Assembly (NCBI RefSeq): GCF_041075285.1
Contig: NZ_CP163512.1
Coordinates: 1,612,001-1,676,000, forward strand
Length of the DNA: 64,000 nt
Direction: 5' to 3'
Source: Providencia rettgeri
GTDB lineage: Bacteria > Pseudomonadota > Gammaproteobacteria > Enterobacterales > Enterobacteriaceae
Positions 1 to 64,000 of this stretch are shown one piece after another. The notes under the pieces were generated by a model. The model worked only from the letters and a program-made list of their open reading frames with translations. It had not been told where the DNA came from and did not search any database. How positions within the stretch are numbered: the first letter of the stretch is position 1; the number at the start of each line of letters is the position of its first letter. Made by a program: the position numbers and the translations under genes.

Positions 1-2079
1 TGCGAGTGGTTCAACCCACTCAACATCAATAGCGGCCGCAATACGCCCCCACAGTTTGGATGTTTCAACCAGTTCGGCTACCATAGTCCATTTAGGGGGT
101 TTCTTGAATAAACCAGACCCCGGAAACAGAGTAAAACGTGCATTTCTTGCTCCGGTAAATTCATGTTTATCAGCATCTTTTTGCCCAATATGTGAGAGTA
201 AACCAGACAATAGTGAAACATGGATCCCACGAAAATCTGCATCAGCGCTGTTAATCGCAAACCCCAGTTCTTTCACCACCTGACGTAACTGCGTATAAAG
301 ATCCTGCCATTCACGAATGCGCAAGTAATTGAGAAAGTCTTGGCGACACATTTTTCTAAACTGGGCATTCGAAAGCTGTGTTTGTTGCTCTTTGAGATAA
401 TCCCAAAGATTTAAAAACGCCATAAAATCCGATTGTTTATCATGGAAACGGCGGTGCTTTTCATCAGCAGCTTGCTGCTTGTCTAGCGGTCGTTCTCTCG
501 GATCTTGAATCGATAGCGCCGACACAATCACCATTGTTTCACGCACCGCTGCGTGTTTTCGTGCTTCAATGACCATACGCGCCAACCTTGGGTCGACGGG
601 TAATTGAGCGAGTTGCCGCCCCATATCGGTAAGCTGATAACCTTTATCCACTTGTTTATGTGGCTTAATACCACCTAACTCTTCAAGTAATTTCACGCCA
701 TCTTGAATATTGCGCTTATCTGGTGCTTCAACAAATGGAAATGCGGTAATATCCCCCAACCCTATGGAGGTCATTTGTAAAATAACAGAGGCTAAATTGG
801 TTCTTAGAATTTCAGGATCGGTAAATTCAGGACGCGAAAGAAAATCTTCCTCTGAATACAATCGAATACAAATACCGTCAGAAACACGCCCACAACGCCC
901 TTTACGCTGGTTTGCTGACGCTTGGGAAATTGCTTCAACGGGTAAACGTTGAACTTTAGTTCGGTAACTGTAGCGACTAATTCGAGCATACCCCGTATCA
1001 ATAACATATTTAATACCTGGTACGGTTAATGATGTTTCTGCAACGTTGGTTGCTAAAATAATGCGACGTCCACCGTGGGGATGGAAAATTCGGTTTTGCT
1101 CACTATTGGACAACCTTGCGAATAATGGCAGAATTTCGGTATGGCGCAACGATAATTTAGATAATGCTTCGGCAGTATCACGGATCTCACGCTCACCACT
1201 CATAAATATCAAAATATCGCCATTACCTTCCGTTGATAGCTCATTGACTGCATCAATAATCCCATCAATTTGGTCACGATCGCTATCATTATCATCCCCC
1301 ATAATCGGGCGATAGCGAACTTCTACAGGATAAGTTCGCCCGGAAACCTCAACAATAGGGGCATGATTAAAATGGTTAGAAAAACGTTCGGGATCGATCG
1401 TTGCAGAGGTAATGATGACTTTTAAATCCGGTCGCTTTGGCAATAACTGGCGCAGATAACCTAAAATGAAATCAATATTTAAGCTTCTTTCATGGGCTTC
1501 ATCGATGATGATGGTATCGTATTGCAGCAGCAATTTGTCATTTTGCAATTCCGCCAGCAAAATCCCATCGGTCATTAATTTCACTTGGGTTGTTTCGCTA
1601 ACTTGGTCGCTAAAACGTACCTTATACCCCACGGTTGTGCCAAGCTCGCACTCTAATTCGTGTGCAAGGCGCGTTGCAACTGAGCGAGCTGCCAGTCGTC
1701 TTGGTTGAGTATGACCAATAAAACCTCGAATACCACGTCCAAGTTCAAGGCAAATTTTCGGAATTTGGGTTGTTTTCCCAGAACCTGTTTCACCTGCAAT
1801 AATCACCACTTGGTGGTTTTTAATTGCCGTCAAAATAGCCTCTTTCTTTTGGCTAACAGGGAGATTGTCTGGGTAGATAATTTTAGGTGGATTCAGTTTT
1901 TTAATGGCAACTTTCTGTTTTGCTGCCTCAATATCTGCTTTAATCACATCCAATACCGCATTGCGTGATTTTTCATCACGAATTTTTGCAATACCTTGAA
2001 TTCTTTTTTTCAGTAACCACTGGTCACGTAGTGAAGTTTGTCCTATTTCAGCATCTAATGCCGCTAGTATGGATTTCAC
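1..2079 (-). CDS. hrpA: ATP-dependent RNA helicase HrpA (partial, N-terminal 693 codons)
   Basis: DEAH-box RNA helicase, active on structured RNA and stalled ribosomes in E. coli. The reading frame runs off the left edge of the window, so only the N-terminal half of the roughly 1300-residue protein is present. Walker A GETGSGKT lies at about residues 96-103, followed by DEAH, SAT and the QRKGRCGR motif VI. Alignment with remembered E. coli HrpA is near-continuous, from 'YPDNLPVSQKK' to 'GSGLFKKPPKW'. The start is GTG at 2079: an in-frame TAA lies two codons upstream and AAGGAT is placed as a Shine-Dalgarno. It is divergent from azoR, as in E. coli. Confidence 0.96.
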   Translation of the reverse strand, partial: MKSILAALDAEIGQTSLRDQWLLKKRIQGIAKIRDEKSRNAVLDVIKADIEAAKQKVAIKKLNPPKIIYPDNLPVSQKKEAILTAIKNHQVVIIAGETGSGKTTQIPKICLELGRGIRGFIGHTQPRRLAARSVATRLAHELECELGTTVGYKVRFSDQVSETTQVKLMTDGILLAELQNDKLLLQYDTIIIDEAHERSLNIDFILGYLRQLLPKRPDLKVIITSATIDPERFSNHFNHAPIVEVSGRTYPVEVRYRPIMGDDNDSDRDQIDGIIDAVNELSTEGNGDILIFMSGEREIRDTAEALSKLSLRHTEILPLFARLSNSEQNRIFHPHGGRRIILATNVAETSLTVPGIKYVIDTGYARISRYSYRTKVQRLPVEAISQASANQRKGRCGRVSDGICIRLYSEEDFLSRPEFTDPEILRTNLASVILQMTSIGLGDITAFPFVEAPDKRNIQDGVKLLEELGGIKPHKQVDKGYQLTDMGRQLAQLPVDPRLARMVIEARKHAAVRETMVIVSALSIQDPRERPLDKQQAADEKHRRFHDKQSDFMAFLNLWDYLKEQQTQLSNAQFRKMCRQDFLNYLRIREWQDLYTQLRQVVKELGFAINSADADFRGIHVSLLSGLLSHIGQKDADKHEFTGARNARFTLFPGSGLFKKPPKWTMVAELVETSKLWGRIAAAIDVEWVEPLA

Positions 2080-2293
2080 GCTTTAAATCCTTATTTTTAA
2101 TCAATTATAATGCACAACGGCCTTTCAATTCGTCGTTTAGCAACAATATCTTGTTTTCGTTTTTAGTTATTGTTATTACATAGATAATACCATCAATTTT
2201 TTTGAAGAAGGCTGTCTAATTTTCTTTCTATCAATCAGTTAGCTATCACGTATGATTATACGAAAAGCGATATAAATAAATTTGAGGACCACA

Positions 2294-2893
2294 ATGAGTC
2301 ACGTATTATTATTGAAATCAAGTATTCTGGCAGATTACTCTCAAAGCAATAAAATGGCCGATTACTTTATTCAACAATGGCAAAAAAAGAATCCTGAGGA
2401 TACGGTAACGGTTCGAGATCTTGTCAATACGCCTATCCCTGCCATTGATGGAGAAATTTTAGCAGCTTTTGGCCCAGGAGACACGAAAACTGAGCAACAA
2501 CAAGCACATTTGGACCTGTCCAATACATTAATTGAAGAAATAAAAGCCCATGATGTCATTGTCATCGCTGCACCAATGTATAACTTTACGATTTCTTCAC
2601 ACTTAAAGCATTATTTTGATTTTATTGCGAGATCAGGTCATACATTTAAATATACCGAACAAGGTTCTGTCGGTTTATTGGAAAACAAACGTGCGTTTGT
2701 CTTGACCAGTCGCGGAGGAATTTATAAAGATACTCCAGCGGATACCATGGTGCCTTATATGACATTATTTTTAAATTTTCTGGGCATTAAAGATGTTGAA
2801 TTTATTTTTGCAGAAGGTACAGCTTTGGGCGCAGATTCAGTTGAAAAAGCCCACCAACAAGCTCAACAACACATTGATAACCTTGTTGGCTAA
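2294..2893 (+). CDS. azoR: FMN-dependent NADH:azoreductase AzoR
   Basis: Flavodoxin-fold homodimeric azoreductase that reduces azo compounds and quinones with NADH, cytoplasmic. The 199-residue product matches E. coli AzoR throughout (MSHVLLLKSSIL start, the APMYNF FMN-binding motif near residue 95, the TSRGG motif near 140). The ATG at 2294 is preceded by GAGGA. The frame is open upstream to a TTG at 2282, but that lies over the ribosome site. Divergent from hrpA, and followed by a rho-independent terminator at 2934. Confidence 0.95.
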   Translation: MSHVLLLKSSILADYSQSNKMADYFIQQWQKKNPEDTVTVRDLVNTPIPAIDGEILAAFGPGDTKTEQQQAHLDLSNTLIEEIKAHDVIVIAAPMYNFTISSHLKHYFDFIARSGHTFKYTEQGSVGLLENKRAFVLTSRGGIYKDTPADTMVPYMTLFLNFLGIKDVEFIFAEGTALGADSVEKAHQQAQQHIDNLVG

Positions 2894-2933
2894 ATCAATC
2901 ATCAAATCAACCTAAACTACCTTTGTTTTACTT

Positions 2934-2953
2934 TGCGCACGACTTTGTGCGCA
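2934..2953 (+). terminator. rho-independent terminator after azoR
   Basis: Seven-base-pair stem TGCGCAC/GTGCGCA with a six-base loop, followed directly by a T-rich run. It lies 40 bp after the azoR stop and just before the convergent ydbL stop. Confidence 0.8.
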
Positions 2954-2956
2954 TTT

Positions 2957-3286
2957 TTATTTTTTCTTAAGCCACTGCCCATTAATACCTCGGACATATT
3001 CGCCAGTGCTTGCCCTCTCGACTAATTTTTGCCCGGCAATTCGCGCGACATCATGTGTTTTAAGGTTATTTTTGGCCGCAATTTCATGGTATTTCTTTTC
3101 ACGTTCTCGGTTAATTTGCTCGGCTAATTTGGCAGCTTCCGCATTATCGGTATTCACTACTGCTAAGTAGCCTGATAGCGTCTCCCCCACTGCCCCTTGT
3201 TCTTTTGCCTCATCCACCGTGAGGGCAAAGACAGAAAATGCACTAAACAATGAACACGCTACTATTGTTTTTATTATTCGGTTCAT
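2957..3286 (-). CDS. ydbL: YdbL family periplasmic protein (DUF1318)
   Basis: 109-residue secreted protein with a clear signal peptide (MNRIIKTIVACSLFSAFSVFA) and a DUF1318 domain containing the VDEAKEQGAVGET and NGQWLKK segments typical of YdbL. It overlaps the end of ynbE by 4 bp (ATGA), so the two are translationally coupled. From published E. coli work, YdbL is thought to act as a periplasmic chaperone that modulates YnbE multimerisation in the YdbH-YnbE lipid-transport bridge. That role here is inferred from synteny and similarity. Confidence 0.9.
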   Translation of the reverse strand: MNRIIKTIVACSLFSAFSVFALTVDEAKEQGAVGETLSGYLAVVNTDNAEAAKLAEQINREREKKYHEIAAKNNLKTHDVARIAGQKLVERASTGEYVRGINGQWLKKK

Positions 3287-3483
3287 TTATCGTTGACCTC
3301 CCCGAATAAATCACTGTTCTCTTTTAGCAACTCTTCAACTTGCCTGTCTGCTTTTATCTGTATTTCATGCTCTATTTTCACATTCATATTAATATTAATT
3401 GGCTTATCTGGCGTAGCAACTTCCACTCGTAAGCATGCCACTAAGAAAAAGGCCATGATAATGACTGCGCTTGTTTTTAACAT
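3283..3483 (-). CDS. ynbE: YnbE family outer-membrane lipoprotein
   Basis: Small lipoprotein of about 66 residues. From ATG 3483 it reads MLKTSAVIIMAFFLVAC, with lipobox LVAC, then the family core 'INMNVKIEHEIQIKADRQVEELL'. An AAGGA lies 11 nt upstream of this ATG. Longer starts at 3510 and 3528 are open but overlap the end of ydbH and would place the lipobox too far in. In E. coli YnbE sits in the outer membrane and stacks on YdbH to complete an inter-membrane bridge for phospholipids. Order ydbH-ynbE-ydbL is conserved. Confidence 0.88.
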   Translation of the reverse strand: MLKTSAVIIMAFFLVACLRVEVATPDKPININMNVKIEHEIQIKADRQVEELLKENSDLFGEVNDK

Positions 3484-3506
3484 ATCCACGTTATTCCTTA
3501 GAACCT

Positions 3507-6110
3507 TCATAGGTTCTTTTCTAGCCATTCTTCTAAAGAACTACCGAATCGTAAACTACGCCACAATTGAAAAATATTTTCTTCATGTTGATAGTTTAAA
3601 TGTACTTCCCGTTTTTTCTTTTCTTGAGCATTAAACCCTTCAAGGATCGTTTTCATGGTTAGCTGCCCTAAGTTGGTAATATTCACATCTGTGCGACTAC
3701 GCTTTATTTCTAAATACTGTAACCAGCCAATCGCCGAGCCAGCAGAAATATTATCTTTCTGAATAGATTCTACAAATTGTGTATCTAATCGTAATGTTAA
3801 CGGCCCGCTATTTTCTAACCACCCGTGTTTCACTATCCATTCTGGATTATTCAAATAGAATGGAAGTTCACCATTGACTTTGCCTGAAACCGCAAATTGA
3901 GACACTTTTAAAATGGTAAATAATTGGCTTAGTTCAATTTGCTGCAACCGGATCGTGGATGCATCTGTTTGTGGCCAGCGTAATAATTCCATCGAAACAT
4001 CACCCCCTAACATTTTAAATCCAACATTAGTGAGTTTGAGTGGTTTCGCTTCCGTTGGTGGATAGGTTCCAGCTAAGTCTGCTTTGATATCAGTGAGTTC
4101 AAATAAATTATTGAGTTTTTTAATTCGCAGTTCTACAGGCGTTTTTCCACCAAGTGTCCACGTACTTTGTTTCAAACGCCAAGGCAACACAAAATTCAAA
4201 CCTGACAGTTCTCCGTCCTTTAACCAAAGGCTTGTATTTTCAACACGCCAATGCCCACCTGCAATAAACCCATCTTCAGGGGTCATTGAAAAGGCCGCTT
4301 GGGAAAATAACTTTCCTTGCCTTAGTTCAAGTCCAAGATCTGCCGGAATTAAGGTTTGAAATGCAGTGACAGACTGTTCAGGCCAACGCGCTTCCCCTCT
4401 TAAGCGCTCACCATCCCAACGCCCAAAAATAACAATGGGACCAACCTCTTTTGTACTTAAATCCCCTTTGAGTTGAAACTCAGCGGGTGACTTTCCTTTA
4501 ATATCTGCATTTATCGTTATTTTTGGTAAGTAACTTTCGGCACCAAATTGCATTCGATTGCTGGTTAGCTGCAATGCACCATTAAAGCTCGCTTTTGTCC
4601 TTTCCCTTTGCCACTGTAATGGCTTAGTTAATTGTAAGCGAGGCGCACTCATCGATAATAAGCCATATTTAATTTGGTCAAAGCCAGTCGTCAGATTATT
4701 TAACGTAATTAATGTATCTTGCCAACTGCCATTGCCTTTAATATCCCAACGCGCAGCGAGTGAAGGTAATTTGGCACTTCCCCAATAGTTCCAAAACCAT
4801 TTTCCATTATCAAAAGTAAACTTATTTGCTTTACCATCAAGGTGGATATCAAAATCCCCCCAATACTGTTCTTGGACTTTTAATATTGCTTGTAGCCGGC
4901 CCGATATCCCCTCGTCACTTAATGAAGTCCCCGCCAGAGGTAAACGAATTTCCTTTAATAAAATTGTCGGCGATACACGGCCATAAGCCCTTAATAACGA
5001 TCCTGATAAAAAAGAAATTTTAGCTGATGATAATTGCCCCGAAACCTGCGCGGGTAAATTAATATCAAGGATCATATCGTCATATTTAACTTGCCCGTTT
5101 AACTTAAAATTGACGTCAATATTTAATAAATCAAGATGCGTTTCAGGTAGTGTTAATACAATATTTCCTTTGCCTTTCTTCCCTTGCGTTAACATGTTTA
5201 AACGCCCCGAAAAAACCATGTCACCTAATGGTTGCTGCCAATTTTTAATTTGAAAGCTCACCCCACCTTCCACGGGTAACCCTGCATCCTCCCATTGCCA
5301 CTTACCTTGAGAAACGCTAAATGTTGATGAAGACAACGCCCATGGCAAATTAAGCAGTGTTTTTTGCGTATCGGCATCTGTAACAATTAATGCCCCTTTT
5401 TCATCTAGCCAAGCTAATTTTGCTTGTAGATATTTTTCAGGGTTTAATAGTTTGAAATTTGCCTCCAACATCCCTTTTTGAGGAAATTGACTCGCAATGA
5501 GTGGTAGCTGAACATCGCCTGATAACGTGATTGTTTGCTGCTGTTCAGGTAAAAATGCAGAGAACTCACTGATCAGCAGCTGTTTATCTTTAGTAATTAA
5601 TGAAGACAACCTTAAATTATCACCTTGGAAGTCAAACATCAGTGGCCTATTTTTATCTGTCTGGCGTAGCCAAATACTGCCTTGATAATCATCCCATGGT
5701 TGAACGTTCATTTGCTTAATGACTAAAGAGAACGCCGGAATATTGTCTATTAACTCAGCAATATTGAGCGGTTCCCCTGGTTGCGAGTCATCTAATTCAA
5801 GTGTACTCACGCATTCAGTAGCAACATTCGCCTTATCTACAATCAAATGAAGGGGAAAAATGGAAAAACGAATTCCTTGCAAATCAATAAGTTTGCAATT
5901 TTTTGCCGTTAAGTTGAGCTCAGAAATATGCAGCTGTCTGTGGATTATTCGTGGATCCGAAAATGCTAATTGAAGTGGCTTTGGTAAGTAATGAGAGGCA
6001 ATAATAGGAACCCAGCGAGCAGCGGTTATCCATAATATGGCTAAGAGAAGCGCGCTTCCTCCGAAACCCCAGAGTAAAATTTTGCCTGCGCGTTTAAATA
6101 CCTGCATCAA
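3507..6110 (-). CDS. ydbH: YdbH, AsmA-like intermembrane lipid-transport protein
   Basis: 867-residue AsmA-clan protein with one N-terminal membrane helix (about residues 10-30, LLWGFGGSALLLAILWI) and a long periplasmic beta-rich repeat region. Length matches E. coli YdbH. YdbH, TamB and YhdP are redundant inner-to-outer-membrane glycerophospholipid conduits in E. coli. The gene heads the ydbH-ynbE-ydbL operon, with ynbE starting 24 bp past its stop. It is divergent from ldhA across a 229 bp spacer. Confidence 0.92.
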   Translation of the reverse strand: MMQVFKRAGKILLWGFGGSALLLAILWITAARWVPIIASHYLPKPLQLAFSDPRIIHRQLHISELNLTAKNCKLIDLQGIRFSIFPLHLIVDKANVATECVSTLELDDSQPGEPLNIAELIDNIPAFSLVIKQMNVQPWDDYQGSIWLRQTDKNRPLMFDFQGDNLRLSSLITKDKQLLISEFSAFLPEQQQTITLSGDVQLPLIASQFPQKGMLEANFKLLNPEKYLQAKLAWLDEKGALIVTDADTQKTLLNLPWALSSSTFSVSQGKWQWEDAGLPVEGGVSFQIKNWQQPLGDMVFSGRLNMLTQGKKGKGNIVLTLPETHLDLLNIDVNFKLNGQVKYDDMILDINLPAQVSGQLSSAKISFLSGSLLRAYGRVSPTILLKEIRLPLAGTSLSDEGISGRLQAILKVQEQYWGDFDIHLDGKANKFTFDNGKWFWNYWGSAKLPSLAARWDIKGNGSWQDTLITLNNLTTGFDQIKYGLLSMSAPRLQLTKPLQWQRERTKASFNGALQLTSNRMQFGAESYLPKITINADIKGKSPAEFQLKGDLSTKEVGPIVIFGRWDGERLRGEARWPEQSVTAFQTLIPADLGLELRQGKLFSQAAFSMTPEDGFIAGGHWRVENTSLWLKDGELSGLNFVLPWRLKQSTWTLGGKTPVELRIKKLNNLFELTDIKADLAGTYPPTEAKPLKLTNVGFKMLGGDVSMELLRWPQTDASTIRLQQIELSQLFTILKVSQFAVSGKVNGELPFYLNNPEWIVKHGWLENSGPLTLRLDTQFVESIQKDNISAGSAIGWLQYLEIKRSRTDVNITNLGQLTMKTILEGFNAQEKKKREVHLNYQHEENIFQLWRSLRFGSSLEEWLEKNL

Positions 6111-6339
6111 CTGCGTCCTTGTGCGATTTGCTTTGCACCATTATGGTGAAATTTTAATTCAATTTTCATGATATCTGGTTGTCTAAAGAGCATAAACCAT
6201 ATCCAGATGTAAACAGATAGCTATTTTCTTAATTTCTAGGTGATTTACAAACTTAATTGTCTTATTCTGGGTTTATCTTTTGTAGGTACACCATTTTACC
6301 TACTATTTTTATTGGTTCCGAATAATTGGAGTCTCTTCA

Positions 6340-7338
6340 ATGAAAATTGTTTCTTATAGTACCAAACAGTATGATCGCAAGCACATGGAGCAAGTTAATC
6401 AAGGCTCAGGATTTAATTTTAGTATTGAATATTTTGATTTTCCATTAACGGTTCAAACGGCAAAAAATGCCGTGGGCGCAGACGCTGTTTGTATTTTTGT
6501 TAATGATGAAGCAAACCGTGCTGTTTTAGAAGAACTTGCTGCCTTAAATATCCGCATTTTAGCTTTACGCTGCGCTGGATTTAATAATGTTGACCTTGAA
6601 GCTGCTAAACAACTCGGCATTGAAGTTGTTCGTGTTCCTGCTTATTCACCTGAAGCCGTTGCAGAACATACTGTTGGGATGATGTTGTGCCTAAATCGTA
6701 GGATCCACCGAGCTTACCAACGTACTCGTGATGCAAACTTTTCGCTTGAGGGTTTAACCGGCTTTAACATGCACAATCGCACTGCTGGGATCATCGGAAC
6801 AGGCAAAATTGGGCAAGCGACTTTGCGCATACTGAAAGGTTTTGGTATGCGTTTACTTGCCCATGACCCCTACCCGAATCAAGCTGTTTTAGATCTTGGG
6901 GCGGAATATGTCGACTTAGATACTTTGTATAAACAATCAGATGTTATCTCTCTTCATTGCCCTTTAACCCCTGAAAATCATCATTTACTTGATGAAATTG
7001 CGTTCAATAAGATGAAAAAAGGCGTTATGATCATCAATACAAGTCGTGGTGCTTTAATTGATTCTGTCGCTGCAATTAATGCTTTAAAATCACAAAAAAT
7101 CGGTTCTCTCGGTATGGATGTTTATGAAAACGAACGTGATTTATTTTTTGAAGATAAATCAAATGACGTGATCCAAGATGATGTGTTCCGCCGCCTTTCA
7201 TCCTGCCACAATGTGTTATTTACCGGCCATCAAGCATTTTTAACAGAGGAAGCACTAACCAGTATTAGTCAAACAACACTGAGTAACATTGACCAGGTTG
7301 GTCATGGCAAAGCCTGCCCGAATATTGTCAGTGCTTAA
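6340..7338 (+). CDS. ldhA: D-lactate dehydrogenase (fermentative)
   Basis: 332-residue NAD-dependent D-2-hydroxyacid dehydrogenase converting pyruvate and NADH to D-lactate during fermentation. The nucleotide-binding loop GTGKIGQ is at 153-159. Catalytic Arg236 (NTSRG), Glu265 (VYENE) and His297 (TGHQAF) are all present. ATG 6340 has TTGGAG about 9 nt upstream. hslJ follows 15 bp after the stop, the same neighbour as in E. coli. Confidence 0.97.
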   Translation: MKIVSYSTKQYDRKHMEQVNQGSGFNFSIEYFDFPLTVQTAKNAVGADAVCIFVNDEANRAVLEELAALNIRILALRCAGFNNVDLEAAKQLGIEVVRVPAYSPEAVAEHTVGMMLCLNRRIHRAYQRTRDANFSLEGLTGFNMHNRTAGIIGTGKIGQATLRILKGFGMRLLAHDPYPNQAVLDLGAEYVDLDTLYKQSDVISLHCPLTPENHHLLDEIAFNKMKKGVMIINTSRGALIDSVAAINALKSQKIGSLGMDVYENERDLFFEDKSNDVIQDDVFRRLSSCHNVLFTGHQAFLTEEALTSISQTTLSNIDQVGHGKACPNIVSA

Positions 7339-7353
7339 TTGGGCGTTGGAACA

Positions 7354-7791
7354 ATGAAACGTTTAATTCCACTGACTCTTTTAGGTTTATTATTAGCCGC
7401 TTGCCAAACCCATCAAGTTAATGCAAAGAATGATGACAAAGCAATTCAAAATGCATTAGTTCATCATCGATTTGTTTTAACTGAAGTGGATGGTAAACCG
7501 ATTAAATCGAAACAAACTGTTCCATACATCGCTTTTGGCGAAAAAATGTTTGTTTCCGCTTCAATGTGCAACGACTTTAATGGATTCGGCAATATAAGTA
7601 ACGCCAAAATTACCGTTAAAGAGCTAACGAAAACTGAGCTTGAATGTGTTGATGAAGATTTGTCTAAATGGGATACCATGTTGAAACGCATGCTTGCAGA
7701 AGGTGCAACGGTTAATATTAAAAATAACCAACTTGTTTTAATTCAGGGACATTACAAATTAGTGTATTCCCTACGTGACTACGTTAATTAG
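7354..7791 (+). CDS. hslJ: HslJ heat-shock lipoprotein (META domain)
   Basis: 145-residue envelope lipoprotein, lipobox LLAAC, with one META/HslJ domain (HHRFVLTEVDGKPI ... IAFGEKMFVSASMCNDFNG ... LIQGHYKLVYSL). ATG 7354 is used; the frame is open only to a TTG overlapping the ldhA stop. In E. coli HslJ is linked to heat response and novobiocin tolerance, with no known enzymatic activity. Probably co-transcribed with ldhA. A strong hairpin at 7809 ends the unit. Confidence 0.92.
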   Translation: MKRLIPLTLLGLLLAACQTHQVNAKNDDKAIQNALVHHRFVLTEVDGKPIKSKQTVPYIAFGEKMFVSASMCNDFNGFGNISNAKITVKELTKTELECVDEDLSKWDTMLKRMLAEGATVNIKNNQLVLIQGHYKLVYSLRDYVN

Positions 7792-7808
7792 CCGCATTAT
7801 TTGACTAC

Positions 7809-7850
7809 AAAACCGTACACACTAATCTGCTTTAAAATGGGTACGGTTTT
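7809..7850. terminator. bidirectional terminator between hslJ and grxB
   Basis: Perfect ten-base stem AAAACCGTAC / GTACGGTTTT separated by a 22-base loop, with A/T runs on both sides. It lies between two convergent genes, 18 bp after hslJ and 21 bp before the grxB stop. Confidence 0.8.
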
Positions 7851-7871
7851 ATCAATATATTTCTTCCAATA

Positions 7872-8510
7872 TTATTTTGCTTGATCAAACAATAAACCAA
7901 CTTTCGTTAATTGAGACATTTTTTCCATATAATTACGGATATTAGTACTGAATGCTAAATCAGCAACAATGCTCAAGCTACGTAACGTAGGAAAGATATA
8001 AAAATCATTTATATCAATAACGTCTCTACGCTTTTCTAACCACATGTCTAATAACGACATTTGTGGAGCAAGTTCGATGAGTAAAGTGTGAGTTTCTTTT
8101 CGCAATTCAGCAAGGTCACCATAATTTTTTGTTGTTCTCTCAATATAAGCCTCTCTAGCTGCATTTGTGCTTATTTCAGGGAAATCAGTTTCTACAAAAC
8201 GGGGAGTGACTAATTTATATACGGTACTAGAGACCGCTTTCGACCATGTTTCAATTTCCGAGGAGAGTACACCTGAGGCGTATTTTTCCTCACTTAATTG
8301 GTCAATATAATGAACAATATCCAAGCTTTCAGGTAAATAGCTACCATCATCCTTTTCTAAGATTGGTAGCATTTTTTTGCCAATCATTCGAATCGGTGTC
8401 TCATGGTCATTATCCAAAAGGACGATTTGTTCTACTGCAATATTTTTTAAACCCAAAATCATTCTTGCTCTTACGCAAAATGGGCAGTGGTCATAAATAT
8501 ATAATTTCAT
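7872..8510 (-). CDS. grxB: Glutaredoxin 2
   Basis: 212-residue GST-like glutaredoxin that reduces disulfides and glutathionylated proteins with GSH. The CPFC active site is at residues 9-12 of the MKLYIYDHCPFCVRA start, and PESLDIVHYID matches the GSH-binding region of E. coli Grx2. The all-alpha C-terminal domain is present and full length. ATG 8510 fits the family N-terminus; a start at 8522 would add four residues. A MITE-like repeat begins 32 bp upstream. Confidence 0.93.
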   Translation of the reverse strand: MKLYIYDHCPFCVRARMILGLKNIAVEQIVLLDNDHETPIRMIGKKMLPILEKDDGSYLPESLDIVHYIDQLSEEKYASGVLSSEIETWSKAVSSTVYKLVTPRFVETDFPEISTNAAREAYIERTTKNYGDLAELRKETHTLLIELAPQMSLLDMWLEKRRDVIDINDFYIFPTLRSLSIVADLAFSTNIRNYMEKMSQLTKVGLLFDQAK

Positions 8511-8541
8511 TTTTCGCCTCACTAATAGTGATGATCATCAG

Positions 8542-8818
8542 CTAGGGGCTGTTTATCTTTGCTGGTCAATTTTCATTCGAATTAAAGCCATTTTAGACAA
8601 GGCGAGAAGTGCGCCGCCGAGTAAACTCGGCAAGAGCGTCTCAATGCACCATCGAATAAGTGAAACGTGCTTTAACCGAACCCTAGTGCTACGTTTAGGG
8701 ACAATATTTGATTCAAATCGTCGTCAGTCAGCATGACGAATACATTTATCCATTTTTTAGATTATCTATTAACCTTTTTTAGCGGTGAAAATCAGCAGCA
8801 AAGATAAACCGCCCCTAG
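8542..8818 (+). repeat. MITE-like dispersed palindromic-ended element, copy 1
   Basis: 277 bp non-coding element. Its ends form an almost perfect terminal inverted repeat of 23 bp (CTAGGGGCTGTTTATCTTTG... against the complement of ...CAAAGATAAACCGCCCCTAG, one mismatch). CTAG at both tips could be a target duplication. The interior is shared, with scattered changes, by a reverse-oriented copy at 34827-35071 and a fragment near 63671. It has no ORF of transposase size, so it would need to be mobilised in trans. Transposase family unknown. Confidence 0.8.
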
Positions 8819-8829
8819 ATCGAATAATA

Positions 8830-8897
8830 GTATATGTTAATACATACCGTTTGTGATTAACTTTTGTTCTTTTTTGTGTGGTATACGTTAATATAAG
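8830..8897. promoter_or_regulatory. candidate repeated operator upstream of the PfpI-family gene
   Basis: Two similar sites, GTATATGTTAATACATAC at 8830-8847 and GTATACGTTAATATAAGG at 8881-8898, share GTATAyGTTAATAyA and are about 51 bp (five helical turns) apart. They lie just before the PfpI-family gene and just outside the MITE-like repeat. Consistent with an operator pair; the cognate regulator is unknown. Confidence 0.35.
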
Positions 8898-8952
8898 GTG
8901 AACAAAATCCCAATCGAAGAGATAAGATTATGGCAAAATAGCCAGTCTTAAT

Positions 8953-9570
8953 ATGAGAAACCGACGACCTATGTCTCTAAATAACATTGCTATTATCCTA
9001 TTTGATCAGTTTGAAACCCTTGATGTTATGGGGCCTGTTGAAGTTTTTGGTCGATTAGGACACTGCCAGATAGATTTTATTTCACCGAATGGTGCTATGA
9101 TGACCAGCTCGCAGGGCGTTTCTATCAATACTCAAGCAATAACAACCCCTACTTATCAGCACATTTTAATTCCAGGCGGTCAAGGTACTCGCCCTCTTTC
9201 TGTAAACGAAGATTATATCCAATGGGTAAAAACACAGTTTGAGTTTGCTGACACCGGGATTTCCGTCTGTACAGGCTCAGCCTTACTTGCCAAAACTTTA
9301 CTGTTAAATGGTGTAAAAGCAACAACGAACAAGCTTGCTTATGATTGGGTAACCAGCCTTAATCCCTTAGTATTTTGGCAACCGCAGGCTCGCTGGGTTC
9401 ATGATGGTAAGTTCTATACTTCCTCTGGCATTAGTGCTGGTATTGATATGTCTTTACAAATTGTGAGTGACTTTTACGACGTTGAAACAGCTAAAAATAT
9501 TGCATTAAGAATGGAATATTTATGGGATCAAGACCCTAACCATGATCCCTTTGCAAAAGTCATCATATAA
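8953..9570 (+). CDS. DJ-1/PfpI family protein (isonitrile hydratase-like)
   Basis: 205-residue protein of the class I glutamine amidotransferase-like DJ-1/PfpI superfamily. The nucleophile-elbow cysteine is at about residue 106 (SVCTGSALLAKT), with an acidic residue in the FETLDVMGPVEVF segment and SGISAGIDMSL near the C-terminus. This arrangement fits the InhA/isonitrile hydratase-like or ThiJ stand-alone group rather than the AraC-fused regulators, since no HTH domain follows. Start 8953 and 8971 (MSLNN) are both possible because neither has a strong ribosome site. Substrate not predictable. Confidence 0.8.
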   Translation: MRNRRPMSLNNIAIILFDQFETLDVMGPVEVFGRLGHCQIDFISPNGAMMTSSQGVSINTQAITTPTYQHILIPGGQGTRPLSVNEDYIQWVKTQFEFADTGISVCTGSALLAKTLLLNGVKATTNKLAYDWVTSLNPLVFWQPQARWVHDGKFYTSSGISAGIDMSLQIVSDFYDVETAKNIALRMEYLWDQDPNHDPFAKVII

Positions 9571-10073
9571 GATGCCATTTATTTTTTTAAATGGTACTTT
9601 TACTTTACTCTACATTGCTTAAATACGGTTATTTACTAATAAATAGCGTTAATATCAACTTATCTAGATTAGATATTAACGATCAGATTATTAACAGTGA
9701 ATTATCCATCTATTAACTTCTTTAAAGAATAGTAAATAGTTATATTTATAATAAAAATAGTAATGCTTTGATTTTAATAAATTATTTTGAATATAGTTTC
9801 ACACTGGAACATTTATTTGAATTATAATGAATTGATATTAAACATGTTATTAATTCCCTTAACGCATCAACAATTATAACCAACACTCCCGTTTAATATC
9901 ATCGACAATCCCATACTAAAAATAATGACATTAACTTTTTATTATAAAGAAAAATTTTTATCATATTTATGGCTATTAAAACTTTTAAATTATGTTGTTT
10001 TTTAATATACTCTTATACGTAAATTAACAACAATTATCAAATAATAACCCTTCATGCAAATTGAGGATGTCAT
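9571..10073. other. AT-rich intergenic spacer with two inverted repeats
   Basis: No ORF of note. CCATTT/AAATGG at 9575-9594 may be a weak terminator for the PfpI-family gene. A perfect nine-base inverted repeat GTTAATATC...GATATTAAC spans 9648-9680. The last 60 bp hold the promoter region and GAGGA ribosome site of the following regulator. Confidence 0.5.
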
Positions 10074-10376
10074 ATGGACATTCATAGTATCATCGGTATA
10101 AAAATAAAAAACCGGAGAAAAGAGCTTGGTCTTTCTGGTGCTAATTTAGCTGATAAATTAAATTTAAGCCAACAACAAATATCACGTTATGAGAATGGAA
10201 TTAATAAAATACCGCTTAATCATTTAGTTGATATTGCTGAAGCACTCGGTTGCCCTATTGAGTGGTTTTTCCAAGATTATACTAGCGAATACAAAAGAAA
10301 TGGAAACCAAGAAGATAATCTAACGGAAAGAGAAATGCAATATACTGCTGAAAGTGTAATTTTCAACAAAAAATAA
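10074..10376 (+). CDS. MrpJ-like XRE-family transcriptional regulator
   Basis: 100-residue protein with a single Cro/C1-type HTH (about residues 8-62). It carries SQQQISRYENG at 32-42, the hallmark of the MrpJ group of fimbria-associated regulators. In Proteus, MrpJ is encoded at the end of the MR/P fimbrial operon and represses flagellar genes. Here the gene is convergent with fimbrial operon 1 rather than its last cistron. ATG 10074 is preceded by GAGGA. A role in switching between adhesion and motility is inferred from family and position. Confidence 0.8.
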   Translation: MDIHSIIGIKIKNRRKELGLSGANLADKLNLSQQQISRYENGINKIPLNHLVDIAEALGCPIEWFFQDYTSEYKRNGNQEDNLTEREMQYTAESVIFNKK

Positions 10377-10404
10377 TTTTCCTCTAAGCCCTCCCCAAAA
10401 AAAC

Positions 10405-10448
10405 AAAAAAGGCATCATATAGCCAAAATGGTTGTATTTGCCTTTTTT
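10405..10448 (+). terminator. terminator after the MrpJ-like regulator
   Basis: AAAAAAGGCA ... TGCCTTTTTT, a ten-base stem with an inner AGCCA/TGGTT pairing, ending in a T-run 28 bp past the regulator stop. Confidence 0.8.
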
Positions 10449-10480
10449 ATGTTAGAGTTTAAATATTATTATAAGCAGTA

Positions 10481-10507
10481 AAGCCAATCTGTTAAGTAGA
10501 TTGGCTT
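10481..10507 (-). terminator. hairpin after fimbrial operon 1
   Basis: Perfect ten-base inverted repeat AAGCCAATCT / AGATTGGCTT with a seven-base loop, 60 bp past the adhesin stop. On the minus strand it is followed only by a weak T-rich stretch, so it may stabilise the mRNA 3' end rather than terminate cleanly. Confidence 0.6.
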
Positions 10508-10566
10508 AATTAATCTTTAGTATCTAACTTAAATTAATGTTAAGTTTAGGGTACAAATTATTTAAT

Positions 10567-11586
10567 TTAATCGTAATTGATATTAAATACCATCTGAGAA
10601 TGCACTTCCCCGGCAGATATTTTTTTCTCATACTGATAATATCTTGCTGTATAATTTAGTGTGATGTCTTTTTCTTGATTATCATGCAAACGCCCTAACC
10701 CATATTTTGTATTGAATTGTAACTCCCTTTGACTATCCCTTTCTAAAACTTGGATGCCAATACCATTTGCAGGACTTGAAGTACTTAAATTTACAAGAAC
10801 ACCTTTATTTGAGACACCTACAGGTTCTTTACCATCATAACTTATTGAGATATTTGTGTAGCCTTGTACACTGACCCCGCCATTACAAACGAGAGTTATA
10901 TCAAAATCTTTTCCACCAGCAGTGCTCCCAACTCCCGTAAACTGTGTACGGTTAACAGGGCTTAACTCGACATTTTTCTCTCTTTCACCACGTACTTTGC
11001 ATGAAGCTGAAGAGATTGTTATCGCATTAGCGTTTAAGTAACTGACTAATACAGGATTACTTTTGTCGAAGCCATAACGAGTATATTTTCCTGACGCGAT
11101 ACTACCTGCACCTGTTTTATTGGCCGTTTTTACGAGTTGTAGTGTAAATACAGAGTTTGCTAAATACACTTTTGTTCCACCCGTCCATGTATTACCACTT
11201 CCCCTAATGCCATATTTATCAGGATATGTAAAACGAACAGAGCCGCCACCACGTTCAAACCTCATCCCGATACCTGGCACATTGGTTTGGAAAATTTTAT
11301 CTGATCCAGGGATCTGCGTTAGTCCAGGCATAATAACTTCTGCATCAAAATAGGTAACACCTGAATAGCAGGTTGCATAAATTGTTTGCCGAGGATCAAC
11401 CATTGTGTAGGTCTTTTCAGCAATTACAGCCCCTTTAGGGAGATCAGGGTCAACCACAATTTGCCCCATTTCCATATTAAATTCATACGTTGGCGCATTG
11501 CTACGTACACAATATGCTGCTGCATATGTTGATGAAAGTAAAATTCCCATGCCTAAATACCAACGATATTGCTTAATTATTGACAT
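10567..11586 (-). CDS. fimbrial tip adhesin-like protein (operon 1)
   Basis: 339-residue secreted protein: signal peptide to about residue 24, an N-terminal putative receptor-binding domain with its own cysteines, and a C-terminal pilin domain from about residue 185 (SASCKVRGE ... ITLVCNGG ... MVFNINYD) with the paired cysteines and beta-zipper tail expected of a subunit taken up by the chaperone. The two-domain layout fits a tip adhesin such as MrkD/FimH, with no close recognised homologue. It overlaps the usher by 10 bp and is the last gene of the operon. Confidence 0.78.
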   Translation of the reverse strand: MSIIKQYRWYLGMGILLSSTYAAAYCVRSNAPTYEFNMEMGQIVVDPDLPKGAVIAEKTYTMVDPRQTIYATCYSGVTYFDAEVIMPGLTQIPGSDKIFQTNVPGIGMRFERGGGSVRFTYPDKYGIRGSGNTWTGGTKVYLANSVFTLQLVKTANKTGAGSIASGKYTRYGFDKSNPVLVSYLNANAITISSASCKVRGEREKNVELSPVNRTQFTGVGSTAGGKDFDITLVCNGGVSVQGYTNISISYDGKEPVGVSNKGVLVNLSTSSPANGIGIQVLERDSQRELQFNTKYGLGRLHDNQEKDITLNYTARYYQYEKKISAGEVHSQMVFNINYD

Positions 11587-14057
11587 AGCTTATCCTTACT
11601 TTCAGAATCTAATGAGAATGAACATTCACCACTATCCCATTTGATAATGGCCTGAGTAGCTTCATCATTGCTGATAAACACAGAACCACCTTGCCCCACA
11701 ATTCCAATAGATTCCCCTGTATGGTCAACAACATTGGCACCAAAAGGTAATGGCTTATTGCCTTGTCTTATAACGCTATAAACAATATTTTTTTCTACTT
11801 TTGTACCGAATATTACCTTCACAACACTACCTTCATAAGGCACAACTTGTGATGAGGTATTTTCAAATACAATGTCTTCAGAGCTACCTTTAGCATCGAT
11901 TTCAACGTTATTAATACGGTATGCACGCACATAAGGTGCGACTGCATATCCATTACCGTCAATTTTACTGCCTTGCGCTCCCATTACAGAGGCACCTTCT
12001 GCACCTTTAGCTTCAATCAAGGCAATTGTTGTTGAAATATTTGGCGTCAGTGTAATGCCACCGGAATGAACCACGACAGATCCGTTCGCCGCTAAACCAT
12101 ATTGCCTGTACTCTTTTCCTTGGCTGTAGTTAGCACTGGTATTCACCTTTGACGTTCTATAGCCCGTATTTAAACCAACATTTTTCTCGCCGCCATTTGC
12201 AACTGAGGTGTTTACACCATAGGTCCAATTATTTTCGCGATCAAAAGAACCATTTGCACCTAATTGGCTCGAACCAAATGTTTCATTATTAAATGTGGTA
12301 TAAGACGTAATTGTGGTGCTGTTTTGCTCTCCAAAGTACAGTGGGAAGCTTAGGTTCAGACTAATACGGTCATCTTTCTTATTCCCATTGCTTTGTGTGT
12401 AAACTCTCATCAAAGAAACGCCATAATTAAAACGATCAAAATGATTGTTATAACTTAATTGATATTGCTTTTCTGTTCCTGATTTATCCCAATAGCTCGA
12501 AATACGACCTGTAAAATAAAGACCTCCATAGCCATCCGGTAAATTTTGGTTAATCGTGTAACTGAAACCATTTTTTTCACGGCCTAAAGTATTCGCAATT
12601 CCACGTTTGTCATCATCAATCGCACGTACCGCATTGTTAACACTATAGTAATCTTTTGTAGAGTAGCGATATGCAGCTAAAACAAGGTTTGTATCTGTTT
12701 GCGTGAACAATCGGTTAAAGGTAAAGCGATAGCTTTGACCAAGATAAGTGTCATGGCTAAAGACTGTTCTTGATTGTGTCAAATCTACCGCAACCGCCCC
12801 AAACCCAGTGTTGATCCCTGAACCAATAAGATAAGCTTGATAATCATCGAATGCCGTCACACCACCATAAATCGTGAATGTATTATTTAAACCATGTTGT
12901 ACTGTTCCTTGCATAACAAACGGTTTGTTTTTCAAACCATCAGTATCAACTTTACCCCCAGAAACTTGATAGCGCGTGAATCCTGGGCGCAATAATTGCG
13001 CAAGTGACGAGTACGGCACACTAAAAGAGCTTTCGCTACCATCCGCTTCTTTAACAGTAACAACCAGATCATTACCATAGCCTGATGGATAAACGTCCGT
13101 TAAGTTAAATGGCCCTGGCGCTACGGTTGTTTGATAAATAATAGAATCGTTTTGTTTCACAGTGACAAGCGCATTACTTTGTGCAACGCCCCTAATTTCT
13201 GGGGCGTAACTTGTCATACCATCAGGATACATACCATCATCGGTTGACAGTCTTGCACCTCGTAAACCGATGCTATCGAATAAATCTCCGTCTGTATAAA
13301 ACTGCCCTGCTGTTGCTTTTGATTTTATTGATGCAATGGGTTTTTGCAGATAAGTTTGGTTACTATTCCAATCAGTGCCATTCCTACGCTGCCAGTTTAA
13401 ATTCCCTTGATGTTTAAGTAGCCATCCGCCATAGCTTAACCCTGCATTTAACCCTATATAGGCACTTGAGTTATTACTCTTATGTGATCCACTGGTATGT
13501 GTATCATAATAGTTCGCCATATAACCTAAATTAAGTGCAGGTATTCCTTCATCCCAAAATTGTGGTGATACATAACCTCTAGACATTCTTTGTTCATAAA
13601 TCTGTGGAACAGAAATATCTAGACGTAATGTGGATGTTTGGAATGCATCAGAAATATCTTTCTGATTATTCCACTGCATTAACGATAAACACTCTAAGCT
13701 ATCTGCTTTAATATTTGGATTTAATTTATCTACGTTAATACCAAAATCAGATAGCATTTTGGCTGTATAACATACTCCGAGTTGCCCATTCTCTTTTTGA
13801 ATAAAATCAAGATCGTAACGCCCTTTCCAATTATTATTGGTATAGACATCAACAGAATATGTACCTGGTTCAATACCAGATTGATTAAAGCGTTTTAAGT
13901 CAATATTTTCTTTACTACCAATAATAAAACCACTGTTAAATTCGTAATCAGTTTCTTCTTCGCCCAGAGCGTTAAAAGAGGAAAGCATGCAAATTGTGAC
14001 AATGCAGGTCACAGAGAGTGTATTGCTATATTTATTGTTAAACTCTCGCCGTTTCAT
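11577..14057 (-). CDS. fimbrial outer-membrane usher protein (operon 1)
   Basis: 826-residue usher of the FimD/PapC family: signal peptide, N-terminal periplasmic domain (EFNSGFIIGSKENIDLKRF ... GTYSVDVYTN), a 24-strand barrel with plug region, and C-terminal domains ending in a cysteine pair (GECSF ... KLCQ). It assembles subunits delivered by the chaperone and secretes the growing fimbria. The chaperone stop lies 9 bp upstream and the adhesin start overlaps its end, so it is in the middle of a four-gene operon. Confidence 0.95.
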   Translation of the reverse strand: MKRREFNNKYSNTLSVTCIVTICMLSSFNALGEEETDYEFNSGFIIGSKENIDLKRFNQSGIEPGTYSVDVYTNNNWKGRYDLDFIQKENGQLGVCYTAKMLSDFGINVDKLNPNIKADSLECLSLMQWNNQKDISDAFQTSTLRLDISVPQIYEQRMSRGYVSPQFWDEGIPALNLGYMANYYDTHTSGSHKSNNSSAYIGLNAGLSYGGWLLKHQGNLNWQRRNGTDWNSNQTYLQKPIASIKSKATAGQFYTDGDLFDSIGLRGARLSTDDGMYPDGMTSYAPEIRGVAQSNALVTVKQNDSIIYQTTVAPGPFNLTDVYPSGYGNDLVVTVKEADGSESSFSVPYSSLAQLLRPGFTRYQVSGGKVDTDGLKNKPFVMQGTVQHGLNNTFTIYGGVTAFDDYQAYLIGSGINTGFGAVAVDLTQSRTVFSHDTYLGQSYRFTFNRLFTQTDTNLVLAAYRYSTKDYYSVNNAVRAIDDDKRGIANTLGREKNGFSYTINQNLPDGYGGLYFTGRISSYWDKSGTEKQYQLSYNNHFDRFNYGVSLMRVYTQSNGNKKDDRISLNLSFPLYFGEQNSTTITSYTTFNNETFGSSQLGANGSFDRENNWTYGVNTSVANGGEKNVGLNTGYRTSKVNTSANYSQGKEYRQYGLAANGSVVVHSGGITLTPNISTTIALIEAKGAEGASVMGAQGSKIDGNGYAVAPYVRAYRINNVEIDAKGSSEDIVFENTSSQVVPYEGSVVKVIFGTKVEKNIVYSVIRQGNKPLPFGANVVDHTGESIGIVGQGGSVFISNDEATQAIIKWDSGECSFSLDSESKDKLCQ

Positions 14058-14066
14058 TATATATTC

Positions 14067-14768
14067 CTATTTTGCAGTTAATGTGACTGCAACATCTGAA
14101 CCGTAATCATTAATGTTATTAATTACAACGTTACTACCAACCCTAACAGTTTGCGATAATTCAACTGAAGTTTGGTTTTTAGGTTCTAATAAAATCGTTT
14201 TTGAATTTAAAGCCGTTTTTCCATCTGTTGATATTTTAGTAATAGTAATAAAATAAGGAGTTGGATTTTCAATAACGATATTCTTACCCTGCGATTTTAT
14301 AATTAATTCTTCTGGTGCTGTCTGACGATTACTTAAACCTGTTGGGCGATACATGAATTTAAATCTAGAGCGAATCGCTAATTGCAATATGTTTTGACTT
14401 TCACCATTTTTCGCTTTAGCCATTGGAGGAATATCTAAGATATTTAGCCACCAAAGACTTTCTCTATCCTGAGGGATACTTGCTTTATCCATTAATTTAA
14501 TGCGGAGAGTTTGCCCGCCTTTAGCTTCAACACGAGAAATCGGTGGTGTAATTTGAAAAGGCGTTTTAATTGTATCTGGTGTTTCTGAGGCATCACCATT
14601 ATCAAGCCAAGCTTGAGCAACCGCAGGACGATCAGATGTATTATTTAATTGAACAGTGATTTCTTTTTCATCACCGGGATAAATAAAACGAGTACCATTT
14701 ACAATAATGTTATTGGCAAACGAAGACACACTGAAAATCAGGCTGCATATCAGAACTAAAGCTTTCAT
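14067..14768 (-). CDS. fimbrial periplasmic chaperone (operon 1)
   Basis: 233-residue PapD-like chaperone: signal peptide ending SSFA|NN, two immunoglobulin-like domains, conserved 'SLWWLNILDIPP' and 'LQLAIRSRFKFMYRP', and the C-terminal 'VNNINDYGSDV' strand. The short F1-G1 region points to the FGS subgroup. It donates a G1 strand to fold subunits and carries them to the usher immediately downstream. Confidence 0.93.
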   Translation of the reverse strand: MKALVLICSLIFSVSSFANNIIVNGTRFIYPGDEKEITVQLNNTSDRPAVAQAWLDNGDASETPDTIKTPFQITPPISRVEAKGGQTLRIKLMDKASIPQDRESLWWLNILDIPPMAKAKNGESQNILQLAIRSRFKFMYRPTGLSNRQTAPEELIIKSQGKNIVIENPTPYFITITKISTDGKTALNSKTILLEPKNQTSVELSQTVRVGSNVVINNINDYGSDVAVTLTAK

Positions 14769-14890
14769 TGGAACCTCTAAAAATAAAAGCGGCAGTATGG
14801 CTACCGCTTATCTAGTCATGCTATTTAACATTAGAATGATCGAACCATGCTAAATTAATTAGCACTTATATAAATCAAAACCGATGATTT

Positions 14891-15490
14891 TTATTGATAT
14901 GTTATTTCGTAAGTTGCGTAACTTTTCACTTCACCTGCAGTTACTGTGGTTGGTGTAGATGTTGCATAACCAACGTAGTATTGGAAGCGAGCACCATTAT
15001 CTAAAATAGAAGTTGGTTTAGAAGGCGCGGTTACGCCTGGGATAATTTTGGTATTTTGCATATCAGCATCATTAGAACTTGCTAATGCTAACTGAATGTT
15101 TTTTGCACCTGTCGTTTCTGTATTAGCTAAGTAACCTACATTGTTACCATTGGCATTTTGCAGCATGTTACCGCCAACCCAAGTAACTGCCAGTTTGTCA
15201 CCTTTAACAAAGTCGCCATTAGTTGCTGCTTCACAGTTAGTGACATCAATAACAAATGGTTTCGCTTTTAATAATTTATCTGCGCCACCCGCACGAACTT
15301 CTTCAACTGAAATAGGTGCTAAATAAACATTTGCATCACTGCCTTGTCCATCAACAGAAACAGTACAAGAAACATCTGTCACTTTGCCATGAAAATTAAC
15401 TAAACCCCCACCTACTTTTGGTGTTGCAGCATTAGCAGTTGATAAACCAATAATTGTTGTTGCGATAGCACTCAGTAGTACTTTCTTCAT
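14891..15490 (-). CDS. major fimbrial subunit (operon 1)
   Basis: About 199 residues: signal peptide (ending STANA|A), N-terminal donor strand '[16 protein letters not shown]', one cysteine pair, and C-terminal '[10 protein letters not shown]' beta-zipper. First gene of the operon; the 122 bp gap to the chaperone is the usual place for partial termination that raises subunit yield. TTAGGA lies just before two closely spaced ATGs (15496 and 15490). The second has better spacing and is chosen. Confidence 0.9.
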
Positions 15491-15496
15491 TTTCAT

Positions 15497-17028
15497 TTCC
15501 TAATATGAGATTTTTATTTTTACATTTAAAAGAACTCATTAAGCTTTTTTATTTAGCGGTAAAAAGAAAACAAAAACCCTATCGCATAATATATGCGACC
15601 TTGTGGATTTTCGTTTCATTTTGAAACCGTTGCATTAATACAAATAAATACGCTTCTTAATCAGTCCTACTTAGAATTTTTAATCATATGCACTATATGA
15701 TTTCGCAGAGAGGATACATAATAACTTAAGTTTTATTAAATCGTTTTTATCATTCCTTAATAACATTTTAATAGCTATCTCCTATCAAAATACCCTTATC
15801 GATTGAGATATTCAAGATATCCACCTCACTGCTTTACTCGTTAAAAGCTCAATTTTTAGATAAAAAAACGATAAATTATCTAAATTATGAATTTTATAAA
15901 CCGTATTTGCATTAATAAAGATTTTTATAAAAACTTATATTTTGGTTTTTATGGTTTAAATTATCAACGTGCTTACATTTTGATACTTTTTGTTATCAAA
16001 TATTATGAAATCACATTGTTTTATATGAACAAAAAATAGATTATTCATAAGTATTATTTATGCGTTTTTAGTGGAAAAATAATCTTGATTTAAACTATCT
16101 GAGAACTCACAATAGCGAATTATTATGCTTAATATCGATTAAACACTCAATGCGTGTATTTATGGATTATTGCACCAGTAATTTGCTTTGGTCGATAAAG
16201 GAATTAAAGAATATAATTTAGGAAGGGTGTTTTTGCTAATTTAATCTAAATAAAGATATATAATGTAACAGATGAAAAGAGAGATTTAAGGAAATAATAA
16301 TAAAATCGCAATATTATTCTTTATTCATTCAACTGCACTTTTAAATAAATAATCAAAATTAGAGTATCAACATTAGGATCAATGTAAAAAAAAATTATCA
16401 TTGTTTTTGATATAAGACAAAAAACTGAATCCATTGGCTCAAAAAACAAGCTGCTCTAAGTCAATTTTTTCATTTTATAACTATATGAAAATAAAAATAA
16501 TTTCCTAAAACGAACAGCTAAAAAAAATAGGATATTGACTGTCATTTTTCGCATTAGGAATATTCCTAATTTACGCATAGTGTGTGTAAGATTGTGATCT
16601 CTCCTCTGTAATAGCCGTTAAAACGACTATTTTACGAGCAAATTTAATGTTCGATACTCATCTTATCGCTTTTTCACAAATCTAATTAGAGTAATAACCA
16701 TCATTTATCCTCCAATTTCAAAAACGATAAAATACAACACATTCTAATGACAAATTAGATGACAATATGAATAACTAGCTATTTCAATTCATTATGCATA
16801 GTCAGCCGCGATCTCAACCTAACGTAATGCAATATAAAGACAATATCATCAACGGGTCTCTTATAGTGAACACGGATATCTGATTATATTTTGCTGTTTC
16901 ATTCAGTGGTGAGAGGTGCTCTAGTGAGATATGTTATCGGCGGCTAACAAGAAAAGATGAGGAAAAATTTATTTATATTGCAGACCCAATGCAAAATCTA
17001 TTTTGCTTTGGGTCGAAAGATTGGTCAT
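15497..17028. other. 1.5 kb AT-rich spacer upstream of fimbrial operon 1
   Basis: No ORF with coding character. It should contain the operon promoter and regulatory sites. Visible structures are an inverted repeat ATCATAT/ATATGAT at 15683-15701 and a perfect 18 bp palindrome at 16553-16570. I see no long inverted-repeat pair of the mrp/fim invertible type and no recombinase gene nearby. The composition suits H-NS-type silencing, which is inference. Confidence 0.55.
16553..16570. promoter_or_regulatory. 18 bp perfect palindrome, candidate regulator site
   Basis: ATTAGGAATATTCCTAAT is exactly self-complementary and lies about 1.06 kb upstream of the fimbrial subunit and 0.45 kb from the DUF333 lipoprotein. 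Its size suits a dimeric regulator. No family assigned. Confidence 0.4.
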
Positions 17029-17259
17029 TTATTGATGATCTCTACGGTACAAAGCCCACTCTTCTATTTTCTCACCGGAAGGCAGTGTGCAAATGCCAAC
17101 TTGCCCTTCGGGGGTATCAGTAATTTCAGACTTACCGCCTAATTTCTCACAGTAGACTGAAGCCGGATTAGCCAGCCCAACAGAATTTACTGTGTTTGTG
17201 CCTTTAGCTGAGCACCCCACAATTAAAAGTAAGGTTGAAAACACAAGAAGCTTTTTCAT
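17029..17259 (-). CDS. DUF333 small lipoprotein
   Basis: 76-residue lipoprotein (MKKLLVFSTLLLIVGC lipobox) with the DUF333 signature 'ANPASVYCEKLGGKSEI ... GQVGICTLPSGEKIEEWALYR', as in E. coli YoaF and related proteins. ATG 17259 sits 7 nt after AAGGA; the ATG two codons upstream overlaps that ribosome site. Monocistronic in an accessory stretch. Molecular role unknown. Confidence 0.85.
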   Translation of the reverse strand: MKKLLVFSTLLLIVGCSAKGTNTVNSVGLANPASVYCEKLGGKSEITDTPEGQVGICTLPSGEKIEEWALYRRDHQ

Positions 17260-17747
17260 ACACATCCTTATTTAGGTTAAGACAATTGATTCTATTGCAG
17301 TCCCATAATCTGAGCAATACCAAACTCTACCTATTCAATACTACAATCGTTTATAGTGTTGAGTATCACCCTGGCTATGTTTTATTGTTTTATATGGATA
17401 AAACCGAGATTTGCATTCCATAACTGATTAGCGCTCGTGAAAAAAAAGCGACAGATATGTTACAAAGATACAGTCGCCGTAGACGTAACTAAAGTACACA
17501 AACGACTTTAACAGATTGTTTTTATTGAAAATAAATAAAATAGTTAACCGACATAGCGTTACTCAAAACGAAATATGACAAAAAGTAGTAAAATTGCACC
17601 ACTTTTTTACAGAATGTCATTGTTTTATTGGTTATGATGGATGCGAATAACAAATCATGTAAGTTAAGCCCATTTCGCGATGGGCTATTTTTTTAGCTCA
17701 ATAAAGCTAGAGTTAGCTTCCATTATCCAGCCATTAAATTTATCTTT
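17260..17747. other. spacer with possible small RNA
   Basis: No convincing protein gene. The 17235-17423 open frame lacks a ribosome site and coding character. The only structured element is the orphan terminator at 17667, which implies a plus-strand transcript of unknown start. Confidence 0.4.
17667..17694 (+). terminator. orphan intrinsic terminator, possible sRNA 3' end
   Basis: AGCCCAT/ATGGGCT stem with a six-base loop and a run of T. No protein-coding gene on the plus strand ends here. The stem resembles the terminators of enterobacterial Hfq sRNAs such as RprA, but the upstream sequence was not recognised. A TGGTTATGAT extended -10-like element lies about 35 bp upstream. Confidence 0.55.
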
Positions 17748-17810
17748 GTGTTATTTTACTGCATATCTAATTGTTATTATTATATTAATTTTATTCTTGG
17801 TATATTGATG

Positions 17811-17939
17811 TCTATCTGCGCTATTTCCTTGCTCAACCTGATTAGTTTATCTAAGTTACTAATAATAACATCAGTAGGTGTCGCGCTGATTGTCATAAAT
17901 AGTTGGTGGGTCTTGGTGATTTTAACTAAAATACTGTAA
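17811..17939 (+). CDS. possible small membrane protein
   Basis: 42-residue frame from an internal ATG reading MSICAISLLNLISLSKLL, then a second hydrophobic stretch with VINSWWVLVILTKIL. The same frame is open upstream to 17748. Two membrane segments are plausible, but there is no clear ribosome site and no recognised family, so it may be chance. Confidence 0.22.
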   Translation, partial: SICAISLLNLISLSKLLIITSVGVALIVINSWWVLVILTKIL

Positions 17940-17973
17940 ACCGCTTATATTCTTGATGCATTAGATAATGATG

Positions 17974-18183
17974 TTATTTTTTCTTACGATTATCAAAAAT
18001 AACAATTAAAATTCCCAAAAAAGCGATAACTAAACTCCCAATAATATAATTTTGCCTATCAAACACTAAGCCTGCATCTTTGATACTCTCACCGTATACG
18101 ATTGGAATAGTCACATCCATATTGTATGCAAGAAAAGCAGTAATGAGCCCAATGATCGTTAAAACGACACCAAACGTTTTCAT
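17974..18183 (-). CDS. small two-helix inner-membrane protein
   Basis: 69 residues: MKTFGVVLTIIGLITAFLAY forms one membrane helix, a polar loop (MDVTIPIVYGESIKDAG) separates it from YIIGSLVIAFLGILIVIF, and a basic FDNRKKK tail marks the cytoplasmic end. ATG 18183 follows AGGTGAACAGG. The family looks real, since the polar loop is non-random, but no function is recognised. Confidence 0.6.
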   Translation of the reverse strand: MKTFGVVLTIIGLITAFLAYNMDVTIPIVYGESIKDAGLVFDRQNYIIGSLVIAFLGILIVIFDNRKKK

Positions 18184-18390
18184 CCTGTTCACCTTAAATC
18201 ACATTAATTTAGGATATGGTAACTAACTGCCTAAATAAAAGCAAAGCTTATACGTATTATTACGGTGTATTTTTTAACAAAAAATGCGCAACAAATTAAC
18301 AACGCACAGCGCAATTTTCAACTAAATATTACAATTAAAATTTTATTTGAAAACTGCTTTGCTGATTTAACAATAACTACAAGTGATTTA

Positions 18391-18513
18391 TTAAAAAGCA
18401 TAATTAATCATTAATACATAATGACTTAATCTTTCTAATAAAGGGAACTGTGATAATGAAAATAAAATATCCAATAAGGTAATTAGATCAAGTTGAGGTA
18501 AAGATGCTTCCAT
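18391..18513 (-). CDS. candidate 40-residue small protein
   Basis: Open frame starting MEASLPQLDLITLLDILFSL and ending MINYAF, leucine-rich and mildly amphipathic, with AGGA spaced six bases before the ATG. Too short for standard gene calling. No family recognised; called on ribosome-site quality and composition alone. Confidence 0.35.
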   Translation of the reverse strand: MEASLPQLDLITLLDILFSLSQFPLLERLSHYVLMINYAF

Positions 18514-18785
18514 TGTCGTTCCTGTGATCAAAGAATAAACTCACTTTGCTTTTATATTAAATATGATAATGTAACCATTGATATTCCATTTACACTAGGT
18601 TGCAGTCTATTTTTTTGATAACCAACCTCGGCGATCATTTTGCCTTCGAAATCAATAAAGGAAAGGGTAAAACGTTTTTCCTTCTTTATCTTTGCAACTT
18701 GGATAGTGCATTTTTTGTACTGATGGCGCATTCTTCCTTTAAATGTATGGTGTATAAGCTACGAGATATAACCACCAGTAATCGA

Positions 18786-18998
18786 TTAATAGCGTTCAAA
18801 AACACCGTAGTCCGGTCTTTCACCTCTCATAACGGCTCGTTGTTGCTCATGAACAGCTTCTCTATCTAGCCGTTTTTGCTCCGATGTCCGTAAATCTTTA
18901 TGTGCCTTAGGCCAAGGTGATTCATTCGGTTCAAAAGTCGGGGCTGAAGAACATCCAGTGATAATGCTTAGGCAAAACAGTGAACATAGTAGTTTCAT
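18786..18998 (-). CDS. small lipoprotein of unknown function
   Basis: 70 residues: MKLLCSLFCLSIITGC is a signal peptide with lipobox ITGC, followed by a proline-rich and then charged tail (SEQKRLDREAVHEQQRAVMRGE). The tail probably forms a helix in the periplasm. Second small lipoprotein within 2 kb (with the DUF333 gene at 17029). Not assigned to a named family. Confidence 0.7.
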   Translation of the reverse strand: MKLLCSLFCLSIITGCSSAPTFEPNESPWPKAHKDLRTSEQKRLDREAVHEQQRAVMRGERPDYGVFERY

Positions 18999-19214
18999 AT
19001 TATTTCATTACGCCAGCAAAAATGGACGTAAAATCTAGCAAATTTGGCAAATAATAACAATAAATTAAGTATATATAACTACAGAAGTTAAATTAAATTA
19101 TTATTTGAAGCAGTATTGTAATAGATGTAGATATTTGTTAGCTTGTTTAACTGTATATTTAACTTTAAATTAACTAAGTATACACACCTATGCAAAATAA
19201 AGGGGGTAATGCCC

Positions 19215-19295
19215 ATGCTAACAAAATACACTCTATTTATCGGATTTTGGTCAATTCTAGCACTGAGTGTTGGAATTATTTATTCCCATATTTAA
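19215..19295 (+). CDS. candidate 26-residue single-pass membrane protein
   Basis: Starts MLTKYTLFIGFWSILALSVG and ends IIYSHI: one membrane helix after a short basic N-terminus. AGGGGG, a strong ribosome site, stands 8 nt before the ATG. It resembles enterobacterial sub-30-residue membrane proteins in design, not in recognisable sequence. Confidence 0.5.
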   Translation: MLTKYTLFIGFWSILALSVGIIYSHI

Positions 19296-19425
19296 TACAC
19301 TAGCAAACAATAGATTTATTTATCTAGAATAGATATTTAATAAACCGCGTGCCTACTTTGTTATCAAAAAAGTGGCACGCATATCCCCTTCCATATTTGT
19401 TGTGCAGAAACTATTCTTAATACGG

Positions 19426-19515
19426 TTATAAGGCTAGCAAAGATAACTTAAAAACCAAAAATGGATCGACCGCTCCTGCTGCAATAACCGCTGTAAGTGC
19501 CAAAATAAAAATCAT
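19426..19515 (-). CDS. candidate 29-residue membrane protein
   Basis: Starts MIFILALTAVIAAGAVDPFL and ends in a second hydrophobic stretch (VFKLSLLAL). AAGGAG lies 5 nt before the ATG, an excellent Shine-Dalgarno. The Ala/Gly-rich helix followed by AVDPF is unlike random AT-rich sequence in this region. No named family recognised. Confidence 0.5.
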   Translation of the reverse strand: MIFILALTAVIAAGAVDPFLVFKLSLLAL

Positions 19516-19706
19516 ACTGCTCCTTCTTATTAGATTACGTTTTTCACCTAAATATCACCGAAAAATCCTTTATAGCTTTATCCCAGATAATCCTACTTGA
19601 GATTGTGCGTACATTTATACTGTTATCACTAAATTATAAAGCAAGAAACAGGAATTATTGTGCCATCCATTACGTTATGGTTTGTACACATAAGCAAAGA
19701 GGCATA

Positions 19707-20456
19707 ATGATGTTATTAAAAAACAAAGTTGCAATTATTACAGGAGCATCCTCCGGTATTGGTCAATCTACAGCACTTCTATTTGCTCAGCATGGGGCAT
19801 CCGTTTGCTTAACCGCGAGACGTGAAGAAAACCTTAAGCGAATTGCGAGTGAAATAAAGGCATTTGGTGGTAAGGTGATATATCACGCGGGGGACATCTG
19901 CTCGGAAGAAACGCATAATCATGTTATTGATAAAACGCTTAATGAATTTGGGCAACTTGATATTGCAATCAATAATGCAGGTACTGTTGGCGCTACAAAA
20001 CCTCTAGCGGATATAACATTAAAAGAATGGTTTGAAGTACAAAATACAAATATTACCGCTGCATTTATGGGGGCTAAAAGCCAAATTCCTGCAATGCTCC
20101 AAGCCGGTGGTGGCTCATTAGTATTTACATCTAGCTTTGTTGGCACTAGCTCCGCGTTACCGGGTATGACAGCCTATGGTGTCGCAAAAACCGCTTTAAT
20201 TGCATTAGCTAAAGGGATCACCGCAGATTATGCGACAAGCAATATCAGAGCAAATGCTTTACTGCCAGGTGGTGTAAACACCGATATGGCGGGCGATCAG
20301 CAACAAAAAGATTGGGCTGCAAACTTGCATGCAATGAAAAGATTGGCTGATCCTAAAGAATTAGCGTCAGTGGCATTATTTTTAGCAAGTTCAATGTCAA
20401 GCTTTGTGACAGGAACCGCCCTATTTGCTGACGGTGGTAATTCTGCTATTAAATAA
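19707..20456 (+). CDS. SDR family NAD(P)-dependent oxidoreductase
   Basis: 249-residue classical short-chain dehydrogenase. The cofactor motif TGASSGIG is at about residues 13-20, NNAG near 90, the catalytic Ser in TSSFVG and the YGVAK Tyr/Lys pair, and a C-terminal PGGVNTDM and TGTALFADGG as in glucose-1-dehydrogenase-like members. The residue ending beta-2 is Arg (TARREEN), which favours NADP. ATG 19707 follows AGAGG; the frame is open further upstream to a TTG with no ribosome site. Substrate not predictable. Confidence 0.9.
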   Translation: MMLLKNKVAIITGASSGIGQSTALLFAQHGASVCLTARREENLKRIASEIKAFGGKVIYHAGDICSEETHNHVIDKTLNEFGQLDIAINNAGTVGATKPLADITLKEWFEVQNTNITAAFMGAKSQIPAMLQAGGGSLVFTSSFVGTSSALPGMTAYGVAKTALIALAKGITADYATSNIRANALLPGGVNTDMAGDQQQKDWAANLHAMKRLADPKELASVALFLASSMSSFVTGTALFADGGNSAIK

Positions 20457-20525
20457 AAATTCGATTATTAGACTTAATTTTAAAATGTAGGATCAACGCA
20501 AGCTTTAAGCGATAAAGTTGAGTCG

Positions 20526-20966
20526 TTAACCCCTACCTTTTGGCCTATTCATGATGTGGTCTTCCCAATCTACCACATCAATTTCCCTGACGGCAATGTG
20601 ACGAACAGACACCCCCGCATTATGCATTGCCGCTTTTGAACCTGTTTTTAACGGGTGCCAAGCCGGCAAGCTTTTCCCTTCAAGCAATAACCGGTAGGCA
20701 CACGTGTTTGGCAGCCACTCAAAGGTTTCTAGGTTATAGCGGTTAAGCTTGATACAATCCGCTTCATATTCGAAGCGGTTTTCATAATGCTTACACTGGC
20801 AGGTTTTTAAGTTTAATTGGTTGCAAGCCACATTAGTGAAATAGATTTCATCTGTATCTTCATCCATTAATTTATGCAAGCAACACTGCCCACATCCATC
20901 ACACAAAGATTCCCATTCATCATCTGTCATTTCATCTAATGTCTTAACCTGCCAGAACTGCGACAT
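20526..20966 (-). CDS. ycgN: YcgN family CxxCxxCC cysteine-cluster protein (UPF0260)
   Basis: 146 residues with '[11 protein letters not shown]' near residue 22 and further conserved cysteines ([28 protein letters not shown]), the putative Zn/Fe-chelating CxxCxxxCC family. It lies directly downstream of the FAH-family gene (20 bp), as ycgM-ycgN in E. coli. Function unproven. Confidence 0.92.
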
Positions 20967-20986
20967 AATACTTATCTATCCTATAC

Positions 20987-21643
20987 TTAAATAACTCGAG
21001 TAGTCAGCGAGTGATCATTAATCGATAGCTTTAACATATCACCAGAAGCCAATGGACCGACACCTTCTGGCGTTCCCGTTAAAATAATATCTCCTGCACG
21101 TAACGTGAAGAAACGGGACATATAGCTAATAAGCGGTAAAATCGGCGTGATCATATCACGCGTCGAACCTTCTTGGCGAATTTCCCCGTTAATTTCCAGT
21201 GATAGCTGAACATTTTGCAATTCACTTGGATTATTAACTGGAATGAAACCTGAGATTGGACATGAGCCATCAAATGCCTTACTTTTTTCCCATGGTTGCC
21301 CAGCTTTCTTAAATTTAGCTTGTAAATCACGCAGTGTTAAATCAAGAGCAACCGCGTAGCCAGCGATCGCACGAGAAGCTCGGTCTTCATCGGCATTTTT
21401 TAATGGCATACCAATCAAAATGGCCATTTCCACTTCGTGATGAACTTCACCCAAATCTTTAGGGATCACTATCGATTGAGTGATATCACAAAGTGCAGTT
21501 TCAGGTTTGATAAAAATAACAGGCTCTTCAGGAACAGCTGAACCCATCTCTTTAATATGTTTGGCATAGTTGCTACCAACACAAACAACTTTGTTTGCGG
21601 GAAAATCAAGTAAAGCACCTTGCCAGTCACGATGTTGATACAT
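20987..21643 (-). CDS. ycgM: fumarylacetoacetate hydrolase family protein YcgM
   Basis: 218-residue FAH-superfamily enzyme. Metal-binding acidic residues appear in 'EVHHEVEMAILIG' and 'AVALDLTLRDLQ', and the C-terminal 'LTGTPEGVGPL' loop is present. E. coli YcgM and relatives act as acylpyruvases or oxaloacetate decarboxylase-type enzymes; exact substrate here unknown. It follows the lytic transglycosylase gene by 20 bp and precedes ycgN, so all three may share a transcript. Confidence 0.9.
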   Translation of the reverse strand: MYQHRDWQGALLDFPANKVVCVGSNYAKHIKEMGSAVPEEPVIFIKPETALCDITQSIVIPKDLGEVHHEVEMAILIGMPLKNADEDRASRAIAGYAVALDLTLRDLQAKFKKAGQPWEKSKAFDGSCPISGFIPVNNPSELQNVQLSLEINGEIRQEGSTRDMITPILPLISYMSRFFTLRAGDIILTGTPEGVGPLASGDMLKLSINDHSLTTRVI

Positions 21644-21663
21644 AAGGGTAACTCCTATTATCG

Positions 21664-22752
21664 TTATTGTATTTTTTTAGCGATGCCATCGGCCATCAAG
21701 CACACACTCAATGCAAAATAATATGAGCGGTTCCAATGCATAATGGTACGAAAGTTTTCAGTCACTAAAAATGTTCTACCTTCTGGATCATCCGGAATAA
21801 CAACCCATGTTTTTACATCCGGCGATAATTGTGCAAATGCAGGTAATTTAACCCCTAATTGCTGCCAGTCACTGACGCTTTTCCCTTGTTCTGGTTTTAC
21901 ACCTTCCAAGACTCGGTTAAAGTCCGCAGGTAAACTGACTTGGTAACCCCACGGTAATTGGGATTGCCAACCTTCTGTCGATAAATAATTGGCAATTGAC
22001 GCGAAAACATCCGCTTTATTGTTCCAAATATCCATCTTACCATCGCCATCACCATCTGCCGCATAGGACAAATAAGACGTTGGCATAAACTGGCTTTGCC
22101 CCATAGCACCAGCCCATGAACCCTTTAATTGCTGCTCTTCTGGGATATAGCCTTTATCCATTATCTCAAGTGCTGCCAATAATTGCTTACTAAAAAGCGC
22201 TTCACGACGTCCTTCAAAAGAGAGTGTAGCTAGCGCAGAAATGACATCTTCCTTGCCTTGTGAGCGACCAAATCCACTTTCAAGCCCCCAAAGAGAGACA
22301 ATAAATTGCGGGGGAACGCCATACTTTTGGCTGGTTGAATCAAGCAATGCTTGATTTTCAATATACTTATCATATCCCGCATTAATACGTGATTGAGGTA
22401 ATACGTTCTTAAGATAGCTCGCGAGTGTCACCGTCGCTCTTTTTTCTGGTTGTCCTTTATCCGCTTTTACCACACGTTCGATAAAATGAATATTGGCAAA
22501 AGCACGTTCAATCGTTGCAGGTTTGATCCCTTGAGCAATAGCATGTTCTTTCAATAATTCCACATAAGCTGGAAATTGGGATGGTTCACGCTGTTCGATA
22601 GGGAACGCCTTATCAAGGGCGGCGACTTCTTGAACAATCGCCGCGTTTTGTTCTTCAGTAATCGGTTGAGTGACAACCGTTTCATGGTTTTTTGCTGAGC
22701 AACTTGCTAAAAGCAAACCAGCGACTAATGTATATAATAACGTTGGTTTCAT
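21664..22752 (-). CDS. lytic murein transglycosylase, MltB-type lipoprotein
   Basis: 362-residue lipoprotein (lipobox LLASC) of the SLT_2/MltB family that cleaves peptidoglycan to 1,6-anhydro-muropeptides. The catalytic Glu is in 'SLWGLESGFGRSQG', followed by the conserved 'SWAGAMGQSQFMPTSYL' and 'DGDGDGKMDIW' segments. ATG 22752 lies 6 nt after GGAGG; the ATG two codons earlier touches that site. Full length. Confidence 0.92.
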   Translation of the reverse strand: MKPTLLYTLVAGLLLASCSAKNHETVVTQPITEEQNAAIVQEVAALDKAFPIEQREPSQFPAYVELLKEHAIAQGIKPATIERAFANIHFIERVVKADKGQPEKRATVTLASYLKNVLPQSRINAGYDKYIENQALLDSTSQKYGVPPQFIVSLWGLESGFGRSQGKEDVISALATLSFEGRREALFSKQLLAALEIMDKGYIPEEQQLKGSWAGAMGQSQFMPTSYLSYAADGDGDGKMDIWNNKADVFASIANYLSTEGWQSQLPWGYQVSLPADFNRVLEGVKPEQGKSVSDWQQLGVKLPAFAQLSPDVKTWVVIPDDPEGRTFLVTENFRTIMHWNRSYYFALSVCLMADGIAKKIQ

Positions 22753-22801
22753 TCGCATCCTCCAGAACGCACAAAGCTTTTCAGGTTTTTCTTAAATTGC
22801 T

Positions 22802-23071
22802 TTAAAGATTAAGCTGTTTATGTTCTGAAAGCAGATCCTCCACTGGTGGTGGGAATTGCAGGTAATAACCAACTTCTTGTAAGTCTGCCTTAACTCGCGC
22901 CAAATCAGCATTAGCAAGCTTTTCGCGCTTATCTAATGCAACAACCATAGCGAATTGAGGTGTTCCAAATTGGGCTAATAACTCTTCAGGAACGCGTGAA
23001 AAATCATCTTTCTTTTCAATATAAAGGTAGGTTTGTTCACGCTTAGGGCTTCTATAAATTGCACAAATCAT
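22802..23071 (-). CDS. ycgL: YcgL domain-containing protein
   Basis: 89-residue cytoplasmic protein matching YcgL ([20 protein letters not shown] ... [12 protein letters not shown]). Divergent from minC as in E. coli. Fold known for the family, activity unknown. Confidence 0.93.
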
Positions 23072-23200
23072 TATATTTAACTCTTTTTCTTAGCTCATTA
23101 GCTTGCTTGAAGAATACAGTAACTATAACATGCTATTGTTTTACAGAATATCTTCACCCGAGGATTGTTTCGGAAATTTTAATTTGCTGAGTCTGGATAG

Positions 23201-23902
23201 ATGCCACAATCGCCAATAGAACTTAAAGGCAGCAGTTTTACTCTTTCAGTTATTCACTTATACAGTGAAGAGCCTAAACTCATCAAAAAAGCGCTGCAAG
23301 ATAAAGTAAACCAAGCCCCTGATTTCTTTAAAAATGCCCCTGTTGTAATCAATATTGCGGAATTGACTGCAAATGCAGATTTATACAGCATTCATAAATC
23401 TGTAGTGTCCGCAGGTTTGCGTATTGTTGGTGTCAGTGGGTGTACCGACCCTTTGTTGCGCCAAAAAGCGAATGAGGCTGGCTTACCGATATTAAGTGAA
23501 GGTAAAAGCCAAAAACCTGTTGAAATTCATACTGAGGCAAATAGTGCCGCAGCACAAACTGAGCCGGTTTATCGTAAGACTCGAATTATCAATACCCCTG
23601 TTCGTTCTGGGCAACGCATTTACGCGCCAAATAGTGATCTCATCGTCACAAGTAACGTGAGTGCCGGGGCAGAGCTATTAGCAGATGGTAATATTCATAT
23701 CTATGGTGTGATGCGGGGTCGTGCCTTAGCGGGCGCTTCTGGTGATATTGAAAGTCAGATTTATTGTACCCATTTGCAAGCGGAGTTAGTCTCTATTGCA
23801 GGTGAATATTGGCTGAGCGATCAAATCCCTGCTGAATTTCTCGCCAAAGCAGCTAAACTTTGTTTAGTTGATAACAAACTTAACATCGAATATTTAAATT
23901 AG
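23201..23902 (+). CDS. minC: septum site-determining protein MinC
   Basis: 233-residue FtsZ-polymerisation inhibitor. The N-terminal FtsZ-binding domain ('[12 protein letters not shown]') is joined by a polar linker to the C-terminal beta-helix ('[35 protein letters not shown]'), which dimerises and binds MinD. First gene of minCDE. Confidence 0.97.
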
Positions 23903-23925
23903 ACCTTATTTACAAGGAATTATTC

Positions 23926-24741
23926 ATGGCACGCATAATTGTAGTGACTTCAGGTAAAGGTGGCGTTGGTAAAACCACTTCAAGCGCGGCCATAGCAACT
24001 GGCTTAGCACAAAAAGGGAAAAAAACCGTTGTAATCGATTTCGATATCGGTCTACGTAACCTTGACCTCATCATGGGGTGTGAACGTCGTGTTGTTTATG
24101 ACTTCGTCAACGTTATCCAAGGTGATGCAACACTTAACCAAGCGTTAATCAAAGATAAACGTACCGAGAATTTGTTTATTTTACCTGCTTCACAAACTCG
24201 TGACAAAGACGCGTTAACCCGCGACGGCGTTGAAAAAATTCTTGATGAACTTAGTCAAGATCTTGGCTTTGAGTTTATCGTTTGTGATTCACCCGCAGGG
24301 ATCGAAAGTGGCGCATTGATGGCGCTGTACTTTGCTGATGAAGCGATTATCACAACCAACCCAGAAGTATCTTCAGTTCGTGACTCTGACCGCATTTTAG
24401 GCATTTTAGCCTCTAAATCACGTCGTGCAGAAAAAGGTCAAGACCCAATAAAAGAGCATCTTTTACTCACTCGTTATAATCCAGGTCGGGTAACGCGTGG
24501 TGATATGTTAAGTATGGAAGACGTGCTAGAGATCCTTTGTATTCCATTAATTGGGGTTATTCCCGAAGATCAATCTGTCTTGCGCTCATCTAACCAAGGT
24601 GAACCAGTTATTTTAGATAAAGAGTCCGAAGCAGGCCAAGCTTACGATGACTGTGTCGCGCGTATTTTAGGTGAAGATCGCCCTATCCGTTTCATTGAAG
24701 AAGAGAAGAAAGGCTTCTTAAAACGCCTATTTGGGGGGTAA
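23926..24741 (+). CDS. minD: septum site-determining protein MinD
   Basis: 271-residue ParA/MinD ATPase that recruits MinC to the membrane and oscillates with MinE. The deviant Walker A KGGVGKTT is at 11-18 and the amphipathic membrane-targeting helix (KKGFLKRLFGG) closes the protein. Ribosome site AAGGAA upstream; 23 bp after minC. Confidence 0.98.
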   Translation: MARIIVVTSGKGGVGKTTSSAAIATGLAQKGKKTVVIDFDIGLRNLDLIMGCERRVVYDFVNVIQGDATLNQALIKDKRTENLFILPASQTRDKDALTRDGVEKILDELSQDLGFEFIVCDSPAGIESGALMALYFADEAIITTNPEVSSVRDSDRILGILASKSRRAEKGQDPIKEHLLLTRYNPGRVTRGDMLSMEDVLEILCIPLIGVIPEDQSVLRSSNQGEPVILDKESEAGQAYDDCVARILGEDRPIRFIEEEKKGFLKRLFGG

Positions 24742-24744
24742 ATA

Positions 24745-25029
24745 ATGGCTTTATTGGATTTCTTTCTGTCGAGAAAAAAAACGACAGCGAATATTGCAAA
24801 AGAGCGATTACAGATCATCGTTGCGGAGCGCCGCCGTGGTGATAGCGAACCCGCCTATCTTGCTGATATGAAACGCGATATCCTGCAAGTTATTTGTAAA
24901 TATGTGCAAATTGACCCTGAGATGTTATCCGTTCAATTTGAACAAAAAGACGATGATATTTCTGTTCTTGAATTAAACGTCACACTCCCAGAAGGCGACG
25001 AAATCAAAACAACAACAGCAGAAAAATAA
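24745..25029 (+). CDS. minE: cell division topological specificity factor MinE
   Basis: 94 residues: N-terminal membrane-binding and anti-MinCD segment ([30 protein letters not shown]), then the dimerisation domain. Starts 3 bp after minD; last gene of the operon, followed by a hairpin at 25039. Confidence 0.97.
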
Positions 25030-25038
25030 TTCGCAAAG

Positions 25039-25063
25039 AAGCCGCTGTACATGATGGCGGCTT
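25039..25063 (+). terminator. probable terminator of minCDE
   Basis: AAGCCGC/GCGGCTT stem with an 11-base loop, 10 bp after minE, followed by a short T-rich run. A second small palindrome (ATTAGCCAT/ATGGCTAAT) lies at 25081-25099. Confidence 0.6.
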
Positions 25064-25131
25064 GCTTTTCACCCTATTTTATTAGCCATTATGGCTAATA
25101 CCCCGTTATTGCCTTTTCGTTTTCTCTTTTA

Positions 25132-25908
25132 TTATTTATCCAATAAGAAATGAATTTGTATCTGATTTAATGCCTTAACACTTTCAGGTTTTGGGCCTAC
25201 TGAGCGGTAACGTTTTACTGCATTTAGTACAGCTTTATTAAATATTTCGTTATGCTCTGAACTAACAATAGAGACATTGATTAATTCTCCCTGAGAAGTA
25301 AGTTGGAAATGTAATACTACTGAGCCTTCAATACCCATCGTTCTCGCACGTCTTGGATACTTCTTATGGCGCTCAAGCTCATTTCGCACTTTCGCCAAGT
25401 AGCTTAACCGGATATCTTCAAGCTGTTCTCCTACAGCAACCGTTTGTTGGTTCCCTTGTACACCACTGGCTTGGGATGTTATTTCACTTTCCCCCGCTTT
25501 AGAGGGTTGTTCAACTTCATCGCTATTTGGCTTTTTAACCACTTCTTTAGATTCCACTTTTTTCTTTGGTTGTTTCTTCACTTGCTCCTTTGGCTTACTA
25601 ACTGCAGGTGTTGTTTTTGCTGAACGGTCTTCGTTATCGGTTTCATTTTGCTCTTTTGCCACTTCAATAATAGCCTGCTCTAGCTCAATGGGTGAGCTAA
25701 TCTGTCCACCTGAATCACTAATCACTTCATCAACCGTGGAAACGTGTTTTTCAAGCAGGAATTGCGTCATTGCCAACGTCATTACCGTGGCATTAACTGG
25801 TACTGCGATTTTTGCCAACGCAGTACCGACATGCTGGCTGTAATAAATGAGTCCGCAGTGTAATGCTAATGAAGCCACCATTGCTGTTATAAAACGAGAA
25901 TGTGTCAT
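25132..25908 (-). CDS. TonB-family energy transducer of the haem locus
   Basis: 258-residue TonB protein: one N-terminal membrane helix (about 7-25), a lysine-rich periplasmic linker rather than the usual proline repeats (KPKEQVKKQPKKKVESKEVV), and a C-terminal domain with 'YPRRARTMGIEGSVVLHF' and 'VSSEHNEIFNKAVLNAVKRY'. No exbB/exbD is adjacent, so it presumably uses the chromosomal ExbBD. It follows the large receptor gene across a terminator-like hairpin, implying service to that receptor. Confidence 0.93.
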   Translation of the reverse strand: MTHSRFITAMVASLALHCGLIYYSQHVGTALAKIAVPVNATVMTLAMTQFLLEKHVSTVDEVISDSGGQISSPIELEQAIIEVAKEQNETDNEDRSAKTTPAVSKPKEQVKKQPKKKVESKEVVKKPNSDEVEQPSKAGESEITSQASGVQGNQQTVAVGEQLEDIRLSYLAKVRNELERHKKYPRRARTMGIEGSVVLHFQLTSQGELINVSIVSSEHNEIFNKAVLNAVKRYRSVGPKPESVKALNQIQIHFLLDK

Positions 25909-25925
25909 TTATCATCCCAAAACAA

Positions 25926-25956
25926 ACCCCCTTATGCCGTCAAAACATAAGGGGGT
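25926..25956 (-). terminator. intercistronic terminator/attenuator between receptor and tonB
   Basis: Perfect 11-base stem ACCCCCTTATG / CATAAGGGGGT with a nine-base loop, followed on the minus strand by TTTGTTTT. It would reduce or end transcription from the receptor into tonB. Confidence 0.75.
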
Positions 25957-25961
25957 AATGG

Positions 25962-28949
25962 CTAGAATTTGCTTGTCATGCTAAAACGTAAGGTTCGACC
26001 GGGAGCCGGCATCATGCTACGTGTTAACGGGTCAATATAATATTCATCTAGTAAATTTGTTGCTAACAATTCGAATGAAAGGTCTTTGTTCACTTGGTAA
26101 TTGATGTAAGCATCGGTGGTGAAAATGGCATTCCAACGCATCGGGCTGTTATTTAATGGCGCATAATGATGAGGATACGTGTCTATCATTTCAGCTTCAT
26201 CTTCATTTTTAGCCGTACTGTGATAGCGCATACGACTACCTATTTCAAAGCGTTCATCAAGGAAACGCAATCCTAGATTAGCATGAATGCTATATTTGGG
26301 TTGCAATTGCGTACGCAAATACCCCCCTGGAAACCCTGCCGTTGTACACTCTGATCCACCAAATTTGTTATAAGGATCCATTGACATTAAAAACGCTTCA
26401 TCACACACTTCATTTTTTAATCGATAATCTAGGCCTATATCACCAAACAACCAGCCATCATCATAACGGGCTAACAACTCTACCCCTGAGGTTATATGTT
26501 TATCTACCTGCGTGAAAACTAAGTTCATGTCTCTTTCAAAGGCGTTGCTTACCACCGTATGATAATAATTAACACGCAAATCCGCATGGTTTTCTGCATT
26601 CAATCGTTCTTGGAAATTGCTGACATAACCGAGTTCTACCGTATGGCTACGCTCTGGTAAAAAGGTGGGCGGCACATAATTGAGTCCCTTACTACTGGAA
26701 AAACCAACAGTATCCTCAAAAATGCTAGGCATCCTTACCGTTTCTATATAACGTGCAAATATTCGGTCATTTTCGGTTAGATGGATGGTTGTCCCTACGG
26801 CAGGTGCCCATGCTGAGTCTTCATTTCTTTTCGCAGACACGAACCGCTCATCTCCCGTAAACTTAATTTCATCTCTGGCTAACTCTGCTACCGTCAATTT
26901 TTTAGTCATTATGCCTGTAACAGGGTCAACGTCTTCTGCCTTTAAATCCACCTCACCATTATAAAAAGGATTATTTACACGCATAAAGCGATGGTTTTCA
27001 TCGGCTAACCACTTTACAGTGTGGTTTTTTTCGGTGATCCTAAACTCTCCACTTATTCGTTGATATCTCGCATCATTTAACGCTCCGTTGGATAAGCCGA
27101 GTGCCTCCTCAATAAATAGCTTTATAACATAGGGTTTATTTTTTACATCTGCATATGTTTGCCCCTTTCTATCTTCAAAACGCTGAATTTTGTTAAATTC
27201 CTCAGCGGTTAATACACGAGATAATCGATAGTTTTTCGCCGCTATACGACTGTGCCTAGCAAATATTTCATCTTTGGCTGCTATGCGTCTTTCTTTAAGA
27301 ATATCCCTTGACCAATAGTTTATATATTGGGCGCTGGCGTTCAGGCTAAACCAGTCAGAGGGGTGCCAATCTAGCCTTATTCCGCCATTGTATTCCCGAC
27401 GTTTACCTTCCCGTGGAATTGCTCTGAACAGAACTGATTTTGGCGTTGAATTAGAGCCATAAATATCGTCTCGGCTACCAATATTTTCATCAATTAAATT
27501 CCCCATCAGTGTAATGTTAAATTCAGGGGTTAATTGAAATTTATTCGATAACGAAATGCCATAGCGATCGTTGAGTTGGTTTAGCTTAATACCATTAACT
27601 AATGAGCCGTCAATATTCAAATTTTTCGGCGTATTTGTGCTTTCAATTTCATAATACCAGTCCCGCTGAATTGGCTCCCTTGGCAATCCCCCAGCTGTAT
27701 TAGAATTTAAATCCGTTTTGGTTAACCAAGCACCGAAACGAAGATCTACCCAATTTAGTAACTCCGGTTTAAAAGCGTAATTGGCATAGAGGGTGTTTAA
27801 GGTTAGATTAGCCAGTTCCCACTGGGGAATTTGCCCCTCTAAATCATGGTAGCGAATTTGTGAGGGCATAATTTCGCCATAATGGCTTACCGTTTGCATA
27901 TAACCGAAGGAGATATCTTGGTTATTCGGTAACATGACATTCAATTTGGCTAACCAAGTGGACATCTCATTGGAGGTGTTACCCACCTCTTTATTTGGAC
28001 CATAAATTTTGGCAACAAATGGCATATACGGGTCGATAGCCTTCTGGGGATTTTGAGGGTCATAAGTAATTATGTCGTCATAATATTGCCCAGCACCTCG
28101 GCGGCCCGCAAAATAATTACCTTGGTTGCGGTAGCTGTAGGCTAACATCAGATCAAATTTCCCCTGCCGTGTTCCCATAGCTATCCTTGCCGCATTACTT
28201 TGTAAATTAAAAAAGTTAGCATTTCCCCGTGAATGAGGGCTGACTAACACCTCTTTATCTTGAAAATAGATCCCACGGAAGTTTTTCATGTTTAAATATT
28301 CAAATAAGTTTTTATCATCCCGATAATCCCCCCCGTAACTAAGGCGATTAATTCTTGGTTTAGTCGCATTGCTACTGGTTTCCAACTTTATATCAAACCC
28401 AAATTTCTCATCGGAACTGACCACATCATCAATACCAAGCGTAGCTATGGTAATTCCGCCCCCAGTAGAAGTGCGAACATCGCGGTCAAGTGTGGCACTT
28501 TTCATCACCATAATGCTACTGATCATATTTGGATCGATATAATTACGGTTATTAGCGCCATTGTAACCTCGCCAAACAGTGATAGCCTGCTCTGTTCCAT
28601 CGACAGTCACGGGAACCCGCCCTTGCCCTTGTATGCCACGAACATTAGGGTCTAATGCGCCACTATTACGCGCATCCCCGCTATACACCCCAACGGCATG
28701 GTTAATGGCATCTGCGGGATTGGTTCCCTTATAACGTTCAATTTCCTCTTTGCTAATATAAATATTCGATTCGTCTTTATCATATTGGTTATCTGCACCT
28801 TTTCTATCACGTTCTTTGATAGTTGTAGCTTTATCATTAATCAAAATAGCACCGATATTTTCCCGCTCTTGTGCATTCAGTAAGCTTGGAGTACACAACA
28901 AGGACAACCCTGTCGCGATATTGATTGCTATCACTGTTTTTACTTTCAT
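25962..28949 (-). CDS. TonB-dependent haem/hemoprotein receptor
   Basis: 995-residue outer-membrane receptor. After the signal peptide and a polar N-terminal stretch come the plug motifs 'NPADAINHAVGVYSGDARN', 'DPNVRGIQGQGRVPVTVDG' and 'ISSIMVMKSATLDRDV', then a 22-strand barrel with very long extracellular loops, ending 'PGRTLRFSMTSKF'. Length and plug style resemble the HpuB/HmbR/TdhA haem-receptor group. GGAAGGA precedes the ATG, 18 bp after the Slam gene. Haem as ligand is inferred from the neighbouring hemophore. Confidence 0.9.
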   Translation of the reverse strand: MKVKTVIAINIATGLSLLCTPSLLNAQERENIGAILINDKATTIKERDRKGADNQYDKDESNIYISKEEIERYKGTNPADAINHAVGVYSGDARNSGALDPNVRGIQGQGRVPVTVDGTEQAITVWRGYNGANNRNYIDPNMISSIMVMKSATLDRDVRTSTGGGITIATLGIDDVVSSDEKFGFDIKLETSSNATKPRINRLSYGGDYRDDKNLFEYLNMKNFRGIYFQDKEVLVSPHSRGNANFFNLQSNAARIAMGTRQGKFDLMLAYSYRNQGNYFAGRRGAGQYYDDIITYDPQNPQKAIDPYMPFVAKIYGPNKEVGNTSNEMSTWLAKLNVMLPNNQDISFGYMQTVSHYGEIMPSQIRYHDLEGQIPQWELANLTLNTLYANYAFKPELLNWVDLRFGAWLTKTDLNSNTAGGLPREPIQRDWYYEIESTNTPKNLNIDGSLVNGIKLNQLNDRYGISLSNKFQLTPEFNITLMGNLIDENIGSRDDIYGSNSTPKSVLFRAIPREGKRREYNGGIRLDWHPSDWFSLNASAQYINYWSRDILKERRIAAKDEIFARHSRIAAKNYRLSRVLTAEEFNKIQRFEDRKGQTYADVKNKPYVIKLFIEEALGLSNGALNDARYQRISGEFRITEKNHTVKWLADENHRFMRVNNPFYNGEVDLKAEDVDPVTGIMTKKLTVAELARDEIKFTGDERFVSAKRNEDSAWAPAVGTTIHLTENDRIFARYIETVRMPSIFEDTVGFSSSKGLNYVPPTFLPERSHTVELGYVSNFQERLNAENHADLRVNYYHTVVSNAFERDMNLVFTQVDKHITSGVELLARYDDGWLFGDIGLDYRLKNEVCDEAFLMSMDPYNKFGGSECTTAGFPGGYLRTQLQPKYSIHANLGLRFLDERFEIGSRMRYHSTAKNEDEAEMIDTYPHHYAPLNNSPMRWNAIFTTDAYINYQVNKDLSFELLATNLLDEYYIDPLTRSMMPAPGRTLRFSMTSKF

Positions 28950-28967
28950 TATTCCTTCCGGTGAAAA

Positions 28968-30353
28968 TTAAAATGCTTTGCTAAAATTGACACCGAACTC
29001 ACTTTGCTTATAAGAATAAATAACATCTGCACTACTATTATTGATTTGATAATTAAAATAAATTGATGGTGAAAATTGCAATATCTTAAAATTGGTTTTA
29101 TTGAATTGTGTTTTAAAATACCAGTAATGATCTACCCGTTGGGTATCCAATGACCAATCATAGCGATTAAATTTTGTTTTCCGGTAGCCTATGGTATTAG
29201 CGATCTCAGTTTTATGAATGTAATTAAATGCGCTAACAGACAGTTCATATTGACGATAACTATCACTTTCTAATTGTTTATTGTAACTGACATTGCTGCC
29301 TCGAATAATTAACTTACGATGAGTGTTAAGGATATAAACCAACCCTAATGAATAAATCCTTTCATTACCATCATGTGCCGCATATCTTTTATTATACTGA
29401 TATTCATTAACATCAACACTGGCGTAAATAGAAAGAATCTGTGATGGATAAACCTCTAATAGCCCTTTCCCACTTATCTTATAGTAATGAAATTGATTAT
29501 TTTGCCATGCCACTAAACCACTTGGTATTAAAGCTAACTTTTTATTATTATCTGCAAATTGATAACCACCATTAGCTTGCACGGTTACCTTTCTTTTACT
29601 GTCATCCCGTAAATAGTCTACCCCTGAAAAAGTGAGTCCTTGCATCCATGTATGTTGCCCTCGTAGAGGAACCATTGTCGTGCTGCTTAGATAGAAATTA
29701 TTTACCATGCTAGCACGCGTCGGTTGCCCAGTGATACACGTTCCTTTAGCGCAATATTGTTTGTCACCACCTTGAGCTTGGTCAATATTCGAATTATAGG
29801 CCATACTGAAGTTAATATTTTTATGCCATTTATAACGATTTTCTATATTTTTAATACTGTTATCAACTATGTTTTTCTGTTTATCGGTTAATTTACCATG
29901 AAATTTCACGCTGATAGCTTGATACTGTTTTAATGCATCAACATAATTTTTAACCACTAAGTAAGCTTTAGCTAATTTTAAATTCGTCGAAATAACATTA
30001 GGTTCATCATCTAGTACTTTAAGGTAACTCTCTATTGCTTGATTATATTTACCTTCATAAATAAAACGTTCAGCACGAATATAGTTAACCAATGTTTTAT
30101 CATATTCAGGTTCATTTAAGTAATCTACTAATAAGCTATCAACTTTCTCAAATTGTTTTCCTTGTGTTAAATCATAAAGAATAAAACTTATTTCGTCGAT
30201 ATTTTTATTATATTTTTTTGCTGAATTAACACCTTTCTTATCAGTTTTATTTAAAAGGGAATGGATGCTCCCAGACATATACTGACCATTAGATATCCCA
30301 TGAAAACCAAATAAAAAAATAACAATTAAAATACTAATTTTTTTCATATTCAT
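28968..30353 (-). CDS. Slam / type XI secretion outer-membrane protein
   Basis: 461 residues: signal peptide, N-terminal TPR-like helices (about 55-165; e.g. YIRAERFIYEGKYNQAIESY, LAKAYLVVKNYVDALKQY) and a C-terminal barrel of about 14 strands from residue 180 beginning with 'NINFSMAYNSNIDQA', the conserved entry to the DUF560/Slam barrel, and ending in aromatic 'GVNFSKAF'. Slam proteins move lipoproteins or soluble hemophores with TbpB-like barrels across the outer membrane. The upstream gene encodes such a substrate, as in hsmA-hphA of Acinetobacter and hrpB-hrpC of Xenorhabdus. Confidence 0.88.
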   Translation of the reverse strand: MNMKKISILIVIFLFGFHGISNGQYMSGSIHSLLNKTDKKGVNSAKKYNKNIDEISFILYDLTQGKQFEKVDSLLVDYLNEPEYDKTLVNYIRAERFIYEGKYNQAIESYLKVLDDEPNVISTNLKLAKAYLVVKNYVDALKQYQAISVKFHGKLTDKQKNIVDNSIKNIENRYKWHKNINFSMAYNSNIDQAQGGDKQYCAKGTCITGQPTRASMVNNFYLSSTTMVPLRGQHTWMQGLTFSGVDYLRDDSKRKVTVQANGGYQFADNNKKLALIPSGLVAWQNNQFHYYKISGKGLLEVYPSQILSIYASVDVNEYQYNKRYAAHDGNERIYSLGLVYILNTHRKLIIRGSNVSYNKQLESDSYRQYELSVSAFNYIHKTEIANTIGYRKTKFNRYDWSLDTQRVDHYWYFKTQFNKTNFKILQFSPSIYFNYQINNSSADVIYSYKQSEFGVNFSKAF

Positions 30354-30377
30354 ATAGTTTCAACTTTATACAAAATA

Positions 30378-30407
30378 AAAAATAGACGAAAAAATTCGCC
30401 TATTTTT
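30378..30407 (-). terminator. attenuating hairpin between hemophore and Slam genes
   Basis: AAAAATAG(a)CGAA / TTCG(c)CTATTTTT, a 12-pair stem with one mismatch and a four-base loop, ending in T-rich sequence on the minus strand. Expected to give more hemophore than exporter mRNA. Confidence 0.65.
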
Positions 30408-30436
30408 ATAAGAAGTTGTTTATGAGTAAAAACTAA

Positions 30437-31180
30437 TTAGTCTTTTTTACCCGAAAACGCGGTGTCTAATTCCTCGTGACCTGCAAATGAAGTTATACCT
30501 GCCATATGCTCTGCGTTATCACCAAAGAACTGCCCGCTACTTGTGCCATCGATAGAACCATTGGCAACCGCAATACCACTGAATTTCCCTTGATCTTCAA
30601 TTGAACCCGTCATCGTATAGCTATTGCTTACCCCTTGCAGCGAGCCGTTATAGGTTTTGTCACCAAAGTCAGCTTCAAACGCCCCTGCTAATTTAGCTTC
30701 GCCATCGAACTGATTAACCCCTTCAAGGGTATATGTGGCTTTACCGTTAGTTGGCACTGCTGTGCTGGCATTTTCCCCTGAGAAATATGCCGTGTGTCTT
30801 TTGTCCCCCTCTTCCCCTGTTTGTGACCAATCGCCATAATAAATTTCTACATCAGCAACTTGGCTAAATTGGAATTTCCCCATGCCACCATGTGGGCCCC
30901 CGCCACTTTCTAACACATAAACATTATCAGGTTTATGACTTACCATGTTTTTTAAACCAGAGAATGATATTCTCATGCCATCTTTCATATATCGGTAACC
31001 AATCCCAGGAGCACCTATAACTCCACCATGTGTCCCTCTTACTGACTGTGTTCCACCAACAATAATGTCTGTTTTTTCTCCATCATAGCTTTGGCTTTGG
31101 CCTGAAACTGCTTCAGCCATTACACCGCTAGAAAATACAGAGAAAGAAACAACTAAGGTAATTAAAGAAAGTTTTCTCAT
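30437..31180 (-). CDS. secreted hemophilin-type hemophore (Slam substrate)
   Basis: 247 residues with a Sec signal peptide ending VMA|EA and no lipobox or cysteine, so a soluble secreted protein. The N-terminal half holds Gly/His loops 'RGTHGGVIG' (His51) and 'GGGPHGGMGKFQF' (His97), plus His82, which are candidate haem ligands. The C-terminal half (from AYFSGENASTAVPTNGKATY) has the 'GxATYTLEG', 'FDGEAKLAGAFEADFGDKTYNGS' and 'FSGIAVANGSIDG' strands of the TbpB-type eight-stranded barrel recognised by Slam. AGGA precedes ATG 31180; the ATG at 31198 has no ribosome site. Operon head. Confidence 0.85.
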   Translation of the reverse strand: MRKLSLITLVVSFSVFSSGVMAEAVSGQSQSYDGEKTDIIVGGTQSVRGTHGGVIGAPGIGYRYMKDGMRISFSGLKNMVSHKPDNVYVLESGGGPHGGMGKFQFSQVADVEIYYGDWSQTGEEGDKRHTAYFSGENASTAVPTNGKATYTLEGVNQFDGEAKLAGAFEADFGDKTYNGSLQGVSNSYTMTGSIEDQGKFSGIAVANGSIDGTSSGQFFGDNAEHMAGITSFAGHEELDTAFSGKKD

Positions 31181-31282
31181 TTGTGCTATCCTTTTCATCT
31201 GAAATTAACTTATATTGATAAATTAAGATACGCATTAAAAAAAGGTATTAACCATTCTTTTAATGTTCGCAAATCAGTATAT

Positions 31283-31301
31283 GAAAATGATTTTTATTTA
31301 C
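31283..31301. promoter_or_regulatory. candidate Fur box of the haem locus
   Basis: GAAAATGATTTTTATTTAC matches 13 of 19 positions of the Fur consensus GATAATGATAATCATTATC and lies about 100 bp upstream of the hemophore start. Iron-responsive repression by Fur is the expected control for such an operon. Confidence 0.55.
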
Positions 31302-31544
31302 AAATGTAGAGTGTATTATTCAACTCATTATTGTTAGCTTTTGGTGTTAAATAAGTTATTTTATTTCAATTAGTTAGATAATCCAGAGTAATATGCTTTT
31401 ATTACCCCTTCCCTTTATCCATTTAATTAGTAATTTTTAAGAGTAATTACAAATACCGATACACTATATTTAATTAAAATAAAATTAATTAATTACTTAT
31501 TAACTCTTAATTATTCAATAATAAATAAATTAAAATTAAATATG
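31302..31544. other. AT-rich spacer between rnd and haem locus
   Basis: No ORF; part of the 400 bp gap between the rnd 3' end and the hemophore start. It includes the upstream part of the haem-locus promoter. Confidence 0.4.
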
Positions 31545-31578
31545 TATTTAGGCACAGAAATGTTCATGTGCCTAAATA
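31545..31578 (-). terminator. terminator after rnd
   Basis: Perfect 11-base inverted repeat TATTTAGGCAC / GTGCCTAAATA with a 12-base loop, immediately after the rnd stop and followed by an AT-rich run on the minus strand. Confidence 0.75.
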
Positions 31579-31580
31579 GA

Positions 31581-32702
31581 TTATGCATTGGCTAATAACT
31601 TAGAAAGAGGCTCTGCAAGTAATTTCCCTCGCCAGCCAGCAAGGAGTTCAGGTGGGGTGGTAGATGATTTTAGCCCCCAATGAATAGCGAGTAATTGGTT
31701 GATTTGCCGCCTAGACGCCAGTAACTCTGCATTAAATTTTTCGTTTTCGGCAATATCTTTCACTACCGATTTAATTTCTTTAAACAAGCTTTTATATTGG
31801 CCTTGCTCAGTAATATTCGATACAGGAGCGGGATATTGGCTTGCATCCAGTTTTTTAGCTTGCTCAACAATACTGAGCAGGCGCTTGCCATGGCAGCGAA
31901 TTTCTTGCCCTGTTAGACCAAGGCTATCAAGCTCCCCAAGAGAGGTTGGTAGGTAACGAGCCACTTTCCATAAATGCTCTTCTTTCACCACAAAATTAAT
32001 CGCCATATCCCGCGCTTTAGCTTGGTTTAAGCGCCACTGTGCAAGTAATTGCAAACACGCCAGTTGTTCATCACGTAACTGCCACGCATTGTGGATATTT
32101 AAATATGCTTTTTCTGGCTTAAGCGCTTTTTGGCGGCGCACTACCACACGTTGGCATTCATCCTTTGCATCATCTAAATAGCCTGCTTCTGTCACTTTCT
32201 TCATGAGAATTTCAGCGAGTGGTAGCAAGTACAACACGTCTGCGGTGGCATAGTCACATTGTTTTTCGCTCAAGGGGCGCGCTAGCCAGTCTGTTCGCGA
32301 TTCACTTTTGTCTAATTCAATACCGAGATGCTCAGAAACCAGTGATGCAAAACCGCAAGAGATAGGGTATCCCAAAAAGGCGGCGACTACTTGAGTGTCA
32401 ATCATGGGCTCAGGCACACAATCAAAATCATGCATAAACACTTCAAGATCTTCACTTCCTGCATGCAAAAATTTAAGCTGATTTGGATTGGTTAACAGCA
32501 TTTTAAACGGGCTGAAATCCGTTATTGATAGCGGGTCAATCAATGAAACTTGCTTTCCATCATACAGCTGTAGCAAACCTAATTGAGGATAATATGTTCT
32601 TGTACGAACAAACTCAGTATCCAGAGCAAGCCAATGTGCTTTACTGGCCTCTTGGCATACCTGGGCTAATTCGCTATCTGTGGTCACTAAACGATAATTC
32701 AA
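31581..32702 (-). CDS. rnd: ribonuclease D
   Basis: About 373-residue 3'-5' exoribonuclease trimming tRNA and other stable RNA 3' ends. DEDD motifs are seen in 'ALDTEFVRT', 'FLHAGSEDLEVF' and the C-terminal exonuclease motif 'CDYATADVLYLLPL', followed by HRDC domains. The start is placed at TTG 32702 (then NYRLVTTDSEL) because E. coli Rnd begins MNYQMITTDD from a UUG and a similar U-rich stretch surrounds it. An in-frame ATG at 32729 would add nine residues but has no ribosome site and abuts a 28 bp hairpin. Confidence 0.93.
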   Translation of the reverse strand: MNYRLVTTDSELAQVCQEASKAHWLALDTEFVRTRTYYPQLGLLQLYDGKQVSLIDPLSITDFSPFKMLLTNPNQLKFLHAGSEDLEVFMHDFDCVPEPMIDTQVVAAFLGYPISCGFASLVSEHLGIELDKSESRTDWLARPLSEKQCDYATADVLYLLPLAEILMKKVTEAGYLDDAKDECQRVVVRRQKALKPEKAYLNIHNAWQLRDEQLACLQLLAQWRLNQAKARDMAINFVVKEEHLWKVARYLPTSLGELDSLGLTGQEIRCHGKRLLSIVEQAKKLDASQYPAPVSNITEQGQYKSLFKEIKSVVKDIAENEKFNAELLASRRQINQLLAIHWGLKSSTTPPELLAGWRGKLLAEPLSKLLANA

Positions 32703-32732
32703 AACAAGTTTCTCTTTTTCTATTTTCATCAC

Positions 32733-32760
32733 AGTGACGCCGGTATATACCGGCGTCACT
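32733..32760 (-). promoter_or_regulatory. 28 bp perfect palindrome between fadD and rnd
   Basis: The half-site AGTGACGCCGGTAT is followed by its exact complement, giving a 14-pair GC-rich stem with no loop, 30 bp before the rnd UUG start and 32 bp after fadD. The minus strand has no T-run directly after it, so it looks more like a leader structure of rnd than a full terminator. E. coli rnd also has a hairpin and U-rich leader here. Confidence 0.7.
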
Positions 32761-32792
32761 TATTTGTTATCTTGATATATTCTAAATCACTT

Positions 32793-34481
32793 TTAAGCAG
32801 GTGACTTATCTCTTTTCAATTTTTCTTCATCACGTAAATCTTTACGCAGAATCTTTCCAACATTCGATTTAGGAAGTTCTTCACGAAATTCAAATAGTTT
32901 AGGTACTTTATACGCAGTTAATGAGCGGCGACAAAATGTTTTTAGCTCATCCCCAGTTAAATTCGCATTTTTCGTAACAACAAAGACTTTAACAGCTTCC
33001 CCTGTGCTTTCACTTGGTACGCCAATGGCAGCACATTCAACCACATCAGGGTGAGTCGCTATGACATCTTCAATTTCATTAGGATAAACATTAAATCCAG
33101 AGACGATGATCATGTCTTTTTTACGATCAACAATGCGGATATAACCTTCGCTATCCATTTCTGCAATATCACCTGTGGCTATCCAACCATCAACAATAGC
33201 CTCAGCTGTCGAATCTGGGCGGTTCCAGTAGCCTTTCATCACTTGCGGGCCTTTAACCCACATTTCACCCGGTTCCCCCAATGGCACTTCTTGACCTTCA
33301 TCATTGAGAAACTTTACATCCGTTGAGGGAACAGGTAGACCGATACTACCACTATATTCGGTGAGATTATATGGATTCCCTGTAACCAACGGTGAACACT
33401 CCGTAAGGCCATATCCCTCCAGTAAGTGTTTGCCTGTCAATTTCTGCCATTTTTCAGCAACCGCTTTTTGCACGGGCATTCCCCCGCCTACCGATAATCT
33501 TAAGCGCGAAAAATCCAGTTTGTGGAATTCTTCATTATGTATCCATGCATTAAATAACGTATTGACGCCAGTAATTGAGGTGATGGGATAACGCCCCAAC
33601 TGTTTAACCGTATCAGGCACATCGCGAGGATTGGTAATTAACAGGTTAACCCCTCCTACGTTAATGAAAAGTAAGCAGTTTACAGTAAGAGCAAAAACAT
33701 GATACAGCGGTAACGCCGTCACGACAAACTCGGCACCGAATTTTAATACTGGACCGTATGCGGCTCTTGCTTGCTCTAAGTTCGCTAACATATTGCGGTG
33801 GGTTAACATCGCTCCTTTCGCGACGCCTGTCGTGCCTCCGGTATATTGCAAAAACGCTAAGTCGCCCCCTGTTATATTGGGTTTAATGTATTGCATGCGA
33901 TAACCAAAGTGCATAGCACGACGGAACGAAATAGCATCGGGTAAATTATATTTTGGCACCAAGCGTTTGATGTATTTAACGACAAAATCAACAATCGTCG
34001 CTTTAGGACGTGAAAGCTGATCCCCCATGCGGGTTAAAATAACGTGTTTAACTTTGGTGTTATAGACAATTTTTTCCAATGTAGAGGCGAAATTCGACAC
34101 GATCACAATGGCAGTTGTACCACTGTCATTAAGTTGATGCTCTAACTCCCTTGGGGTATAGAGGGGGTTTACGTTCACAACAACCATTCCCGCACGCAAT
34201 ATTCCAAACAAAGCGATTGGATACTGTAATAGGTTAGGCATCATTAAAGCGACTCGGTCCCCTTTTTTAAGTCCAAGTCCATTTTGTAAGTAGGCAGCGA
34301 AAGCTCGGCTTCTTTCTTCTAATTTCCGATACGTCATTACCGCGCCCATATTAATGAAAGCAGGTTGATCGGCATATTGGGAAACGGCATTTTCCAGTAA
34401 CTCTGCTAAAGAAGCGAAGCGATCAGGATCGATTTCTTCCGGCACATCAGCAGGGTAATTTTTTAGCCAGATTTTTTCCAA
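32793..34481 (-). CDS. fadD: long-chain-fatty-acid-CoA ligase FadD
   Basis: 562-residue acyl-CoA synthetase activating imported fatty acids at the inner membrane. The AMP-binding motif [12 protein letters not shown], '[10 protein letters not shown]', '[12 protein letters not shown]' and '[21 protein letters not shown]' are intact, with catalytic Lys near the end ([12 protein letters not shown]). Length equals E. coli FadD. Upstream of rnd as in E. coli, with a FadR-like operator at 34541. Confidence 0.97.
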
Positions 34482-34540
34482 AATGTTGCTCCTGAATTTA
34501 GTGAAATTATTATACCCAACATCTCTTTTAACAAATTATT

Positions 34541-34557
34541 AACTCAGCGTACCAGTT
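34541..34557 (-). promoter_or_regulatory. FadR operator of fadD
   Basis: On the minus strand AACTGGTACGCTGAGTT, 60 bp upstream of the fadD ATG. It matches the E. coli fadD FadR site (AGCTGGTATGATGAGTT, from memory) at 13 of 17 positions. FadR would repress fadD in the absence of long-chain acyl-CoA. Confidence 0.65.
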
Positions 34558-34826
34558 TGAAAAACAGACAATGTCAAGGTTGAGAGGTCTATCACTAAAT
34601 AAATTCTATTCCTTCAAGAAAAAATAAGGCGGCATACGCCACCCAGTTTTCTGAAATTTGGTTAATCAGATGTTAATTCGCATAAATTACGCCTAATTAT
34701 ACACGGATCTTAGTTAATTTTGGAGATGTTATCAGAAAATTCCGCAACCATTTCAACTTATAAGGGAATTGTTCATAAATAAAGAAAGAAGAAAATATCT
34801 TCCGGGGATGAATTTAAGTACTTACA
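34558..34826. other. spacer upstream of fadD, first part of a 0.7 kb gap
   Basis: No ORF and no clear motif beyond the FadR site. The rest of the gap to the Slp-family gene is the second MITE-like copy and about 120 bp of unmarked sequence. Confidence 0.4.
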
Positions 34827-35071
34827 CTTAGGTTTATTTATCTTTGCTGCTTTTTTACCGCTAAAAAAGATCAAAATCCATCCAAAAAATGGATACATGT
34901 ATAGTCAGCACACTGACGACGATTTGAATCAAATATTATCCCTAAATGCTGCCCTACGGGGTCGATTAAAACACATTTCACTCATTTGATGCTGCGTTGA
35001 GAGGCTCTCGCCTTGCCTAACATGGCTTTAATTAGAATAAAAATTGACCATCAAAGATAATCAGCCCCTAG
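34827..35071 (-). repeat. MITE-like dispersed element, copy 2 (inverted)
   Basis: 245 bp reverse-oriented relative of the 8542-8818 element. Read on the minus strand it begins CTAGGGGCTGATTATCTTTG and retains 'AAAGCCATGTTAGGCAAGGC', 'ATATTTGATTCAAATCGTCG' and 'ATCCATTTTTT' in the same order. Its other end is degraded (CTTAGGTTTATTTATCTTTG). Non-coding. Confidence 0.78.
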
Positions 35072-35191
35072 TACTAGGTAATCGCCATAACTAAGGGTTT
35101 TGCTCTTCAACTTTTACAGGTAATTGAATTTGGAAAGATAGATTAAGCTGGCATAGGGTATCACTATGCCAGCTTTGAGAAATATTGATGG

Positions 35192-35788
35192 TTATTCAGT
35201 TAGGTATGTATGGACTTGTGCGGGCCCTCCCGGGTAACCGTAATAACCATACCCCCAAGGGTGGTTAAAGTACGGATCGCCATAATAACCATAGCCCCAT
35301 GGACCAGTTGGCGGGATCATTACGCTTTGTGCAACATTCCAACGTTGAAAACCAGTGACATCTAGAGTTACATATTTATAGGGAACTTGCCCAACTTTAC
35401 CCTGCTGTTCTCCGGTAATTTTCCCAACCACCGTCACATAGCGGTTCGTAAAATCACTTGGCTCACGGAAGCCATTGATATACGCATAAATACGGCCAAT
35501 CGATGGCGCATTAAGCTCAGGGGCGGCATCGTATTTACTAAGTGCCATCACCGCAATTTCTAAACGTGTCCGTGTCGGTTCATTACTCACCGCAAGCACT
35601 TTTCCGCCAAAACGCGCTTCCTGACCAATATACATTTCAGGGGCATTTTGTACAGATGTTAAATTGTCAGTGGGGTTTTGAACCGTTCCTTGAATTGATG
35701 CAGGTATTGAAACGCACCCAGTAAGTGCTAATGCGCTTGCAAAAAAAAGGCCTTTCAGTGCATCACGGCAGTTCAATTTAATATTCAT
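35192..35788 (-). CDS. yeaY: Slp family outer-membrane lipoprotein (YeaY-like)
   Basis: 198-residue lipoprotein, lipobox LTGC, Slp domain ('PEMYIGQEARFGGKVLAVSNEPTRTRLEI', 'GRFYVTVVGKI'-like 'NRYVTVVGKITGEQQGKVG'), and a C-terminal Gly/Tyr-rich tail with repeated WGYGYYG. It lies between fadD and tsaB as yeaY does in E. coli. Outer-membrane function unknown; Slp relatives are stress-induced. Confidence 0.9.
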   Translation of the reverse strand: MNIKLNCRDALKGLFFASALALTGCVSIPASIQGTVQNPTDNLTSVQNAPEMYIGQEARFGGKVLAVSNEPTRTRLEIAVMALSKYDAAPELNAPSIGRIYAYINGFREPSDFTNRYVTVVGKITGEQQGKVGQVPYKYVTLDVTGFQRWNVAQSVMIPPTGPWGYGYYGDPYFNHPWGYGYYGYPGGPAQVHTYLTE

Positions 35789-35946
35789 AGACTACCTCCG
35801 ATTAGCAACAGTATAAATTCAGGTCATACGGTTTAAAATAGTCTGTAGCAAAGAAGACACGATATGTTAAATGCGATATAAATAAGTAGGATACCTATTA
35901 ATCATATCCTAAATTTCAGCGGGATTCGATGTGTTTTTTTCTACAT

Positions 35947-35982
35947 CAAAAAAAGGCTATTTTTCAAAAAAAAACAGCCTAT
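35947..35982 (-). terminator. terminator after tsaB
   Basis: On the minus strand TAGGCT ... AGCCT with a T-rich loop and a seven-base T-run, about 25 bp after the tsaB stop. Confidence 0.6.
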
Positions 35983-36007
35983 AGATTAAAATTATTATTT
36001 TCTAAAT

Positions 36008-36706
36008 TTATTCACGACCCGGTAGTTTTTTCCACGTCACTTCATTACGTAAATATGTGGGTTCAACATTTTCAACTGCAACAGTTTTACCTTGTAACCA
36101 TAGCTGTAAGGCAATAGGTAACATATCTTGCGCATCTGGCAACGTGATTTGACTATTATGAAGCGAACCATCACCGCTTAATAATGAAGGATACGCATCC
36201 CACCCTGTTCCTGCATAGCTCCATTGACCTGAAATACCCGCAAATCGAGTTTTAAAGTCATCAGGACATAAAACGGCTTCCGTTTCTTCACCTTGCCAAA
36301 AACCTTCAGCCGCACGTTGATATTGCGCACAATAAATTTCTGACATACGAGCGTCTATTGCCACCAGCACATTTGTCTGAGAGGTTGTGCGAAACACACC
36401 TTGTGCCAATGTCATCAAAGATGACACACCTATCATCGGTAAATCAGCCCCTAACGCTAAGCCTTGAGCGATGCCAACACCAATACGTACACCAGTAAAA
36501 CTGCCCGGCCCTCGACCGAAAGCCAAAGCATCCAGTTGATTTAGCGTAACACCCGCCTCGGCTAATACGTCTTCAACCATCGGTAAAACTTTTTGTGTGT
36601 GTTCACGTGGCGAAATTGCAAAACGTGAGATAATGTCGTCACCACACAATAGTGCGACAGAACAGGCTTCAGTTGCTGTATCAACAGCAAGAATACGACT
36701 CGACAT
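36008..36706 (-). CDS. tsaB: tRNA threonylcarbamoyladenosine biosynthesis protein TsaB
   Basis: 232-residue ASKHA-fold protein that partners TsaD/TsaE/TsaC in making the t6A37 modification of ANN-decoding tRNAs. Shows '[15 protein letters not shown]', '[13 protein letters not shown]' and '[13 protein letters not shown]' characteristic of YeaZ/TsaB. Downstream of yoaA and upstream of the Slp-family gene, as in E. coli. Confidence 0.96.
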
Positions 36707-36796
36707 GCCTAAACTCCGGCAAATTAACAGGTTTCAATTGAAAGATGCGGATTATAGTAGCATAAACCGCCGACCGGGTTGCAGAAAAACCTACTG

Positions 36797-38719
36797 TTAT
36801 TTGGTTGTTGTCTGCGCCCTTTTTTCAGCTAAAAAATGGATTGCTTTAGTTAAGCTGCGTGTGCGTGGTGATGGCGGTAAGCTGCGTAAGAAGATTTCAC
36901 CATAAGGACGTGTGACCAAGCGATTATCACAAATCACAATCACACCGTAATCACTGGTATCTCGAATTAATCGTCCTACCCCCTGTTTTAGCGTGATCAC
37001 TGCATCAGGTAACTGCACATCAGTAAACGGGTCGCCACCACGTAACTCACAATCTTCAATCCGTGCTCTTAATAGTGGGTCATCGGGGGCAGTAAATGGC
37101 AATTTGTCAATAATCACACACGTTAGTTCATCGCCTCGCACATCCACACCTTCCCAAAAGCTACTCGTCGCCACTAACACCGCATTCCCCGCCGCAATAA
37201 ACTGCGCTAATAACTTATTTTTGCTACTTTCACCTTGCACCATAACGGGTAATGTCAACGATGCTTTAAACTCTTCAGCCAATTCTCGCATCATTAAATG
37301 TGACGTACAAAGGAAGAAACAGCGCCCCTGATTTTTTTCAATCAGCGGCTTCAACATAGCGGCTAGTTTCTGTGCACAACCCCGTTGATTCGGCTCAGGC
37401 AGAAAACGCGGAACACACAATAATGTTTGGCTTTCGTAATCAAATGGACTGGCTAATAGTAATGTTTTCGCGTTAGCTAACCCTAATCGATCGGTAAAAT
37501 GACTCAGTTTTTCATTTACAGACAAAGTGGCAGAAGTAAATACCCAACTCGCTGGGGTGTCCGCTATCATTTCACTGAATTTATCCGCCACAGTAAGCGG
37601 TGTTAAAGCCAATAGAAAATGTCGCCCGTAACTTTCAAACCAATAACTGTAGCCAGGAATAGTAACATCTTTTAAGCGGTTCAAACGGTTACGGTAGACA
37701 GTAACGCGCTCAAATATAGAATCCAAACTTTGGGAGCGCCCTAGCGAAGTTTTAATGACTTCATAACAAAGTTCCAGAGAATCATCGAGTAATGTCAAGG
37801 CTCGCTGGACTTCATTGCGTTTTAATAAATCACGTAAATTTCCACGGAAGCTGTTTTCCCCAAGATTCAAGCGAAAATCTAAAGTACTTTGTGTAAGCCT
37901 ATCGGCACTTTTTTGCAACTGAATTTGGTCTTTTAATTCAGTGCGGTAAGTCATTATCATATCGCGAGCAAGATCGAGTAATTGCCTGCTACTTAGTTGT
38001 TGACCAAAATATTGGCTGGCAATATCCGGAATTTGATGAGCCTCATCGAAGATCATTACATCAGCTTGAGGGATCAATTCCCCAAAACCAGTGTCTTTAA
38101 CAACGCGATCAGCCATAAAGAGGTGATGGTTAACGACCACAATATCTGCCTCTAAAGCCTTACGGCGTGCTTTTAACACAAAACATTCTTGATAACGCGG
38201 ACAATCGCTGCCAAGGCAATTATCATTGGTGCTAGTCACTAAAGGCCAAACAGGGCTATCCTCGGCAATATCATGGCAAGTACTGGTATCGCCCAATTCA
38301 GATTCAATAGACCAACTGCGTAACCGAACCACAGCCGATAACATTTCGGGTTCTAAACTCCCACCTCCTAATGATTGTTGGTCTAACCGTTCTAAACACA
38401 AATAGTTTGACCGCCCTTTTAGTAAAGCGGTACGCCCCGTGTAATTCATGGCATTAATAATGGTTGGAAGGTCACGGTGATAAAGTTGGTCTTGCAGTGC
38501 TTTTGAGCCCGTAGAAACAATCACTTTTTTGCCGCTTCGCAGCGCAGGTACTAAATAAGCGTAGGTTTTTCCCGTTCCTGTTCCTGCTTCTGCAACTAAA
38601 ACATGCTGCTGCTCTATGGCTTCTGTGACCGCATTAGACATCGTCACCTGCGCGGCGCGAGGTTGGAAACCTGAGATTGTTTTAGCCAAAAAGCCATCAG
38701 CAGAAAAGTCGTCGTGCAC
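36797..38719 (-). CDS. yoaA: ATP-dependent DNA helicase YoaA (DinG/XPD family)
   Basis: 640-residue superfamily 2 iron-sulfur helicase. Walker A 'EAGTGTGKT', Fe-S cluster cysteines in the insert (CHDIAE ... CLGSDCPRYQECF), DEAH box 'IFDEAHQIPD', and 'GVDVRGDELTCVIIDKLPF' with 'QGVGRLIR' motif VI. In E. coli YoaA binds the polymerase subunit HolC and aids recovery from replication damage. Divergent from yoaB. Confidence 0.95.
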   Translation of the reverse strand: MHDDFSADGFLAKTISGFQPRAAQVTMSNAVTEAIEQQHVLVAEAGTGTGKTYAYLVPALRSGKKVIVSTGSKALQDQLYHRDLPTIINAMNYTGRTALLKGRSNYLCLERLDQQSLGGGSLEPEMLSAVVRLRSWSIESELGDTSTCHDIAEDSPVWPLVTSTNDNCLGSDCPRYQECFVLKARRKALEADIVVVNHHLFMADRVVKDTGFGELIPQADVMIFDEAHQIPDIASQYFGQQLSSRQLLDLARDMIMTYRTELKDQIQLQKSADRLTQSTLDFRLNLGENSFRGNLRDLLKRNEVQRALTLLDDSLELCYEVIKTSLGRSQSLDSIFERVTVYRNRLNRLKDVTIPGYSYWFESYGRHFLLALTPLTVADKFSEMIADTPASWVFTSATLSVNEKLSHFTDRLGLANAKTLLLASPFDYESQTLLCVPRFLPEPNQRGCAQKLAAMLKPLIEKNQGRCFFLCTSHLMMRELAEEFKASLTLPVMVQGESSKNKLLAQFIAAGNAVLVATSSFWEGVDVRGDELTCVIIDKLPFTAPDDPLLRARIEDCELRGGDPFTDVQLPDAVITLKQGVGRLIRDTSDYGVIVICDNRLVTRPYGEIFLRSLPPSPRTRSLTKAIHFLAEKRAQTTTK

Positions 38720-38870
38720 TACAAAAACCTATTCGTTAGCAAAAATAAGACGCTCACTTTACCATGAGTTATTACTTCGTGCTGTTCTAATTATGGTTTC
38801 ATGGATCAAGCGATTTTCATACCGCCCGCAAGCTGTTATCCTTGGACAGAACAGATAATAAGGAACAATT

Positions 38871-39221
38871 ATGACTATTAAACGTATTGATCCCGATAGC
38901 CGTTGGTCTGAAGCGGTTATTCACAATAATGTGGTTTATTACACCAGCGTACCTGAAAATTTGGATGCCGGCATTGTCGCTCAGACCGCCAATACACTTG
39001 CAGCAATTGACATAATGTTAGAGCGCGTCGGCTCTGATAAAAGCAAAATTCTTGATGCCACTATTTTCCTTGCGGATAAGGCCGATTTTGCAGGTATGAA
39101 CCAAGCTTGGGATGCTTGGGTTGTCCCAGGTAGCGCCCCTGTGCGGTGTACGGTTCAAGCACTGTTGATGAAGCCGGAATATAAAGTTGAAATCAAAGTT
39201 GTTGCTGCGATTGATGATTAA
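38871..39221 (+). CDS. yoaB: RidA family protein YoaB
   Basis: 116-residue YjgF/YER057c/UK114 family member with 'QTANTLAAIDIMLERVGSDKSKILDATIFLAD' and the conserved Arg in 'PVRCTVQALLMKP' that in RidA binds the carboxylate of imine intermediates. AAGGA precedes the ATG. The reaction of YoaB itself is not established. Confidence 0.93.
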   Translation: MTIKRIDPDSRWSEAVIHNNVVYYTSVPENLDAGIVAQTANTLAAIDIMLERVGSDKSKILDATIFLADKADFAGMNQAWDAWVVPGSAPVRCTVQALLMKPEYKVEIKVVAAIDD

Positions 39222-39254
39222 AAAGGCAACTCGACTGTTGCCTTGAGGTTGCTA

Positions 39255-39290
39255 ACAAAGTGGAATAAAAGCGCGTTTTTTCCACTTTGT
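39255..39290 (+). terminator. terminator after yoaB
   Basis: Ten-base stem ACAAAGTGGA / TCCACTTTGT. A smaller hairpin AAGGCAAC/GTTGCCTT at 39223-39244 follows the stop directly and may be the primary terminator. Confidence 0.65.
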
Positions 39291-39430
39291 GTTATCGGTC
39301 AAAAATCAACACATTGATTTTTCGAGTCTATTTTCAAGACCTAACCAAGCAGTAGCCAAACATTTTATGTTTGGCTACAGTTTGAAGGCAACTTAATCCT
39401 TGCCTTCAAACTGCGTAAACACGTTTAAAT

Positions 39431-39778
39431 TTATTCATTAATCAGTATATCATTATCAACTAGTTGAACATGTTGTTTGGTCGGTTCATCAAGGAAATTG
39501 GTAATTAATGCGCCAAAGAAATATAAGCCAGCGACTAGCCAAGTCACGCCGCCAGGACCTATTAAGTGAATAAATAAGCCAACGATTGCAGGACCAATCA
39601 CCACAGAAAGACCAGTTCCTAAATTCAATACTGACATAATGGCTCCTTTGTCTTTCTCAACCATATTTGCTGACATAGCGTCTAATGGAATGTACCCCGC
39701 TACCCCGGCCCCCCATACCATTGATAACAGCAGAACGATCATATAATTTGCGCCAACAAATTGTGGGGCATATAATAA
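39431..39778 (-). pseudogene. truncated MFS sugar/polyol permease (C-terminal fragment)
   Basis: About 115 codons of a major facilitator C-terminus: 'YMIVLLLSMVWGAGVAGYIPLDAMSANM', 'KGAIMSVLNLGTGLSVVIGPAIVGLFIHL' and a final helix 'GLYFFGALITNFL'. The style resembles the ribitol/arabitol permeases RbtT/DalT. The frame continues upstream of the first Met to about 39778, where it stops being permease and meets a sugar-kinase tail in the opposite orientation. A functional transporter needs about 420 residues, so this is a remnant. Confidence 0.82.
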
Positions 39779-39779
39779 A

Positions 39780-40014
39780 AAATACCAGAGAATGAAGAAG
39801 CTTCAAGTTTGGGAGCTGCCATAATCGCAGCTGTTGATGAGGGCTATTTTGCCTCTTTTGAAGACGCTATCTCACAATGTGTGAAGATAAAGGCACGATA
39901 TTTGCCAGAAAACAGCGCTGAATCTGCGGCGACTTATCAGGTTTTTGATGCGTTATACAGCGCATTGCAACCTGTATATCAACTCGATAGTCATTTAAGA
40001 AAATCAGTAAGTTA
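39780..40014 (+). pseudogene. FGGY-family sugar kinase 3' remnant, copy 1
   Basis: Encodes only the last about 77 residues of an FGGY carbohydrate kinase (EEASSLGAAIIAAVDEGYF ... ATYQVFDALYSALQPVYQLDSH), without start or catalytic domain. The same sequence recurs at 46891-47127 on the far side of the fimbrial operon. The reading frame is intact here (TTTT where copy 2 has TTTTT). Confidence 0.85.
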
Positions 40015-40086
40015 AATATCTCAATGCCTAGTCATATACCACGACATATGACTAGGGTTAACGAATGAAGCCAACAACGTGACAGA
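39780..40086 (+). repeat. direct repeat, left copy, flanking fimbrial operon 2
   Basis: About 307 bp nearly identical to 46891-47197, in the same orientation and 7111 bp away. It covers the kinase 3' end, a hairpin (CCTAGTCATAT/ATATGACTAGG at 40027-40056) and 'GGGTTAACGAATGAAGCC', then diverges just after GACAG. Confidence 0.85.
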
Positions 40087-40178
40087 GCCAATTTTATCAG
40101 CTCGGAGGGAAAACCCCGTCCTGACGTTCACTTTAGGACGGGTATAATGTCAAAATTTTTAATTTAAAACTATGTACT

Positions 40179-40679
40179 TTATTCGTATTTAATACTGTAA
40201 TGTAAAACACGAGAAAAGCGACCAGCTTGTATTTGCCCTGTTTTTACAAGAAAAACCGAAAAGTGCAGAGCATTATTTCCCTCTTGAATTTTTTGTCCGA
40301 TAGAATAGCTATTAAAAGTAATTGGGTTCCCGCCGCCATCCTGTAAGCTTAGTCCAACTCCAGTCATACCATCAACAGGAATGACAGTTCCACTGGCACC
40401 AGTGCCAGTTTGGTCAAATAATGTTTTCGCGATTTTATCTGACTCACTACAGCCATATAAACGAATAGTAAAAGGAACCGACCTAGAACGTCCTCTTGTT
40501 TCTAATTCGGTTGAAGATATCTCCCCCATATCCACAGTCTGGGCATCATCTCCAACAACAATATTGCACGTTGCTACAGTAATTAAACCTTTAAATGTTG
40601 TTCGACTAGTTGCCACATTAGCCTGCGCTGCATGTACTAATATTAAATATATAGCTAAACAGTAAAATATGCTTTTCAT
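40179..40679 (-). CDS. minor fimbrial subunit (operon 2)
   Basis: 166-residue pilin-like protein: signal peptide ending HAAQA|N, donor strand 'RTTFKGLITVATCNIVV', second cysteine in 'RLYGCSES', and C-terminal 'SRVLHYSIKYE'. Last gene of the operon, 52 bp after the adhesin-like gene. Probably a tip-fibrillum or terminating subunit. Confidence 0.85.
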   Translation of the reverse strand: MKSIFYCLAIYLILVHAAQANVATSRTTFKGLITVATCNIVVGDDAQTVDMGEISSTELETRGRSRSVPFTIRLYGCSESDKIAKTLFDQTGTGASGTVIPVDGMTGVGLSLQDGGGNPITFNSYSIGQKIQEGNNALHFSVFLVKTGQIQAGRFSRVLHYSIKYE

Positions 40680-40731
40680 TATTATCTCCAGATAATGAAA
40701 TATAATTTACAATCAAATCGTAATTAAATTA

Positions 40732-41919
40732 TTAAAGTAATCTAACTTCAAAAGTTATAACCTGACTATATTCTCCAGCCTGGATTTTTTTTATATCTTC
40801 TGTAGTGGCAGCAATCTCAGCTCGAAATCTTTTGGTTTCACTGCTTGTATTTATATCTCTAATAAACGAAGAGTATGTACTATTAAACTTCATATAGTAT
40901 TGATTATCCAAATCATATATTTTTAAACCAATTCCTTGGGCCGTGCCATCGTATGCATTTATTCCCCAGAATGAGTCATTAACCATATATCCACCCTCAG
41001 GTTTCAATATCCCCGGGATATTATATGGCGTACCAATGCATGCACTCGATTGAGAAGGTCCTTTAGTTGCTACTAATGTAAAATCAGTCATTCGAACCCG
41101 ATTACGGCTTAAATCATCTGAGGTTATTGGCTGAAATTCGACGGTATTAGGGGTACTAATTTGTACTGTACAGACAGGCGGTGGCGGTGGTGGATTAACG
41201 CTACCATTACCACCATCATTTCCGCCCACATACTGTACACATTGACCTGATGTATTTTCTAGGCCAATACAAAGTGGTATATCCCGATATATGGTTTGAG
41301 GGCTAAAAACCCGAAAACCTATGCTAAGATTTCCAACATAGTCCATGCTATCCCATTGTAGATCGCTTCTAACATATGAGCGTGTTTTGATTGCGACTGC
41401 TGAAATCGTTAATGGAATGACTTGTTTTATTTGTGGAAATCCGCCCATTATCGATCCACAGTTAGTTTGGCAAGGCTCTAATATAAAATCTTTTTGGTCG
41501 ATCCACTCAACTCGCTGTGTTGTTGTATTGCCTAACCAAGCGAATGCACCATTAGGTGCTGCAATCTTAATATCTTTAAAGTTCTTCTCTGCCCTCTTAT
41601 TTACACGATACAAATAAAGCGTTAAATTTCCAGGTTCATCACCATTATTAATACAGGTTACAGTATTGACAGCTTGTATAGTGTAAATACTTTGTGGTAA
41701 TTCATAATAAGTTCGGCTACATGTCTGTGAACCATTTTCCCCACAAGCATAATATTCTTTTTTAGTTTGAATAGAGTCATTAATATATTTTTTAAATCCT
41801 TGGGGAATCAAAGGGTAATAATTAGATTGTTCCCACTGGCAATTTGCAATTTGATATGCAAATGCATTGCTTGAAATAAACCCTAATATTAGGGTTACTA
41901 AAATAAAAAAAGTCTTCAC
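40732..41919 (-). CDS. fimbrial adhesin-like protein (operon 2)
   Basis: 395-residue secreted protein with a Cys-containing N-terminal domain (to about residue 235), a Gly-Pro linker with six consecutive prolines (NPPPPPP), and a C-terminal pilin domain starting 'VCTVQISTPNTVEFQPI' and ending 'EYSQVITFEVRLL'. The two-domain layout suits a tip adhesin; ligand unknown. Overlaps the chaperone stop by 4 bp. Confidence 0.78.
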   Translation of the reverse strand: MKTFFILVTLILGFISSNAFAYQIANCQWEQSNYYPLIPQGFKKYINDSIQTKKEYYACGENGSQTCSRTYYELPQSIYTIQAVNTVTCINNGDEPGNLTLYLYRVNKRAEKNFKDIKIAAPNGAFAWLGNTTTQRVEWIDQKDFILEPCQTNCGSIMGGFPQIKQVIPLTISAVAIKTRSYVRSDLQWDSMDYVGNLSIGFRVFSPQTIYRDIPLCIGLENTSGQCVQYVGGNDGGNGSVNPPPPPPVCTVQISTPNTVEFQPITSDDLSRNRVRMTDFTLVATKGPSQSSACIGTPYNIPGILKPEGGYMVNDSFWGINAYDGTAQGIGLKIYDLDNQYYMKFNSTYSSFIRDINTSSETKRFRAEIAATTEDIKKIQAGEYSQVITFEVRLL

Positions 41920-42650
41920 TTTGTTTTATCCTTTGTGCAAACCGTTACCGTACAGGTATAGTCCAATTTCACATAAGCACCGTAATCATTAATGTATTGA
42001 ACTTGTATTTTTTGTGATTTTGGTTTTATGTTAGGCAACAATTCATCAGATTTCGGCTTTAATGTAACTGACTCATCCTCAGCCAATAAACTAGTTTTAT
42101 CTGATATGATTACTGGTATAACAATATAAAAAGGCGTAGGGTTAACTAATTTTAAACCTTGAGCTGAAGGAATAAGTTCTAATTTCTCTTGCCATACATT
42201 CTCTGCTAAAGCTTTTAATTCGGTAGGGCGATAAAACAATTTTATTTTTAACCGTAATGCAAATTGAATTGCATTCTGCTTATCTGATTTTGGTGGTATC
42301 TCTTGCAAGTTAAAATAGAATAGCGACTCCCTATCTTGTGGTAATTTAGCAGCCTCAGGTAACGGTACGATTCTAACTTGTACAGTTGTATCTTTTTCTA
42401 CTCGTTGTAATGGGGGTAAAGCAGTAAGAGGTGAGTTAATTTTTTCCTCTTTTTCATTTTCTAACCATGTTTGTACTAAATAAGGTAATTTTTTACTATG
42501 GTTTATCACATTTACGGGAGATGAGTTATCATCAGCATATACGATTACTCTAGTTCGGTCGATAGATACTGCTGCTTCAGCAGTACTATTTATCATCGCG
42601 AATAGAAATAAGTAGATAAAACGTTTAATTGGGCGAACATTTTCGATCAT
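41916..42650 (-). CDS. fimbrial periplasmic chaperone (operon 2)
   Basis: 244-residue PapD-like chaperone: signal peptide ending TAEA|A, 'VSIDRTRVIVYADD' first strand, 'LPQDRESLFYFNLQEIPPK' and 'ALRLKIKLFYRPTEL', then 'YINDYGAYVKLDYTC'. It has two C-terminal cysteines (TCTVTVC), unlike the chaperone of operon 1. FGS-type. Confidence 0.92.
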   Translation of the reverse strand: MIENVRPIKRFIYLFLFAMINSTAEAAVSIDRTRVIVYADDNSSPVNVINHSKKLPYLVQTWLENEKEEKINSPLTALPPLQRVEKDTTVQVRIVPLPEAAKLPQDRESLFYFNLQEIPPKSDKQNAIQFALRLKIKLFYRPTELKALAENVWQEKLELIPSAQGLKLVNPTPFYIVIPVIISDKTSLLAEDESVTLKPKSDELLPNIKPKSQKIQVQYINDYGAYVKLDYTCTVTVCTKDKTK

Positions 42651-42669
42651 TGTTTGTTTCCTGAAAAAA

Positions 42670-45192
42670 TTAATTTTGGTTACAAGTTACTGATATAAAG
42701 GATGATAATGAAGAATTAGTATTTGTCAGAGAAAAATTACACTTCTTCTTTTCACTATCTAGAGTGGTTAGAATAGATTTCGGACTAACCCCAGATAAAT
42801 AAACCTCCCCTTTTTCACCTACTACTGCAACTTGTCGTTTTTCTTGTTCATCATAAATAATGGAACCAAAAGGAATTACATTTCCTTGAGAGTCAGTAAG
42901 CTTTATAAACATTTTAATACCGCGATAAAGGTTTAGTTTACGATAACCAATAGCACCTTGAGTAAAAACCATTTGAATATTCGGGTTATTACTTTCAATA
43001 TCGTTAGGTAATTTATTCGTATCTATTGTAAAGTCTGTACGGTAGTAATCTGGGATGTCATTTAATACTGCAATACCTTGGCTATTTGTAACCACATTTT
43101 GAGCATTATTGCTACCTTGGCTACCGATATATACCCCTTCAATTCCATCAGTATCGATAACTAAGCGTGTATTCCCACTATAGCCATCACGATGTATACC
43201 AACGCCATGCATAGTTGCAGTAATACCTGATTTAATACTACCAGCAAGATAATAGCTATTTGGACCAACAGAACCATTAACAGATGCATTATAGGCATTA
43301 CGATTCATCTGTATATTCCCATTAAAGTTACTACTGTCATAAAAATTAGGCGTAGCAGAACTCGCACCGATTGACCAAATATTATTCCAATCTTTATTAT
43401 TGCTATACGTGATACTAGGTGATAGATCACCATTACTTATTTGAGATCCTGCATTAATATACTCACTTGTAGAGAGTGGTATACTAAAGCTTAAATAAAT
43501 GGAATTATTTGCTTTTTGTTTTTGCGATGTCATATTAGATATGTATTCTGTTCTATTAATGGATAAATAAGCATTAATATTTTTTAATTTATCAATATCA
43601 AAAGACTTCGATATACTCAGGCCATAAGTATTACTATCAGAGATACCTTGCCAAAAGGTTTGTTTATTATATATAGCATTGATAGAAAAACCTAAATCAC
43701 GAAAGCTTTTACTGGCAACAATATTATAACTTTCTTTATTTGTAATTGTTGATGTTGGGCTAGAAAGCATGTTAGCCATATTATTTAACGATAGATAATG
43801 CTCATCAGAAAAACGATATCCAGCAAATGTTATTTGGCTATCGATACTATCGAAAACTTTAGAATAATTTAGTCTATAGCTTTGACCTGTCCAACGATCT
43901 CTTTGTATTAGTGCATTCGCATGTGTAATGTCAACTGACAATGCTCCAAATAATCCCATATCATAACCAATACCGGTATTTATTGCATGATAATTTCTGT
44001 CAGTAACAGTAGCACCGCCAAATAAGGATATTTTTGATAAAATACCAAGAGAGACTTCGGAGATAATTAACTTTATTTTTTCACCACCATAATTACCCTC
44101 CATTTTACCCATCATCGTTTTATAGCGAATATGACCGCTTCGGGTTAAGAAAGGAATATTTGATGTTTCAATCGTTGAAACTTCTTCTTGTCCATTCTCC
44201 TCTCTGACGATCATTTTTAATACACCAGAGGTTGTGTCATTAAGATCTTCTATGACAAATGGACCTGGTGGAACATTTTTTTCATAAATAATACTGCCAG
44301 CTCGAGTAACAATGACCTTAGCATTTGTCTTTGCCACACCGCTTAAACGAGGGGCATACCCCCTTAAAGCTGGAGGAAGCATTCGATTATCGCTTATAAT
44401 TTCAAAACCTTGGTAATCAATCGAGTCAAAAACATCCGATAAAAAATATTTTTTACCAATGGCTAAGTTTGCACCTATCGTTTTAAGTGCTCTAGTGATA
44501 TAGACAGCAGAGGTATTAATTTCATGCTTATCACTTCTATCATCACTAGTATACAATGATGCATTATAATTGGTTCTGAATCGCCAAGCACCGTAGTTTA
44601 TTCCCGCAGTTCCATAACTAGAAATATCTTTAGTACTACTACCATCACGGCTATTAAATAAATTACCATTCAATGTATAATCCAGTAAAACTCCTGCTAT
44701 ACCATCATCCCATTGACTTGGTGGTGGCCAATCTGGATCACTATATTTTAATAAGAGCTGTGGAACAGTGACAAGTAAAATACTTTTTTCCCTATCTACT
44801 CGAGCGGAAATTCCCTCATAGCCATTTATTAAAATACAGTTTGGATTTTCATTGGCTGTATTTAAAATTATCTTCTTAAAATAAGATTCTTTTAACTCAA
44901 ATTTTTCTATGGTTGATTTTTTAAAGCAAATTTGGGAGTTATCTTTATCTTCAATTATATCAAAATTTTCACTTTCAATTTCACGATTATTTAACTCTAA
45001 TGTTAAGGCATAAACCCCACTTGGAAGATAGTCAGAGCGAGTAAAATTACTTAAATTTATATTTGTTTTATCACCAAGCTCAAGAGCCCGAGTTTCAAAT
45101 TCAATGTTCCCTACATCTGCGCTAGCAAAATCAGACATAAATAAACTAAGAATAATAGTGGAGATAAATGAATATTTCTTTTTACCACTCAT
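42670..45192 (-). CDS. fimbrial outer-membrane usher protein (operon 2)
   Basis: 840-residue FimD-family usher: 'IEFETRALELGDKTNINLSNF' N-terminal domain, 'SDVFDSIDYQGFEIISDNRMLP' start of the barrel, plug and C-terminal domains, cysteine pair at the end (KKCNF ... SVTCNQN). Codon use is AT-rich and rich in Asn and Ser, more so than operon 1. The gene precedes the chaperone by 19 bp, an order opposite to operon 1. Confidence 0.94.
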   Translation of the reverse strand: MSGKKKYSFISTIILSLFMSDFASADVGNIEFETRALELGDKTNINLSNFTRSDYLPSGVYALTLELNNREIESENFDIIEDKDNSQICFKKSTIEKFELKESYFKKIILNTANENPNCILINGYEGISARVDREKSILLVTVPQLLLKYSDPDWPPPSQWDDGIAGVLLDYTLNGNLFNSRDGSSTKDISSYGTAGINYGAWRFRTNYNASLYTSDDRSDKHEINTSAVYITRALKTIGANLAIGKKYFLSDVFDSIDYQGFEIISDNRMLPPALRGYAPRLSGVAKTNAKVIVTRAGSIIYEKNVPPGPFVIEDLNDTTSGVLKMIVREENGQEEVSTIETSNIPFLTRSGHIRYKTMMGKMEGNYGGEKIKLIISEVSLGILSKISLFGGATVTDRNYHAINTGIGYDMGLFGALSVDITHANALIQRDRWTGQSYRLNYSKVFDSIDSQITFAGYRFSDEHYLSLNNMANMLSSPTSTITNKESYNIVASKSFRDLGFSINAIYNKQTFWQGISDSNTYGLSISKSFDIDKLKNINAYLSINRTEYISNMTSQKQKANNSIYLSFSIPLSTSEYINAGSQISNGDLSPSITYSNNKDWNNIWSIGASSATPNFYDSSNFNGNIQMNRNAYNASVNGSVGPNSYYLAGSIKSGITATMHGVGIHRDGYSGNTRLVIDTDGIEGVYIGSQGSNNAQNVVTNSQGIAVLNDIPDYYRTDFTIDTNKLPNDIESNNPNIQMVFTQGAIGYRKLNLYRGIKMFIKLTDSQGNVIPFGSIIYDEQEKRQVAVVGEKGEVYLSGVSPKSILTTLDSEKKKCNFSLTNTNSSLSSFISVTCNQN

Positions 45193-45304
45193 GATAATGC
45201 AGTCTCATTAAGGTATTACGCAGGGGAGGATAATCAGTTTATTATTTAAATAGTCGTTGCTGTAGTGCGCTAGTTTATATTAACTGGCGCACTACTAATT
45301 ACTA

Positions 45305-45865
45305 TTATAAGTAAGTTAAAGAAAAGTTAGTTAATCCGGTATAACTACCTGCAACAATTTCTTGACCATCTAATCTAACTACTTGCGCTGAGAATAGTAA
45401 TGAGTTATCGCCTGAACGCAGAGTATAGTTTTCAGAGGCGGTTCCGATTTTCACTTGTTTAGAAGACGAGTCAGTTATTTTGACTGCTAAACCTTTAGCT
45501 TCCCCTGTTACACCGAGGAAACCATTTGTTCCACCGACAGAAACACCATCAAAACGTATATTAGCTTTTGTATTTGCTACATTACCTTCATCATCTGCTT
45601 CAAAAACACATCCAATAAGGTTAATTTTAAAGTCTTTTTGTTTTCCCCAACCAACAGTTCTTAATTGAGCATCCGATATTTGCCCCAAATCGACGTGCTG
45701 GTTATCACCATCTTCCCCCGGAGCTAAACCACAAGGTGCTTTGATGACTGAACCTTTGAAGGTAATTTCACCAGAACCTTGTGAACCTGGCGGTACTGCT
45801 GCTAAGGAGTACCCGGAAAGAGTTGTTGATGCTAAAGCTGCTAATACAAGTAAACGAAGTTTCAT
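45305..45865 (-). CDS. major fimbrial subunit (operon 2)
   Basis: 186 residues: signal peptide ending SLAA|V, donor strand 'GSGEITFKGSVIKAPCGL', second cysteine 'INLIGCVFE', and C-terminal 'SYTGLTNFSLTYL'. AAGGA six bases before the ATG. First gene of the five-gene operon, with a 112 bp gap to the usher that may hold partial termination. Confidence 0.92.
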   Translation of the reverse strand: MKLRLLVLAALASTTLSGYSLAAVPPGSQGSGEITFKGSVIKAPCGLAPGEDGDNQHVDLGQISDAQLRTVGWGKQKDFKINLIGCVFEADDEGNVANTKANIRFDGVSVGGTNGFLGVTGEAKGLAVKITDSSSKQVKIGTASENYTLRSGDNSLLFSAQVVRLDGQEIVAGSYTGLTNFSLTYL

Positions 45866-46775
45866 ATTAATTCCTTGATTAAGTATGGGCTATAGGTGTG
45901 AAAATTATCAACTTCCTAATATGAATTAGGCAGGAACACACTTAAGTTCACATATATAAATATATTAATTTAAGTATATTCCAATGTTATTTTTTAATTC
46001 TGAAATTGTTAGTTTCATTTTTATTAACATTCGACACCTAATAGATGTAAGTATCCCTATAATTTAGGATGTCCCATGCGAAAATTTATATTTTTTTATT
46101 TTAGTAAATTAATTTATTTTTATAAGATTTTTTCTTTTTAATTTTATATCCGTAAGTTCATCTGAGTAATGAACCATAACTGAAAAAAAATTAGAAAAAT
46201 TTCCTCTAAAATATTTAACATAAAATCAATGGAGGCAATTTTCAATATTAATACCCGTTTAACCTGGGTCATAATGAGATATTTGTTGTTGGCTAACTTT
46301 TATTATCCTCCCTAAATTATATTCTGTTAGCGACTGATTTACTCTAGCTTCTTCAAGAAATAATATCTTGCCGTAACATCCTTTTATTTTTCATAATAAA
46401 AGCCAATGATAGATATTTTCCCCACTTGTTTAAATAGGGTAGAATTTATTAAATTTAAATTAAGATAATATATAATTGAATACTGATAAACTCTTTACTG
46501 GGTCGTAATATAGAATTGGGCGACTTTCGAGTAAATATGTTTTTGGCAATCAATAATAGTAACTTCAATAGATTATATCTATTAAATAAAATTATTGTTT
46601 AATTTATTCTTTTTTTTTTATTTATTAACCCATAAATATCAATAAATTAATCATATAACTCATACCTTAAGTACCCCTTAAATGGATGAAAAAGTGTTAT
46701 TTTTAATAATAATATTGACAATTAATTAACTATACTTTCATTTTGTTACAACTTTAATTTGGTTTTTAGGTCTGA
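45866..46775. other. 0.9 kb AT-rich spacer upstream of fimbrial operon 2
   Basis: No ORF. An imperfect palindrome CCTAAT(atga)ATTAGG lies at 45916-45931, about 50 bp before the subunit start; a related ATTAGG/CCTAAT palindrome is upstream of operon 1. No recombinase gene or long inverted-repeat pair seen. Confidence 0.5.
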
Positions 46776-47127
46776 ATCCCAGATGATTCTTTATTAAGTG
46801 TTGAAGTCACAAAAATTATTTCTATTGGTGGTGGTAGAAAATCTTCATTTTGGACACAGCTAAAATCTAATTTTGCTAATCAACCGATAGAAATACCAGA
46901 GAATGAGGAAGCTTCAAGTTTGGGAGCTGCCATAATCGCAGCTGTTGATGAGGGTTATTTTGCCTCTTTTTGAAGACGCTATCTCACAATGTGTGAAGAT
47001 AAAGGCACGATATTTGCCAGAAAACAGCGCTGAATCTGCGGCGACTTATCAGGTTTTTGATGCGTTATACAGCGCATTGCAACCTGTATATCAACTCGAT
47101 AGTCATTTAAGAAAATCAGTAAGTTAA
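46776..47127 (+). pseudogene. FGGY-family sugar kinase 3' remnant, copy 2 (frameshifted)
   Basis: Longer version of the kinase tail: begins 'IPDDSLLSVEVTKIISIGGGRKSSF', covering the C-terminal nucleotide-fold motif GGGRKSSFW, then the shared EEASSLGAA region. A five-T run (four in copy 1) brings TGA into frame at 46974-46976; the rest continues in another frame to 47127. Resembles xylulokinase-type kinases. In-frame stops lie upstream at about 46767 and 46773. Non-functional. Confidence 0.87.
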
Positions 47128-47197
47128 ATATCTCAATGCCTAGTCATATACCTCGGTATATGACTAGGGTTAACGAATGAAGCCAACAACGCGACAG
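46891..47197 (+). repeat. direct repeat, right copy, flanking fimbrial operon 2
   Basis: Partner of 39780-40086. Its hairpin (CCTAGTCATATAC/GTATATGACTAGG at 47139-47168) is a perfect 13-base stem here, then the sequence runs without break into the 128 bp tandem array. Confidence 0.85.
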
Positions 47198-48230
47198 GGC
47201 AAAATAGGCTGCTTATTTAATGCTCTAAATAGTTTGTGATGTCGCTAGGCGGCAAGTGAGTTAATCCCTAGGAGCATACATCAGTATGTGACTAGGGTTA
47301 ACGAATGAAGCCAACAACGCGACAGTGCAAAATAGGCTGCTTATTTAATGCGCTAAATAGTTTGTGATGTCGCTGGGCGGCAAGTGAGTTAATCCCTAGG
47401 AGCATACATCAGTATGTGACTAGGGTTAACGAACGAAGCCAGCAACACGACAGGGCAAAATAGGCTGCTTATTTAATGCGCTAAATAGTTTGTGATGTCG
47501 CTGGGCGGCAAGTGAGTTAATCCCTAGGAGCATACATCAGTATGTGACTAGGGTTAACGAATGAAGCCAACAACGCGACAGGGCAAAATAGGCTGCTTAC
47601 TTAATGCGCTAAATAGTTTGTGATGTCGCTGGGCGGCAAGTGAGTTAATCCCTAGGAGCATACATCAGTATGTGATTAGGGTTAACGAATGAAGCCAACA
47701 ACACGACAGGGCAAAATAGGCTGCTTATTTAATGCGCTAAATAGTTTGTGATGTCGCTAGGCGGCAAGTGAGTTAATCCCTAGGAGCATACATCAGTATG
47801 TGACTAGGGTTAACGAATGAAGCCAACAACACGACAGGGCAAAATAGGCTGCTTATTTAATGCGCTAAATAGTTTGTGATGTCGCTAGGCGGCAAGTGAG
47901 TTAATCCCTAGGAGCATACATCAGTATGTGACTAGGGTTAACGAATGAAGCCAACAACACGACAGGGCAAAATAGGCTGCTTATTTAATGCTCTAAATAG
48001 TTTGTGATGTCGCTAGGCGGCAAGTGAGTTAATCCCTAGGAGCATACATCAGTATGTGACTAGGGTTAACGAATGAAGCCAACAACGCGACAGTGCAAAA
48101 TAGGCTGCTTATTTAATGCTCTAAATAGTTTGTGATGTCGCTAGGCGGCAAGTGAGTTAATCCCTAGGAGCATACATCAGTATGTGACTAGGGTTAACGA
48201 ATGAAGCCAACAACGCGACAGTGCAAAATA
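47161..48230 (+). repeat. 128 bp tandem repeat array (about 8.4 units)
   Basis: The marker GACAG(g/t)GCAAAATA recurs at 47193, 47321, 47449, 47577, 47705, 47833, 47961, 48089 and 48217, exactly every 128 bp. Each unit contains the hairpin GTTAATCCCTAG...CATAC/GTATG...CTAGGGTTAAC and the stretch TTAATGCGCTAAATAG. Units differ by only a few substitutions. No ORF is conserved. The array ends 9 bp before the mdtI stop codon. Confidence 0.95.
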
Positions 48231-48239
48231 TGACGAGCA

Positions 48240-48572
48240 TTACGACATCTTAATTAACACCATACCAAGCAACAATAACACAATCCCCCCCCACCCCTTA
48301 TAATTCAGGCGTTGGTTGAACAGTATCCACCCTGCTGCCACTGTCGCGATGATACCAAAAGCCCCCCAAAGCGCATAAGCAATAGATAACTCGATACCTT
48401 TTACCGCTTGCGCTAAAGAGCTAAATGCCCCGAGTACTGCCATTAACGAAAGGATCCCAAGCCAATATCGTTTAAAACCGTTCGACATTTTTAACAAAAT
48501 ATTGGCGATGATTTCCAGCACAACTGCTAGGATCAAAAACGCAGCATGCCACCATTCAAAATGACTGGCCAT
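48240..48572 (-). CDS. mdtI: spermidine export protein MdtI (SMR family)
   Basis: 110-residue small multidrug resistance protein with four membrane helices; '[25 protein letters not shown]' carries the conserved membrane Glu, and '[25 protein letters not shown]' follows. Forms a heterodimer with MdtJ that exports spermidine. Starts 1 bp after the mdtJ stop, with GGAGG inside the end of mdtJ. The 48602 start would overlap mdtJ. Confidence 0.95.
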
Positions 48573-48573
48573 A

Positions 48574-49002
48574 TTACGCCTCCGATTTAGCTTCGCGTCC
48601 AACTAAAGCACTTGATTTGGCTGCGTTGACCGCATGTTGAGTTGCTTGTTTCACTTTTTGAGCCGATTGACGCACTGTCGCTTTTTTGGTGCCTGACTTA
48701 ATCAGACCAATACCTGTGATCAGTAATACTAATCCACCTATTTTCATCGGCGATAATGTTTCATCAAACCACATCACACTGAAAGTGGTAATGAATAGAA
48801 TACCGATACCTTCCCATAGTGCGTAGGCTACACCTAATGCGACTTTTTTTACTGCAACGGCGAGAAGAATGTAAGATGTGGCTATCATGACGTACATCAC
48901 CACCATACCCGTGAAATCACCACTGACACTGGCGTGTTTCATTGATAAGGTGCCAATTACTTCAGTTACGATAGCTAATATTAAAAATATCCAGTAAATC
49001 AT
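48574..49002 (-). CDS. mdtJ: spermidine export protein MdtJ (SMR family)
   Basis: 142 residues: four membrane helices with '[20 protein letters not shown]' and '[23 protein letters not shown]', then an unusually long charged C-terminal tail ([24 protein letters not shown]). AGAGGG precedes the ATG. Partner of MdtI. Confidence 0.95.
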
Positions 49003-49636
49003 TATAATATCCCTCTACATACATCTGCGTAATCGCCTATTTTTTACACAAGATAAGTGAACAAAAAGCGCTAACGCAGTTGTTGAAAATTCAAATAAAA
49101 ACAATACGATGCTGAATTTATTCAGCGAAATGAATAATCGAGAGAGACGCTATAATGCACCACACCAGTAGTGTTCACTGGAAAGGATAGCTGAAAGGAA
49201 AAGCCTGTGTGTCGTTCTTTTTTGGGACTTGCTGATCTTGCCGCTAGTTGAGCTAAGCATGATATCTTATTCTTTTCATCAGGCAGACATCCGCCCAATT
49301 TACTCCGAACCCTCATGTTGATAGTTGATTACAGGGTATATTTAGCATGCCTTTTTTATTAAGTCAATGAATACAAACATCTTTTATATTGCATAAAAAC
49401 ATGCATATTTATTCATTAATATGCTAACCAACCCTAAAACCACCAAGCCTCAAGCGAATAATCAACCGTAATTTCGCCATTTCCTTTTTAGTATTTTTCA
49501 ATAAAAAAAATTATTTTTACCCTTTTTTTACCTATACCAACTCAACGCGTGCGCTGTTTGATCTTTCACATTGACAAGCCAGATGAACAAGCTTCTTATA
49601 GTAGCCATATGATTGATTTTTCCCAAAGAGAGAGAC
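49003..49636. other. spacer between mdtJ and pdxK
   Basis: Contains both divergent promoters. A 64-codon open frame on the minus strand (49122-49316) has no ribosome site and low coding character. A small palindrome GCTGAATAAATTCAGC lies at 49111-49126 in the mdtJ leader. A leader-encoded polyamine-sensing peptide like mdtU was looked for but not recognised. Confidence 0.4.
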
Positions 49637-50485
49637 ATGAACACCTTTAGCCTAACCTCCAATAGCTTTCAAAATGCCGCAGATGCAACGCCACTCCCCT
49701 ATGATGTCGTATCCATTCAATCCCAAGTAATTTACGGTAGCGTAGGAAACAGTATTGCTGTCCCAGCACTCACTAAGCAAGGCTTACGAGTCGCCGCAAT
49801 TCCTACTGTGGTATTAAGTAATACCCCTCATTATCCAACATGTTATGGGGGGGAATTACCCGGCGAATGGTTCCGTGGCTATTTAAACGGCTTTGTTGAG
49901 CGTGGCAGCTTAGATTCCGTTAGGTCTATTTTAACGGGTTATTTGGGATCACCAGATAAAGCTCGCGATCTTGCTGATTGGCTTACAAAAGTGCGTGAAC
50001 GGTTTCCTACACTCCCCGTTATTGTTGACCCTGTGATGGGGGATGAAGATAGCGGTTTTTACATTCCACCGGAAATTGCGGATGTCTATCGTGACAAAGT
50101 GATCCCATTGGCAACCGGAATTATTCCAAACAAATTTGAGTTGATAACTTTAAGTGGGCAACAAGTTAATAATCTAAATGAAGCGATTACCGCCGCTCGC
50201 CGCTTATTAAACGGCCATACGCAATGGGTGATTATTACCAGTGCTTTCCAGCCTGATGACGATAATATTGAAGTCGTATGCGTAACGAAAGACGATGTCG
50301 CGGTGATCCGGCATAAACGTTACCCTGTCACGCCAAAAGGAACCGGTGATTTATTTGGGGCAGAACTCACAGCACAACTGCTTGCAGGCTTATCCGTGCC
50401 TGACGCCGCTAAAATGGCGTGTTTACGTATCGAGCAAGGGATTATTCATATGGCCGCAACTGGTCGCAGCGAATTAGTCATTTAA
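49637..50485 (+). CDS. pdxK: pyridoxine/pyridoxal/pyridoxamine kinase
   Basis: 282-residue PfkB/ribokinase-superfamily kinase phosphorylating B6 vitamers. 'VVSIQSQVIYGSVGNSIAVPAL', 'TVVLSNTPHYPT', 'VDPVMGDEDSGFY' and 'TPKGTGDLFGAELTAQLL' (catalytic Asp in GTGD) match PdxK rather than PdxY. ATG 49637 follows AGAGAGAG; an ATT/ATG-like extension upstream lacks a ribosome site. Confidence 0.93.
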   Translation: MNTFSLTSNSFQNAADATPLPYDVVSIQSQVIYGSVGNSIAVPALTKQGLRVAAIPTVVLSNTPHYPTCYGGELPGEWFRGYLNGFVERGSLDSVRSILTGYLGSPDKARDLADWLTKVRERFPTLPVIVDPVMGDEDSGFYIPPEIADVYRDKVIPLATGIIPNKFELITLSGQQVNNLNEAITAARRLLNGHTQWVIITSAFQPDDDNIEVVCVTKDDVAVIRHKRYPVTPKGTGDLFGAELTAQLLAGLSVPDAAKMACLRIEQGIIHMAATGRSELVI

Positions 50486-50505
50486 CCTATCTCAAAGTTT
50501 CATAC

Positions 50506-50532
50506 AAAAGCCAAACATTGCGTTTGGCTTTT
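50506..50532. terminator. bidirectional terminator between pdxK and zwf
   Basis: Perfect 11-base stem AAAAGCCAAAC / GTTTGGCTTTT with a five-base loop, between two convergent genes. Confidence 0.85.
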
Positions 50533-50562
50533 ATACAATGAGCTAATTATCGGTTATTGTTA

Positions 50563-52038
50563 TTATTCAAATTCGTTCCATGAACGACCATCACGGGCAA
50601 TCATTGCTACAGAGGCAATTGGTCCCCATGTGCCTGCTTGGTATGGTTTTGGTGCATCATTATCCATCGCCCATGCGTCCATGATCGAATCAACAAATTT
50701 CCATGCTTCCTCAACTTCATCACGACGCACGAATAACGCTTGAATACCGCGCATAGCCTCAAGCAACAAACGCTCATAGGCATCAGCCAAATGAGTTTGG
50801 TTAAAGGTTTCAGAGAAACTTAAATCCAGTTTAGTGGTTTGTAAGCGGTGTTTATGATCAAGCCCTGGTGCCTTGTTCATAATTTCGATATCAATCCCTT
50901 CATCTGGCTGTAAACGGATGGTCAATTTGTTTTGTGGTAAATCTTGGTAGCTTTCTGAGAAAATATTCAGAGCCGGCTTTTTAAAATACACCACCACTTC
51001 AGAACATTTCGCCGGCAAGCGTTTACCCGTACGTAAATAGAAAGGTACACCAGCCCAGCGCCAATCGTCGATATCCACGCGCAGTGCAACAAATGACTCA
51101 GTCATACTTTGCTTGTTCGCCCCCTCTTCTTCGAGGTAGCCAGGCACTTTTTTACCTTGAACAAAACCTGATGTATATTGCCCCCGCACTGCTTTTTCGC
51201 GCACATTAGTATGGTCAATACGACGTAACGAACGCAGCACTTTTACTTTTTCGTCACGAATACGGTCAGTGGTTAAATCTGCCGGTGGTGACATCGCGAT
51301 CATCGTCAGGATTTGCAGTAAGTGGTTTTGAACCATATCGCGCATTTGACCTGCTTGATCGAAATATCCCCAGCGACCTTCAATTCCAACCTCTTCAGCA
51401 ACAGTAATCTGCACGTGGTCAATTGTTCGATTATCCCAGTTATTAATAAATAACGAGTTTGCAAAACGCAGGGCTAACAGGTTTAAAACCGTCTCTTTAC
51501 CCAGATAGTGGTCAATACGATAAACTTGGCTTTCATCAAAATATTTAGCCACTTCATTATTGATCTCTTGGGATGATGCCAAATCGGTGCCTAAAGGTTT
51601 TTCCATCACGACACGGTTTGGTTTTTTGTTTAATTTTGCATGACCAAGACCTTGGCACATTGCGCCAAACGTGCTTGGTGGCATGGCAAAATAATGGATA
51701 GCAGGTTGCGAGTCTTGTTTTAGCATATCCGCTAAACGAACAAAACTTTCGGTTTCATTGACGTCTAAATTACAGAAATCCAAACGGGCACTGAGTTTTT
51801 CCCACAATGCTGAATCGAGTTCTTCTTTTAAGAATTTATTTAACGCTTCTTTAACAAATTCGACATAATCAGCTTGCGTCCAGTCTGCACGACCTACACC
51901 GATAATTCGGGTATCAGGATGGATGTAACCTGCTTTTTCTAATTGATATAAAGAAGGAAGCAATTTACGACGCGCAAGGTCACCCTTGGTGCCGAAAATG
52001 ATTAAGTCACAAGCTTGAGCAGCATTATGTACCGCCAT
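50563..52038 (-). CDS. zwf: glucose-6-phosphate 1-dehydrogenase
   Basis: 491-residue entry enzyme of the oxidative pentose phosphate pathway, producing NADPH. 'IIFGTKGDLARRKLLPSLY' is the nucleotide-binding fingerprint and 'YRIDHYLGKETVLNLLALRF' the substrate motif. Same length as E. coli Zwf. GAGGAG precedes ATG 52038. Divergent from hexR, with a HexR-like site in the spacer. Confidence 0.98.
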   Translation of the reverse strand: MAVHNAAQACDLIIFGTKGDLARRKLLPSLYQLEKAGYIHPDTRIIGVGRADWTQADYVEFVKEALNKFLKEELDSALWEKLSARLDFCNLDVNETESFVRLADMLKQDSQPAIHYFAMPPSTFGAMCQGLGHAKLNKKPNRVVMEKPLGTDLASSQEINNEVAKYFDESQVYRIDHYLGKETVLNLLALRFANSLFINNWDNRTIDHVQITVAEEVGIEGRWGYFDQAGQMRDMVQNHLLQILTMIAMSPPADLTTDRIRDEKVKVLRSLRRIDHTNVREKAVRGQYTSGFVQGKKVPGYLEEEGANKQSMTESFVALRVDIDDWRWAGVPFYLRTGKRLPAKCSEVVVYFKKPALNIFSESYQDLPQNKLTIRLQPDEGIDIEIMNKAPGLDHKHRLQTTKLDLSFSETFNQTHLADAYERLLLEAMRGIQALFVRRDEVEEAWKFVDSIMDAWAMDNDAPKPYQAGTWGPIASVAMIARDGRSWNEFE

Positions 52039-52509
52039 ATTGGTTCTCCTCAATTTGCGGAATCTACGACCTAACTAGGGTAGGTCCTATTGTAATTTTG
52101 TTAAAATTAGCCCTAATTCCGCTAATGTACCCTGTTGCTAGTGCTCAGTAAATCTCCATGACACTGATCACAGTTTTTATGCTGAAAAAAGCAGCATATC
52201 ATTGTTCTTTGTTACCGTTATATACTTTATGCTATCCCTGCAATAAAACCTACTCGAAAACTGAAAGGAGCCAGCTTTAGTAATTAAATGACAAAAAAAG
52301 TCGCCAACTTACTGAGATGAAAATTAGATACGCTTCAAAGTTTCACAAAAAAGCTGCCATTTATCATCTGCATTCAGATAGCCTACTTATCATACTTAGT
52401 ATATTTTCACTCTATATGAATGCCACACGACAAAAAGCTTATAACGAAACATAACATAGCGTGATGGTAGAAAAATTTCTCCTTTTGATGAAATAGGCGC
52501 TTTTGCGAT
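52039..52509. other. zwf-hexR regulatory spacer
   Basis: Divergent promoter region of 470 bp. Apart from the inverted repeat at 52091 no motif stands out; no ORF of note. Confidence 0.4.
52091..52110. promoter_or_regulatory. candidate HexR operator upstream of zwf
   Basis: TGTAATTTTGTTAAAATTAG contains the inverted repeat TAATTTT(gtt)AAAATTA, 53 bp from the zwf start. HexR sites are of the type TGTAATTAAATTACA; half-site and symmetry fit, but the spacing is wider than that consensus. Confidence 0.4.
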
Positions 52510-53355
52510 ATGAATATTTTAGAACAAATGAAGACCAGCCTCGATTTTTTAAGTAAATCGGAGAAAAAAGTGGCTGAAGTGATTTTAGGGATGCCACAGA
52601 GCGCCATTCATCTGAGTATCGCAGCCTTAGCCCAATTAGCGGATGTGAGTGAACCGACGGTTAACCGGTTTTGCCGCAAAATGGATACCAAAGGCTTTCC
52701 TGATTTCAAACTGCGCCTTGCCCAAAACCTCGCCAATGGTACACCCTATGTAAATCGTCATATCGACGAAACAGATTCTGTAAACACTTATACACACAAA
52801 ATTTTTGAGTCTGCAATGGCGGGTCTTGATCATGTGAAACACACGCTAGACATCAGTGTCATTAACCGTGCTGTTGACTTGCTTACCCAAGCACGAAAGA
52901 TCAGTTTCTTTGGGTTTGGTGCGTCGGCCGCTGTGGCTCATGATGCGATGAATAAGTTCTTCCGCTTTAATATTCCTGTCATGTATTTTGATGATATTGT
53001 CATGCAACGCATGAGTTGCATGAATAGTACTGAAGGGGATGTGATTGTGTTAATTTCCCATACTGGAAGAACCAAAGCCCTTGTTGATATGGCGCAACTG
53101 GCTCGGCAAAATGATGCCACCGTTATTGCTATTACCTCAGAAAACTCCCCACTGGCGCAAGCCGTTTCCTTATCGATTATTATTGATGTCCCTGAAGATA
53201 CTGACATGTATATGCCCATGGTCTCTCGTATGGCACAACTTGCTGTTATTGATGTGTTAACAACTGGGTTTACGTTAAGAAGAGGTGAAAAATTTAGGGA
53301 TAACTTGAAGCGCGTCAAAGAAGCCTTACGCGATTCGCGGTTTGATAACATCTAA
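52510..53355 (+). CDS. hexR: HexR, RpiR-family regulator of central carbon metabolism
   Basis: 281 residues: N-terminal RpiR HTH domain (about 1-77; 'LSIAALAQLADVSEPTVNRFCRKM') and C-terminal SIS sugar-phosphate domain (about 125-260; 'ISFFGFGASAAVAHDAMNKF', 'VLISHTGRTKALV'). In gammaproteobacteria HexR senses KDPG and controls zwf, edd-eda and other glycolytic genes. Between zwf and pykA as in E. coli. Confidence 0.96.
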   Translation: MNILEQMKTSLDFLSKSEKKVAEVILGMPQSAIHLSIAALAQLADVSEPTVNRFCRKMDTKGFPDFKLRLAQNLANGTPYVNRHIDETDSVNTYTHKIFESAMAGLDHVKHTLDISVINRAVDLLTQARKISFFGFGASAAVAHDAMNKFFRFNIPVMYFDDIVMQRMSCMNSTEGDVIVLISHTGRTKALVDMAQLARQNDATVIAITSENSPLAQAVSLSIIIDVPEDTDMYMPMVSRMAQLAVIDVLTTGFTLRRGEKFRDNLKRVKEALRDSRFDNI

Positions 53356-53499
53356 AGCTAAAACTGACAGGATAAAATGTCTTTCTATGCTTATTGGGCT
53401 TTAATAGTTTTACAGACCTGATAGCATTAAGAAATTCGCAGTATATAATAGCTGTGCTCGTGTCAGCATCCCTATTTGCAGTAAACAGGTTTCGAAATG

Positions 53500-53518
53500 G
53501 GGTGAAATGGTTTCACCC
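53500..53518. promoter_or_regulatory. palindrome upstream of pykA, Cra-like
   Basis: GGGTGAAATGGTTTCACCC is a 19 bp inverted repeat 36 bp before the pykA ATG. On the minus strand TGAAACCATTTC fits 11 of 12 positions of the Cra half-palindrome TGAAWCSNTHHW. Position close to the start codon would suit repression. Confidence 0.45.
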
Positions 53519-53554
53519 TTTTATCAACGCCATTACAGGTCAACGGAGTAATAC

Positions 53555-54997
53555 ATGTCTAGACGGCTTAGAAGAACTAAAATTGTTACAACCCTTGGTC
53601 CCGCTACCGATCGCGATAATAACCTTGAAAAAATTATTAATGCAGGGGCCAACGTTGTTCGCCTTAACTTCTCCCACGGAACTCCAGAAGACCATCAATT
53701 ACGTGCTAATAAAGTACGTGAAATTGCCGCTCGTTTAGGTCGTCATGTGGCGATCCTCGGTGATTTACAAGGTCCCAAAATTCGTGTTTCTACGTTTAAA
53801 GACGGTAAAGTTTTCTTAAATATCGGCGATAAATTCATCCTTGATGCCAACTTAGGTAAAGGTGAAGGTGACCAACAAAAAGTCGGTATCGACTATAAAG
53901 GGTTACCTGCTGATGTCGTTCCTGGTGATATCCTGTTGTTAGACGATGGACGCGTTCAATTAAAAGTGCGTGAAGTCCAAGGTTTGCAAGTTTTTACTGA
54001 AGTCACTGTTGGCGGTCAGTTATCGAATAACAAAGGGATTAACAAGTTAGGCGGTGGTCTTTCCGCTGAAGCGTTAACCGACAAAGACAAAGAGGACATC
54101 AAAACTGCGGCGAAAATCAATGTCGACTATCTTGCAGTTTCCTTCCCGCGCTCCGGTGAAGATTTAGATTATGCACGTCGATTAGCGCGCGACGCCGGTT
54201 GTGAGTGCCAAATCGTCGCAAAAGTTGAGCGTGCTGAAGCCGTAGCAAACGACCAAGTGATGGATGAGGTTATTCTTGCCTCTGACGTCGTCATGGTAGC
54301 TCGTGGTGACTTAGGTGTTGAAATTGGTGATCCTGAACTCGTTGCTGTCCAGAAAAAATTGATCCGCCGTTCACGTCAATTAAACCGTGTGGTTATCACT
54401 GCAACCCAAATGATGGAATCAATGATAACTAACCCAATGCCGACTCGTGCAGAAGTGATGGATGTAGCAAACGCGGTGTTAGATGGGACTGATGCTGTAA
54501 TGTTATCCGCAGAAACAGCCGCAGGCCAATACCCAGCAGAAACGGTTGCTGCAATGGCACAAGTCTGTTTTGGCGCAGAAAAAATGCCAGGGTTAAACGT
54601 GTCTAAGCACCGTTTAGATGCTGAGTTTAGCAGCCCCGAAGAAGCGATTGCGATGTCAACCATGTACGCCGCCAACCATCTAAAAGGCGTTAAAGCGATT
54701 ATCGCGATGACAGAGTCAGGTCGTACCGCCCGTATGATGTCCCGCATCAGCTCTGGCTTACCTATTTTTGCTATGTCTCGCCACGAAAAAACATTGAATC
54801 AATGTTCACTGTATCGTGGTGTTACCCCTGTTTTCTGTAGCACGCACACAGATGGCATTCAAGCGGCAGCTGAAGCTGTCGCACGCTTACGTGATAACGG
54901 CTATTTAATGAGTGGTGATATTGTCCTTGTGACCCAAGGTGACCTGATGGGCACAGTGGGCAGTACTAACACCTGCCGTATTTTAGAAGTCGAATAA
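53555..54997 (+). CDS. pykA: pyruvate kinase II
   Basis: 480-residue PykA converting phosphoenolpyruvate and ADP to pyruvate and ATP. It starts [23 protein letters not shown] and follows E. coli PykA almost residue by residue, including 'VVRLNFSHG', '[10 protein letters not shown]', the signature '[13 protein letters not shown]' and '[11 protein letters not shown]'. Identity and synteny (hexR-pykA ... lpxM) both exclude PykF. Confidence 0.97.
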
Positions 54998-55005
54998 CCT
55001 CTCCC

Positions 55006-55030
55006 TCCCCCCGTTCAATCCGCGGGGGGA
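55006..55030 (+). terminator. GC-rich hairpin after pykA
   Basis: TCCCCCCG / CGGGGGGA stem with a nine-base loop, 9 bp after the pykA stop; no strong T-run, so efficiency is uncertain. Confidence 0.55.
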
Positions 55031-55206
55031 TCTCACCCTTTCGTTAGTTTCATATTTCCCCCTTAGGTCACATTGAAATCATACTATTTTGCTGTTTTTC
55101 GATATATTAAAGCTTATACAACGATGCATTGATCGGTATCATCTGCTTCTTCCTTAATTTTCGCTGTAATGACAACAATTTTTACTATTAAAACAATAAA
55201 GGAAAC

Positions 55207-57312
55207 ATGGCAATGCATCGTCGGTCTTCATTAGCGTTACTTATTTTTTCACCTTTTTCGATGGCATCTTTAGGTAACGTGTCTAACGTGTCTGATGTCA
55301 TCGTAGTTAATTCTACTATGCCAAACCAACAAGCAATGACCTCCTCATCAATATCTATCAATAAGGAAATGATGGAGTCACAAGGTAGCTTAAACTTAGC
55401 GGATGTTTTGCAAAATACCCCTGGCATTCAGCTACGTTATGGTGGTCAAGGTGTTCCACAATTAGATATTCGTGGATATAAATCACGCCATATCACATTC
55501 TTAATTAATGGTGTCCCGCAAAATAATGCGTGGAACAGTCAGTTTGACCCTCAGTTGATCCCAATAGAACAAATTGAACGAGTTGATATTGTCAAGGGTG
55601 GAGCTGGTTCCTTGTTGTATGGCGCAGGCGGTTTTGGCGGTGTGATCAATGTGATTACCCATGGGCAATACATCCCCAAAACTAGAGGATCGTTAGGTGC
55701 AGGTAATGGTGAACATTATAATTTAAGTGGAAGTACCTCAGGTGTAACAGAGAGCTTTGGATATAGAGCTAGTTACGTTTTAGATAGCCGTAATGGTTTC
55801 CCTATGTCTAGCCACTTTGAGCCCACCAGCCAACAAGGAAAAGGATTAAGAGAAAATAGTGATAATAAAAGCCATTCAATATCTACATCGTTAAGTTGGC
55901 AAGCGACTGAACTCACTCAGCTTGGGCTTAATATCAATTACCATCGTGACACTTGGGGTGTCCCAGATAAATTAAATCGTGGCGGTAACGGCAGTGGAAA
56001 TGGCAGTGGAAACGGCAGTGGAAACGGCAGTGGAAACGGCAGTGGAAACGGCAGTGGAAACGGCAGTGGAAACGGCAGTGGAAACGGCAGTGGAAACGGT
56101 AATGGAAACGGTAATGGAAACGGCAATAGCGGTGGGAAAAACACTGGAAGTAAAGTGGTAAGTAAAACCCCAACCGCAACCAATAATACTGCTAAACAAA
56201 GTGATAAATATCAGCGTGTTCACCCTTCTGAACATTATGATATTCAAACCACATTTGATACACAATTAACCGATACCAACACATTACGTGGTTATACGTG
56301 GTACTCACGAGAAGCCCGAGATACCCATTATAAACATAACAGGTTTTCTGAAGATCAACATACTGTTAGCCAAAGTTATGGTGGTAATTTGCAGTGGGTG
56401 TATTCACAAGAAAGTCATACTGTTACCAATGGAGTACGTATTTTTCAAGACAGTTGGCGCTGTAATGGCGAATGCGGTACAGAAAACCAACGCCGTACAA
56501 TTGATCAGCAAGAATGGGTTATGGAATATCAATATCAGCCCGTAAACACGAGTGGGATAGCCGTTGGCGGTGGCCTATATCATAATAACCCTGCTAAAAG
56601 TGTTGATTATGCAGGGCAAATTTCGGCTTTTTGGTATCCAACTGAAAACACACGATTATACAGCTCAGCATCACATCGTGTCCGTTATCCTGATCTGCGA
56701 CAATTATACGAAACGGAGTTTGGCTATTCATCCTTAAAACCTGAGACCGCCAATTACTATGAAATTGGTCTAGAACAGCTGATCTTAACCGATTTGCAAT
56801 TTCACTTAAGTTTATATTCCAGTGATATCTATGACTATATAGAGAAAGCGACCACCCCATCGGGTGAACGTTACGAAAACTTTGACCACTACCGCTTTCA
56901 AGGGATGGAAACGGAGGTGAGCTATTTCATCACTGAAGGTATTGATTTGAACTTTGGCTATTCTTGGTTAAAAGCGCAAAATAAAGGGAATGATAACTCA
57001 AAATCTGCATTGCAAGGCCGTCCCAAACACAGTGCTTTCATAGGATTAAATGCGGATTTACCACTCAATATGCATGCCTCTGTCCAAGCCCAATCATTTT
57101 GGGATAGCGTACAATACCAAGGCAAAACACAAACTCCCGTCAAGTTAGATAACTACCAATTAGTGGATTTCAGCTTATCCGGTATTTCACCGTGGAAACC
57201 TGTAACTTGGCAAATTACGGTCAAAAATCTCTTTGATAAAGATTACGAACAAGCTCTGTACTTCCCACGACCAGGCAGAGAATGGTTTTTCCAAGTCAAA
57301 ACTGAATTTTAA
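55207..57312 (+). CDS. TonB-dependent receptor with internal (GSGN)n tract
   Basis: 701-residue outer-membrane receptor: signal peptide, plug ('NLADVLQNTPGIQLRYGGQGVPQLDIRGY', 'VDIVKGGAGSLLYGAGGFGGVINV') and a 22-strand barrel ending 'PGREWFFQVKTEF'. Around residues 258-310 it carries a Gly/Ser/Asn tract from 12 bp DNA repeats, probably an extracellular loop. It overlaps the next gene by TAATG, so receptor and periplasmic binding protein are coupled. Inserted between pykA and lpxM. Ligand inferred to be that of the downstream TupA-like protein (oxyanion or its complex). Confidence 0.9.
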   Translation: MAMHRRSSLALLIFSPFSMASLGNVSNVSDVIVVNSTMPNQQAMTSSSISINKEMMESQGSLNLADVLQNTPGIQLRYGGQGVPQLDIRGYKSRHITFLINGVPQNNAWNSQFDPQLIPIEQIERVDIVKGGAGSLLYGAGGFGGVINVITHGQYIPKTRGSLGAGNGEHYNLSGSTSGVTESFGYRASYVLDSRNGFPMSSHFEPTSQQGKGLRENSDNKSHSISTSLSWQATELTQLGLNINYHRDTWGVPDKLNRGGNGSGNGSGNGSGNGSGNGSGNGSGNGSGNGSGNGSGNGNGNGNGNGNSGGKNTGSKVVSKTPTATNNTAKQSDKYQRVHPSEHYDIQTTFDTQLTDTNTLRGYTWYSREARDTHYKHNRFSEDQHTVSQSYGGNLQWVYSQESHTVTNGVRIFQDSWRCNGECGTENQRRTIDQQEWVMEYQYQPVNTSGIAVGGGLYHNNPAKSVDYAGQISAFWYPTENTRLYSSASHRVRYPDLRQLYETEFGYSSLKPETANYYEIGLEQLILTDLQFHLSLYSSDIYDYIEKATTPSGERYENFDHYRFQGMETEVSYFITEGIDLNFGYSWLKAQNKGNDNSKSALQGRPKHSAFIGLNADLPLNMHASVQAQSFWDSVQYQGKTQTPVKLDNYQLVDFSLSGISPWKPVTWQITVKNLFDKDYEQALYFPRPGREWFFQVKTEF
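55990..56121 (+). repeat. 12 bp in-frame minisatellite in the receptor gene
   Basis: Nine units of GGCAGTGGAAAC (first with a final T) coding Gly-Ser-Gly-Asn, followed by two variant units GGTAATGGAAAC coding Gly-Asn-Gly-Asn. Copy-number change by slippage keeps the frame and alters only loop length. Confidence 0.95.
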
Positions 57313-58184
57313 TGGAAATGCTCATGTTAAGAAAAATTCAATACCCCCTATTGTTGCTGTTTTTGTTCCTATTTCTATCGCCATTAAACAGCATTGCTCA
57401 AGCAGTAAATAATAAAACAGTTCGTGTCGCAGTGATCGGTGGAATGGTTTACGCTGATTTATGGCGTGAAATAGCGCAGCGTTTTGAAAACGAAACGGGT
57501 TACCATGTTGAAGTCGTGGTGTCCGGTGAACGGCCTGAACTTAAAGAAGCGATGGTGCTTGGTCAGGTTGATTTACTCACTATGCACTCAGGTGATATTA
57601 CGACCGATTTAGTTGCTGATGGTCATGGGATCAACATGCGCCCATGGACGCGTAACGATCTGGTTATTTGGGGACCAAGTTCCGATCCAGCTGGGATCAG
57701 AGGCATGAAAGATGGTGCTGCAGCTTTAGCCAAAATAGCCCATACTCAATCAGCATGGATAGACTTTCAAGGTATCGGCCCGCGTGAAATGGCACACAAT
57801 TTGTGGCGCAAAGCAGGTATTAAACCTGTTGGTGATTGGGTGTTAAAAGATGATTTACGTGGTGGACGTGATTTACTACAACAAGTAGCTGATCGTAATG
57901 CGTACATTATTACCGGACGCATGCCTGTCTATGTTGGAAAATGGCAGGCTACCGATAAAATGGCCATTCTTGTCGACCAAGACCCATTAATGCGTAGACC
58001 GTATATTGTCATGGAAACCAATCCAATACGTCACCCTAATGTGAATTACCATGGGGCAAAAGCCCTTGCAGATTTTTTATTAAGTGAAAAAATTCAAACT
58101 TTTTTAGCACACTATGATGGTGTTGTGAAAGATGGCAGACCGCTATTCTACCCTGTGTGGCCTTATGATGTGGCAAATAACTAA
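57312..58184 (+). CDS. TupA-like periplasmic substrate-binding protein
   Basis: 290-residue secreted protein (hydrophobic signal peptide ending SIAQA) of the PBP-like family that includes tungstate-binding TupA. Landmarks are 'FENETGYHVEVVVSG', 'GQVDLLTMHSGDITTDLVADGHGINMRPWTRNDLVIWGPSSDPAGI' and 'GPREMAHNLWRKAGI'. The usual N-terminal TTTSTxDSG oxyanion loop is replaced (AVIGGMVYADL), so ligand may differ. No permease or ATPase gene follows. Several Met codons near the start; the first is coupled to the receptor stop. Confidence 0.85.
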   Translation: MEMLMLRKIQYPLLLLFLFLFLSPLNSIAQAVNNKTVRVAVIGGMVYADLWREIAQRFENETGYHVEVVVSGERPELKEAMVLGQVDLLTMHSGDITTDLVADGHGINMRPWTRNDLVIWGPSSDPAGIRGMKDGAAALAKIAHTQSAWIDFQGIGPREMAHNLWRKAGIKPVGDWVLKDDLRGGRDLLQQVADRNAYIITGRMPVYVGKWQATDKMAILVDQDPLMRRPYIVMETNPIRHPNVNYHGAKALADFLLSEKIQTFLAHYDGVVKDGRPLFYPVWPYDVANN

Positions 58185-58192
58185 ATGAGATA

Positions 58193-58220
58193 TAAAGGCA
58201 GCTATCATTTGCTGCCTTTA
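58193..58220. terminator. terminator between the binding-protein gene and lpxM
   Basis: Ten-base stem TAAAGGCAGC / GCTGCCTTTA with an eight-base loop, 9 bp after the stop. Confidence 0.75.
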
Positions 58221-58327
58221 TCACACCCACACACTGACTTTCGTTGCCATTTTGCGTAAACATCACTGTTTAGCCCGAAAAACCACCACCTTAACGTAAT
58301 GGTCTCAATTGCAACTTATATATCGAA

Positions 58328-59302
58328 TTATCGATACAGATCCTTACGTTGGTAAGGCTCTATCTCCCCTTCTTTGCGGGTTTTCAATAACTTTAAAATC
58401 CATGTGTATTGCTCTAGGTTTGGTGAGACGAGGTATTCAAGCTCTTCATTCATCCTACGAGCAATATATTCGTCATCTTTTCCATCAATATCATCCATTG
58501 GCTGACGAATATAAATGTGTAACTGGTGTGTTTTATGATCATATACAGGAAATAGTGGCACAATTTTGGCTTTGCATACTTTCATCAAACGCCCAATCGC
58601 TGGGAGCGTTGCTTTGTAAGTTGCAAAGAAATCGACAAACTCACTGTGTTCCTCACCATGATCTTGGTCTGGAAGATAAAACCCCCAATAGCCTTGCCTA
58701 ACTGACGCGATAAACGGCTTAATTCCCGCTTCCCTAGAGTGCAAACGCCCGCCAAAATGGTAGCGAGCTTTATTCCACAAATAATCTGCAACCGGGTTCT
58801 TCTGATGGTGGAACATCGCCGCCATTTGCTGACCTTTGGCAGCTAACAGCATGGCAGGGGCATCCACAGCCCACCCATGTGGTACCATAAAAATGACATT
58901 TTCTTGCTGTTCTGCTAAGCGCTGAATAATTTCTTCATTATGCCAATGTGTACGCGATAACGTTTTATTTGCTCCTCGTAAGCACAACTCCGCCAACATG
59001 ACAAAAGATTGTGGTGCTGTTTCAAACATTCGGTCAACTAAATCTTCTCTTTGTTCCTCGGTATATTCAGGGAAACAATAAAGTAAGTTAATTTTCGCAC
59101 GGCGACGAGCGCTTTTTGCTATTCGACCAACCCATTTTCCTATCTTTGCCAACATGGGATCGCGAACTTTAACGGGCACATAGGCAAGCCCTGCAAATAC
59201 AGCCGCACCCAACCAAACACCCCAATATTTTGGCAATAGATATGAACGATGAAATGTCGGCACATAGCCTTTTTTATTATCTGTATCTCTATCTTTATTC
59301 AT
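58328..59302 (-). CDS. lpxM: lipid A acyltransferase LpxM (MsbB)
   Basis: 324-residue late acyltransferase adding the final (myristoyl-type) secondary acyl chain to Kdo2-lipid A at the inner membrane. One N-terminal helix, catalytic HxxxxD as 'PHGWAVDAPAM' near residue 140, and 'GFYLPDQDHG'. Synteny pykA-lpxM-mepM is that of E. coli apart from the inserted pair. Confidence 0.95.
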   Translation of the reverse strand: MNKDRDTDNKKGYVPTFHRSYLLPKYWGVWLGAAVFAGLAYVPVKVRDPMLAKIGKWVGRIAKSARRRAKINLLYCFPEYTEEQREDLVDRMFETAPQSFVMLAELCLRGANKTLSRTHWHNEEIIQRLAEQQENVIFMVPHGWAVDAPAMLLAAKGQQMAAMFHHQKNPVADYLWNKARYHFGGRLHSREAGIKPFIASVRQGYWGFYLPDQDHGEEHSEFVDFFATYKATLPAIGRLMKVCKAKIVPLFPVYDHKTHQLHIYIRQPMDDIDGKDDEYIARRMNEELEYLVSPNLEQYTWILKLLKTRKEGEIEPYQRKDLYR

Positions 59303-59375
59303 ACTGCACTCAAGTGAATAATGACTAATTTTCTATAGCTTAGCATAATGATTAATGAAAGCATTTCAAAAAAAA

Positions 59376-59397
59376 TGGCAGATACAAGTACCTGCCA
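59376..59397 (-). terminator. terminator after mepM
   Basis: TGGCAGaTAC / GTAcCTGCCA stem; on the minus strand it is followed by eight T. It separates mepM from lpxM. Confidence 0.85.
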
Positions 59398-59417
59398 CTG
59401 ATGAAAAAAGAAAAAAA

Positions 59418-60758
59418 TTATTGCAACTTCAGTTGAGGTTTAGTTTCTTTGACTAGCGCTAAGTATTCTTTACGCTCTTTCCCTGTTAACCCACCTGAAC
59501 TTGGTAATTTCGCTGTCAACGGGTTGACGGCTTGCTGATTGACCCACATTTCAAAATGCAAGTGCGGCCCAGTAGAACGCCCTGTATTCCCCGATAATGC
59601 AATGCGGTCACCACGCTTAACTTTCTGACCCGGCTTAACCAATAATTGGCGTAAATGCATATATCGAGTCGTATATTGGCGACCATGACGAATGGCGATA
59701 AAATTCCCTGCCGCACCACTGTATTTCGCCACAATGACTTCACCGTCACCGACAGCTAAAACAGGGGTGCCAACTGGCATCGCAAAATCAACACCTTTAT
59801 GTGGTGCAACACGTCCCGTCACCGGGTTGACACGACGCGGATTAAATTGGGAGGAGACTCTAAATTGTTTAGCAGTAGGAAAACGTAAGAAACCGCGCTC
59901 TAAACCATTACCTTCACTGTCATAATAGCGGCCATCTTCTGCACGAAACGCATAATAACTTTTACCATTAGTTTGTAGACGGACCCCAATAAGCTGGCTT
60001 TGCTCACTTCGTCCATTAAGCATCTCACGACTCATCAATACACTAAACTTATCGCCTTTTTTCAATTTACGAAAATCAACCTGCCATTGTAAGGCTTTAA
60101 TCACTTCACGACCTTCGCTACGCGTTAAGCCCGCTTTGCTGGTACTTTGAGCAAAAGAACCATCAACGGTGCCTTTTAAAACACTGTTGGTCCATTCGCC
60201 CGTACGAATTTGCTTAACCTCTTCGAATTTATTTGTTGTGCCTACACGGTTAAATACCCGAGTTTCACGGCGATTGACTTCCCAAGTTAACGATTCTAAC
60301 TCGCCATGCTCAGTCAATGACCAATTTAGCGTTTGGCCAATTTTTAAGTTTCTTAATGACTTATGTTGATTAGAGAGTGTCGCAACATCCCCAGCGTCAA
60401 TACCAAACTGAGTTAAAATCGACGTTAAATTATCACCACTTGCTACAACGTATTCATGGGCTAACGGTGTTGTTTCTCCACCTGCATCATCCGCTTCGGC
60501 TTCGGTATCAGCAACACCTTCATCAGGTAGTTGGTCACTACTGTCTTGAATAATATCGTCAGTTGCATCCGTTGGGGTTAATAACGCGAGGGGGATGATG
60601 GTATCAGGCATACCATCATTTTCAGACGTGGTTGGAACATGGACTGGCCGCCAAATTGCGACGGCCACGGTAGCAACTGTCAGTGTACTTAACACGATTC
60701 TGTGAGTTCTAGACAGGCTACCATATACCTGAGCCAGACCTTTGGCCATTTGCTGCAC
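59418..60758 (-). CDS. mepM: murein DD-endopeptidase MepM
   Basis: 446-residue periplasmic M23 metallopeptidase that cuts D-Ala-mDAP cross-links during wall growth. N-terminal membrane anchor (about 20-38), LysM-like domain ('YVVASGDNLTSILTQFGID'), and peptidase domain with zinc ligands in 'HKGVDFAMPVGTPV' and 'GPHLHFEMW'. Upstream neighbour znuA. Confidence 0.96.
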   Translation of the reverse strand: MQQMAKGLAQVYGSLSRTHRIVLSTLTVATVAVAIWRPVHVPTTSENDGMPDTIIPLALLTPTDATDDIIQDSSDQLPDEGVADTEAEADDAGGETTPLAHEYVVASGDNLTSILTQFGIDAGDVATLSNQHKSLRNLKIGQTLNWSLTEHGELESLTWEVNRRETRVFNRVGTTNKFEEVKQIRTGEWTNSVLKGTVDGSFAQSTSKAGLTRSEGREVIKALQWQVDFRKLKKGDKFSVLMSREMLNGRSEQSQLIGVRLQTNGKSYYAFRAEDGRYYDSEGNGLERGFLRFPTAKQFRVSSQFNPRRVNPVTGRVAPHKGVDFAMPVGTPVLAVGDGEVIVAKYSGAAGNFIAIRHGRQYTTRYMHLRQLLVKPGQKVKRGDRIALSGNTGRSTGPHLHFEMWVNQQAVNPLTAKLPSSGGLTGKERKEYLALVKETKPQLKLQ

Positions 60759-60778
60759 TTAAACAATTCCTTCTATTT

Positions 60779-61738
60779 TTAATTCAGGCAGCTGGCGTAT
60801 TGTTCCGACAATTGAGTCAAAAACTGCATGTAGCTATCTGGTCCAAGAGCCAGCCCAATTCCGAGTGGGTCGAGAGTCCCCATTTTGACTCCCGTATTTC
60901 GCGCTACACTTTCAATCACAGCAGGCCTGAATTGTGGCTCAGCAAAAACACATTGTGCTTTATGCTCAACCAGTTGTGTTCGTATTTGATGTAATTTCTG
61001 CGCACCAGGCTGTATTTCTGGGTTTATCGTAAAATGCCCCAAAGGAGCGAGTTGATAGTGTTTTTCAAAGTAGCCGTAAGCGTCGTGAAAAACAAAATAG
61101 CCCTTGTTTCTAGCTGGCTGTAAAATATTAGCAATTTTTTGATCATTTTGCGTCATATTTTCTCTGAATTTACGAAGGTTTACGTCTAGCTTATCTTTTT
61201 GGTCAGGATAAAGCTCTACTAAACGATCATGAATGTCCTGTGCAGCGAAATTTGCAATTTCTGGGGATAACCAGATGTGCATATTATACTCACCATGATG
61301 ATGATGTTCGTGATCCCCGTCATGATTAGCTTCATCAGCATGTTCGTGGTCATCTTCATCTTCGTGAGACTCTGCCATAAGCAATGCTTTGATGTTTGCC
61401 TGCTCAGCGAGCGCCAGACGTTTATTCTGAGGTAACGTATTGATAGGCTTCTGTAAAAACATTTCTAAATCAGGTCCAACCCACACAAATAAATCTGCTT
61501 GTTTAATTTTTTTCAAATCAGAGGGCTTTAATGCATAATCATGGGGTGAAGCGCCATCTGGCAGTAAAACTTGTGTGTCTGTCACACCATCAGCAATACC
61601 CGAGGCAATAAACGCCAATGGGCGAATTGATGTTACCACATCTGCACTTGATGTAGATACCAATGTTGCACTTAAAACGGAGGTTGCCAGTGCCCCGAAA
61701 AGAAATTTGCGGGCAATGTATTTTGATTTATGTATCAT
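60779..61738 (-). CDS. znuA: zinc ABC transporter substrate-binding protein ZnuA
   Basis: About 319-residue periplasmic cluster A-I zinc-binding protein: signal peptide (ending TSSA|D), 'PDGASPHDYALKPSDLKKI' with a zinc-ligand His, the His/Asp-rich loop (HEDEDDHEHADEANHDGDHEHHHHGEY, residues about 124-150), 'NMHIWLSPEIA' and 'FVFHDAYGYFEK'. ATG 61738 (MIHKSKY) gives a normal signal peptide; earlier ATG 61786 overlaps the Zur box. Divergent from znuCB. Confidence 0.96.
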   Translation of the reverse strand: MIHKSKYIARKFLFGALATSVLSATLVSTSSADVVTSIRPLAFIASGIADGVTDTQVLLPDGASPHDYALKPSDLKKIKQADLFVWVGPDLEMFLQKPINTLPQNKRLALAEQANIKALLMAESHEDEDDHEHADEANHDGDHEHHHHGEYNMHIWLSPEIANFAAQDIHDRLVELYPDQKDKLDVNLRKFRENMTQNDQKIANILQPARNKGYFVFHDAYGYFEKHYQLAPLGHFTINPEIQPGAQKLHQIRTQLVEHKAQCVFAEPQFRPAVIESVARNTGVKMGTLDPLGIGLALGPDSYMQFLTQLSEQYASCLN

Positions 61739-61766
61739 AGCGGTCTTTTTCCGTGATTTTAATTTT

Positions 61767-61789
61767 GAAATGTTATAATATAACACAAC
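61767..61789. promoter_or_regulatory. Zur box in the znuA-znuC promoter
   Basis: GAAATGTTATAATATAACAC begins here and matches the enterobacterial Zur operator GAAATGTTATANTATAACAT with one difference at the end. It sits in the 76 bp divergent spacer, so zinc-loaded Zur can shut both transcripts. Confidence 0.88.
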
Positions 61790-61814
61790 ATGTTTTCTGC
61801 AAGATGTTTTTCAT

Positions 61815-62582
61815 ATGCAACCATTACTCGCTTTAAATAAAATCGCTGTTTCATTTGGTGATAAACAAGTCCTCAAAGATGTCTCCTTTGAACTTAATAA
61901 AGGCGATATTGTGACGCTTTTGGGCCCAAATGGCGCAGGAAAATCAACCATAGTTCGGGTTGTTCTGGGGCTCCTTACTCCAACGTCTGGCTCAATTTAT
62001 CGTGACTCGTCCCTTGCCATTGGTTATGTCCCGCAAAAACTGCATTTAGACACTACCCTCCCCTTGACCGTAAAGCGTTTTATGTTACTCAAGTTGGGTG
62101 TTCGGCAAGAACATTTATTACCCGCTCTTGAGCGGGTCAATGCAACCCATCTTCTAGAGCAGCCGATGCAAAAGCTTTCCGGCGGTGAAACTCAACGTGT
62201 CTTACTTGCTCGCGCGTTACTCAATAAGCCTGACCTTCTTGTTCTTGATGAGCCTGCCCAAGGCGTTGATATTACTGGGCAAGTTGCTTTGTATGATTTA
62301 ATTAACCAATTAAGAACCGAGCTTGGTTGTGCCGTACTTATGGTTTCCCACGACTTACATTTAGTCATGGCAAAAACCGATAAGGTACTGTGTATTAATG
62401 GCCATATCTGTTGCTCTGGGGCACCTGATGTGGTCTCCAACCACCCAGAATTTGTGGCGATGTTTGGCCACCGAGGTGCAGAGCAGCTCGGAGTATATCG
62501 CCACCAACATAACCACCAACATGATTTAGAAGGTAATGTGATTACTGCCCACCAACACAGCAAGGACTGCAAACATGATTGA
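61815..62582 (+). CDS. znuC: zinc ABC transporter ATP-binding protein ZnuC
   Basis: 255-residue ATPase: Walker A GPNGAGKS at 37-44, Q-loop 'YVPQK', signature LSGGE at 121-125, Walker B '[12 protein letters not shown]', H-loop 'MVSHDLH', and a His-rich C-terminus (HQHNHQHD ... [10 protein letters not shown]) typical of ZnuC. Overlaps znuB by 8 bp. Confidence 0.97.
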
Positions 62583-63360
62583 GTTATTGTTGCCGGGTTG
62601 GATAGCCGGTATGTTACTGGCCATCGCCGCGGGACCACTCGGTTCTTTCGTTGTTTGGCGTCGTATGTCCTATTTTGGCGATACCTTAGCCCATGCCTCT
62701 TTATTAGGGGTTGCCTTTGGCTTGTTGCTGAATATTAACCCTTTTTATGCTGTTATTGCCGTTACCCTTTTACTGGCTCTAATTTTAGTTTGGCTAGAAA
62801 AACGCCCTCAACTGGCTGTTGATACCTTACTGGGGATTATGGCTCACAGCGCATTATCACTAGGATTAGTGGTCGTAAGTTTAATGGCAAACGTCCGCGT
62901 TGACCTTATGGCTTATTTGTTTGGTGATCTGCTTTCCGTTAGTTATGAAGATATTATCACAATCTTTATTGGTGTCGTTGTCGTTTGCGGGTTACTTTTT
63001 TATCGTTGGCGAGCGCTTTTATCCATTACCGTTAGTCCTGAGCTTGCCTTTGTGGATGGCATTAATATTCAACGATTACGTTTATTATTAATGTTAGTGA
63101 CAGCACTAACCATTGGTATTGCCATGAAGTTTGTTGGTGCATTAATTATTACGTCACTACTGATTATTCCGGCAGCGACTGCGCGTCGTTTTGCACGTAC
63201 CCCTGAACAGATGGCATTTGTTGCAATATTAATTGGTATGATTTCTGTTACTGGCGGCTTGGCTTTCTCCGCGTTTTATGACACGCCTGCTGGCCCTTCG
63301 GTTGTATTAGTTTCTGCTATTCTATTTGTGCTTAGCTTAACGGTTAAAGCAAAGAATTAA
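62575..63360 (+). CDS. znuB: zinc ABC transporter permease ZnuB
   Basis: 261-residue ABC-3 family inner-membrane permease with about eight helices: '[49 protein letters not shown]' and '[20 protein letters not shown]'. Translationally coupled to znuC. Confidence 0.97.
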
Positions 63361-63391
63361 TAATTGTAACGTTAACTGGTAAGTTTATTTC

Positions 63392-63420
63392 ACGCCGTTG
63401 TTGATTTTAAGCAGCGGCGT
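63392..63420 (+). terminator. terminator of znuCB
   Basis: ACGCCG...CGGCGT stem with an imperfect inner part and a run of T directly after, 31 bp past znuB. Confidence 0.8.
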
Positions 63421-63670
63421 TTTTTATTTAATGATTTAATCGCGAATGGACTTTACCCTACTCAGATTTGAGCTGATACCCAGTGATGTAAAAGCAAAAC
63501 ATATCTTACCCCTATACCCCAATAGGTATTACGATTAAAACAGTAGATTAATCAATCATGAGTTGCTTGCTATTACACGGCAATGTTTCTCTTTCACACT
63601 GCTGGTTTTTAATGCAAACAAAGGCAATAAAACACCCCGAAAATTGATAAATGCGTTAATAAAACTGATT

Positions 63671-63749
63671 GACGCTTATTTGAATAAAATATGATGCTTA
63701 GACGCTGCCTTACAGGTTCGATTAAAGCGCGTTTCACTCTTTTGCTTGG
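63671..63749. repeat. degenerate fragment of the MITE-like repeat
   Basis: About 79 bp aligning with 34919-34995 of copy 2 (GACGcttATTTGAATaAAATAT..., GCTGCCtTACaGGtTCGATTAAA, TTTCACTC-TTTG). Both terminal inverted repeats are missing. Confidence 0.6.
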
Positions 63750-63885
63750 ACTAAATTAAGTTGTATTTCAGCAATCGAGCCTGCTCGTTTAATTCTACTC
63801 CTCGCAGCGAGAGGATACAGATATAATGGCTAAGCTTTGGCTTAATAGCACCGAACCCTTCACTTTTTATAGTACGGGTTAACGG

Positions 63886-64000
63886 CTAGATCTCTTTGGG
63901 CGTTAACCCAAAATGATGATACGCATGCGCCGTTGCCATTCGCCCTCTCGGCGTTCGCTGGATAAAACCTTGTTGGATTAAGTAAGGCTCTAAAACATCT
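63886..64000 (-). CDS. ruvB: Holliday junction helicase RuvB (partial, C-terminal end)
   Basis: The last 37 codons before the window edge read '[20 protein letters not shown]' then '[12 protein letters not shown]', the winged-helix C-terminus of RuvB almost as in E. coli. Synteny znuB|ruvB is conserved. The rest of the gene lies outside the window. Confidence 0.95.

Follow-up and report, generated by a model that had tools for sequence, protein, structure and literature searches.

A probable hemophilin/Slam haem-acquisition operon in Providencia rettgeri whose modules appear to differ in history

INTRODUCTION

Between rnd and minE, the chromosome of Providencia rettgeri carries four genes on one strand. 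What do these genes do together, and do they share one history? A first-pass annotation had read them as a hemophilin/Slam haem-acquisition locus. Here, we follow up that reading in a stretch of 64,000 nt (GCF_041075285.1, NZ_CP163512.1, positions 1,612,001 to 1,676,000, forward strand), hereafter called the window. The reading is supported: judging from the encoded sequences, the most likely role of the four-gene set is to export a small haem-catching protein and to bring the caught haem back into the cell. The family history of the exporter appears to differ from that of its expected cargo.

RESULTS

The four genes encode a cargo, a Slam, a receptor and a TonB

All four same-strand open reading frames that the first-pass annotation had described are present in the list of frames (Table 1). 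The order on the minus strand is rnd, cargo, Slam, receptor, TonB, minE, and minCDE is oriented towards the operon. Eight of the Pfam matches in the four proteins lie above the curated cut-offs.

Table 1. Positions of the genes and putative control elements of the operon in the window
Feature	Position	Strand	Matches and remarks
Hemophilin-type cargo, 247 aa	30437..31180	-	HphA_N, HphA_C, six PDB sequences, Cys-free
Slam / type XI (T11SS) outer-membrane translocon, 461 aa	28968..30353	-	SlipAM, TPR_Slam
TonB-dependent receptor, 995 aa	25962..28949	-	Plug, TonB_dep_Rec_b-barrel
Local TonB, 258 aa	25132..25908	-	TonB_C
Promoter-like site, -35 TTGTAA / -10 TATACT	31276..31303	-	Fur-box-like 19-mer 31283-31301 across -35 + spacer
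Terminator-like hairpin with T tail, cargo-Slam interval	30378..30407	-	
Strong hairpin, receptor-TonB interval	25926..25956	-	

The cargo matched HphA_N (PF22828; E 4.5e-21, 75.8 bits, cut-off 22), HphA_C over the full model length (1-113/113; E 3.1e-17, 63.4 bits) and, also above its cut-off, TbpB_B_D (E 2.9e-07, 31.5 bits); FHBP_C fell just under its threshold (27.6 bits; cut-off 28.1). A C-terminal TbpB-type barrel is thus supported by sequence profiles. A PDB sequence search returned six solved relatives (8gmm, 8gm3, 8glo, 9us7, 7re4 and 6om5), and five of these, 8gmm, 8gm3, 8glo, 7re4 and 6om5, are named hemophilin or haemophore. The earlier description of a divergent hemophore was therefore overstated, given scores above cut-off for both hemophilin domains and six relatives in the PDB; the Slam is the divergent protein.

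The longest cargo frame reaches 31198. We preferred the start inside it, at 31180, because 39 of 47 cargo homologues (the window's own excluded) are 247-250 aa long. Read by eye, the N-terminus is hydrophobic and signal-peptide-like, ending in VMA-EA. Borders drawn by eye from the alignment place a handle at about residues 23-100 and the C-terminal barrel at about 128-247. The protein contains no Cys, as the first-pass annotation had stated. Therefore, although it also matched NCBIfam NF041636, 'slam_lipo' (Slam-dependent surface lipoprotein; 103.7 bits, cut-off 80), we assign it to the soluble class, TbpBBDsol, which the excerpted text of PMC8406197 gives as the cargo of TXISS-1B.

Histidines occur at positions 51, 82, 97, 129, 225 and 235. 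H97 aligned with the His of the SHSALG loop in 7re4 and 9us7 and with a His in 8gmm; H51 aligned with a His in 8gmm only. The haem ligands of HphA are given as H43 and H106 (PMC8560813, in excerpt), and from the alignment H51 and H97 would be their counterparts. Among 31 aligned Providencia cargos (alignment A2: the window, 25 of the 47 homologues and five sequences from loci), H51 is kept in 26, H97 in 22 and H129 in all 31.

Several cargo variants were seen alongside. P. vermicola carries a second, tandem hemophilin gene ahead of the same Slam (L005:6874-7620, L033:6090-6836), which is 47% identical to the window cargo and has G at the H51 position. Some handles of the alcalifaciens group (P0031, P0038, P0043 and the L007 type) have N, D or E at 97 and a His two residues earlier, with F at position 51 in P0031, P0038 and P0043; the ligand chemistry of such handles may differ. 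A partial hemophilin 50% identical to the window cargo (P0052) is labelled Pseudomonas aeruginosa, perhaps through contamination; its longest contig has 593 bases.

The next protein has the order that the earlier reading gave it, TPR and then a DUF560 barrel. A profile search of 28968-30353 found SlipAM/DUF560 (PF04575) at E 3.2e-19 (70 bits, cut-off 22) and TPR_Slam (PF24575) at E 2.7e-09 (37.8 bits, barely above the cut-off of 35.2). The proposed TonB receptor likewise stood, with a receptor barrel (PF00593; E 9.9e-22, 78.8 bits) and a Plug (PF07715; 3.1e-12, 47.4 bits), both above their cut-offs. The NCBIfam haem-receptor models scored below cut-off (TIGR01785, 172/317 bits; TIGR01786, 158/324 bits), and the protein is therefore classed only as a TonB-dependent receptor. 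Its PDB relatives, found through the plug region, are HasR, PhuR and 9oaa; by sequence it is probably a haem/hemophilin receptor. The local TonB was confirmed by TonB_C (PF03544; E 5.3e-17, 62.5 bits, cut-off 24.6). Its N-terminal hydrophobic anchor carries S-x-x-x-H at residues 13-17, a motif that we take to mark TonB.

A conserved block lies upstream of the operon

The Fur-box-like 19-mer matches 14 of 19 consensus positions, and 89 of 2000 shuffles scored at least 14. By consensus score the site is thus no better than chance and was set aside as evidence of that kind; we therefore relied on the conservation of the upstream block alone. The Fur-like site and the promoter-like site fall within the longest stretch that is conserved across the 220-base upstream regions of 15 operons, among them the window's; shorter conserved stretches are also present in these regions. 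We infer that Fur controls the operon.

A cargo-Slam hairpin of similar shape and different sequence was found in seven of the 14 other operons (L003-L006, L031, L049, L059) and was not seen in the other seven within the interval as cut, where a longer Slam frame start upstream may mask it. Such a hairpin would allow an excess of cargo over exporter. An RNA family scan of 20000-36000 gave nothing at gathering thresholds, and no tRNA was found in the 64-kb window. Two chaperone-usher fimbrial clusters lie at 10567-15496 and 40732-45865, both in A+T-rich stretches and both with usher, PapD chaperone and fimbrial subunits; the former has a MrkD-like adhesin domain.

The operon occupies one chromosomal site in 17 of 24 Providencia genomes

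The operon sits in the rnd-minE gap in 17 of the 24 genus genomes examined, the window's own included; this count takes in L052, with split frames, and L003, which has only the minE side on its contig. HphA_N matches occur in 22 of the 24. In the remaining seven genomes, the rnd and minE matches are separated by 0.3-0.7 kb, and this gap contains no match to cargo, Slam or receptor. In one of these genomes (G005), the gap holds a lone TonB remnant (L076:2916-3173), which suggests deletion of the other three genes. The same four-gene order occurs in another genus of the family (G035/L037).

The 4.35-Mb genome itself holds a second cargo-Slam-receptor set at about 0.52 Mb (L029:4725-9990), and no relative of the window's TonB was found in the 16 kb around it. 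The second Slam (G000:C1:521727-522956) is 26% identical to the window's and scores higher against the family (165 bits). HemS matches occur in two places, one of them 0.9 kb from a FecCD match. There are nine FecCD matches (three weak) and two ExbD-family matches, one of which may be TolR. Thus, imported haem could be handled. No haem oxygenase was found by Pfam among the window's four genes.

The Slam appears to depart from the history of its neighbours

Compared with six named Providencia operons (L003-L008), the window's operon is 52-68% identical in the cargo, 58-77% in the receptor and 34-61% in TonB, and only 26-37% in the Slam; the Slams of L003, L004, L005 and L006 are mutually 43-54% identical. 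Trees of rnd, minC, fadD and five joined flanking proteins place the window beside L005 (P. vermicola) and L049. (The rnd, fadD and joined trees do not include L003, whose contig lacks rnd and fadD.) This species-tree position was rejected by the Slam data (AU 0.006), also when P0002-P0004 were added, which breaks the branch (AU 0.001). It was not rejected by cargo (AU 0.49), receptor (0.096), TonB (0.25) or minC (0.56). The cargo data have little power, since none of the four offered trees was rejected (AU 0.34-0.55).

Trees and AU tests left out L052 (split frames for receptor and rnd), L051 (Slam in two frames, off site), loci away from rnd-minE (L029, L030, L032, L034, L035, L036, L056, L061), other genera (L037-L040), duplicates (L033 of L005, L054 of L007, L060 of L008) and L058, nearly identical to a panel operon.

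For the Slam alone, it is a real though somewhat improbable alternative that no replacement took place and that fast evolution on one lineage led to misplacement by long-branch attraction. Of the four genes, the Slam evolves fastest (tree length 6.39 for 18 sequences; 4.62 for TonB, 3.30 for cargo and 2.42 for receptor, 15 sequences each). A Slam position elsewhere inside the rettgeri-vermicola-heimbachae group was not rejected (AU 0.41; 0.069 with P0002-P0004), nor was the species-tree position by KH and SH before those sequences were added (0.080 and 0.081). However, AU rejects the place beside L005/L049 with and without the broken branch, and with it KH and SH do so too (0.0045 and 0.0055). 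Slam dN is 0.61-0.71 between the window and seven rettgeri-type relatives and 0.32-0.43 between L003 and four others. Receptor dN is alike in the two comparisons (0.15-0.24 and 0.15-0.21, respectively), and the lack of a raised receptor value also speaks against this alternative. Between the window and the seven relatives dS is near or at saturation (1.34 to infinite); therefore, an exchange is not datable by dS.

Slam searches yielded four proteins of the window's type, its own included. For two of these, a neighbouring cargo that shares the window's barrel type is suggested by tags (MASR2M36_20830/_20840) and by same-size contigs (3682). No named donor outside the genus was found, a weak result because both Slam searches also missed most known Providencia Slams. 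The cognate pairing of Slam and cargo, suggested by gene neighbourhood, is less certain than for a conserved pair because the Slam does not share the history of the cargo.

A TonB of another lineage was also seen. In P. rettgeri-group operons (L004:13340-14113, L031:11929-12693), TonB is 33-34% identical to the window's, compared with 61% for L003, and a grouping with the other rettgeri-type TonBs, L006 excluded, was rejected (AU 0.012).

In relatives, handles are exchanged over near-identical barrels

In the relatives, sequence comparison indicates that the cargo has exchanged its haem-binding half while its barrel stayed almost the same. P0006 and P0008 are 97% identical in the barrel and 55% in the handle, and P0034 and L008 are 99% and 56% identical, respectively. 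The handle data rejected both pairs as sisters (AU 0.001 and 1.6e-07), and they rejected the four window-type cargos as one clade (AU 0.017). The P0008 handle resembles P. vermicola-type cargos (P0021-P0023), a grouping rejected by the barrel data (AU 0.0017), which also rejected P0006 and P0007 as sisters (AU 0.012). Barrel data did not reject the window with P0006 and P0007 to the exclusion of P0008 (0.21), nor P0041 with P0047 and L008 (0.12).

Within the alcalifaciens group, the handle dN of the L008/L050 type against the others is 0.40-0.46. For the same pairs barrel dN is 0.03-0.06, or 0.16-0.19 against L053 and L057, which have a different barrel beside the common alcalifaciens Slam. 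In the six pairs without L053 or L057, dS likewise rises from 0.31-0.92 in the barrel to 1.14-2.26 in the handle, the pattern expected if an old allele had been imported.

Barrel and Slam distances correlate among rettgeri-type operons (r 0.79, p 0.0002, 10 operons; r 0.61, p 0.009 with near-duplicates collapsed, seven operons), a correlation that physical closeness alone could yield. The corresponding handle-Slam values are r 0.35, p 0.022 (10 operons), r 0.62, p 0.0001 (all 17) and r -0.08 (the alcalifaciens seven); the handle adds nothing once the barrel is given (partial r 0.08, -0.01 and 0.06). As a general rule, that barrel type follows Slam type was rejected, since it fails in the alcalifaciens group (r 0.13, p 0.32, seven operons). 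The barrels of the window and L003 (P. heimbachae) are 75% identical and their Slams 31%.

Taken jointly, we tentatively read the operon as a set of exchangeable cassettes, at a little short of an even chance. Allelic types of the handle would replace one another on barrels that hardly change, with some types lacking one or both candidate axial His residues. The Slam, and in other lineages TonB, would be exchanged whole, with the receptor left in place. The window's Slam would be foreign to its species and act on a barrel 75% identical to that of P. heimbachae.

DISCUSSION

We consider it very likely that the four genes form a Providencia operon of the hrp/hph type, which scavenges haem under the control of iron. 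In low iron, Fur would leave the promoter at about 31276-31303, and the cargo would cross the inner membrane by Sec. The neighbouring Slam would recognise the cargo barrel and release the cargo in soluble form outside the cell, where its two loop histidines, H51 and H97, would bind haem in a bis-His manner. The cargo would then deliver this haem to the 995-aa receptor, for which TonB, ExbB and ExbD would supply the energy, and the onward route may run through a conventional permease and a HemS-type protein whose genes lie away from the operon.

We favor this explanation because of what the operon displays directly, namely its gene content, gene order, conserved site, conserved promoter block and domains over cut-offs, and because of the six PDB relatives, the H51/H97 alignment, the 17 of 24 genomes with same-site operons, the shared order in G035/L037, the HemS, FecCD and ExbD matches and the published function of HrpB/HrpC and of HsmA/HphA/HphR/TonB. 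Against it we count the Fur-site score, the receptor scores below the haem-model cut-offs, the separate history of the Slam and the second Slam in the genome.

The kind of system is already known. In the excerpted text of PMC8406197, the Xenorhabdus hrp locus consists of a TonB, the TBDR HrpA, the Slam HrpB and the cargo HrpC (TXISS-1B); it is called conserved across proteobacteria, and HrpB is shown to export HrpC. The first-pass annotation had likened the locus to those of Xenorhabdus and Acinetobacter, and this holds: as far as the excerpted sources go, the gene content matches the published loci and the order matches hrp (PMC8406197, PMC8560813). With hrp (PMC8406197, in excerpt) the operon shares the same four genes in the same order, a soluble single-barrel cargo, a Slam and a TonB-dependent receptor; the genus differs, and the likeness is one of gene content and order. 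The excerpts of PMC8560813 report that HphA, HsmA, HphR and a TonB-related protein of A. baumannii together let E. coli use haemoglobin. The A. baumannii hemO cluster, like the operon, has cargo, Slam, receptor and TonB, and the window cargo is alignable with the hemophilin 7re4; the window's four genes differ in lacking a haem oxygenase. HphA has a lipobox (PMC8560813, same excerpts), whereas the window cargo has no Cys. Haemophilus haemolyticus Hpl (6om5), which the window cargo matches by profile over residues 72-247, has one His ligand according to these excerpts (PMC8560813), whereas the window cargo has two candidates.

P. rettgeri PROVRETT_08181 and PROVRETT_05852 are named as hemophilin homologues in the excerpted text of PMC8406197; they share the genus with the window cargo. 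That paper was the only one that a word search found to bring Providencia and hemophilin together. The system and its P. rettgeri homologues are therefore in print (PMC8406197, in excerpt), and what appears to be new is the differing histories of the modules; in titles and the opening parts of abstracts, we found no description of modules being exchanged here.

Could the same machinery catch another metal complex instead of haem? The T11SS cargo CrpC is termed 'cobalt receptor protein' in the excerpted PMC12282271, and handles vary strongly in the genus, some being without H51 or H97. However, the window cargo keeps both histidines and clears the cut-off of the haem-binding domain HphA_N (75.8 bits against 22), and we regard another ligand as unlikely. 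A secreted hemophilin could also serve mainly to starve competitors of haem rather than to feed its producer, much as H. haemolyticus hemophilin lowers H. influenzae colonisation (PMC10964412, in excerpt); we think this quite improbable, as a receptor and a TonB in the same operon point to uptake. Least likely of all, and very doubtful, is that the second Slam, with its higher family score, exports both hemophilins and that the divergent local Slam, whose history differs from that of cargo and receptor, is not this cargo's exporter, since the local frame is intact and passes both Slam cut-offs and its type recurs in three further sequences, two of them apparently beside a cargo of the window's barrel type.

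Returning to the exchange of modules, the title of the 2024 J Bacteriol paper on the hemophilin family (Grossman 2024) gives hemophilins specific T11SS secretors and calls them diversifying. If the reading of the operon as exchangeable cassettes is true, it would supply natural pairs for finding the barrel residues that are read by Slam. The material lies at one chromosomal site: similar barrels with unlike Slams in the window and L003, and one Slam type with two barrel types in the alcalifaciens group. The handle alleles, not all of which have the expected His residues, raise the question of whether the hemophilins of one genus all bind haem alike.
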